This document shows, piece after piece, positions 1-33,897 of a DNA stretch of 33,897 bases. The notes beneath the pieces were generated by a model. The model had not been told where the DNA came from, searched no databases, and saw only the letters and a list, made by a program, of their open reading frames with translations. The DNA lies in assembly GCA_028066245.1 (NCBI GenBank), contig JALCBR010000051.1:1-33897 (forward strand), given 5' to 3'. The DNA is from Pirellulales bacterium (GTDB taxonomy: Bacteria; Planctomycetota; Planctomycetia; Pirellulales; S012-138). Each line of letters starts with the position of its first letter. Position 1 is the first letter of the stretch. The translations under genes and the position numbers were made by a program.

Positions 1-1100
1 GAGCGAGGGTGTGGGCCAGCGGGGCCGACTCCCGGGACGGTAATCGCAAATCGGTACAGTTCGGCGAGGTCAGACGACGGAGGGGCGTGATTGGGAAGGA
101 AGGTATCTACGGTCATTTCATCCAACTGCTGCTGTTGCGCAAGCACCCCGGAGTTGTCGTGCAAAAGGTGACTAAGCATGGCCTTGTAGAGCCACAACAT
201 GTAATCCCCGAGTGGTTGCCCTTCTTCCTGAAGGCTCAGCCATTGAATGTTCGCATAGTCTTCAATTCCAAGGCCGCGAATACGCTTTCGAAACATCTGT
301 GTCGCCAACTTAAGCGATCCCTCCAGCGATTCGACGAAACTCTGAATCGCGTGTCGCTGAGGAAGGTGCAATGCCCATGTGGCCAGATGAAACAAAAGGA
401 CTTCACGAACTTCCAGCTCTTTCTTCGGCGTGAATGTAAGGAGTCCAAGTAAGAGTTCGGCTTCCTCGCAAAACTTGCGTTGAACCTCACCAATCTCCTT
501 CGATGACATCAAGACTACAAAGGGCTTCTCATTGCCCTCTGGAACGTGTGCGTAGATGTCTCGGATACGTGTCTTCGCTTGCTCAATTGCTGAATCGTCG
601 TCGGCGGCACCGAGATAATAGTCAAGGAAGATGACACATGCGGACTGCTGCGACAGATCCACGTCGCTGGAGTGTGTCGTAACTTTGACCTTAAGCGATT
701 CAAGGTGGCTACACAGCCTGCGCAACGGCGCCAGCTTCTCCAACTTGGTCGCAAAAATGGTCTGTTCCGCTCGGCGCTTGATCGCTGGGTAACCTTCCAA
801 CTCATCAAACAGATAATTGAGCACGTCGTCTGTCAGATCAGTCCAGTCGTCCAGTCGTGTTTCCGTACTGAGGCGCTCTGCAGCTTGGGCGGACTGTGTT
901 AGCCTGTCTATCTCATTGCGGAGTGGCTCCGAGTCTTCTTGCTCGCGGACAAGAGGTTCCCAAAACCGTTGCAATTCATCTTCGATCTCACCAGCGTTGA
1001 CGAGATCAAATGCGTCATCTACGACCATTGCGGTGTTGATATTTGCCGCCGCAATGCGCTCCGGAGGTTCTTGAAGTTGTTCCCCTTGCTCATCAGTCAT
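1..1100 (-). CDS. Diverged response-receiver-domain protein, 3' end beyond the window
   Basis: The reading frame runs from an ATG at 1100 to the window edge without a stop, giving at least 366 residues of an incomplete protein. The N-terminal part has the layout of a receiver domain: an acidic pair in MVVDDAFD (residues 28-29), a candidate phosphoacceptor Asp at about residue 160 in VIFLDYYLG, and a Ser-Ser-Lys ending at about K201 in VVLMSSKE. The first acidic pair and the phosphoacceptor are over 100 residues apart, much further than in CheY, so there is a large helical insertion. This fits the diverged receiver family found beside histidine-kinase-like ATPases. The rest is helical with no motif I recognise. 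The start lies 5 nt after the stop of the GHKL gene, so the two are almost certainly co-translated and likely form a kinase-receiver pair. The output domain, if any, is outside the window. Confidence 0.72.
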   Translation of the reverse strand, partial: MTDEQGEQLQEPPERIAAANINTAMVVDDAFDLVNAGEIEDELQRFWEPLVREQEDSEPLRNEIDRLTQSAQAAERLSTETRLDDWTDLTDDVLNYLFDELEGYPAIKRRAEQTIFATKLEKLAPLRRLCSHLESLKVKVTTHSSDVDLSQQSACVIFLDYYLGAADDDSAIEQAKTRIRDIYAHVPEGNEKPFVVLMSSKEIGEVQRKFCEEAELLLGLLTFTPKKELEVREVLLFHLATWALHLPQRHAIQSFVESLEGSLKLATQMFRKRIRGLGIEDYANIQWLSLQEEGQPLGDYMLWLYKAMLSHLLHDNSGVLAQQQQLDEMTVDTFLPNHAPPSSDLAELYRFAITVPGVGPAGPHPR

Positions 1101-1105
1101 GCGTG

Positions 1106-3454
1106 CTATGCCTCGCCTTTCTTGAGATCGAGCACGAATGTGTTCAGGTTTCCCTCTGAATTGACGTCGTCATCGGACAAGTAGAGCGACGCGTCGTGAT
1201 ATGAAGCCACCTCGCGTGCAATGAACAAGCCCAACCCTTTACCGTGGCCCGGAGGCTTTGTCGTCACGAATGCCTGAAATACGTCGTCGATACGATCAGG
1301 CGAGATTCCCGGTCCGTTGTCTGAGAACCTAATCTGCCTCGCCGGGACAACAACCTCAATCGAAATGCACGGTGCAAAGCGCTTTCGTAGCTTTGCACGC
1401 TGTCGCAACCAGTAAACCGAGTTGGAGATCAGGTTTTCCAGAATCTGCACCAACATCCCCTTGACCATTCGCACACGCAGCGCGCTACCGGGTGGGTCCG
1501 TATCAACCGTGACAGTTATCCTGTGTCGCTCGAATTGCGCGTCATGCGCATCGACGATTTCCTGCACCCACTCAACGAGATCGAACGATTCTTTGACTTG
1601 ACGCCCTGGTGTACTCAAAGGGTCGAGTATCCGGAGTCTCTTCTGCAGCGTCTTCAATTGAGAGCGAAGAGTGTCCACCAACGGTTGCTGTTTTGCCGGC
1701 AACCTCTTCAGGCCGCGTGAGGCGAGCGTGTCCAATGCGCGCTCAGTGGCCCGATTTAGCTCGTGAGCGACAAACTCCACCATGGCTCCAATGCCAGCCA
1801 AATGGACCATCTCGCTACGACCACGCTCAAATGAGTCTGCCAAATCTTCTGTCTGGTGAATCAGGGCTTCAATCTGCTTAGTCGATTCCTTGAGGTCAGC
1901 CACCAACGTCTGATCACGTTTCACGTCAGGATGCTTCCGGATGAGCCGTTTCACGCCCACCGACATCCGATTCGCAGCGTCGCTCATACGTTCCTGAATG
2001 TCATCGAAGGTAACGTCTACACGTGATTGCACTTCTTTGTCAGCCTGATTGAGAAACGCACGAAACTGAGTCTCTAGCACGTGACGGAGTAGTGCTTGGA
2101 GGATTCGTTTTTGCTTACAGTCGCGCAACCCTTCTCGGTTTGTCTGGTCAGTCAACGCCGGATTCTCAATGCTGCCAATTTCGACCTTACCGATCAATTG
2201 CGCACGGTTGACCTTGTATCCCGGAGACGCGAGGGCTCGACGGTCAAGATCAAGCCAATCATCGTCTGCGCTACCATAGGGCAGCACACGGAATCCATCC
2301 CGAAACACCATCAGCCCGCCGGACCAATCTTTGACTAGGCTTAGCACACGCTTGCGATCGCCGATCCCCTCAATCGCCGTTAGAATCCGCCGGTTAAACC
2401 AATAAAAATGTGCGGAGAATCCCCCAAGGCTCTTCAGCGACTTAATTGACGCGTTCGTAACACTCGTGAGGTCTTCATCGGTCAGGCAAAACGTGTGTTC
2501 ACGTCGCCGCAACAAGTAGTTTACATGTCCACGAAGCTGCAGCTCTCGACCACGGCAGTCAAACGAGACTTTCACTTCGGCGTGTGCGTGTTCAAAAAGT
2601 ATCTTGTCGAGCCTCGGAATGGAGACTGGCTCTTCGTTGTAGCGCAGCGAGATCGGAAACATGGATTTCCGTAGGAACGGATCCATAAACCGGCTCACGT
2701 CTTCGGACGCAATCTCTTCGAGGGAACGTCGCCGCCAGTTTCTTCGAAGGCCGGAAATGAGGATTCTCGTCCCAGACTTGTCGCTACTCCGCTTCTTTCT
2801 TCCTCGTGTCGGATCGATCTCAATATCTTCAAGCAACTCATCCGAGTCGTGCGAGAACCAACGCCAATTGATGTCGAGACAATTCCAATATGAATCGCGA
2901 TCAGTCGTCGTTCGGACGGATAGCCGCTCACCAAGTCGCATAACCGAAAGTCGACCGATTCCCTTCTCGCCGAGGACGGGCGGTCCTTTCCCCGCCTGCT
3001 CTTGCTTCTGCTTTAGTCGGTCTCGCGTGCCAAGCACAAGATACACATCTTTGAGGTGCTTCAGCGACATCCCGGAGCCATAGTCGACAAACTCGATGAA
3101 GTTCAGATTATCGATGGCTTCCAGAAGGGACTCCCACGAGTCGGCATCTTCTAGTGCTTCCGTGGCCTCTTCAATCCTCGGAGCGGAATCCTCGATCGCC
3201 TCTATCGCATTAACTCTACAAGCCTTGAATGCTTTTGATGTTGCTTCACGATGGCCCGCAGCTTGAGCTTCCGTCGCCTCGCCGTAGAGCTCTTCATGAA
3301 TGTCCTGTGACACACGCATGATGACATCGACTTCAACGTGCTTTGAGCCAGCGTCAAAAGCGTTCTTGATGAGTTCGTAAAACGCGACGCCGTCGGAACC
3401 GATCAATTCGGCGCCCAACTCAAGGATCATTCGCGCTGTTACTTGGAATGGCAT
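1106..3454 (-). CDS. Double-GHKL ATPase / sensor histidine kinase-like protein
   Basis: The protein has 782 residues and two nucleotide-binding modules of the gyrase/HSP90/histidine-kinase/MutL superfamily. The N-terminal one has ELIKNAFDAG (E27, N31, D34), then DYGSGM and GEKGIGRLSV, the order seen in HSP90, MutL and MORC ATPases. The C-terminal one is a histidine-kinase core: an H-box-like segment VAHELNRA with His at about 564, an N box LENLISNS (N about 678), SDNGPGIS (D about 712) and HGKGLGLFIAREVA. No membrane segment is visible, so it should be cytoplasmic. The ATG at 3454 is preceded by AAGGG at 7 nt and lies 10 nt after the upstream ATPase gene; the receiver gene follows at 5 nt. 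I infer a signalling ATPase that could phosphorylate that partner. Whether His564 is a phosphoacceptor is unproven; the C-terminal half could instead work only as a conformational ATPase. Confidence 0.85.
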   Translation of the reverse strand: MPFQVTARMILELGAELIGSDGVAFYELIKNAFDAGSKHVEVDVIMRVSQDIHEELYGEATEAQAAGHREATSKAFKACRVNAIEAIEDSAPRIEEATEALEDADSWESLLEAIDNLNFIEFVDYGSGMSLKHLKDVYLVLGTRDRLKQKQEQAGKGPPVLGEKGIGRLSVMRLGERLSVRTTTDRDSYWNCLDINWRWFSHDSDELLEDIEIDPTRGRKKRSSDKSGTRILISGLRRNWRRRSLEEIASEDVSRFMDPFLRKSMFPISLRYNEEPVSIPRLDKILFEHAHAEVKVSFDCRGRELQLRGHVNYLLRRREHTFCLTDEDLTSVTNASIKSLKSLGGFSAHFYWFNRRILTAIEGIGDRKRVLSLVKDWSGGLMVFRDGFRVLPYGSADDDWLDLDRRALASPGYKVNRAQLIGKVEIGSIENPALTDQTNREGLRDCKQKRILQALLRHVLETQFRAFLNQADKEVQSRVDVTFDDIQERMSDAANRMSVGVKRLIRKHPDVKRDQTLVADLKESTKQIEALIHQTEDLADSFERGRSEMVHLAGIGAMVEFVAHELNRATERALDTLASRGLKRLPAKQQPLVDTLRSQLKTLQKRLRILDPLSTPGRQVKESFDLVEWVQEIVDAHDAQFERHRITVTVDTDPPGSALRVRMVKGMLVQILENLISNSVYWLRQRAKLRKRFAPCISIEVVVPARQIRFSDNGPGISPDRIDDVFQAFVTTKPPGHGKGLGLFIAREVASYHDASLYLSDDDVNSEGNLNTFVLDLKKGEA

Positions 3455-3464
3455 TCACGATCCC

Positions 3465-6400
3465 TTAGCTCTGCGAACGACTCGCTAGTTGGTCAAGTAG
3501 CACCTGCGAGGTGACTGAGACGGCAAGGTTGGGATCGTTCTCAAACAGGCGATCGACTTTTTTTCTCAACGCCTTCGCTTCTTTGCTGTCCGATACCTCG
3601 ACTACGCGACCCTCCTCCACACCTGTCGGCTGCAGAATACTGATCCGAAGCGACGTGTGGGCGGCATTGTTGCTTTTGGAGAACGCAAGGCTTGCCGTTC
3701 GCTCGAAGCGAGTCACGAGATCAGTCAGCGATTCAACGAATCTCGGCTCATCCCGATCGTGCCAGCGCCGCGGTGGCTTTGCCACAACAAGACTGCCTAC
3801 CGATTCCAGCCATGTGTCTCGTGGCAATTGCGAATCGGCAAGTCGGAGGCAGAATGCCTTGAGCGTCGGCTCAGTCACATGGACGCTCAGGTCGTTCGAT
3901 TTCGCTTCCAAAGAAGCTCGTAGCGCTTCATGATTTGAGTTCTCCCCAAACGCCTCGGCAACGACCTCTTCGATTCGGCTGAGCAGCGATGGATAGGCGC
4001 TCCGCAATTCGCCTAACGACCGCTTCAGTGCCCGCACGTATTTCTTCACGTCGGGCGAAGTGGAACGCTTACGTACTGGAATCCGCGGCAACCCGCAGGC
4101 TGCAGGCAGGTCTTCAAACAGCAATGTTGCAGGCTCAGTTGCATTCAATAGCGCATCGCGCACGGCAAGTGTCTGCTTACCGAGCGACGTTGTGTTGCGG
4201 GAGTAGTCAGGAAGACTCGCTGCGAATTGACACAGTGGCTTGACTACATCAATCAAGTCGGGGTCGCGAGATTCGTCGACATCAGAATCGACAACCTTCA
4301 GCAAGTGGTTGAAGACTTCGGAACGCACACCGCTCAACTTGCAGTATTGCAATTCGAATGACTCAGGGACTTTGACAAGTCTGGCGAACTCGGCGCCACC
4401 GATTTCGTGAAGGAACGCCCCGTCTTCGTACATTGCCACGTGCTGTGCTTCCGCGACGCAAAAGACGGATAACATCAACGGGAGGATGCCGTCGCGAGCG
4501 CCGATGGGCGGCTTACGAAGCTCTGCAAACAGGTCAGAGACCGCCACTCGGCTGCCTTCCTTTGCGGCGAGCACATCACGCATCCGGTTGAACAGGGGAA
4601 TCAGGTTGCAGGTGTCTTTCGCCGTCGTTGGAATGGCGATCCGGGCTCCTTTGCGACCCTTAACATGCAGATTTGTCTGTTGCAAAGCAGACAGGTACAT
4701 CGACATTTCAGGCGGCTTCTTTGACGCATCCATGCCTAAGAACTCCTCGGTGGCGTTCTCGAGGACGCGTTCAATCAGACGCATCCGTGCCGCTGCCGCC
4801 GCAGAGCTTAGCTTTCGACGATTCAAGAGTTCGTTGCGAAGCATTGGCGATTCATCGAAAACCAAGTCGCAAATCGTTGAAATACGCTGGAACAGGCTCT
4901 TCGATGATGCTACGCGAATTGACTTGCCCTTGTGAAACCAGCGTATGCTCTGTCCCGTGCGAAACGTGCGGACATCGAGAACTTGGTTCGTGCGATCTAG
5001 CAGCACGAATGTTGCGGCTGCAAGTTGTCGCGAAACTTCCTCGCGACCGTGCTCGTCGCCGTTCAGTTCTTCAACGTTCTTTCGTATCCACTCCCAACGG
5101 CGAATCTCTCGGACCAGCCCTGACAAGCCGCTCAACGGATCTGGAACAGCGATGAGGATCTCTTGGCGGTTGTTCAGGCGGAGTTTCTTAATCGTCTCGA
5201 TAGCTTCGGCCTGTTCTGCCTTGGTCTGGCAAAGCGGAACGATCACCGCGCCGTCGGCATGATCCGGTCTCCAATGCCTCACAGTTGCGGCAAAATCACT
5301 CACCTTGACGTAGACCAAATCAAAGTGGCGAAGATTCCCCGTTTCCACGTAGTGTCGACGGGCGACGATGGGCCGCTGCGCAAGCGTTTCCGCCACCGCT
5401 TCAACGACGTTGTCCACTGTCCGCACTGCCCGCTCTGCGTCGGCATACTTCAGCTCAAGGTTGACGCTCGTGTACGGCCAGAGCCAAAAACCGGCTGGCG
5501 TTCCACGTGAGTACAGCACGTGCTTCTTCGACCGCAGCGATTCAAGCGTCTTCGAGAACGACGATCTGCCCGAAACGCAGGTATTGGTCAACGCGTGCCT
5601 CAGAGATTCTTCGGTTGCCGTCAATTTCTGATCATCCAGCATGTTCAAGACGCCAACGGTCTTGAGCATCGCGACTTCGTGATCGGTGCCGGCAAGCGAC
5701 GCATCGATAACGGATTGGATTTGGCTCCATCGACTGCTGAGCGATCGTGTGTGGAGTCGATTACGGATACTGGACCTGACATAATCATAGAGATGATGGA
5801 TTCCGAAGAAGCCGTCGCCAGCGTAGTGTTCCGTGGCGAACGAGCGAATCGAATTGACGTCGCTTGAGCACAGGAAGTCGAACAGCGACCGTTCGTTCTG
5901 GCCGAAACGGCTGAAGATTTTGACAAGAACGGGAAGCAACATTGGTTGCAGTGGGTAGATCGCCGGAGCTTGTTCGATTAACACTTTTCGATTCGCGACT
6001 GCTCCAAACCAGCCCAAGTCAATTGCCTTGGTCATATTCGCTTTCGCAGCGCGTTTGACGCCGTCAGGCAACCGATCGCGTTTCACGCCGAGTGCGTTGG
6101 ATACGAGAGCTACAAGCTGCTCCAACGGCTGGTCGAAGAGCAATTCGGCGAAACGCCCGCCGATCTTGTCCCACTCACGTTGGTCATTGACCTCCATGCG
6201 ATCTGCATAAGCGGAGAACCCTTGATGCAGGATTCCCAAGACGACAAGCGGTGTTGCGCCGCTTCTGGAGGCCGCTTCGGCAAGCGACTGAAGGAACGTG
6301 ATGTCTTGCTCGTCAGGGTTTTGCGTGGCAAATTCGAGCGACTTGCCCAGCTCATCGAGGATTAGCAACACGCCCTGCCCCTGCTTTGTGTCGCTGACAT

Positions 6401-6911
6401 ACCTTGCCGTCGCTTCCAACAATTCGATTGCGAAGCGGTCGCGGGCAGCCGGATCAGCGTCTCTCAAGATTCGGTTGGCATCGCGTAAAGGCGTTGGCTT
6501 GTTCCGCCGCGTTGTATCGGAGAGTCTTGTCTGCAGAGCACGAATGATTGCTGCAGAGATTGGCTCCCTCGCCCCGGTAACCAGAATTGGCAGAGCATCT
6601 GCTTTTGATAGCCCCTTGGAAACGGAACTCAGTTGCTTTGGAACTTGGCCGCTCCCGATGCCGCAAACACGAGCAAGGGCCAACGCAAAACATGACTTTC
6701 CTGTCCCATAGTCGCCAGTGATTCGCCACGCTCGTTCCGTCGAGCCGTCACCGAACGCAGTTGCAAACTGCCGGAATAGCTGACCGATCCTTTCTGTGAC
6801 GATGTATTGGTCGAGCGCAGTAGTGTCAGCGAAGTCACGTTCCAGATGGACCGACCGTGAATACCGCTGGCTGGGTTTCAGGTATTTTGCGATTCGGTTC
6901 GCGCTACGCAC
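3465..6911 (-). CDS. Large P-loop ATPase of a DUF4007-linked defence locus
   Basis: With the GTG start chosen here the product has 1148 residues. A Walker A motif GDYGTGKS lies at 66-73 and a Walker B LLILDELGKS at about 182-191 (D186, E187), followed by sensor-like text in LVVLGILHQGF. The remaining 900 residues are mainly helical with no nuclease or helicase signature that I can see. The large size and single N-terminal ATPase recall BrxC-type and other large defence ATPases, but I cannot place it in a named family. An in-frame ATG at 7100 would overlap the DUF4007 gene by nearly 200 nt. The GTG at 6911 overlaps it by only 8 nt and has AAGGAG 9 nt upstream, and the sequence looks conserved only from there (RIAKYLKPSQ). 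Its placement between DUF4007 and the GHKL protein suggests an energy-using step in the same pathway. Confidence 0.8.
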   Translation of the reverse strand: MRSANRIAKYLKPSQRYSRSVHLERDFADTTALDQYIVTERIGQLFRQFATAFGDGSTERAWRITGDYGTGKSCFALALARVCGIGSGQVPKQLSSVSKGLSKADALPILVTGAREPISAAIIRALQTRLSDTTRRNKPTPLRDANRILRDADPAARDRFAIELLEATARYVSDTKQGQGVLLILDELGKSLEFATQNPDEQDITFLQSLAEAASRSGATPLVVLGILHQGFSAYADRMEVNDQREWDKIGGRFAELLFDQPLEQLVALVSNALGVKRDRLPDGVKRAAKANMTKAIDLGWFGAVANRKVLIEQAPAIYPLQPMLLPVLVKIFSRFGQNERSLFDFLCSSDVNSIRSFATEHYAGDGFFGIHHLYDYVRSSIRNRLHTRSLSSRWSQIQSVIDASLAGTDHEVAMLKTVGVLNMLDDQKLTATEESLRHALTNTCVSGRSSFSKTLESLRSKKHVLYSRGTPAGFWLWPYTSVNLELKYADAERAVRTVDNVVEAVAETLAQRPIVARRHYVETGNLRHFDLVYVKVSDFAATVRHWRPDHADGAVIVPLCQTKAEQAEAIETIKKLRLNNRQEILIAVPDPLSGLSGLVREIRRWEWIRKNVEELNGDEHGREEVSRQLAAATFVLLDRTNQVLDVRTFRTGQSIRWFHKGKSIRVASSKSLFQRISTICDLVFDESPMLRNELLNRRKLSSAAAAARMRLIERVLENATEEFLGMDASKKPPEMSMYLSALQQTNLHVKGRKGARIAIPTTAKDTCNLIPLFNRMRDVLAAKEGSRVAVSDLFAELRKPPIGARDGILPLMLSVFCVAEAQHVAMYEDGAFLHEIGGAEFARLVKVPESFELQYCKLSGVRSEVFNHLLKVVDSDVDESRDPDLIDVVKPLCQFAASLPDYSRNTTSLGKQTLAVRDALLNATEPATLLFEDLPAACGLPRIPVRKRSTSPDVKKYVRALKRSLGELRSAYPSLLSRIEEVVAEAFGENSNHEALRASLEAKSNDLSVHVTEPTLKAFCLRLADSQLPRDTWLESVGSLVVAKPPRRWHDRDEPRFVESLTDLVTRFERTASLAFSKSNNAAHTSLRISILQPTGVEEGRVVEVSDSKEAKALRKKVDRLFENDPNLAVSVTSQVLLDQLASRSQS

Positions 6912-7839
6912 GTGCGAAGTCTCCTTCGTAGGCGTGAGTGAGGATGTTGTCGAACTCCCAATCCTCGCTTCGTCGCAACTGGTCAAACATTGCCGTTTCG
7001 GAATAGAGCAGAACGCCGTCACTATCTTCTTCAATCTGAGATAAGCGTCGGCGGACATCGTCTTCAGGCAGCTTAAACACCTGTCCAGGGCTCCCCGCAC
7101 CCGACGCTACATCACGGAGCGATAGGGTTTGCTCATCGGGCCGACATCGATTCCAGTATTCATCGATGGCGAACAGGAAAACCCCCGCGCTGAGATCTGG
7201 TTTCGGTTCACGGCGGAAAGCGTACGCCGGCTCCAACTTGTCCTTGGCGTTCGCCCGTTGGCCGACGCGTTCGATCAGTTCGAGTTCGACGAGCGGACAA
7301 TCAAGGTTGTCTTCGAGGATTTCCGCCTTCTGTCCCCTCGTCGCCACATAAGTGTGCATGAACACGTCGAAGTGTTGAGCCAACGTTGCCTTCGAAAGCG
7401 GACGGGCAAGCTGACGAGCTTCCCGTTCGATCACCGAAACCACCTCGGACTTGATGATCTCCGGCTCGTTGTACCGGTTGAAAAGAAAGTCCCACGCGAA
7501 GAGCGGATTCTTGTCCTGCGAACAAAGCTGCCAGTGGAGCAACCACAGAGTCGTGATGTCTTCGAGGTACGGATCAAGGCCGGACGGACCGAAAACGCGC
7601 TTCCCGAAGTCCGTGAGTTGCAACCCGCCGTTGCTGGCAGGTTCAGCGACACGCATGGCCTGTACCCAAAATCGAAGCGACTGGACCATGTTCTTCCCAA
7701 GTCCGAGAAGAACCATCGCCGAGTCGATGTCGGTGAACAGCAGGGTGTCCACACCAAGGGCCTCAACCGCCTTCGGGATCCACGCGTAGCGGCAGGTAAA
7801 TGACTCGTGCCCAGAAAAGCGGAAGACCGGCGCGCTCAA
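6904..7839 (-). CDS. DUF4007 family protein
   Basis: The product has 311 residues from a TTG start. Near the N-terminus it has FRFSGHESF followed by RYAWIPK, the hallmark of DUF4007, whose members usually begin close to this motif. The family is known from neighbourhoods of DNA phosphorothioation genes and other restriction-like systems; its biochemical role is not established as far as I know. The TTG at 7839 is preferred because AAAGGAG lies 6 nt upstream and because the 18 residues gained by starting at ATG 7893 are unlike the family and lack a ribosome binding site. It is the first gene of the leftward four-gene operon and overlaps the next start by 8 nt. The tail (residues about 215-311) carries helix-rich segments that could be DNA- or protein-binding, but nothing specific is visible. 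Confidence 0.82.
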   Translation of the reverse strand: MSAPVFRFSGHESFTCRYAWIPKAVEALGVDTLLFTDIDSAMVLLGLGKNMVQSLRFWVQAMRVAEPASNGGLQLTDFGKRVFGPSGLDPYLEDITTLWLLHWQLCSQDKNPLFAWDFLFNRYNEPEIIKSEVVSVIEREARQLARPLSKATLAQHFDVFMHTYVATRGQKAEILEDNLDCPLVELELIERVGQRANAKDKLEPAYAFRREPKPDLSAGVFLFAIDEYWNRCRPDEQTLSLRDVASGAGSPGQVFKLPEDDVRRRLSQIEEDSDGVLLYSETAMFDQLRRSEDWEFDNILTHAYEGDFARA

Positions 7840-7977
7840 GCTGGACTCCTTTCCACGTGTACGGGTTGAGATTGGGTCGCAAACTGCGATCATATTAGCA
7901 AACGGCGTGCCGCCTGTCTGGTACTCGCATCATTTTGGTGGCTAGGTTGGCTGATTCCTCGGGAAAGGATCACATTC
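7840..7977. promoter_or_regulatory. Shared divergent promoter region
   Basis: This 138-bp gap separates the leftward and rightward operons. Leftward, TAATAT (plus positions 7892-7897) is a good -10 box, with CAGACA (7915-7920) 17 bp upstream as a 4/6 -35 box. The 17-bp spacer contains the palindrome GGCG-TGC-CGCC (7904-7914), which would suit an operator. Rightward, TTGAGA (7866-7871) and CATATT (7891-7896) form a weaker pair with a 19-bp spacer, so the two -10 boxes would overlap and the promoters would compete. A strong ribosome binding site AAAGGA lies 8 nt before the rightward ATG. The boxes come from consensus matching only. Confidence 0.4.
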
Positions 7978-9861
7978 ATGGCGAAGAGAGGCCCGCAGTG
8001 GATCCGGTTTCTGCGGCAGTACGGGCCGATCGCCCGCAACGACAACATGTACGACGAGCACATTCGTCGTTCGGCCGCGCGAGTCAAGTTCGATCCGCTT
8101 CTATTCAAGCACCCGATTGAGAATGAGCTTTTTGCTCTCTTCTCGGAATCGGCCGAGTCACCGACCTCGGTAGTGTTGACGGGGACGGCCGGTGACGGCA
8201 AGACGCACCTTTGTCGCCAAGTCTGGCATCAACTCGGTGGCGATGGTGACGAATGGGACTCGGACCGAGTCTATCACCACATCGACACAACGCTCGGCGG
8301 ACACCCTTTCACGGTACATATCGTCAGAGACCTAACTGGGCTTCCGGAGACCGGGGAGAGCGGGAATTTTCACACAAAAACCGACCTGCTCGAATTCTTC
8401 TCCCACACCATATTCACGGATGATCCCGGAAGCGTATTCCTGATAGCTGCCAACGATGGTCAGCTCATCGATACATGGGCTCGGCTCAACCAGACGAAGG
8501 ACGAGGTTGATAGCACTGGTAGGCTCTTGGAAGATTTGCTTTTCAACGACCTGCGAAGACGGGAAGGCAAGCGACTCACCCTTTTCAACCTGAGCCGCAT
8601 TCCGTCTGCAACATTATTTGACCGGGCATTGGAGGCGTTCCTCAATCACGACGGATGGAAATGCTGCTACGACGAAGCTGGTCCCGATGCCGAGTTATTC
8701 GGCGAATGCTGTCCGATTCGGCGAAATCTCGAATTGCTCAAGCAAGACCAAGTTCGTGACCGACTTCGAGCACTTCTTGAGCTTTGCGATCACAACGAGG
8801 TGCATCTGTCAATTCGCCGTATCCTTCTGCTGTTGACAAACGCCGTCCTCGGTTTTGCTGGTAACGAAGCGGATGGAAAGAAGGTTGGGGACCGTCTGAT
8901 GAAGGCGGTGGATGTTCCGCGAATCATTGCGACCAAACAGGTTTCAAAGGCGAGCATCTACAACAATATCTTTGGTGGCAACCTAACCGAATACCGACGC
9001 AATTCGCTCGACGTGTTCGAGTACCTGAACCGATTCCGTATCGGAAGAGAAACGTCCAACCGTTTTGACAATTTGCTAATCTACGGGCACGCCGACGAAC
9101 AACTCAAACCCTTCTTTGATGAGCTGTTAGGGGTAGATAAGTTCTATGGAGCTGACGAAGCCTTTCTGGCGGCCCAACAGCAATACATCGAGGGCGCCGA
9201 TGAAGACATAGAGGCAACAGAACATTTCCTTGAGTTACTGATGAGCCAACGTCGGGCGTTGTTCTTCAAGATCCCGAATGAGATTCAGGACGAATTCTCG
9301 CCGTGGGATCTTACGGTCTTCAGCTTTGCGGGCGAGTATTTGGACCGCGTGGTCGGTCGCCTCACAAACGGCAAGCGAGTTGAAAAGGGTGTTTTGGCGA
9401 GGCTCACGAAGGGACTGAACCGTGTTTTCATCGGAATGCTCGTTACTTCCGATCGGGAACTTCTGCTGGCGACCGGCCTTTCGGGATCGGCAGCCAAAGT
9501 TAGCTGCATTCTCGAGGATCGCGTGTCGGTCACGCGACGCATCAGCGAGCAGGTCGAAATCCTGCTTGATGAATCCAACATGCCGATCCTTCGCGTCTCG
9601 TTTACCAACAGTCTGCATGTCGATCTTCGGTTGACGCTCACCCGATTCGAGTTTCTTAGCCGTGTTGCCGAGGGCGTATTGCCGGGGAGTTTCTCGAAGG
9701 AATGCCATGAGGACATTCTGGCGTTTAAGTCACGTCTATTGACGGCTGCGAAGCATCGACGGCAGGAGATCGGCGCGGACGAGGATCAGATGACCTTTCG
9801 ATTGCTCGAACTTGACGAACTTGGCAACCCGCTGGAGGAAGTCGTGGAGCTTGACACATGA
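7978..9861 (+). CDS. DptF-like P-loop ATPase
   Basis: The protein has 627 residues. It has a Walker A motif GTAGDGKTHL at 69-78 (K75, T76) and a Walker-B-like strand VFLIAANDGQ at about 153-162, in which Asn-Asp replaces the usual Asp-Glu. The GDGKTHL form and the position of this ATPase as the first of three genes ending in an FtsK/HerA motor match the layout of DptF in phosphorothioation-dependent restriction, but I assign this by architecture and not by alignment, so the symbol is left blank. Residues beyond 300 are helical without a recognised domain. The ATG has AAAGGA 8 nt upstream. Its stop overlaps the next start in ATGA, showing translational coupling. It probably uses ATP to control or assemble the complex with the two downstream products. 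Confidence 0.72.
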   Translation: MAKRGPQWIRFLRQYGPIARNDNMYDEHIRRSAARVKFDPLLFKHPIENELFALFSESAESPTSVVLTGTAGDGKTHLCRQVWHQLGGDGDEWDSDRVYHHIDTTLGGHPFTVHIVRDLTGLPETGESGNFHTKTDLLEFFSHTIFTDDPGSVFLIAANDGQLIDTWARLNQTKDEVDSTGRLLEDLLFNDLRRREGKRLTLFNLSRIPSATLFDRALEAFLNHDGWKCCYDEAGPDAELFGECCPIRRNLELLKQDQVRDRLRALLELCDHNEVHLSIRRILLLLTNAVLGFAGNEADGKKVGDRLMKAVDVPRIIATKQVSKASIYNNIFGGNLTEYRRNSLDVFEYLNRFRIGRETSNRFDNLLIYGHADEQLKPFFDELLGVDKFYGADEAFLAAQQQYIEGADEDIEATEHFLELLMSQRRALFFKIPNEIQDEFSPWDLTVFSFAGEYLDRVVGRLTNGKRVEKGVLARLTKGLNRVFIGMLVTSDRELLLATGLSGSAAKVSCILEDRVSVTRRISEQVEILLDESNMPILRVSFTNSLHVDLRLTLTRFEFLSRVAEGVLPGSFSKECHEDILAFKSRLLTAAKHRRQEIGADEDQMTFRLLELDELGNPLEEVVELDT

Positions 9862-11405
9862 CTCAGTTGCAGCCCGACATCAACTTGCCGCATCACGATC
9901 ACCAAACGATTCGCTATTGGGTAGACGAGCGCATTTGGGGCCATCGCATTTGGGACAACCAGACGCCGTGGCTGATCTTTCTTGAGTTCGCTGGAATCGC
10001 AGAATCCGCGCATCGCGACGGGTCGCTCCTGGATGAGCGGGGCTCGTACTATCCGCTGTTGTTCCGTCCACATCAGAGAATCCTGCTCCGTAACGTGCTG
10101 TACAACAATCAAATCCTTCCATTCATCCTCGACCGCTTCCCGGATGACGGGCGAGCGTGGAGAGAGTGGACGAGTTGGATGCAGGAGAATGCGCGTGGTG
10201 TCGCCAAGAGGGACTTCGACTATCTGCAGGACAGATTCTCTGGTTTTCGCGAATTCGCGAGACTCATTTCCATGTTGCGAACTTCCACGGTGGAGAGCGA
10301 GTCGAATCGCCGATGGTCGTCGCGGTTTCTTTTTCCGTTTGGAGAAAGCTGCCTTTACGAAGACTTGAATATCAACGCGGCGAATAAAGTCAGTCGCGAG
10401 TACATCAATTTCGGCAGAACGGGCGAGTTGCTTTATCTGATGCTGTGCCGTTCGTCATCGGCGACGACAATCGTGCCTTTTTTGCAGAAGATGGTGACTA
10501 ATCAGAATCCGTGGAACACGTTGGTGGCGCTCCTTCAGGACGACGAGCAGGAACATCGCGAGCAACGAGGAAAGAGCTATCTGCCGTACACGACTCACAC
10601 GGCCTTCGACACGCTGGGTGCCGATATTCTTCATTTGTTCCAACTTGACCTTCCGGGATTCGATGCGTATCCGCACATCGCGCTGATGTCGAGCATGCAC
10701 GTAATGCTCTACCAGATGGCGGTCTCGTCGCAAATACTTGGAATAACCTGCCCTCCCATTGTTTGTGAAATCGTTGCGCCGAGAAAGACTCTGGTCCGCG
10801 AACTCTCGATCAACAGCTATCAGTACAATAGCCAGCTTTCTGCACAGGCTGTCACGGCCTACATCGACTCGATCACATCGTCAGATGAATGGAAAGCCGC
10901 TGAGTCCTCCTCGGACGCGTATCCCCGATGCAAGACGATGTTGCTGGATCAGGTCGTCTGGCCGCGAGACGCCGACGATTATGACAAGGCACATGAGCCC
11001 GGCACGATGATCAAACATCTACGGCAATCCGCTTTGTCTCGCCATCGCCAGCACGCCGGCAATGTACATCGCTCGTACGGACGATCCATCGGACTCATTT
11101 CGAAGCGTGGCACGAACAAACTCCGATACGCCCCAAACGACGCTCTGCTAAAGTCTCTCATCCTTGCCAATGTTTCAGACAGGATGGAATTCAAGGAGTT
11201 CCTCCAACGCTTGTTCATGCGATATGGAATCGTCATCGGAGAACGTGAGGCCGATCAATCGCTCGAGGAAAGTGAGTTCGACAGCAAGGTGTTTCAATCG
11301 AATGCGTCACGTCTTGAACAACGGCTCAGCAGCTTGGGAATGTTGCGACGCCTCTCCGATGCGTGTGCTTATGTGTTGAACCCGTATGCAGAGACCGCGC
11401 GATGA
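9858..11405 (+). CDS. Unknown middle protein of the ATPase/FtsK module (DptG position)
   Basis: The product has 515 residues and no motif that I recognise for catalysis. It begins with a tryptophan-rich stretch (TIRYWVDERIWGHRIWDNQTPW). The last 70 residues (about 443-511, from MEFKEFLQRL to VLNPYAE) look like a winged-helix domain, with two helices around a YGIVIG turn and a final hydrophobic strand. It occupies the slot that DptG has between DptF and DptH, though it is somewhat longer than I expect for DptG and similarity cannot be shown by eye. Both ends overlap neighbours by 4 nt (ATGA at 9858 and at 11402), so the three proteins are probably made in fixed ratio and act as one complex. 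It may be the DNA-binding or bridging subunit. Confidence 0.65.
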   Translation: MTQLQPDINLPHHDHQTIRYWVDERIWGHRIWDNQTPWLIFLEFAGIAESAHRDGSLLDERGSYYPLLFRPHQRILLRNVLYNNQILPFILDRFPDDGRAWREWTSWMQENARGVAKRDFDYLQDRFSGFREFARLISMLRTSTVESESNRRWSSRFLFPFGESCLYEDLNINAANKVSREYINFGRTGELLYLMLCRSSSATTIVPFLQKMVTNQNPWNTLVALLQDDEQEHREQRGKSYLPYTTHTAFDTLGADILHLFQLDLPGFDAYPHIALMSSMHVMLYQMAVSSQILGITCPPIVCEIVAPRKTLVRELSINSYQYNSQLSAQAVTAYIDSITSSDEWKAAESSSDAYPRCKTMLLDQVVWPRDADDYDKAHEPGTMIKHLRQSALSRHRQHAGNVHRSYGRSIGLISKRGTNKLRYAPNDALLKSLILANVSDRMEFKEFLQRLFMRYGIVIGEREADQSLEESEFDSKVFQSNASRLEQRLSSLGMLRRLSDACAYVLNPYAETAR

Positions 11406-14400
11406 TGAACTCTGTTCAGTTGATTGGCGACGTTTTCGCTAGGTACCTCGACGCGAGCGTCGAGAAGGACAGCGAAGACGGTACTGCACGGTTCATGATT
11501 GATCATCTGGCTCCACACCAAACCGTCGCGATCGCGACGCGAGTGTTGAGTCATCCCACACTGCGGGATTCGGTCGATCTTAAGGTCAACCGTGAATTCG
11601 TGGGGAATTCAAGCCTCCCCGACAGCGTACTGACAACTGCTCCGGCGACCTTTTTCCGAAACTGTGTCTGCCATCGTCCTATTCTACTCGTGGCGAGCAC
11701 AGGTGACGATGAAGACCAATCACTGAAGGAGTTCATTCGGATCGGCGCGGAGGAACTAAAAGCGTCTCCCGAACATTGGGTCTCGTCCGTATGCGACGAC
11801 CTGACTGTCACTGACGAACACAAGATGTGGTGGGAAAAAGCGATCGCGGGACTCTGTGAACTGCGAATTGTTTCAATCGAACGTCTGGCTGCGTACGTCG
11901 TTCGCACTTGCGATTTGATCCGCAACGAGGGTTTGCCCATCGGCTTAGCGCTCGGGCAAGCGCTGCCCGCGCTCCGCTTCCCCAAAGACTCGACCCTCTT
12001 CGACCGCATTCGCGAAGGACGACGAACGCACAAGTCGGCATGGAGGACCGAGTTCAATCGCATCTACCGAAAGAATGCTTGCTTTTTGCAGAAGCAGACC
12101 ACGTCGCAACTGTTGCTCAGCGAAGATGACCTGCGCAGTTCGTTCGCGAAGGTGAGCGACGAGATTCCCGAAGAGCATCATCCAACGGTCGTGAGTTTCA
12201 TCGATTCAGCGAGTGGATGGAATCAACAGGCAGAAGCTCTAGCCGAATGTGAATGGGAGGACATTCGTCCGCTCTTCGACGGTTTGAGACGGGTTAAGCT
12301 GAACCTTGGAGAAGCGACCATTGCGTTTTACGACGAGCGCAGCCCCGACCTGATCAGCGACGAGGATCACGAGTATTTGCAACTGCTCGCAAAGCGACCG
12401 AAGGCAAACGATCCGATCGATGATGATTATGCCTTTTATGAGTCACATCGCAACGAGATCAAAGAAGACCGGAAGCTTCGGTCGGCTTGGGATAAGTTCA
12501 TCTTTGGACGGCCGCGTGAATGCACCGACTTCATCGTCGGATTGGCGGCAAGCATCGAATCGTTGTTCAACCAATCCGCAGGTGCGAAGAAACGTACGCT
12601 TCATATCCGTTGTGACAGTGCGACCAAGAGGGAACTTCGCGATGTGAACATCAACGCTGGAGAGTACTTCGCACAACGGTACGCAGGGGTGAAATCCCTG
12701 CTTGGCAAGCGAGTCAAGTGGCAGGTGGGAAAGCTCTTCGAGTTTCCCGAGCTCGTCCGTGAATGGAGGAAGTCGCCAAAGACACGATTGAATCGCTCAC
12801 AGGCCAAAGCTGCCCTTCAACTCAAATTCATTTTGGAAGTCGAAACCGAAACACTTGACGGCGATACGCAGAGTTCGTCAACACAGTTGATTTGGATGTT
12901 CGATCCTGATGCAGTAACCAGCGAGTTCGTCGGCGACTGGCGGCGGTTGCAGGAGAAGCCGCTCATCCGCTGTCAGACGGATCTCGATCCAATCAGTACC
13001 AAGGGCCACTATCAGGCCATCGACCTTTCCAACGTCAAGACCTTTGTTCCCTCATACGATCGGAACCGCGGGTCGTTCGTTGCTGTCTATCGCAAGGAGC
13101 GTGACCTAGACGCACTTTGGCGAGCGAATCTGTCATCGGCATTGGGGCAAGGCCTCATTAGCAAGGGCACGAAACAACGGCTTGAGAATCAATTCGCGAC
13201 CTTTGTCGAAGAGTACACGAACGCCATTCGTGGCTTCGGTGAAATGGGACTAGTCGAAGGCGCGCTGACGCGGCAGTTATCGCTCTATTCCGACCTGCTC
13301 ATGACGGTGTGCCGTGACGCGCCCGGCGACAGCAATCGAAAGTTACTGCTCCGTCCACTGCTTGAAATCGGTGCTGTTGCGATCGACGCCGACGTGACAA
13401 CCGCGGTCATCGCGCCGTGGCACCCGCTTAGGATGGCCGCAATCGCACGCAAGGCAAAGCTGGTTGGCGATTTGATTCAGCGATTGTTGGATGAGCAGCA
13501 AGTCGAGTTTGGGGACCAACGGCTGTATTTCAAAGAACTTGTCCGCGAGCTAGAGCACCCGTTCTACCCCGAAGTTGTGCTCGGCTGGGACGAGAATGAG
13601 CCGAAACTGTTGGCCACAACTGATGTTGTTGGGGACTATAGCCTGCACGAACCTCCGGTGCTCTCAAAGAAACGAGTGGCGGCGACCAATGAGAACCCAG
13701 CACCAGCCGCAGCCAGAGTAATGGAGCTGCTGCACCAATACGTCAATCTCCATCCGCATGAGCGAGCTAATCTGTCTGTTGTTCTCTTCAATAGCGACTC
13801 GTCACGGTTGCCACAGGCGGTTGTCGATAAGATCGGTGCGTTGCACGAGGATGACGAAGACGTTCACTGCCAGATCATTCTCCGGCACACGGAGCCGCGC
13901 CGGCTGCGGTCTCTTTACCAAGAGATCGTCGAATCATCCGACGAAGATGTTGACTCATACAGCGCGAGCGAAGCGACGCAGGACTTTCTCGCACGTCTGC
14001 GAATTGGAATCCTCGCCGATCAGGCACCAGCACCTGATCCTAAAGACGGGTGCTCCCATGACATCTGCTTTTCGCAAGACGTCATCGCACGGCATTCCCA
14101 GCTCGAATGGTACCGAGAAGCTTACACGCCCGTGCCCTTAGACACGCTGGTTCCAGCACGATGGTCGCGACGGCGCCCAGCGGCAAAGGACGATCTAAAG
14201 TCTGTCGTCTATTTGTGCTGCCCGGTCCAGAGTGAGGAAGGGTGGGCATTCCTGACTGCCACCACGACTTTCCTCAAGGGAGACTGGGACGGCGACGAGT
14301 CGTCCCGGTTGCTGCCCGTCCGTCAGCTCGACTTTCACGACAAAGAAACGGCGCAGATCTTTGAGGAAACACACAACCTCGCGAGTTGGGTAGTGAATTT

Positions 14401-16660
14401 CGATGAGCTACTCGATCGCCGCCAGCTCCAGAATCAGAACGTACGCATAATTCGATACAAGCAGTCGGCGACTCAGGGTCGCAATCTCGTAATCTCGTCC
14501 AAGGCAAGCTCAGGGCTCCTGCGGACGATGCTGCAAAGCCGCTTGCGACAACTCAACCTTGGCCTGTCAGATGCAGACTACGAGAGTCTGGCAACGAAGA
14601 TGATCGACGACGCGAATTCCATCTCAGGCGACCTTGCGTTGCGTGCGGCCAAGCGGGGACGGAGTGCCTACGAGTTGATGGGCGTTGTCCTAAGCCGATT
14701 CCTCGTCCGCCACGAGCTTCCTACCGATCGTTTCTTTGGATGGTACTTCCTCGATGATTACGCTGAATGGCTTGGCCAACGCGAACAGCAGATTGCGGAT
14801 TTGCTGATCGTCAGCCCTGAACAAACATCGAACGGCGAGTTGTATCTGTCGATCGTTGCTTCTGAAGCGAAATACATTGCCGAGGCAAGTCTGGCCAAGA
14901 AGAAGAAAGAGAGCCAGAAGCAGCTGCGGGACACCGTACGTCGCATTCATGACGCTTTGTTTGGCAACCCCGACAGGCTTGATCGCGGGCTGTGGCTGGC
15001 AAGGCTTGCCGACCTCGTATTAGACGGAGTCCAGTTTGCGGCGGGCCAGTCCATCGATGTTGGGAAATGGCGACACGCGATCCGTGGTGGCAACTGTAAG
15101 ATCATGGTCCGTGGCTATTCACACGTCTTCGTCCATTCTTCCGATTTCGACGACTCGAGTTCATTTCCAATCGATGAAGTGGAGAATTGCTATCAAGAGG
15201 TTCTCGCTCGCAAGGAACTTCGCGATATTGTCTTGGCCTACTGGAATGATGACGACCCGTCTGGTCCTCGAAACCGTTGTTTCGATTTTCCTCCGTCGCT
15301 CAATCCACACGAGTTTCGGCCTCCGACATCCAGCGGCACATTAGAGCCGAAACCGGACAAGGCGGAAGTTCCTGGCGAAGATACCGGTCCATCGCCAGAA
15401 TCCGATCCGGCGCAAGACATGAAGGATGCACGTTCTGTTTCGGATACCGGCTCAGAGACTGAACCAACCATCACCCAGAATTCAGAGTCGTCCGCATTAC
15501 ATACTGACGACGACCGATGGGCGTACGCAGGGCTCGCCGAGATTATCTACCGGCACGCTGCGGAACACCAAGTCTCCGATACAGACTTGGAATGGCTGAA
15601 ACAAACAGAGTTCAGCGCGAAAAACGGCTTGCAGCAATTCCACCTTCAAGCCAAGTTGATCGATGCCAAGATGACACCGAACGCTGCCCTCCTCAAGTTT
15701 GAGGGTAGCAAGCACATGACCGTCGAGCAGGTCAACAAGCGTCGGTCTGAGTTCCTAACAACTCACGGACTCAACATCATCTCGGTTCAGCCAGAGCCGG
15801 GAACGGTTTCAATTGCGATTGCTCGCCCCGAACGCGAGATTGTCGACGTTGCTTCTGTCTGGCAGCGATGGAATCCGGAACGCACTGACGGCAATCAGGA
15901 CATAGCAATCGCAGTACGCGAAGACGACGGTGCGATCCTCTTTCTCAACCCTAGCACCAGGCACGCTCCACATACACTCATCGCAGGGTCGACCGGCAGT
16001 GGCAAATCCGTGCTGATGCAGAACATCCTGCTCGGTATTGCCGCGACCAATACACCGATTCAAGCAAACATTCTGCTCATCGATCCGAAACAAGGCGTGG
16101 ACTACTTCCAATTTGAAGGGCTACCGCACTTGAGTAGCGGCCTGATCGTCGAAGAAAATCAAGCTGTTACCCGCCTCGAATCTCTCGTTCAAGAAATGGA
16201 CGAACGGTACAAACGGTTTCGTGCCGCTAAAGCGAACAACATCACGTCATTCAATCGGAAGTGCAAACTCACCGACCGAATGCCTACCATCTGGCTCATT
16301 CACGACGAGTTCGCAGAATGGATGCTCGTCGAGGACTACAAAGATGCAGTGTCCTCAACGGTGCAACGCCTTGGGGTCAAGGCCCGCGCAGCCGGAATAC
16401 ATTTGATATTCGCCGCTCAGCGTCCCGATGCCAACGTCATGCCGATGCAGTTGAGGTCGAATCTTGGCAATCGGTTGATTCTTCGCGTTGATTCGGAAGG
16501 TACGTCGGAGTTGTCACTCGGCGATAAGGGCGCAGAAAAACTACTTGGAAAAGGACACCTACTGGCAAGGCTAGAGGGCGATCCAGGTTTGACATATGCA
16601 CAGGTGCCTCTCGCTTCGACCGAGTTCACGGAAGCGGTCATCGAGCATCTATCAGGCTAA
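11402..16660 (+). CDS. DptH-like FtsK/HerA DNA translocase with a PD-(D/E)XK-like nuclease motif
   Basis: The product has 1752 residues. The last 250 are an FtsK/SpoIIIE-type motor: Walker A GSTGSGKS at 1529-1536, Walker B IWLIHDEFAEWM with D1635 and E1636, then GIHLIFAAQRPDANV, RSNLGNRLILRV and GAEKLLGKGHLLARL, all in canonical order. No FtsK gamma domain and no membrane domain are present. A PD-(D/E)XK-like signature lies earlier: ADLLIV with D1133, then VASEAKYI with E1155 and K1157, followed by a lysine-rich helix with a Gln. An acidic, Ser/Pro-rich linker (about 1300-1370) joins it to the motor. Size and C-terminal motor match DptH of phosphorothioation-dependent restriction. The ATG at 11402 overlaps the previous stop; an in-frame ATG at 11363 adds 13 cysteine-rich residues inside the previous gene and is less likely. 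I infer a DNA-pumping, DNA-cutting effector. Confidence 0.82.
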   Translation: MMNSVQLIGDVFARYLDASVEKDSEDGTARFMIDHLAPHQTVAIATRVLSHPTLRDSVDLKVNREFVGNSSLPDSVLTTAPATFFRNCVCHRPILLVASTGDDEDQSLKEFIRIGAEELKASPEHWVSSVCDDLTVTDEHKMWWEKAIAGLCELRIVSIERLAAYVVRTCDLIRNEGLPIGLALGQALPALRFPKDSTLFDRIREGRRTHKSAWRTEFNRIYRKNACFLQKQTTSQLLLSEDDLRSSFAKVSDEIPEEHHPTVVSFIDSASGWNQQAEALAECEWEDIRPLFDGLRRVKLNLGEATIAFYDERSPDLISDEDHEYLQLLAKRPKANDPIDDDYAFYESHRNEIKEDRKLRSAWDKFIFGRPRECTDFIVGLAASIESLFNQSAGAKKRTLHIRCDSATKRELRDVNINAGEYFAQRYAGVKSLLGKRVKWQVGKLFEFPELVREWRKSPKTRLNRSQAKAALQLKFILEVETETLDGDTQSSSTQLIWMFDPDAVTSEFVGDWRRLQEKPLIRCQTDLDPISTKGHYQAIDLSNVKTFVPSYDRNRGSFVAVYRKERDLDALWRANLSSALGQGLISKGTKQRLENQFATFVEEYTNAIRGFGEMGLVEGALTRQLSLYSDLLMTVCRDAPGDSNRKLLLRPLLEIGAVAIDADVTTAVIAPWHPLRMAAIARKAKLVGDLIQRLLDEQQVEFGDQRLYFKELVRELEHPFYPEVVLGWDENEPKLLATTDVVGDYSLHEPPVLSKKRVAATNENPAPAAARVMELLHQYVNLHPHERANLSVVLFNSDSSRLPQAVVDKIGALHEDDEDVHCQIILRHTEPRRLRSLYQEIVESSDEDVDSYSASEATQDFLARLRIGILADQAPAPDPKDGCSHDICFSQDVIARHSQLEWYREAYTPVPLDTLVPARWSRRRPAAKDDLKSVVYLCCPVQSEEGWAFLTATTTFLKGDWDGDESSRLLPVRQLDFHDKETAQIFEETHNLASWVVNFDELLDRRQLQNQNVRIIRYKQSATQGRNLVISSKASSGLLRTMLQSRLRQLNLGLSDADYESLATKMIDDANSISGDLALRAAKRGRSAYELMGVVLSRFLVRHELPTDRFFGWYFLDDYAEWLGQREQQIADLLIVSPEQTSNGELYLSIVASEAKYIAEASLAKKKKESQKQLRDTVRRIHDALFGNPDRLDRGLWLARLADLVLDGVQFAAGQSIDVGKWRHAIRGGNCKIMVRGYSHVFVHSSDFDDSSSFPIDEVENCYQEVLARKELRDIVLAYWNDDDPSGPRNRCFDFPPSLNPHEFRPPTSSGTLEPKPDKAEVPGEDTGPSPESDPAQDMKDARSVSDTGSETEPTITQNSESSALHTDDDRWAYAGLAEIIYRHAAEHQVSDTDLEWLKQTEFSAKNGLQQFHLQAKLIDAKMTPNAALLKFEGSKHMTVEQVNKRRSEFLTTHGLNIISVQPEPGTVSIAIARPEREIVDVASVWQRWNPERTDGNQDIAIAVREDDGAILFLNPSTRHAPHTLIAGSTGSGKSVLMQNILLGIAATNTPIQANILLIDPKQGVDYFQFEGLPHLSSGLIVEENQAVTRLESLVQEMDERYKRFRAAKANNITSFNRKCKLTDRMPTIWLIHDEFAEWMLVEDYKDAVSSTVQRLGVKARAAGIHLIFAAQRPDANVMPMQLRSNLGNRLILRVDSEGTSELSLGDKGAEKLLGKGHLLARLEGDPGLTYAQVPLASTEFTEAVIEHLSG

Positions 16661-16725
16661 TTCTGTATTCGGTAACAACCTGCTTGTTTTGATGAAGTAG
16701 AATCGAAGAAACGCGAGATGGCACG

Positions 16726-16941
16726 ATGACTATTCTGGAAGCCTGCGTTGAAGTGCTCAAAACGGCTGATCGTCCAATGAATACGCGAGAGCTACTTGAC
16801 GCAATCAACGAACGCAAATTGTATGCTTTCAAAGCAAAGGACCCGATGAAAGTGATCAGTAGTGCCATCAGAAACAATCTGAAGACAGGGCAGCCACCGC
16901 GGATTAGCGAAGTCGACAAGGGGAGATTTGCCGCTGTATGA
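16726..16941 (+). CDS. HARE-HTH domain mini-protein
   Basis: The 71-residue product begins MTILEACVEVLKTADRPMNT and continues with RELLDAINERKLY, KDPMKVISSAIRNN and a final GRFAAV. This is the full pattern of the HARE-HTH winged-helix domain (shared by HB1, ASXL and restriction endonucleases), with nothing else attached. The domain is known from family analyses as a DNA-binding module linked to restriction and modification systems and to chromatin. It starts 65 nt after the translocase gene, with only a weak GAG-type ribosome binding site, and ends 13 nt before the convergent recombinase gene. It may regulate the divergent promoters or recognise modified DNA for the complex. Both are inferences from domain and position. 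Confidence 0.75.
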   Translation: MTILEACVEVLKTADRPMNTRELLDAINERKLYAFKAKDPMKVISSAIRNNLKTGQPPRISEVDKGRFAAV

Positions 16942-16950
16942 CGCACATCA

Positions 16951-16969
16951 AGAATCAAATTGAGATTCT
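16951..16969. terminator. Small stem-loop between convergent genes
   Basis: AGAATC and GATTCT form a 6-bp inverted repeat with a 7-nt loop exactly where the HARE-HTH gene and the recombinase gene converge. There is no T tract on either side and it overlaps the recombinase stop codon, so termination activity is only a possibility. Confidence 0.25.
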
Positions 16970-17950
16970 CTCAACGATGTTTCTTGTTACTTGCTGGTTC
17001 CGACGATCGTAGAGCCGAGTCGTGCGTGGATCAGCGTGGCCGGCGAGCAACTGCACATCTTCAAGCGGCACGCCCTGGCTCAGCAAATCCGTAATGGTCG
17101 CCACTCGGAATGAATGAGGGGACAGTCGCGTCGGTAGCCGGGCGTCGCGCATGCGGCGTTTGACCATGCGAGTCATGTCGCCTGGGGTCATCGCGTTGTG
17201 CGTCAGCTGCTTCGTTCTTCGCACCGTGGTGCGAAACAGGGACGTCGATTTGTCAGAGTACTCCAGGCCGCCGGCTTGCAGGTAGGCTGCGATGAAGCCA
17301 CGCAGGTCGTGGCGGACCGGGATCTCGCGCGACTTCGTGCCCTTTTCCGTGAAACGGAGGCAATGCTGATCGCCGGTGTCGTAGTAGTCGGTTCGGCGAA
17401 GCTGTGCGACCGCCCCAACGCGGGCGGCGGTGTAAATCAGGATGCCGATGATGGCGCGGTCGCGCAGGCCGACCACGTGTGACGTGTCAATGCTGCCAAG
17501 CAAATTCCGAGCTTGCTTGACGCTGATCTCTGGCGTTCGGCCTTCGACGATCTGCAACCGCTCACCTCGAACGGTCGCGGCGGGGTTCAGGATGATAACG
17601 TGGCGGTTTACCAACTGGTCGAAAAAGTGGCGAAGCGCAGCCAGGTGGAGCTTCTTCGTGGCTGGCGCGAATTCGAGGGAGTCAAGGTACTGCCCAACAT
17701 CTCGTGGAGCAATTTGAGCGAGAGCGACGCTGCGACCGTCGCACCACGCCAGGAATCGCGCGACAGCATGCCTGTAGTTGCGTCTTGTGTGCGGGTTTCG
17801 CAGTCGGCCGTAAATGAACTCTTCCCATGCGAAACGGGCAGCCGGCCCGCTGGAACTGATCAGCGTCGGTACAACACCCGCTGCACCGTCCGCGTCGAGC
17901 TCCAGTTCGTGACGGATCGCGGGCAGATTTATCCTTGGGTCATCATCCAT
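16955..17950 (-). CDS. Tyrosine recombinase / integrase
   Basis: The ATG at 17950 gives 331 residues; a TTG at 17992 would add 14. The N-terminal SAM-like core-binding domain (RNPHTRRNYRHAVARFLAW) is followed by the catalytic domain. Visible active-site residues are Arg in YTAARVGAVAQL, Lys in EKGTKSREIPV, His and Arg in SPHSFRVATI, His in LLAGHADPRTT and the nucleophile Tyr in RLYDRRN. The usual Glu after the first Arg is replaced by Ala (RVGAV), as in a subset of phage-type integrases. The enzyme makes site-specific DNA rearrangements through a 3'-phosphotyrosine intermediate. It is convergent with the defence operon and divergent from nothing nearby, so it could have moved either the left locus or the hypothetical-gene block. 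It appears intact. Its attachment sites were not identified. Confidence 0.88.
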   Translation of the reverse strand: MDDDPRINLPAIRHELELDADGAAGVVPTLISSSGPAARFAWEEFIYGRLRNPHTRRNYRHAVARFLAWCDGRSVALAQIAPRDVGQYLDSLEFAPATKKLHLAALRHFFDQLVNRHVIILNPAATVRGERLQIVEGRTPEISVKQARNLLGSIDTSHVVGLRDRAIIGILIYTAARVGAVAQLRRTDYYDTGDQHCLRFTEKGTKSREIPVRHDLRGFIAAYLQAGGLEYSDKSTSLFRTTVRRTKQLTHNAMTPGDMTRMVKRRMRDARLPTRLSPHSFRVATITDLLSQGVPLEDVQLLAGHADPRTTRLYDRRNQQVTRNIVERISI

Positions 17951-18220
17951 TTCCTTCACATGTGAAGCATCCGCGTGGGCATTCCACAACAACGACTACG
18001 TGCCGTGCTGCTGACCACCGAATGAGCATTCCAATCACGCATTCGGGAACAGCGGAATTGGCGCCCGGCGAGTTTTTCGCCCTGCGGCTGGTAGTTACAC
18101 ACAATGTCCTTTGTAAGGCATTAGAAATAGCACGACGTGTGATGATTCAGCAAGCGGCTGAATGATGCCCGGCAATTACTGGTAGTTTTCTGGAATAGTG
18201 TCGGTTGGCTGATCAGAAAG
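17951..18220. other. Non-coding gap upstream of the recombinase, with short repeats
   Basis: No convincing gene is present. Two copies of GCATTCCA occur about 47 bp apart near 17979 and 18026, and CGAATG (18019-18024) faces CATTCG (18040-18045). GGCGA-GTTTT-TCGCC forms a small hairpin at 18067-18081. The first three could be recombinase arm or core sites because they sit directly upstream of the recombinase gene, but the repeats are short enough to arise by chance. Confidence 0.25.
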
Positions 18221-18481
18221 TCAGTCGGGTGCCCACCTTGTGGGCCTGGCAGTGTCTTCGAACCACTTCGTGACGCGTTTGACGAGTTTTTCGTGGTAGC
18301 GCTGGTCCCCTTCACGGATGCCGTACGCCTTTACCCATTTGCCGGGCTCTTTGGTGCTTCGAGCCCAGCGGTAGTACCTGGCTTCTCTGAGGGTGAAACC
18401 GATTTCATGTCCCCAGATTTCGACGTGGATGGGTCCTTCGCTGAAGTGCTCGAGGCGCTTTTGTCGCGGTGAGTGACTCAT
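18221..18481 (-). CDS. Small hypothetical protein
   Basis: The 86-residue product (MSHSPRQKRLEHF start) is rich in charged and aromatic residues, with segments HVEIWGHEIGF, EARYYRWARST and VKRVTKWFED. It has no signal peptide, membrane helix or known motif. The strong aromatic pattern and lack of stops suggest a real gene, loosely like the 98-residue protein at 23993-24289, which also opens with a short strand pair containing a central Trp. The ATG at 18481 has no clear ribosome binding site; the frame continues upstream to 18580, but the added residues look non-coding. It lies downstream of the WD40 gene on the same strand, separated by 186 nt. Confidence 0.5.
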   Translation of the reverse strand: MSHSPRQKRLEHFSEGPIHVEIWGHEIGFTLREARYYRWARSTKEPGKWVKAYGIREGDQRYHEKLVKRVTKWFEDTARPTRWAPD

Positions 18482-18667
18482 GAGGAAAATGATGCCACAA
18501 GTGACCATCGATGGCAAAACGGTCGATTGAGACGGTCCGCGCGAAAGACCGGCAGCCGGATTCGGCTGCAGCACCAGCAAGGATGCGCCCTTTGAGGCCG
18601 TGATAGGATGAGAAGACGTTGTCGCGAAAGCGATCGGTTTTTGTGGGCAGCGACAAGAGCGTTAAAG
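18482..18667 (-). terminator. Inverted repeats downstream of the WD40-PDZ gene
   Basis: Right after the WD40 stop, TTGTCGC (18619-18625) and GCGACAA (18650-18656) form a 7-bp inverted repeat with a 24-nt loop. Further on, GCAGCCG (18552-18558) and CGGCTGC (18563-18569) form a 7-bp stem with a 4-nt loop, followed on the minus strand by CGGTCTTTCG. The second hairpin is a plausible weak terminator for leftward transcription, although the T run is short. Confidence 0.35.
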
Positions 18668-20260
18668 CTACTTGTCGCCGTCCATTTTCTTCAGCACTTC
18701 CGCCAGGGCCTTCTTTATCTCCGCATCGGTGGCGGGTCCATCGAACGTCACGCGGATCTCCGCCCCGTTTGATGTCTTGAAGACCTTCGAGACAGGCATT
18801 GGTTTTTCGGATTTCTCCGGGGGCTCGCTGGCAGGATCGGTTTTCGCGGTCGCACCGTCTTTCGAGCGCAGGTCGTAGGCATCGACCAGGTGGAGTTCGC
18901 CCTTCACATAGAATGCTAACCATTTGCCCTTGGGTGAAAACTCCACGGCTTCGATGTGCTCGTCGTAACCCGTCACGAACTCTCGCAGCTTCTCTCCGGT
19001 CGCCATGTCCCAGACCCGAACGGCGCCAAACGGGTCTCCAGTGGCGACCACGTTCTGGGCGGAAACGGCCAAGCACCTGAGTAATTGTCTGGGCGAGCGT
19101 CGTCGTGAACGGTTGAGATCGATTCCCAGCGTCTTTCCCACGGAACGCTTGGCCGCGCCACCCGTTCCGCCAGCTCGCGGGGTGTCTCCATCCGATGGAT
19201 TCCATCCGAGCGTTAACGCATCTTCGTACTTGCTGCTCTTAACATCCAGAATCTCCACCGTGTCGCGTGTCCCGATGAGCAACTTGGACGCATCGGCCGA
19301 AAACCGAAGCTGATACCATGATGCTCCTGGAAATGGTGCGTACAACACGCGCTCTCGCGTCTGGATATCGAAAACCTCGATGCCGTCACCCTCGCGGTCC
19401 CTCCGCTTGGCCACGATGGCGAACAGTCGACCATCCGGGGACACGGTCACCTGGCCCACATCCTGCAAATCAACCGGCTTGAACGCCGAGATGATCGCCC
19501 CGGTGAAGGAGTCGCTGAACTCGTGTTGGTTGTCCGACATGCACCAAACGGCAGGTTCCTGACGCGGGGCTGATTTCACTGGGACGAATACCAGACGACC
19601 GTTTTTCCGTTCCGCGGCCTGGCGCCGTATGGTATGGACGACCGCCTTGAACTGGCCTTTCGGGATCACTTCCAGGCGGACGTAGCTGCCTGCGTCGCCT
19701 TGGAGAAGTTCGATCACTTTGTCGAGTGAAAAGCCGAGTACGCGCTTGATGCCTCCACCCCTGCCTTCACCAACCCCCGTCACCTCATCGCCGACATTGA
19801 TCTTTCCAGCGGCGCTCACTGGGCCACCGTCGGTCAAAGCCTTCACGAGTATCTTGCCGCTACGGATTTCAAAGGACACCCCGAGATAGCCGTCCGACAC
19901 ATTAGCGTTGTAGTCGAACTCGATAGGCTCGATGGACCGCGAATCGAGCAACACTCGCTTGGATTCGGAGATCATGAAGAGCCGCGAGCCATCCTTGGAA
20001 TAGCTGATCGAGAATGGTGTCTGGTTGAACTCTGTGACTGTTTCGCCGTCGCGTGTACGGACGAAGGACAGGCGGTTGCTGGCGGTGGACACTGCGAGCG
20101 TAGAACCGTCCGGAGAGAACGCCATCGTGCGCAGTTTTCTCGGCGATCCCGACGAGTTGAAAAAGCGGGACACGTGATGGGTCTCGGCACCCGAGATACT
20201 TGAGCAGAAGAGCCACAATGCGAGTACAAAACCCGCCCTGACCAGACGTTGGTACGTCAT
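18668..20260 (-). CDS. Exported WD40-repeat protein with an inserted PDZ domain
   Basis: The 530-residue product has a signal peptide (positive MTYQRLVR, hydrophobic FVLALWLFCSS, likely cleavage after SISGA near residue 25). WD40-type blades are visible: RTMAFSPDGSTLAVST, VTVSPDGRLFAIV, LRFSADASKLLIG and VRVWDMATGEKL with AVEFSPKGKWLAFY. A PDZ domain (about 121-212: YLGVSFEI, VKALTDGGPVSAAGKINVGDEVTGVG) is inserted after the second blade and resembles the PDZ of C-terminal processing proteases, but no protease domain is present. The C-terminal 45 residues are charged and helical. The location should be periplasmic. Fusions of WD40 with other modules are frequent in planctomycetes, which supports the host guess. 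It has no evident link to the defence operons and may belong to an older chromosomal segment. The ATG at 20260 is the natural start because it opens the signal peptide. Confidence 0.82.
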   Translation of the reverse strand: MTYQRLVRAGFVLALWLFCSSISGAETHHVSRFFNSSGSPRKLRTMAFSPDGSTLAVSTASNRLSFVRTRDGETVTEFNQTPFSISYSKDGSRLFMISESKRVLLDSRSIEPIEFDYNANVSDGYLGVSFEIRSGKILVKALTDGGPVSAAGKINVGDEVTGVGEGRGGGIKRVLGFSLDKVIELLQGDAGSYVRLEVIPKGQFKAVVHTIRRQAAERKNGRLVFVPVKSAPRQEPAVWCMSDNQHEFSDSFTGAIISAFKPVDLQDVGQVTVSPDGRLFAIVAKRRDREGDGIEVFDIQTRERVLYAPFPGASWYQLRFSADASKLLIGTRDTVEILDVKSSKYEDALTLGWNPSDGDTPRAGGTGGAAKRSVGKTLGIDLNRSRRRSPRQLLRCLAVSAQNVVATGDPFGAVRVWDMATGEKLREFVTGYDEHIEAVEFSPKGKWLAFYVKGELHLVDAYDLRSKDGATAKTDPASEPPEKSEKPMPVSKVFKTSNGAEIRVTFDGPATDAEIKKALAEVLKKMDGDK

Positions 20261-20351
20261 GGTGGATTCTCCGGCGACGGAAGTTCAGTTTGTTCGTCAG
20301 ACGCTGAGCGTTTGAGTATACGGTGCCAAGCAGTTAACCGACAACTTCCGC

Positions 20352-21857
20352 TCAAGTCCTCGTCAGCGAGACAGGCTCCAAAGCGCCCAGTAGGACGACC
20401 CATGCGATCATGTGGAAAGCAACGATCGACCAGAAGACATATTGATAAGCAAAGTTGTTGATCTTGTGACGGTGTAGATGTTGTGCCAGGAACGAACCTA
20501 CAAAGCCGCCGAGCATCTCCAATGCATGCAACTCCGCGTTGGGCACTCGACGCTTTTGAGGGTCGTTCTCAGCCTTCTTGTCGCGGCAGATGTCGAGGTA
20601 GGAGAAGATGCTCATCAGAGCATACAGCAGAAACGCTGCGGGGATGCCCCAATTCCCGATGAGCCAAGCAAGATCGACGATGCCGAACACATGCACGAGG
20701 GCGCTGGTTCCGAGCACCATCGTGCTTGAAGTGCAAATCACTTCCCACACTTGATAGATGTGTTTGCTTGGTTCTGCGCGGACATAATTCTCAGCAATCC
20801 TTGTCGCATCATCCATTCGGACCTGAACGCCCATCATTCGGGAGACATCTTCGCGGCCCGCGGCCATGAGACGCCCCAATTCCAGATTCTCCAGTTGCTC
20901 ACAGGCCGCATCGTAGAAGAGCTTTCCGAGCGGAATGACGACAAGAATCACGAGGATGCCGAGAACAACCGACACCGGGGAATAGTCGCCCAGCTTCCAA
21001 ATCCACAACCCCAAGGCGCACGCCGCAGGTGCGATCGCGAGCAAGAAGAGTACAACGACTGGCTTTCCCAGAAACGTGACGAGCCGAACAACATAGCGCC
21101 ACCGATACATGCGGCGCCAATCCGCGATCTCCGGTTCTGCCGGAGATGACCGACCCGCCAACTGGTGCTGCTGCCTCCTGCTGAACCGCCTGACCCAAAT
21201 GCGTTCGTATGCGAACGCGACGAACGGGACCGGAAGCAAAACCGTCCACGGAAGCCAGAATGGCCATTGCGGGGAAACCCAATGGAACGCCTGTGTGTTG
21301 AATGAAAACCGGTTTCCGTTAGATTCTTGGTGCAGCTGGTCCTCCTCTGAAATCACCGGTGTGCCGATGACAGTGGGATCACGACGGATGTCATGTTTTT
21401 CGAGCATCCCATCCATCCACTCCGCACCGTGTACGGACCACCACCACCAAAACCCAACATGAATCAGAACGATGGTCCAAAACGTCACTTGGTAGAGAGC
21501 TGATCTGATCTTGTGCAAAAAGAGGTGCTGGGCCAAGAAGGAGCCAGCGAAGCCGCCGAACCCTTCGAGCAAGTGAAGCATGGCTTCGCTGATGCGCCAG
21601 CGGTGAGTCTGTGCCCTGGCTTTATCCCAGGCGACGGCGACAAAGCTGACTGCGTTGGCGATGGCGTACACCCACAAGACGGCTGTACCGAAGTGGACCG
21701 TGCCGAAGTAACCAAAGAGAAACGGGAAGAATGCGAGACACGCGACGAGCCCCACCGCGCTGGCAACGGAAGTCACGGCGGCATTGAACCCGTTCTCGAT
21801 GTTCTCGAACGTCCAGTCGCGTTGGTCGTCTCGATTTCGTTTCGCCGCGCCATTCAT
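20352..21857 (-). CDS. Multi-spanning membrane protein with two DUF1294 domains
   Basis: The 501-residue protein has about eight hydrophobic segments. Two DUF1294 units frame it. The first has WDKARAQTHRWRISEAMLHLLEGFGGFAGSF and the pattern LFLHKIRSALYQVTFW; the second has CRDKKAENDPQKRRVPNAEL with LEMLGGFVGSFLAQHL and HRHKINNFAYQYVFW. Both keep the DK, R(R/W)(V/I)(P/S)E-or-NAE, GG-x2-GS and HKI residues of the family. DUF1294 proteins are usually single units of about 90-200 residues of unknown function, so this is a duplicated and enlarged form. The 280 residues between the units hold a loop with a conserved-looking polar stretch and four more helices. The ATG at 21857 has only a weak ribosome binding site. 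The gene is 91 bp upstream of the WD40-PDZ gene on the same strand, so the two may be co-transcribed. Confidence 0.8.
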   Translation of the reverse strand: MNGAAKRNRDDQRDWTFENIENGFNAAVTSVASAVGLVACLAFFPFLFGYFGTVHFGTAVLWVYAIANAVSFVAVAWDKARAQTHRWRISEAMLHLLEGFGGFAGSFLAQHLFLHKIRSALYQVTFWTIVLIHVGFWWWWSVHGAEWMDGMLEKHDIRRDPTVIGTPVISEEDQLHQESNGNRFSFNTQAFHWVSPQWPFWLPWTVLLPVPFVAFAYERIWVRRFSRRQQHQLAGRSSPAEPEIADWRRMYRWRYVVRLVTFLGKPVVVLFLLAIAPAACALGLWIWKLGDYSPVSVVLGILVILVVIPLGKLFYDAACEQLENLELGRLMAAGREDVSRMMGVQVRMDDATRIAENYVRAEPSKHIYQVWEVICTSSTMVLGTSALVHVFGIVDLAWLIGNWGIPAAFLLYALMSIFSYLDICRDKKAENDPQKRRVPNAELHALEMLGGFVGSFLAQHLHRHKINNFAYQYVFWSIVAFHMIAWVVLLGALEPVSLTRT

Positions 21858-22128
21858 AAGTCGCCATCATCGTTCTTCGGAGGACGCGTTCCATTCTAAG
21901 TCAGCTTCGTCGGCCATCCAAAGCAGACGAGGCTCCGGTGGCACGCAGGAAAACCTGAACCTCGTTGTCGAACTCGGGACTTCGACGAGCTCCGCCGTGG
22001 CGCGTCGAACGGTCGTCGCATGGGCTGACGACTTGACTTCGGCACACTATGCGGATGTCGGTCAGTTCCTCCTTAAGGTAATCCAGCCGGCCTTGCCAGT
22101 CTTCCGCGTTTGACGTGACGGTCTCTTT

Positions 22129-22494
22129 TCAGGCGCAGAAATGACATCGGCCGTGTTCGGCTGGCGTTTGCAGCGAAGGGAGAACGGGCTGTGCGAAATC
22201 CGAATTGTCGTACTGCCCGGCCAGGATCTCGCGGATAAATCGAAGCGATCTTTCGTAAGTGCACCAGCCAAACGTGATCGATTCAATCTGCCGGTGTGGC
22301 TGATCGGGGGCGACTGGTTCCTTGCAGACCGCGTACTCCTGCGCACCGTCGGCAGACGTCGAGTCGTTCAGAAACAAATAGCCGTCCAGCTTGTAGCCAC
22401 AACAGCAGCACATCGTGTACTCGGCGAGCCACTTCGCCAACTCTTCAGCCGAGTCAATTGGCTGAACACACCAGATTCGATTTGAGTGAAACAT
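22129..22494 (-). CDS. Small cysteine-rich hypothetical protein
   Basis: The product has 121 residues and begins MFHSNRIWCVQPIDSAEELAKW. A cluster TMCCCCGYKLDGYLFLND around residues 32-50, with further Cys in YAVCKEP and in the C-terminal GRCHFCA, suggests metal binding, perhaps a zinc ribbon, although a clean CxxC pair is seen only at the very end. The function is unknown. The start is secure: AGGAG lies 7 nt upstream of the ATG. It begins 16 nt after the stop of the 116-aa gene, so the two form an operon. Confidence 0.62.
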   Translation of the reverse strand: MFHSNRIWCVQPIDSAEELAKWLAEYTMCCCCGYKLDGYLFLNDSTSADGAQEYAVCKEPVAPDQPHRQIESITFGWCTYERSLRFIREILAGQYDNSDFAQPVLPSLQTPAEHGRCHFCA

Positions 22495-22510
22495 TGGCAG
22501 TCTCCTTCTG

Positions 22511-22858
22511 TTATTGCCAGCGCCGTGCGCCCGAAAGCCGGCAAAAGCGATCGGTCTCAGCTTCTGTCAGTAGGCGGGCGAAGTAGCGTTCACGAGTTCG
22601 CCAGAAGAGGTGGAAGCAATTGCCGTCTTCTGCGAATACAAAAGCGTGCCCAGTGACGGACATCCATCGCGGCGGGAGAAGATCGAGGTACTCCCACCAG
22701 GTGTCAGCATCGATCTCGATCGGGCGACCCTCACGAGACAAGTGCGCCACAGTCTGTTGCCACGAGAGTGTTTCTGTGGGTTTGGCGAATGCGTCGCCTG
22801 CTTTCAGCTCACGGAGAAACAGTTCGAACTCTGAGTGTTGTCCTGTTGTGTTTGTCAT
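22511..22858 (-). CDS. Small hypothetical protein, DUF1419-like in appearance
   Basis: The product has about 116 residues (MTNTTGQHSEFELFLREL start). Its core, WWEYLDLLPPRWMSVTG followed by HAFVFAEDG and a FHLFWRTRERYFARLLTEAE segment, recalls the LPP-W pattern of DUF1419 proteins from plasmids, but this rests on memory and not on alignment. The function is unknown. Two ATGs stand in tandem at 22861 and 22858; GGAG lies 6 nt before the second, which I therefore prefer. A 216-nt non-coding leader with a structured segment precedes it, and the 121-aa gene follows at 16 nt. Confidence 0.6.
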   Translation of the reverse strand: MTNTTGQHSEFELFLRELKAGDAFAKPTETLSWQQTVAHLSREGRPIEIDADTWWEYLDLLPPRWMSVTGHAFVFAEDGNCFHLFWRTRERYFARLLTEAETDRFCRLSGARRWQ

Positions 22859-22954
22859 CATTGACTCCGCTGAATTGCGCTGCGTCCGGCGTTGCAGCGT
22901 GAGTGATCGGCTATCAGGCGTCCCGGCTGGCCTGAGTCGAAGATGCCCTGGTAG

Positions 22955-23021
22955 GTCAAGGTGGAGCCTTTGCCAAAGGCAAAGCAGCAGCCGAGGGGGT
23001 CGCCTCGAGGCGGACCTTGAC
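22955..23021 (-). ncRNA. Candidate structured leader RNA
   Basis: In the leader of the gene at 22511-22858 an outer 8-bp stem GTCAAGGT (22955-22962) / ACCTTGAC (23014-23021) encloses two hairpins: CTTTGCC-AAA-GGCAAAG (22968-22984) and CGCC-TCGA-GGCG (23001-23012). The layout is that of a three-way junction about 100 nt before the start codon. The stems are read directly from the sequence. A regulatory role is inferred, and the strand is chosen by the downstream gene. No known riboswitch core was recognised. Confidence 0.4.
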
Positions 23022-23077
23022 ACCGGGGCACAATCAGAAGGGCCGAGGTTGGCCAGTAAGTGTGCAGAAGCGCTGGT

Positions 23078-23671
23078 TCACAACTCAAAGAGTTCAAGCT
23101 GTACGGGCGGCTTTGGAAGGTCGAGGTAGACCCGCCCCTTTGCCGCTCGCCAGAAAACTCCTGGCTCGACATTGATCCGGTTCCGGATCGCTTGAGCCTC
23201 AGCACTGGTCAGGTCGCGAAGGAAGATCGTCTTGGTGAACTTCTTCGCTTGCTCCACCAAGCGGCGATAATCGCGACCGAGCATCCGCTTGAGCTGCTGC
23301 CGCTGCTCGAAGCGTCGATTGTATCGACTCGACGGTTTATAGACGTAGCCGATAAACATGTAGTCGACGTAGTCGTTTGGTTCCAACGGAAGAATCCGCG
23401 GACCATTGCCCCAGGCCTTCGATTTGGTCATCGCCAAGCCGTCACCAATCGTGGCAATGGCGAATGCTTCGTCGTAGTCGATGCGAACCACCGGATCGCG
23501 GCGAAAGCTCTCGACCGTATAGAAGTCGAGCTCCTCGTCCGCGATGAGGTCCTGCACCCAAACATTGGCGAGGCAAGCGTCAACGAGAACCCGTGCGACC
23601 CGGCTGGCCCGCTCCACACGAAGGCGGAATTGGGCGTCAGTCTCGCCTTGAAAGCGTAAAGTGCGTGGCAT
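23078..23671 (-). CDS. Hypothetical protein with a C-terminal sliding-clamp-like motif
   Basis: The 197-residue product starts MPRTLRFQGETDAQF. The ATG at 23671 has AGGAGG 6 nt upstream; a longer frame to 23716 lacks support. The protein is mixed alpha/beta and basic in the middle (SSRYNRRFEQRQQLKRMLGR), with no catalytic signature. Its last residues are QLELFEL. QLELF matches the pentapeptide consensus QL(S/D)LF by which DNA polymerases and repair proteins bind the beta sliding clamp, at the extreme C-terminus where such motifs often sit. If real, this would place the protein at replication forks. A 5-residue match can be accidental. It lies in the leftward block of small genes that follows DUF932, separated from the next gene by the 219-nt leader region. 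Confidence 0.6.
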   Translation of the reverse strand: MPRTLRFQGETDAQFRLRVERASRVARVLVDACLANVWVQDLIADEELDFYTVESFRRDPVVRIDYDEAFAIATIGDGLAMTKSKAWGNGPRILPLEPNDYVDYMFIGYVYKPSSRYNRRFEQRQQLKRMLGRDYRRLVEQAKKFTKTIFLRDLTSAEAQAIRNRINVEPGVFWRAAKGRVYLDLPKPPVQLELFEL

Positions 23672-23992
23672 CGTTACCCTCCTCGCAGTTCCAAGTGTTG
23701 GTGCAGACAGATTCAAACCTCACGGAAAACCGATGCATGCCACCGGCCCCGAACCCGAACGTCCGCGGGTACGAAGCCGTAGTGAGGGTCGTCTACACGT
23801 TGCGGCTTGGCAGAAGGAGCGGAAGGCTCTCAAACAAAGCAGAGGCCATCTGGACTAGCAGAAACTGTTCGGTGGCCGATGGTCTCAAACCATATTGAAA
23901 ACCAGGGCCACCCGGACGAGCTCCAATTGGAATCAGAGCAGCGCCCACTCTCGGGATTTCGGGAAGTGCCACAGCGGACATCATCGGGCGGA
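23672..23992. other. Gap without a convincing gene
   Basis: Apart from the AGGAGG ribosome binding site for the 197-aa gene (23678-23683), this 321-bp stretch shows nothing I can support. A 63-codon minus-strand frame (23793-23984) lacks a ribosome binding site and a protein-like composition. No strong hairpins or tandem repeats were found. Confidence 0.4.
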
Positions 23993-24289
23993 CTAGAACG
24001 GAGTGTCTTCGCCGTCACGCCCGTCGCCGTTTCCGTTGGCTTTGGTTGCTGCGGCTGCCGACTCTTCGAAGATCCACGAGTGGCAGCGGTCGAGCACTTT
24101 GGCTACCAGCGGCAAGTCGTCCCGGCCGAAGCTGGAGGAATCCTTCCATTCGTCACCGTCCTTGAACAGCCGTGTCACGGTCACGTTGTGTCGCGTGCCG
24201 TTCTGGGTGTCATTGGCCCAGATGGCGGCACGGATACGGCCCAGCCGAATCTCGTGAACGGGTCCAGACTTCTTTGCAGTTCTTGGCAT
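23993..24289 (-). CDS. Small hypothetical protein of a mobile-element type
   Basis: The 98-residue product starts MPRTAKKSGPVHEIRLG. The segments GRIRAAIWAND, HNVTVTRLFKDGDEWKDS and DLPLVAKVLDRCHSWIF give a strand-rich fold followed by a helix and a disordered Gly/Asp tail (GNGDGRDGEDTPF). I recall such VHEIRLGRIRAAIW proteins as common small genes in integrative elements and plasmids, but no function is known to me. Acidic disordered tails like this occur in single-strand DNA-binding proteins, which is only a loose analogy. The ATG at 24289 has AAGGA 7 nt upstream. It lies 116 nt after the 145-aa gene. Confidence 0.65.
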   Translation of the reverse strand: MPRTAKKSGPVHEIRLGRIRAAIWANDTQNGTRHNVTVTRLFKDGDEWKDSSSFGRDDLPLVAKVLDRCHSWIFEESAAAATKANGNGDGRDGEDTPF

Positions 24290-24389
24290 GATTCTGTCCT
24301 TTCGTTGCAAATAGAGAGAAACAAACGAGAAACGAATTGCCGCCGGACCGAGACCGCCAAGGGCGAGTCGGGCTAGCGGCAGGAACCCA

Positions 24390-24406
24390 ACTTTGGGAAC
24401 CAAAGT
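24390..24406 (-). terminator. Hairpin at the stop of the 145-aa gene
   Basis: ACTTTGG-GAA-CCAAAGT is a perfect 7-bp stem with a 3-nt loop, overlapping the TGA stop of the upstream gene by one base. No T tract follows on the minus strand, so it may stabilise an mRNA 3' end or attenuate transcription rather than terminate it fully. Confidence 0.35.
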
Positions 24407-24843
24407 CACGTATCGAGTTCTTCGACGTTGATCCGAAGCCTGCGCCGAACGCTTTGCTCTGGCTCATCTAGCAAGACGAGAAGCTCGGCATCGTCGGCAA
24501 GTTCAATTTGCGAGGCATGCAGTTCCCAGTCGAAGCGATCCAGCACGCGGTTCGCTGCCGTCTGGGGATCGGGAGCCACTACATCGGAGAACTCGACCCG
24601 CACAATGGCGTAGCACTGCACGGTCCACGGTCGCAGGTCTTCGACTTCACCGTTAGCCAGGCCGAGCTCCCGGAGCTTGGCCAGCGCCGCTGCATCCGAG
24701 GGATACTGTTGACAAAAGTCACATCGCTCGACGACAGCGCCCGGAGCTACGCGACCGTTCTCCAGTGCGGCCAGGATGCCGGGCACGCCTGTGTAGAACG
24801 CGCCCGGTAGTTCACACTCGCAGCGTTCGCGAGGGTGGGGCAT
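24406..24843 (-). CDS. Hypothetical protein with a Cys motif
   Basis: The product has 145 residues and starts MPHPRERCECELPGAFYTGVP. It contains CEC near the start and RCDFCQQYPSDAAALAKLREL around residues 40-60, so up to four cysteines could bind a metal. The C-terminal half (WTVQCYAIVRVEFSDV, DPQTAANRVLDRFDWELHA, LVLLDEPEQSVRRRLRINVEEL) looks like a small alpha/beta domain. The function is unknown. The start is firm: GGAGG lies 5 nt upstream of the ATG. It follows the DUF932 3' exon by 72 nt on the same strand, so expression may depend on read-through past the group II intron. Confidence 0.65.
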   Translation of the reverse strand: MPHPRERCECELPGAFYTGVPGILAALENGRVAPGAVVERCDFCQQYPSDAAALAKLRELGLANGEVEDLRPWTVQCYAIVRVEFSDVVAPDPQTAANRVLDRFDWELHASQIELADDAELLVLLDEPEQSVRRRLRINVEELDT

Positions 24844-24915
24844 GGAACACCTCCTTCAGAAACATGAGGTAACAGTGTCAGACATGAACAAGTTGCGTTC
24901 GTCGCGCGAGCTTAC

Positions 24916-25299
24916 CTACGCAGCGAGCGAAAGAAGCTTGCTGATTTTGGCGTCGAGTTCCGTGCGGTCACCGGCAAAGCCGATCGAGCCGGAGAATCGT
25001 GTCAGCGCATCAACCAGCGAGAAGATCGTCGCCTTGCCGCTCCGTGTCGCATTGGGTAAGGCCTCTTTCGAGAGCGATCGCGGGATACCGTGCTCACCGA
25101 GCACCTTCAGTACTTCCTCCGTGCTGTCACCGACCGGTTCATGCATTGCCTTTTCGATGACAGTGGCAAAGCGATCACGGCGCTCGTCGCGGCGAGCGAC
25201 CAGGCGTTCGATGTGGCGGCGGATCTCGTCGAGTGCGTCGCGGACGTTAGTAGTGTGTTTCCGCGAGAACTCGACGACTTCGACGGCGTCCCAGACAAT
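24916..25299 (-). CDS. DUF932 gene, 3' exon
   Basis: This is the second part of the split DUF932 gene, 128 codons including the stop. It opens in frame with IVWDAVEVVEFSRKHT, the continuation expected after CGNH in DUF932 proteins (typically CGNHIVWGA), and runs on through a helical region to ISKLLSLAA. It has no start codon or ribosome binding site of its own at the exon border; an internal ATG at 25146 is only part of the frame. It can be expressed as DUF932 only if the intron splices. DUF932 proteins are common on plasmids and phages with no agreed function. Confidence 0.78.
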   Translation of the reverse strand: MVWDAVEVVEFSRKHTTNVRDALDEIRRHIERLVARRDERRDRFATVIEKAMHEPVGDSTEEVLKVLGEHGIPRSLSKEALPNATRSGKATIFSLVDALTRFSGSIGFAGDRTELDAKISKLLSLAA

Positions 25300-25363
25300 G
25301 TAGAGTAGATAGCTGACGAGGTATCTCGTTGTTGTCGAGACCCTTTTCCAACCACCCCTCCCC

Positions 25364-25397
25364 GAACCGGACTTGACCGTTTCCGATCATCCGGCTC
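25364..25397 (-). ncRNA. Group II intron domain V
   Basis: The 34-nt hairpin begins GAGCCGGATGATCG, has a GAAA tetraloop and ends GTCCGGTTC. It contains the AGC catalytic triad in the lower stem and the usual bulge, and forms the catalytic centre of the ribozyme. It lies just downstream of the maturase stop. Confidence 0.92.
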
Positions 25398-25406
25398 TCC
25401 AGTGTT

Positions 25407-27242
25407 CTACCCTCCTTTGCGTGTCCTTGTTGGGCGACCTCCGTGGATCGCCCGGTGACAAGCGTGACAAACCACCAGGGTTTTGCGACGGCGCGCGGCC
25501 ATCACTTGGACCCAGAGCGGCTTCTGCGGTCGCCCCGGCTTCTGCAAGTCTTTCAGAGCGCGAATGTGGTGGACCTGGACGTTGTCCTGTGATCCACACA
25601 GTTCACACTCGTCGGCGAGCAGCCGCCAGACCAGTTCCGACATGTTGATTTTCGGAACCGGCTCGCGATCGTAGAGTGTCGTGTCGAGCCTGCGTGCCAG
25701 GGAGATAGCCCCCCAGCGTGCAATCAAGGGCTTTTTGCCGCTGCGTTCGATCCGAACTTCGAGCACGCGACGCGGCCCTCGTTCGGTTTCGATCGTTGTG
25801 GCGTATCGCTGATAGACCTTTGGCTGGCTGATACGCAGTTTGTAGGCCAGCGTCCGGGTCAACGAACGTTGCATGACCACTTTCAGTCGACTGAGGTCAC
25901 GCGTGTTGTGAGCCATGATGTAGAAGTTGACGATCCCCCGATACACGCTCTGGTACTGGGCCACGATGTCGAACACCGATTGCTCCAGCAGCTCAGGGCG
26001 ATGTTTCGGCTTACCGCCTTTCATATACGGCTCACACTTCGCCTTGATGACGTCCTTTGGCACTCGCGGGCTGACGATTCCGTTGACGGATCGCCGACCG
26101 TTGGAGTGCTTCCGGTCGTCTTGAGTGACGCACAGTTCGTAACCGAGGAATCGCGCCTTCTCCGAACGCCCATGCGTGATGAGCGTTTTCTCTTCGGAGA
26201 GTTCCAGTCTGAGCTGTTCCCGAAGGAACGTTGACAGATGGGACTTGATTTCCTCGGCCTCATTGCGTGTCCCCACGAATCCCAGCAGAAAGTCGTCCGC
26301 GTACCGAACGTATTTCAGACGGCGATAATCTGGATCGTCGAGGAGTCGTGAAGGAAGCTGCTGCACCCGTTTGAAAAGGTGATGAGCCTCGTTTCCACGC
26401 CCCGTTCGTCGCAGATATCGCGCCCGGTCATACAATGTTCGGTACTCTGGATTGGGCTTCCGCTCCTTTCCGCGAGTCCACTGTGGACTGAGCGTCTGCT
26501 CGACAAACCTGTCCAGCCGGTCAAGGTAGATATTCGAGAGAATGGGGCTCACGATCCCTCCCTGCGGCGAACCGCTGAAGGTCCCGTGATACTTCCAGTC
26601 CTCAAGGTATCCCGCCTTGAGTAGGTTCTCGATCAACCGCAAGAAGCGGTTGTCATGGATCTGTTCGCGAAGGATCGACGTCAGGACCGTATGGTCGAGA
26701 TTGTCGAAACAGCCGCGAATGTCACCCTCGATGAACCAAACAGTGCTTTTCCAGGTGAAATAGATTTCCCGCAGGGCCGTATGGCACCCACGCCGCGGAC
26801 GGAATCCGTGCGAGTGTTCGCTGAACTGCGGTTCGTAGTACGCCTCCAACAAGGTGCGGATCACTTCCTGAAGAAGTTTGTCCGACCAGGTTGGCATTCC
26901 GAGCGGTCGCAGTTTCCCGTTCTTCTTCGGGATGTACGTGCGTCGCACGGGCGTCCACCGATACGCTTCTCGACTCAGGCGATCGATGATCGCCCGAATC
27001 TTCTTCAGCGACATGGCATCCACGGTTTCATCCGTGGTACCAGGTGTCATCGAACCTTTGTTGCGGTAAATCTTTCCGTAAGCCTGGAGAAACCACTCCG
27101 GGTTGCGGAGCTGACGGTAGAGGTCATCCACCGGCAGCCCACGCTGGCCACGACTACGGATGATGCCCAGATAGGTTTCGGCGTTTCGCATCCCGCGTGC
27201 CTCATCTCCTGGACATCTCGAACACCTGCCTCCCTTCGCCAT
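25407..27242 (-). CDS. ltrA: Group II intron reverse transcriptase/maturase with HNH endonuclease
   Basis: The 611-residue protein has the domain order of an intron-encoded protein: RT fingers and palm with PKKNGKLRPLGMPTWSDKL and SPQGGIVSPILSNIYLD, catalytic YADD at 314-317 (VRYADDFLLG), a maturase (X) domain around 390-500, and a C-terminal HNH/zinc-type endonuclease with CELCGSQDNVQVHHIRAL (C546, C549, H558, H559) and CHACHRAIHGG (C592, C595). It helps the RNA fold and splice, and copies it into DNA during retrohoming. All active-site residues are present. The first 17 residues (MAKGGRCSRCPGDEARG) are unusual for the family; an ATG at 27191 opening MRNAETYLGII is a possible alternative start. 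The gene name is used in the generic sense. Confidence 0.93.
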   Translation of the reverse strand: MAKGGRCSRCPGDEARGMRNAETYLGIIRSRGQRGLPVDDLYRQLRNPEWFLQAYGKIYRNKGSMTPGTTDETVDAMSLKKIRAIIDRLSREAYRWTPVRRTYIPKKNGKLRPLGMPTWSDKLLQEVIRTLLEAYYEPQFSEHSHGFRPRRGCHTALREIYFTWKSTVWFIEGDIRGCFDNLDHTVLTSILREQIHDNRFLRLIENLLKAGYLEDWKYHGTFSGSPQGGIVSPILSNIYLDRLDRFVEQTLSPQWTRGKERKPNPEYRTLYDRARYLRRTGRGNEAHHLFKRVQQLPSRLLDDPDYRRLKYVRYADDFLLGFVGTRNEAEEIKSHLSTFLREQLRLELSEEKTLITHGRSEKARFLGYELCVTQDDRKHSNGRRSVNGIVSPRVPKDVIKAKCEPYMKGGKPKHRPELLEQSVFDIVAQYQSVYRGIVNFYIMAHNTRDLSRLKVVMQRSLTRTLAYKLRISQPKVYQRYATTIETERGPRRVLEVRIERSGKKPLIARWGAISLARRLDTTLYDREPVPKINMSELVWRLLADECELCGSQDNVQVHHIRALKDLQKPGRPQKPLWVQVMAARRRKTLVVCHACHRAIHGGRPTRTRKGG

Positions 27243-27417
27243 GTAGCCGGCTTTCCCGACCTCGGACTACTATGGAGGCTCCGTCACCTTAGGGCTCGCG
27301 CCCCGTAGGCGATCCCGTATTCCCTATTCGTTAGCATTCACAGTGCGACTTAGGCGCCCCGTTCGTCCCCTTGAACGACCTCACTGGTCGTCGCCCACAA
27401 GTCAGAAGGTCCGGCGG

Positions 27418-27424
27418 AAACCAC
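27418..27424 (-). other. Candidate EBS1 of the group II intron
   Basis: On the minus strand this reads GTGGTTT. Its first six bases are fully complementary to AACCAC, the last six bases of the 5' exon, as expected for the EBS1-IBS1 pairing that sets the insertion site. It lies about 280 nt into the intron, in domain I. The surrounding loop was not folded. Confidence 0.5.
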
Positions 27425-27702
27425 ATAAGCCGCCGTCAACTTGTGGCATCGCCGCTAAGCGTGGTGGCGACGGATGTGCGCTTTGCATCACTGGAGACTG
27501 GGGTTCAGGCAGTATAGCTTTCGCCATATCACGCGGGTCTTGCGGCACCCTGCCATACACGTTTTCTGACAGTCACCGCTTTACCAACATGCGATTGTCC
27601 CCCTTGGCTTTCGCCGCAAGGTAGGTTGGTTGACCCTGAAGGTCTCCTTCTAAACCTCCTCCCGACTAAGTCGGGTCTCTAACGAATGGTGAAACGGCGC
27701 AC

Positions 27703-28353
27703 GTGGTTGCCGCAGATTCGCTGATACCAGAACGTTTGGATTCCCAGCGAGCGACGACCAACTTCGCTGTTCCAGGCAAAAAAGCCGGGAGCGAATTGTT
27801 CTTTGCCGATCTCGGTCCACCCCTTCGGGTCGACCAGGAAGGCGAAAAGATCCTGCTCGCCACAGTAGAGTCCCGTGCCGTGACCGTTGAACGCCCGTTG
27901 GGGCGGCTCAAAGTCACTGCGGAACTCACTGATAACGTCGAGCAACTCCGCGTTCCACAGCCGGGTGTAGCTCACTCCGTGAACGGCCTTCGCCGCGCGA
28001 TCAGTCTTCAGCAACTGAATCGGCTTGTTGGCACTCGGCAGCGTTTCGCGAATCGCCAGAGCGGCTGTTGCCGGCTGAAGGCGATTGATCGTCTGGCGAC
28101 TGACGCCGCACAGCCCACAAAGCTGACCGAACGACCAATCCGTGAGACCGCAGGTCGTGCCATCATCGAGCGACAGACGCAGCGATCCGTTTCCCTCCGG
28201 ACGCAGCTCCTGGGGAAGCTGCCAGTGTTCCATCGATTCCTGCCGCCGTCGGCGGCACGTCTCGTGCAACTGTTCGAACGACTCGAAGCACTCGTCGGGT
28301 TCGCGCTTGAACAGTTCTCGGTGTGCTTTGGTGAGATTGGCCATGATTTGCAT
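27703..28353 (-). CDS. DUF932 gene, 5' exon
   Basis: This is the first part of the split DUF932 gene, 217 codons. The text HGVSYTRLWNAELLDVISEF, GTGLYCGEQDLFAFLV, GFFAWNSEVGRRSLGIQTFWYQ and ICGNH is typical of DUF932 (plasmid/phage-like) proteins. The segment WSFGQLCGLCGVSRQTINRL near the middle resembles a helix-turn-helix. Without splicing, the frame would run seven codons into the intron and stop at 27679, making a 224-aa truncated product. With splicing, the protein is 344 residues, a normal family length. The start is at 28353 or at the ATG at 28344; AAAGGA lies too close to the first (2 nt) and somewhat far from the second (11 nt). It heads the leftward block of small genes. Confidence 0.85.
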
Positions 28354-28636
28354 CTTCCTTTCACATGAACAGAGTTATCTGCCGGACCACCGTGGCCAGG
28401 TCACCGAGCGCCCCGTGCTGGGACGATCAGCGACCTGACCGGTGACCGCTGTGAAGCGGAGACGCAAAGACCTGAAATGATTGAGAAACCTGATGAGACC
28501 ACCAGCCTCTCTGCATCAGCCCGGGCCGACGCCGAGAGGCGGGTTTTCCGAGTCTTCCCGGGTTGGTTTTTGAAAGGGCTGAGATTCCTTATCACGTTGG
28601 GGAGGAAATGTCACGATCCGTGATCGAAGGAAGTTG
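28354..28636 (-). promoter_or_regulatory. Long structured leader upstream of the DUF932 gene
   Basis: On the minus strand, GCCTCTC-G-GCGTC, a 10-nt loop, then GATGC-A-GAGAGGC form a 12-bp stem with one mismatch (28505-28540). One pair is G-U on this strand but A-C on the other, favouring minus-strand RNA. Nearer the gene, GGTCACCG (28440-28447) pairs with CGGTGACC (28399-28406), and an overlapping GGTCAGG/CCTGGCC pairing would exclude it. At 28611-28623 TCACG-ATC-CGTGA is a perfect 13-bp palindrome, an operator candidate. No clear -35/-10 pair was found. Confidence 0.35.
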
Positions 28637-28930
28637 TCAGCAGGATCGCTGCTGATCGGCAAGCTCTTCGTCAGACGCTGGCGGAAGCAAAGTTCCTAGG
28701 TGCTCGGCTTCGATGTTCAACCTGGCGAGTGCACTCCAGAATTTGCCACGGGAAACATCGCGGCGAACATCGCTTGCTGTTATTTCCGAAAGGACTGCCC
28801 AGCAGCAACACGTCTGTTGGGTCACATCACGGTGAGCTCGCCGCAAGAGAAACGGCGCCGCGTGCTCCGTTTCGGGAACAAGACGCTCGAGTCCGCGAGG
28901 GGTGATGATGCCGAGATAGGATCGAGCCAT
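28637..28930 (-). CDS. Small hypothetical protein
   Basis: The 97-residue product starts MARSYLGIITPRGLERL and continues with EHAAPFLLRRAHRD, TCCCWAVLSEITASDVRRDVSRGKFWSALARLNI and GTLLPPASDEELADQ. The alternating strand/helix pattern and absence of stops suggest a real gene of unknown function, apparently a planctomycete-type small protein. The open frame extends to 29413, but the upstream 160 residues are Arg/Cys/Pro-rich and look non-coding, so I place the start at 28930. No good ribosome binding site is visible. It is 283 bp upstream of DUF932 on the same strand. Confidence 0.5.
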   Translation of the reverse strand: MARSYLGIITPRGLERLVPETEHAAPFLLRRAHRDVTQQTCCCWAVLSEITASDVRRDVSRGKFWSALARLNIEAEHLGTLLPPASDEELADQQRSC

Positions 28931-29199
28931 AGCAACTGCGTACCACGAAAGAACGCGGGAACGCAACGACCGCCGCGGAGAGGCGTTTTCGCAGTGGCCC
29001 GTTTGGCCAACGGCCGTGACGCCGCAGGCGTAGGGTCCGCGCGAGGGTGGCTCGGATTCAGTCGGGCGCTCCCATGACCAATGCTCTCGGCGGCTCAGGA
29101 GAGGATACTCGGGACGAGCGCTTGGTGGTGGGACTTGAATGTAAACCCAGATGTCTTGACACGCAGCGATTTGCTCTACTTGAGTTGGCGATGCGCCAA

Positions 29200-30186
29200 T
29201 CAGACCTTCCACACAGCGTCTATCGCCATTCCTAGGGCCGCCCCGGGTTCTGCGTAAGGGGCCTTGATCCTGGGGACCTTGCTTGTCGCGAACGTGAGCA
29301 GACCAGTTGCAGCCAATCCCCCAAGGAAACCCGCCGGGCCGGCAGCTAGACTGACGGTCGGTGGTAACACGATACTTGCGACGCACACAACTCGCCGTAT
29401 CCAGAGGTTGCAAAAGTGTCTGTCGACAAGCTCATCGTGCTCGTCGGCAAGCTCTTCGAGTAGGTTCATTGCAGTTTCAACAGGCCAACGCTCCCGAACA
29501 ACCTCTTGCTCCCAGTCGTAAAGCGCGCGACGAGCGGCCTGATAGTCGGTCGACTTGGCGAGTTCAATCACGCGGTCGAGCGCCTCTTGCGAGGCGACCT
29601 TGTCCAAGTCTGGAAACGCGAGCTTGCGCGTGAACAGGACAGAAAACTCTTTGTCGACCTCACTGCGCACATCAGCTTCGAAGACGCTCCTGTGTACCCG
29701 ACGCAATGCAAAGATGGCTTCAGCGTCCGCTTGTGTCTGGAATGCGGCGATAGCGATCGGCGGAATCTTCTCATTGGCGACAAACATGGGGTCTTCATTG
29801 GCTTGCGCCGCCAACAATAGCGCCGTTGCCGGGTATGCGATTTCCGCAGCGATTGCCTCGACATTGTGCGCATCTTGACCAGATGTGTGGGCAACAAGCT
29901 CCCGTTTGACTTCGGAATGTTGCTTTCGAAATCGATCCTGCAACTCGCCTTCCCAGGTTGCCGTATAGGCGAGTTCATCGCCCAGTTTCTTGAGGAGGCC
30001 CTGCTGCTTATCAGGCTGCCAACCGTGACGGACCCAATCGTCTAAGGCGTCGGGACGTGGGGTAGGGAAGATGAGTTTGTCGTAGAGTAACAGGTCGGTA
30101 GCTAATGACGCTTCATCGAGGTGCCCTCGGGTGGAATACGTACCCCAACGCGGACGGCGCGTTTGATTACGGAACTGCGAGTCCAT
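29200..30186 (-). CDS. Hypothetical protein with a hydrophobic C-terminal region
   Basis: From the ATG at 30186 the product has 328 residues. The N-terminal part reads TYSTRGHLDEASLATDLLLYDKLIFPTPRPD with DDWVRHGWQPDKQQGLLKKLGD, a pattern I have seen in uncharacterised bacterial proteins. The middle is helical and charged (EREL-type helices, DWEQEVVRERWPVE). The C-terminal 60 residues are hydrophobic and Gly/Ala-rich (VVCVASIVLPPTVSLAAG, GFLGGLAATGLLTFATS), so it may insert in or touch the membrane. An in-frame start at 30273 is possible; neither has a strong ribosome binding site. It is divergent from the TerY-P triad with a 252-nt gap and could be an accessory of it, but nothing shows this directly. 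Confidence 0.68.
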   Translation of the reverse strand: MDSQFRNQTRRPRWGTYSTRGHLDEASLATDLLLYDKLIFPTPRPDALDDWVRHGWQPDKQQGLLKKLGDELAYTATWEGELQDRFRKQHSEVKRELVAHTSGQDAHNVEAIAAEIAYPATALLLAAQANEDPMFVANEKIPPIAIAAFQTQADAEAIFALRRVHRSVFEADVRSEVDKEFSVLFTRKLAFPDLDKVASQEALDRVIELAKSTDYQAARRALYDWEQEVVRERWPVETAMNLLEELADEHDELVDRHFCNLWIRRVVCVASIVLPPTVSLAAGPAGFLGGLAATGLLTFATSKVPRIKAPYAEPGAALGMAIDAVWKV

Positions 30187-30438
30187 GAGCGTCTCGTTGC
30201 TTAAACACAATTCTCGATACGGATCCAGAAACCACAGGATTGAATTATGAATTCTAGACCCGTTCTGGTGCAACAGCCCAACAGATTCGGTGCCGAGGCT
30301 ACCGCGTTGAGCGATCTGGCGACGCGTTCGTATGCTGGTCGCAACGCAACCGCGAGGACCGTATGATAGGACCGATGACGGCCATTGCGATCAGTTCTCT
30401 TTGCCAGGGAGGCGACTCCGGAGAAAGCGAGGTAAACG
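30187..30438. promoter_or_regulatory. Divergent gap upstream of the TerY-P triad
   Basis: TATGAT at 30362-30367 is a 5/6 match to a -10 box for rightward transcription, but the -35 region 17 bp upstream (TCGCAA) is poor. GAGG lies 6 nt before the ATG at 30439. No inverted repeats of note were seen. Confidence 0.3.
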
Positions 30439-31125
30439 ATGGCGAGAAAGGCACGCCAGACGCGCCCCCAATTGGTGTGCGTGCTGGCTGACAACAGCGG
30501 ATCGATGGCGGGGCCGAAAGCCAAGGCAGCGACCGAAGGCATCCGCGAGATGCTCCTTCGTTGCCAAACGACGGGTCCGCGCGGTCCGGAGCGGTCCTAC
30601 TTCCGGTTCGTGCTAATCCCGTTCGGCACAACGGCAACGCTTCAATGCAACATGCTTCCCGTGCGGCAGATTGATGCAGACACGATTGAAGTTCGAGGAG
30701 ACGGCGGCGGAACGAACATCACGGAAGCCTTGGAATTGGCCTACGGCGGGCTGGAGCGGTACATGCGCGAAGTTGTCGAGCCGCATCCGGAAAAGACCGA
30801 GCATCCATTGCCATTGGTACTGCTGTTCTCGGACGGGCACAACGGGTTCGGGCAGCCGGAGCCAATCGCCCGGAAGATCAAGGATCTGAGCGTGGACGGC
30901 GAATCCGTCATGGTCGCGTGTGCGGGAGTTTCGACCGACAGTTCGGATCAACCAGACGAGACGCTTCTGCGGGCCATCGCTTCGCCAGATTGCTACGTGC
31001 ATATTGATAACGTACGGATGCTCAGCGCGTTTCTGGCGGAGGTCGGCAGCTCGGGGGCTTCCTCCCCGCGGGAAGTTGCACAGATCATCCACCGATTAGA
31101 GAACATGCGCGGGGTGCAGGATTGA
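30439..31125 (+). CDS. terY: TerY-like VWA domain protein
   Basis: The 228-residue protein is almost entirely a von Willebrand factor A domain with a complete metal-ion-dependent adhesion site: DNSGSM at 18-23 (D18, S20, S22), Thr92 in GGGTNITEAL and Asp132 in LLFSDGHNG. VWA domains of this TerY group bind partners through Mg2+ and belong to tellurite-resistance-like and phage-defence gene sets. It has no signal peptide or membrane helix. It is followed with a 4-nt overlap by a PP2C phosphatase and then a kinase, which is the TerY-P (TerY-phosphorylation) arrangement. It may act as the adaptor or switch that is phosphorylated and dephosphorylated by those two enzymes. The start is supported by GAGG 6 nt upstream. 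Confidence 0.85.
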   Translation: MARKARQTRPQLVCVLADNSGSMAGPKAKAATEGIREMLLRCQTTGPRGPERSYFRFVLIPFGTTATLQCNMLPVRQIDADTIEVRGDGGGTNITEALELAYGGLERYMREVVEPHPEKTEHPLPLVLLFSDGHNGFGQPEPIARKIKDLSVDGESVMVACAGVSTDSSDQPDETLLRAIASPDCYVHIDNVRMLSAFLAEVGSSGASSPREVAQIIHRLENMRGVQD

Positions 31126-32024
31126 CCCAGATGGCCGGATTGTCGGGAGACGCGTTGGCGTTGCTGGAAGCGTTGCGCAGGGAATCTCAGGACTCGCTGG
31201 CGACAACGGGCAACGTGTGCGCCCGGTCGGGCGTTCTGGCCTGGAGTGACGGCTCGCTGGCAATTCACACCGACTTCGGACCCGAGGGGCAGGACAAGGA
31301 CACGAATCAGGACTTTGCACTGGCGTGGACTTCTGGCAATGAGGAAGACGCGCTTCGATGGGCGGTGGCCCTCGCCGACGGTGTGACGTCGTCTTGGCAT
31401 GCGGAACACGCGGCCGAACTGGCGTGTTGGAAGGGACTGGAGTCACTGATCCAGAGTTCACCATCGGAAGTTCGTGCACGAGATGCGTTTAGCGCGGCCG
31501 GTAACGCGATTGGCAGGGTTGGAGACAGCATCGAAGCTGACGCGGAGGCGTATTTGCCCGAAGGCGAATTCGCGTCAACGTGGCGTTTTACGCTACGTGA
31601 AGGGCTGCTGCTGCAAACAACGCTGAGTTTTACCTGGATGGAGAATGGCACGATCCATCTGGCGTTTGTCGGTGACGGGGGAGCGACGGTTGAGTTGTGT
31701 GAGGGGAATCAGAAATCGTTGGAGATAGTCGGTGATATCGACGATTGCACGAATCGCGTGCATGCACTCGGCCCGCGGAATCGTCAGGTCTCTGAGTCCG
31801 ACGTGTATCGAGCGTTCGACGAGCAGCGAGTGCGTCGAATCGGAATGTACACGGACGGTGTCGGACGAGGTCTGAACACGAGCTCTCGTTCGTTCTTAGA
31901 GGAATTGGATGACGCGGAATCACTCCACCAAAACGTTGCGGCTCGATTGATTGCGGGCTGGGTGAATTCGGCGCCAAACCAGTTTGAGGACAATCTGAGT
32001 TTGGCCGTCGTGACACGGAAGTGA
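31122..32024 (+). CDS. PP2C-family Ser/Thr protein phosphatase
   Basis: The product has 300 residues from a TTG start. PP2C motifs occur in order: DTNQDF (N62, D64), ALADGVTSS (D86, G87), FVGDGGA (D185) and EDNLSLAVV (D290, N291). These Asp residues bind the two metal ions of the active site, so the enzyme should be active. It is cytoplasmic and shorter than SpoIIE-type proteins. The TTG overlaps the TerY stop (TTGA), with GGGG 7 nt upstream; an ATG at 31131 is an alternative that loses three residues. In the TerY-P triad it would remove phosphates added by the downstream kinase. Confidence 0.88.
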   Translation: MTQMAGLSGDALALLEALRRESQDSLATTGNVCARSGVLAWSDGSLAIHTDFGPEGQDKDTNQDFALAWTSGNEEDALRWAVALADGVTSSWHAEHAAELACWKGLESLIQSSPSEVRARDAFSAAGNAIGRVGDSIEADAEAYLPEGEFASTWRFTLREGLLLQTTLSFTWMENGTIHLAFVGDGGATVELCEGNQKSLEIVGDIDDCTNRVHALGPRNRQVSESDVYRAFDEQRVRRIGMYTDGVGRGLNTSSRSFLEELDDAESLHQNVAARLIAGWVNSAPNQFEDNLSLAVVTRK

Positions 32025-32051
32025 GTGTGGTCACAAGAGAGAACGAGAGTC

Positions 32052-33470
32052 ATGTCGGCGAGTAGCCCCATGTTGACCCTGAGCCAGCTTCAGGCAAAAG
32101 AACTCGCCGGGAAGCGCTGGCACCTGAATGGGGAGGCGTATGCGTTTGCCGACTACGATCGCAACTCCCCGGGTCAACCTCCCTGGAAGACGGGGGCCGA
32201 AGGCATCGCGTATCCGTTGTTGAATGGAGACGGCACTCCGGGGGCATACGTCAAGTTCTTCGACGAACTGAAGATATCGCCCAAGCGGGTGCGTCGAACA
32301 CAGTGGCTGATCGATCAGCGAGTGGATACGTGGGCGGACGAGCTTCGTGGCGCTCCTGGAACCTGGGTCGACACGAAGTCGGACGGCTCTCCTGATGGTA
32401 TTGGGTTTGAGTTCACCTGCTCACTCGCGGAAGCGGTTCCGGGGAGAACCTGGTTGGAGCTCAAGCTGGATGTTATCGACGGGGTAGTGCGACTGAACGA
32501 CGATCTGCGCAGACGCTGCGTCGAGAACCTGCTTCGCGGTTTGGTGTTTTTGGAACGCAAACGTCTCGTGCATGGCGATCTGTCACCGAACAACATTATC
32601 GTGGACATTGACGCGCAACCGGGAAATCCGGCTTTGTACCTCATCGACTTCGACGCTTTTTTGGCTCCGGACACCGGCGATCTGGCAAGTTTGTCAGCCG
32701 CCGAGGGAGGAACTTTTGGGACGCAGGGGTACTGCCCGCCGGCGCTCGAGCAGTTTGCACATTCGGACCCATCCAAAGCGGCGCCGTACTCGGATCGATT
32801 CGCGCGCGACATGTTGCTCCTCGAACTGATCTGTTTCGATTTCGACTGTGACTTCGAAGAACCACCGGGCGAGTGGAGCCGAGATCTACTTCTGTCGCGA
32901 CTAAGCGCAAGCTCGTTGGGAAGGAACCTACCGCATTTGCGGGACGAACGGGTTTTTCGAATCCCCGAGCAAGAGCGTCCTGAAGCAGGAGACCTGTCGC
33001 GCGGCTTGGGAATATCTACTCCACCAAGAGTCAAGCCGCCATCTGTTAGCCAAAGGTATGGAGGTGGAGAAGCGGCTCAGTTGCTCAACGTCGTCGAGAA
33101 TTGGTTGCGTAGAGGAATTGCCGTTCTTTGGTTTCTCTGTCAGGTGCACGTGCTGATTGTCGGCTTCGCCTTGACTGGCTTGCTCCTTGATGACGCGCCG
33201 GCGGGCACTTCCATCGGGAATTGGTTGCGTCTTGCCACTCGACTACTCATCACGGTTGGCGTATTTGTAGCCGCGCTCGTCCCTTTATCGATGCTGGCAT
33301 TTTCGGAACGACAAGAACGTGTAATGAATCTGGTTGGAGTGTGGGTCCGCTTGCCGCCACGGCGAAATCAGAGGCGTCGAGAACTCGTGCATCTGGGAAT
33401 GGTAATCTTCCAACTCTCGGGAGTTCTTACCTTGCTGGTCACCTGGGCGTATGTTGTGTCCGGCTCGTGA
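32052..33470 (+). CDS. Membrane-anchored Ser/Thr protein kinase-like protein
   Basis: From the ATG at 32052 the protein has 472 residues. The N-terminal half is a protein kinase fold: a VKFFDEL strand with a likely ATP-binding Lys at 68, catalytic loop VHGDLSPNNIIVD (164-176, catalytic D166, N171) and metal-binding DFDAF (D189), where the family's DFG is DFD. A GTQGYCPPALEQF segment corresponds to the APE region, and YSDRFARDMLLLELI to the following helix. A glycine-rich loop is not obvious. The C-terminal 120 residues contain three predicted membrane helices (LWFLCQVHVLIVGFALTGLL, LLITVGVFVAALVPLSMLAF, VIFQLSGVLTLLVTWAYVV). The GTG at 32025 directly abutting the phosphatase stop is an alternative start; GAGAG precedes the ATG. 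It completes the TerY-P triad and places it at the membrane. Confidence 0.85.
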   Translation: MSASSPMLTLSQLQAKELAGKRWHLNGEAYAFADYDRNSPGQPPWKTGAEGIAYPLLNGDGTPGAYVKFFDELKISPKRVRRTQWLIDQRVDTWADELRGAPGTWVDTKSDGSPDGIGFEFTCSLAEAVPGRTWLELKLDVIDGVVRLNDDLRRRCVENLLRGLVFLERKRLVHGDLSPNNIIVDIDAQPGNPALYLIDFDAFLAPDTGDLASLSAAEGGTFGTQGYCPPALEQFAHSDPSKAAPYSDRFARDMLLLELICFDFDCDFEEPPGEWSRDLLLSRLSASSLGRNLPHLRDERVFRIPEQERPEAGDLSRGLGISTPPRVKPPSVSQRYGGGEAAQLLNVVENWLRRGIAVLWFLCQVHVLIVGFALTGLLLDDAPAGTSIGNWLRLATRLLITVGVFVAALVPLSMLAFSERQERVMNLVGVWVRLPPRRNQRRRELVHLGMVIFQLSGVLTLLVTWAYVVSGS

Positions 33471-33500
33471 TGAGTTCGGCAGGGGCGGCGTCTAAAGAGT

Positions 33501-33779
33501 CTAAAGATGAGCGTCGCCATATTGCTCGAGAAAAGCGTTGCCGAGCGAATTGCGATGGTGTTCGTTCACGTCCACGGGCACGAAGTAACGCGATGGGCAA
33601 GACGTGACACGGACGCGGCTTCGATCTCGCTCATAACATAATTCGATCTGGGCGTCCCGATCATAGATGTGATCGAAGTAGCCGTCTCGGGCGGTGTGGA
33701 GTTCGCGAACTCGACCGGTCGTGGCTCGAAAAGTAGTCTCGCGTCTGGACTTGCCGTCACTACGAACGCGAATAACTCG
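33501..33779 (-). pseudogene. Probable gene remnant lacking a start
   Basis: This minus-strand frame of 93 codons reads like real protein: RVIRVRSDGKSRRETTFRAT, RVRELHTARDGYFDHIYDRD, AQIELCYERDRSRVRVTSCP and RYFVPVDVNEHHRN, ending at TAG 33501-33503. Its frame continues upstream to a stop near the window edge without any ATG, GTG or TTG before the coding-like stretch. It may be a fragment whose 5' end was lost, or the result of a frameshift from the gene entering at 33897. I do not recognise the family. Confidence 0.3.
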
Positions 33780-33787
33780 TGGAGGCC

Positions 33788-33897
33788 TTAGTAGTCGGAG
33801 TTGCTGACGGGCGGTATGCGTGGGGAGAAACTGACTCCGACACGCACGCCTCGTGAATGGCAGATGGCAAGTGCTTCGAGCAATGTCGGATCAAGGT
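33788..33897 (-). CDS. C-terminal end of a gene entering from the right edge
   Basis: The frame enters from the window edge and ends at TAA (33788-33790): LDPTLLEALAICHSRGVRVG then VSFSPRIPPVSNSDY. It looks like the C-terminus of a real protein because of the clean alpha/beta pattern, but 35 residues are too few for a family call. With the remnant at 33501-33779 it forms a leftward strand convergent with the TerY-P triad. Confidence 0.4.
   Translation of the reverse strand, partial: LDPTLLEALAICHSRGVRVGVSFSPRIPPVSNSDY

Follow-up and report, generated by a model that had tools for sequence, protein, structure and literature searches.

The window, that is, the whole 33,897-nt stretch of Pirellulales bacterium DNA that was analysed (GCA_028066245.1, contig JALCBR010000051.1), contains a group II intron of 2403 nt (GTGCG...CTCTAC; 25300..27702, minus strand, as are all features given below) which splits a DUF932-type gene between the codons for CGNH and IVW, exactly where it had been placed by the original prediction. 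The reading that we favour, with a probability of about 0.85, is that of a mobile intron that homes to the conserved C-x-N-H-I-V-W motif in DUF932 genes of mobile elements and combines a IIA ribozyme with a mitochondrial-like (ML; LtrA-like) protein. The element itself appears to be an ordinary group IIA ribozyme/ML-type intron with an interesting target, and other introns at almost the same spot, including those of E. coli, suggest that elements of this type can target a sequence that the host protein cannot afford to change.

The expectation that the intron ends fit GTGYG...AY and that domain V is intact was confirmed, since the boundaries read GTGCG...TAC and the Rfam model Intron_gpII (RF00029) scores 61.6 bits, with a cut-off of 40, over the segment containing domains V and VI (25300..25399). 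In the predicted fold, domain VI carries a bulged branch-point A (25306) 7 nt from the 3' splice site, the criterion being 7–8 nt from the 3' end. The intron-encoded protein (IEP; 611 aa, 25407..27242) comprises a reverse transcriptase (RT; RYADD), a maturase and an AI2M-like HNH domain; Pfam RVT_1 and Intron_maturas2 are both above cut-off, while the best NCBIfam match, group_II_RT_mat, scores 277.6 and so lies below the curated cut-off of 300. The nearest solved relative is by far LtrA (384.9 bits, near full length). The intron is predicted to be capable of splicing and retrohoming.

The host gene consists of exon 1 (27703..28353; 217 codons, ending in ...CGNH) and exon 2 (24916..25299; IVW... 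to the stop), and the exons, when joined (28353..27703 + 25299..24919), give an open frame of 344 aa, in line with the productive frame expected on splicing. In the unspliced transcript the DUF932 frame would meet a stop after 7 intron codons. Both exons are free of stops and 50–62% identical to relatives along their whole length. The assignment to DUF932 rests on plasmid proteins with a DUF932 annotation, matched by tblastn (best E 9e-25, about 27% identity), the score against Pfam DUF932 (PF06067) being 19.8 bits, below the gathering cut-off of 23 bits. A total of 304 plasmid records match the protein, many of them annotated as DUF932, with 26–27% identity among the matches listed, and the protein was also aligned to two Pfam-positive DUF932 proteins (loci L060 and L221, see below). 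Downstream lies a gene (23993..24409) which is kept beside DUF932 in relatives and was matched by tblastn in 43 loci outside the source genome, three of them weakly (26–34% identity); for the ORF in between (24406..24843), no relative was found in the fetched DUF932 loci. It is reasonable to regard the expression of DUF932, or of the downstream gene, as putatively dependent on splicing.

The pairing between the intron guide and the exon proved more extensive than first proposed. The 6/6 pairing of a domain I GTGGTT with the exon end AACCAC (IBS1, 27703..27708, codons Asn-His) is borne out, and the two bases 5' of GTGGTT pair in addition with AT, the dinucleotide that opens exon 2 (delta-prime, 25298..25299), so that delta-EBS1 (ATGTGGTT, 27419..27426, in a hairpin loop) is complementary over 8/8 contiguous positions to AACCAC/AT (the slash marks the exon junction). 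A fixed 8-mer is expected by chance with a probability of about 0.8% in the 5' 520 nt of the intron, and of 0.03% in the 20-nt slot that holds EBS1 in relatives. At the homologous slot, 11 of 26 introns pair with their own exon at seven or more of the eight positions, against 7 of 644 mismatched intron–exon pairs. EBS2 is less distinctive, own-exon pairing over the whole intron set being barely higher than the control (mean 4.81 of 6 against 4.53). The candidate EBS2 of the window intron (CGCACA, 27475..27480) pairs at 5/6 positions with exon –14..–9 and occupies the slot aligned with that of the closest known intron, L002, where GGCACA pairs 6/6 and the aligned base co-varies with the exon. 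An early call, GCCGCA (27541..27546; 6/6 with exon –12..–7), is not in the slot that relatives use and is kept as one of two candidates.

None of the 46 intronless relatives that cover the site is interrupted there, and in all of them the N-H of the motif is invariant; 43 of the 46 alleles could pair 8/8 with the intron guide when G-U pairs are counted. The empty allele L139 is 85% identical to the window gene in amino acid sequence, and its DNA, in an alignment beginning at the ATG, four residues in, is aligned gap-free over the junction. Invariance of the motif means that almost every relative of the DUF932 gene carries the site, which would allow the intron to move between genes that are otherwise only about 55% alike. 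The motif had been described as the most conserved stretch of DUF932 proteins: it is highly conserved but not at the top, windows 216–222 and 214–220 ranking third and seventh among seven-residue windows (n=338) with a peak around 194–201, in an alignment with a few fragments, including a copy of exon 2 of the window gene itself.

As judged from the family, insertion would proceed by reverse splicing of the intron into a DNA strand, cleavage of the second strand by the HNH domain and reverse transcription. The intron RNA would recognise AAYCAY/AT by pairing through AUGUGGUU, and the DUF932 target sites for insertion by the intron ribonucleoprotein would be of the form AACCACAT. In the mRNA the same guide pairing would set the splice sites, and removal of the intron would give back the 344-aa protein, making the insertion tolerable.

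Other DUF932 genes were searched for this intron, with a positive outcome. L002, in a Phycisphaerae MAG (contig JAUWNI010000128.1), is the closest known intron, inserted at the identical codon and with an identical delta-EBS1 octamer; exon 1 of its host gene is 56% identical to that of the window, and the window DUF932 gene has nearer relatives than this one, despite an IEP identity of 80%. Divergence at fourfold sites between the two is 42% (27–58) for the exon and 58% (52–64) for the intron, the ranges overlapping. This weighs against the favoured reading, as does the state of L002 itself: its 3' flank encodes the C-terminus of an integrase-type transposase in place of DUF932 exon 2, so that this copy cannot restore DUF932 as assembled, and its exon 1 frame is interrupted by a stop early in the matched part.

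Introns of a separate lineage occupy DUF932 genes of Morganella (L060), a Serratia plasmid (L221) and E. coli (L233), where they are inserted at the aligned C-x-N motif with an offset of one nucleotide. The hosts of L060 and L221 score 173.7 and 172.3 bits with Pfam DUF932, that of L233 is DUF932 by RefSeq annotation, and hhalign aligns the window motif with that of the L060/L221 proteins (E 2.5e-5). In an IEP tree of 115 sequences the two DUF932 intron lineages are separate. The intron lies against a DUF932 annotation in 54 of the 56 matching E. coli genomes, and in one E. coli region that was opened both DUF932 halves are incomplete genes according to RefSeq; halves annotated in this way may represent one spliced gene. 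An earlier view that all other relatives reside in other genes was wrong, L060 having been missed by a crude boundary finder and found with boundary HMMs. Two further candidates were discarded: L103 (G106), proposed as a second gene split at site 218, has the gene's 3' part alone, beside transposase remnants, and L167 (G529), split near the same motif, contains a serine-recombinase insert, not an intron. The proposed targeting of a conserved coding motif is supported, as is the occurrence of such introns in DUF932 genes on different replicons and in different phyla; filled and empty alleles of this one family range from planctomycetes to E. coli.

One alternative is that the intron is a defunct or inefficiently spliced remnant which simply disrupts DUF932, its clean frame reflecting recency. 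The incomplete E. coli halves are in keeping with this, and so is a passage in PMC4424553 which describes most bacterial copies as truncated or inactivated. The intron is also single copy in the source genome. Since, in addition, 391 other Planctomycetota genomes contain no close IEP relative at E 1e-100, recent activity lacks support, a point against the favoured reading; a search of 320 other genomes from the same class as G799 likewise gave no close IEP relative. The intron 5' pattern had no match in viral contigs, which do contain nine more distant IEP relatives, and phages gave weak matches only. Against a remnant, however, the IEP, domain V and the branch A are intact and the exons have kept their frame and their similarity to relatives, and we consider this explanation unlikely.

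Improbable to a similar degree is an incidental match to the protein motif, in which the intron needs only a short nucleotide string, of which many exist, and DUF932 was struck by chance in each lineage. Relatives below 66% identity are mostly found in unrelated genes, domain V hairpins or the RT genes of other group II introns, and this pattern fits such an account; related introns at unrelated sequences, which the original prediction had named as evidence against itself, are thus the case for most distant relatives, but not for the nearest, L002. Chance is harder to reconcile with two separate IEP lineages in DUF932 at the same motif, and with guide positions outside Watson-Crick pairing which favour third codon positions, as expected if protein constraint preserves the sites. 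In the strictest set, 15 of 54 guide–exon pairs at third positions are imperfect, against 2 of 122; the sets comprised 22–36 introns with distinct coding targets, and looser ones gave a weaker effect. A first small test (13/41 against 10/87, p 0.012) lost significance (p 0.11) once two introns with one shared target were dropped, and the set was therefore enlarged before any claim was made. A preference for G or U in the EBS1 bases facing third positions was not clearly supported (p 0.045–0.18 over the sets).

This pattern suggests that guides may tolerate synonymous change in invariant motifs. A broader and tentative proposal, to which we give somewhat less than even odds, is that LtrA-like introns persist through guides reading invariant protein motifs, with exact pairing at codon positions 1 and 2 and loose pairing at position 3, the DUF932 C-x-N-(H/G) motif being one attractor, at which at least two intron lineages arrived independently and, three residues further along, a serine-recombinase element. 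Codon-tolerant targeting is known in homing endonucleases, of which such guides, if real, would be the RNA-guided counterpart. The intron would offer a clean example from nature of a group II insertion site guaranteed by protein constraint and not by a fixed DNA string. Should the third-position pattern hold in a larger set, it would explain how site-specific introns cross diverged plasmids and species, and would open a route to the homing sites of uncharacterised introns.

Among the known systems, L002 shares with the window intron 80% IEP identity, the codon and the delta-EBS1 octamer, but differs in its transposase 3' flank and in an exon 1 frame broken upstream. The enterobacterial introns are of the same kind (IEP about 55–56% identical) and occupy the DUF932 C-x-N motif, but one nucleotide away, within the codon after Asn (Asn-Gly), with a different EBS1 and on a separate IEP branch. 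Ll.LtrB of Lactococcus lactis pRS01 (group IIA, ML class) reduces ltrB mRNA and conjugation, according to a passage in PMC6003770; by analogy the window intron might act as a brake on its host element, its splicing efficiency setting the DUF932 level as Ll.LtrB restrains the relaxase, a reading which the conserved gene beside DUF932 would suit but which, with no sign of host benefit, is the most doubtful of those considered. Ll.LtrB resembles the window intron in its RT-maturase-HNH layout, in the position of delta beside EBS1 and in its residence in a mobile-element gene (as a passage in PMC6003770 describes it), whereas its host gene encodes a relaxase and not DUF932, and its splicing and homing are proven, where those of the window intron are predicted.

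On the minus strand, a DUF932-type gene is split in two halves (28353..27703 and 25299..24916) by a group II intron of 2403 nt (25300-27702), with GTGCG at the 5' end, CTCTAC at the 3' end, a domain V/VI match of 61.6 bits (Rfam) and, in the predicted fold, a bulged A 7 nt before the 3' splice site; both ends and the intact domain V agree with the original prediction. The intron-encoded protein (IEP) is 611 aa long and carries RT, maturase and HNH domains; its best solved relative is LtrA of the Lactococcus lactis intron Ll.LtrB, which matches over residues 40-599 with 384.9 bits, against 131 bits for the runner-up. The intron is single-copy in its genome, where no other group II domain V exceeds the cut-off; a further match below threshold lies at G000:C80:9139-9243 of this genome (38.9 bits, cut-off 40).

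The joined exons are stop-free over 344 aa, consistent with the predicted productive frame on splicing, and relatives carry the gene as one uninterrupted piece. Matches to the gene occur in 23 of 146 genomes near the window's genome (itself counted), 45/396 of the order and 21/392 of the phylum, these samples overlapping and the matches including fragments. All 46 fetched loci that span the site at >45% identity are continuous and have N-H directly 5' of it, in a count that leaves out the window's own copies, the Phycisphaerae locus L002 and three broken loci (L167, L168, L169), and from which non-spanning fragments drop out. The best of these empty alleles (L139, 85% identical) aligns at the DNA level without gaps across the junction. 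The CGNH/IVW motif, between whose codons the intron lies, had been taken for the most conserved stretch; it is among the top of the protein but not the first (ranks 3 and 7 among 338 seven-residue segments). The protein scores just under the Pfam DUF932 cut-off, and plasmid proteins annotated as DUF932 match it with E down to 9e-25. A conserved gene downstream (23993-24409) is matched in 43 loci outside the window's genome; for the 145-aa ORF lying in between (24406-24843) no relative was found in the fetched loci. The same contig carries an Ssp-type defence system (3465-16660; SspC, SspB, SspF, SspG and SspH by PADLOC models) and a tyrosine integrase (16955-17992) alongside the DUF932 element.

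The expected domain I pairing with the exon end AACCAC is present, and extends further: ATGTGGTT, in the loop of a domain I hairpin, is complementary to AACCAC/AT (slash, insertion site) at 8/8 positions, the final two being the delta pairing that belongs to IIA recognition (PMC3898094). In a control set of 26 related introns, EBS1 at the homologous slot paired at 7/8 or better in 11/26 cases with the intron's own exons versus 7/644 with exons swapped between introns; for EBS2, the means (4.81 own versus 4.53 swapped, of 6) are too close to settle the assignment. The window EBS1 places a G opposite the third codon positions of both Asn and His, so that all four spellings can pair. The 46 empty alleles use all four (AACCAC 22, AATCAC 10, AACCAT 10, AATCAT 4), and 43 of them pair 8/8 with the window guide when G-U is counted.

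The search for the intron at the same codon of other DUF932 genes was positive. Of 167 relatives in 84,980 genomes, the best 80 loci include as the closest L002, a Phycisphaerae MAG locus with an 80%-identical IEP, in which the intron follows the identical codon of a DUF932 gene and the octamer is shared. Between the two loci, 171 codons of exon 1 share 55.6% identity and 595 codons of the IEP share 80.2%, and the exon 1 tree places the window gene with intronless genes, apart from L002, which favours separate arrivals of the two introns, the third-position divergence being too noisy for proof. On its 3' side the L002 intron (1531-3928), whose 5' flank is DUF932, abuts precisely at its end the C-terminus of an integrase-type transposase and not DUF932. 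Two homologous transposases have C-x-D-H just ahead of the corresponding point. A second intron copy lodged in a transposase of this kind would explain the hybrid, if intron-mediated recombination or an assembly chimera then linked the two loci. The MAG holds one intron copy only.

A set of 18 introns served to train boundary HMMs, which located 91 introns in 148 candidate sequences, some of them duplicates. Among distinct targets outside planctomycetes, two are DUF932 genes, in Morganella (L060) and on a Serratia plasmid (L221), scoring 173.7 and 172.3 bits (Pfam DUF932) after joining. Their VC-x-N-G aligns with the window's C-x-N-H (profile comparison, E 2.5e-5, probability 75), and their insertion point is one base earlier, within the codon after Asn. 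The Morganella intron is matched in 56/5426 E. coli genomes, and all 54 matches covering at least 80% of it touch a DUF932 annotation; in the one record inspected (L233), the halves (1124-1501 and 3911-4351) are each marked incomplete by RefSeq, and the flanks around the group II intron join in open frame. In the IEP tree (n=115) each DUF932 group is fully supported and the two are far apart, their common ancestor spanning 111/115 of the tree. From sequence comparison, DUF932 appears to be a recurrent target on different replicons, as had been proposed.

Most remaining relatives are inserted in other genes; insertion of relatives at unrelated sequences, named beforehand as counter-evidence, holds for most of the more distant ones but not for the nearest, L002. 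About 16, by reading, are nested in other group II introns, in the domain V hairpin (a regex flagged 20/77, four judged false), with the hairpin loop occupied in L020, L029, L030, L033, L036, L050, L059 and others, and several lie in RT genes of other introns, L006 and L014 exactly after the YADD motif. Near the site itself, L167 (G529:C142) has its DUF932 gene (533-931 and 4519-5190) split three residues past the intron position by a 3588-bp insert encoding a 737-aa serine recombinase (Resolvase, Recombinase, zinc ribbon), with TGGGATGCAAC common to both junctions; fragments L169 and L168 end near the same break point.

Reading frames of introns in coding targets were derived from the joined flanks without reference to the pairing, keeping one row per target with at least 60 open codons upstream and 45 downstream (16 loci dropped for a shared target or unclear frame). 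At a pairing score of at least 7 (n=22), non-Watson-Crick pairs fall at 15/54 third versus 2/122 other positions (Fisher 3.5e-7; matched by 0 in 20000 phase shuffles). The direction is constant, and the effect smaller once doubtful assignments are included: 15/61 versus 8/139 at a minimum score of 6.5 (n=25, shuffle p 0.0075), 19/72 versus 13/160 at a minimum of 6 (n=29, p 0.002) and 26/92 versus 27/196 at a minimum of 5 (n=36, p 0.0095). Some frames may be wrong in high-GC genomes, which is expected to dilute, not create, the effect; in an earlier small set the excess was not significant once shared targets were removed. The natural reading is that the guide would tolerate synonymous drift while the protein fixes the other positions, so that sites survive; more plainly, the guides may just not have caught up with this drift yet.

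The intron RNA bound by its IEP would recognise, in DNA, the AAYCAY/AT core of the conserved DUF932 motif and insert by target-primed reverse transcription, and the same pairing would let it splice out of the mRNA. The pairing and the open frame are observed in the window; splicing and mobility are inferred by analogy with other members of the family, and splicing might tune DUF932 or the conserved downstream gene. Ll.LtrB lowers its host mRNA (PMC6003770). In the open literature searched, no paper joins a group II intron with DUF932, and none of those listed for wobble or synonymous tolerance with such introns treats this point, judged by the listing. Site-specific group II introns in mobile-element genes are well known, and this element is of that type; what deserves follow-up is its recurrence in DUF932, together with the third-position pattern.
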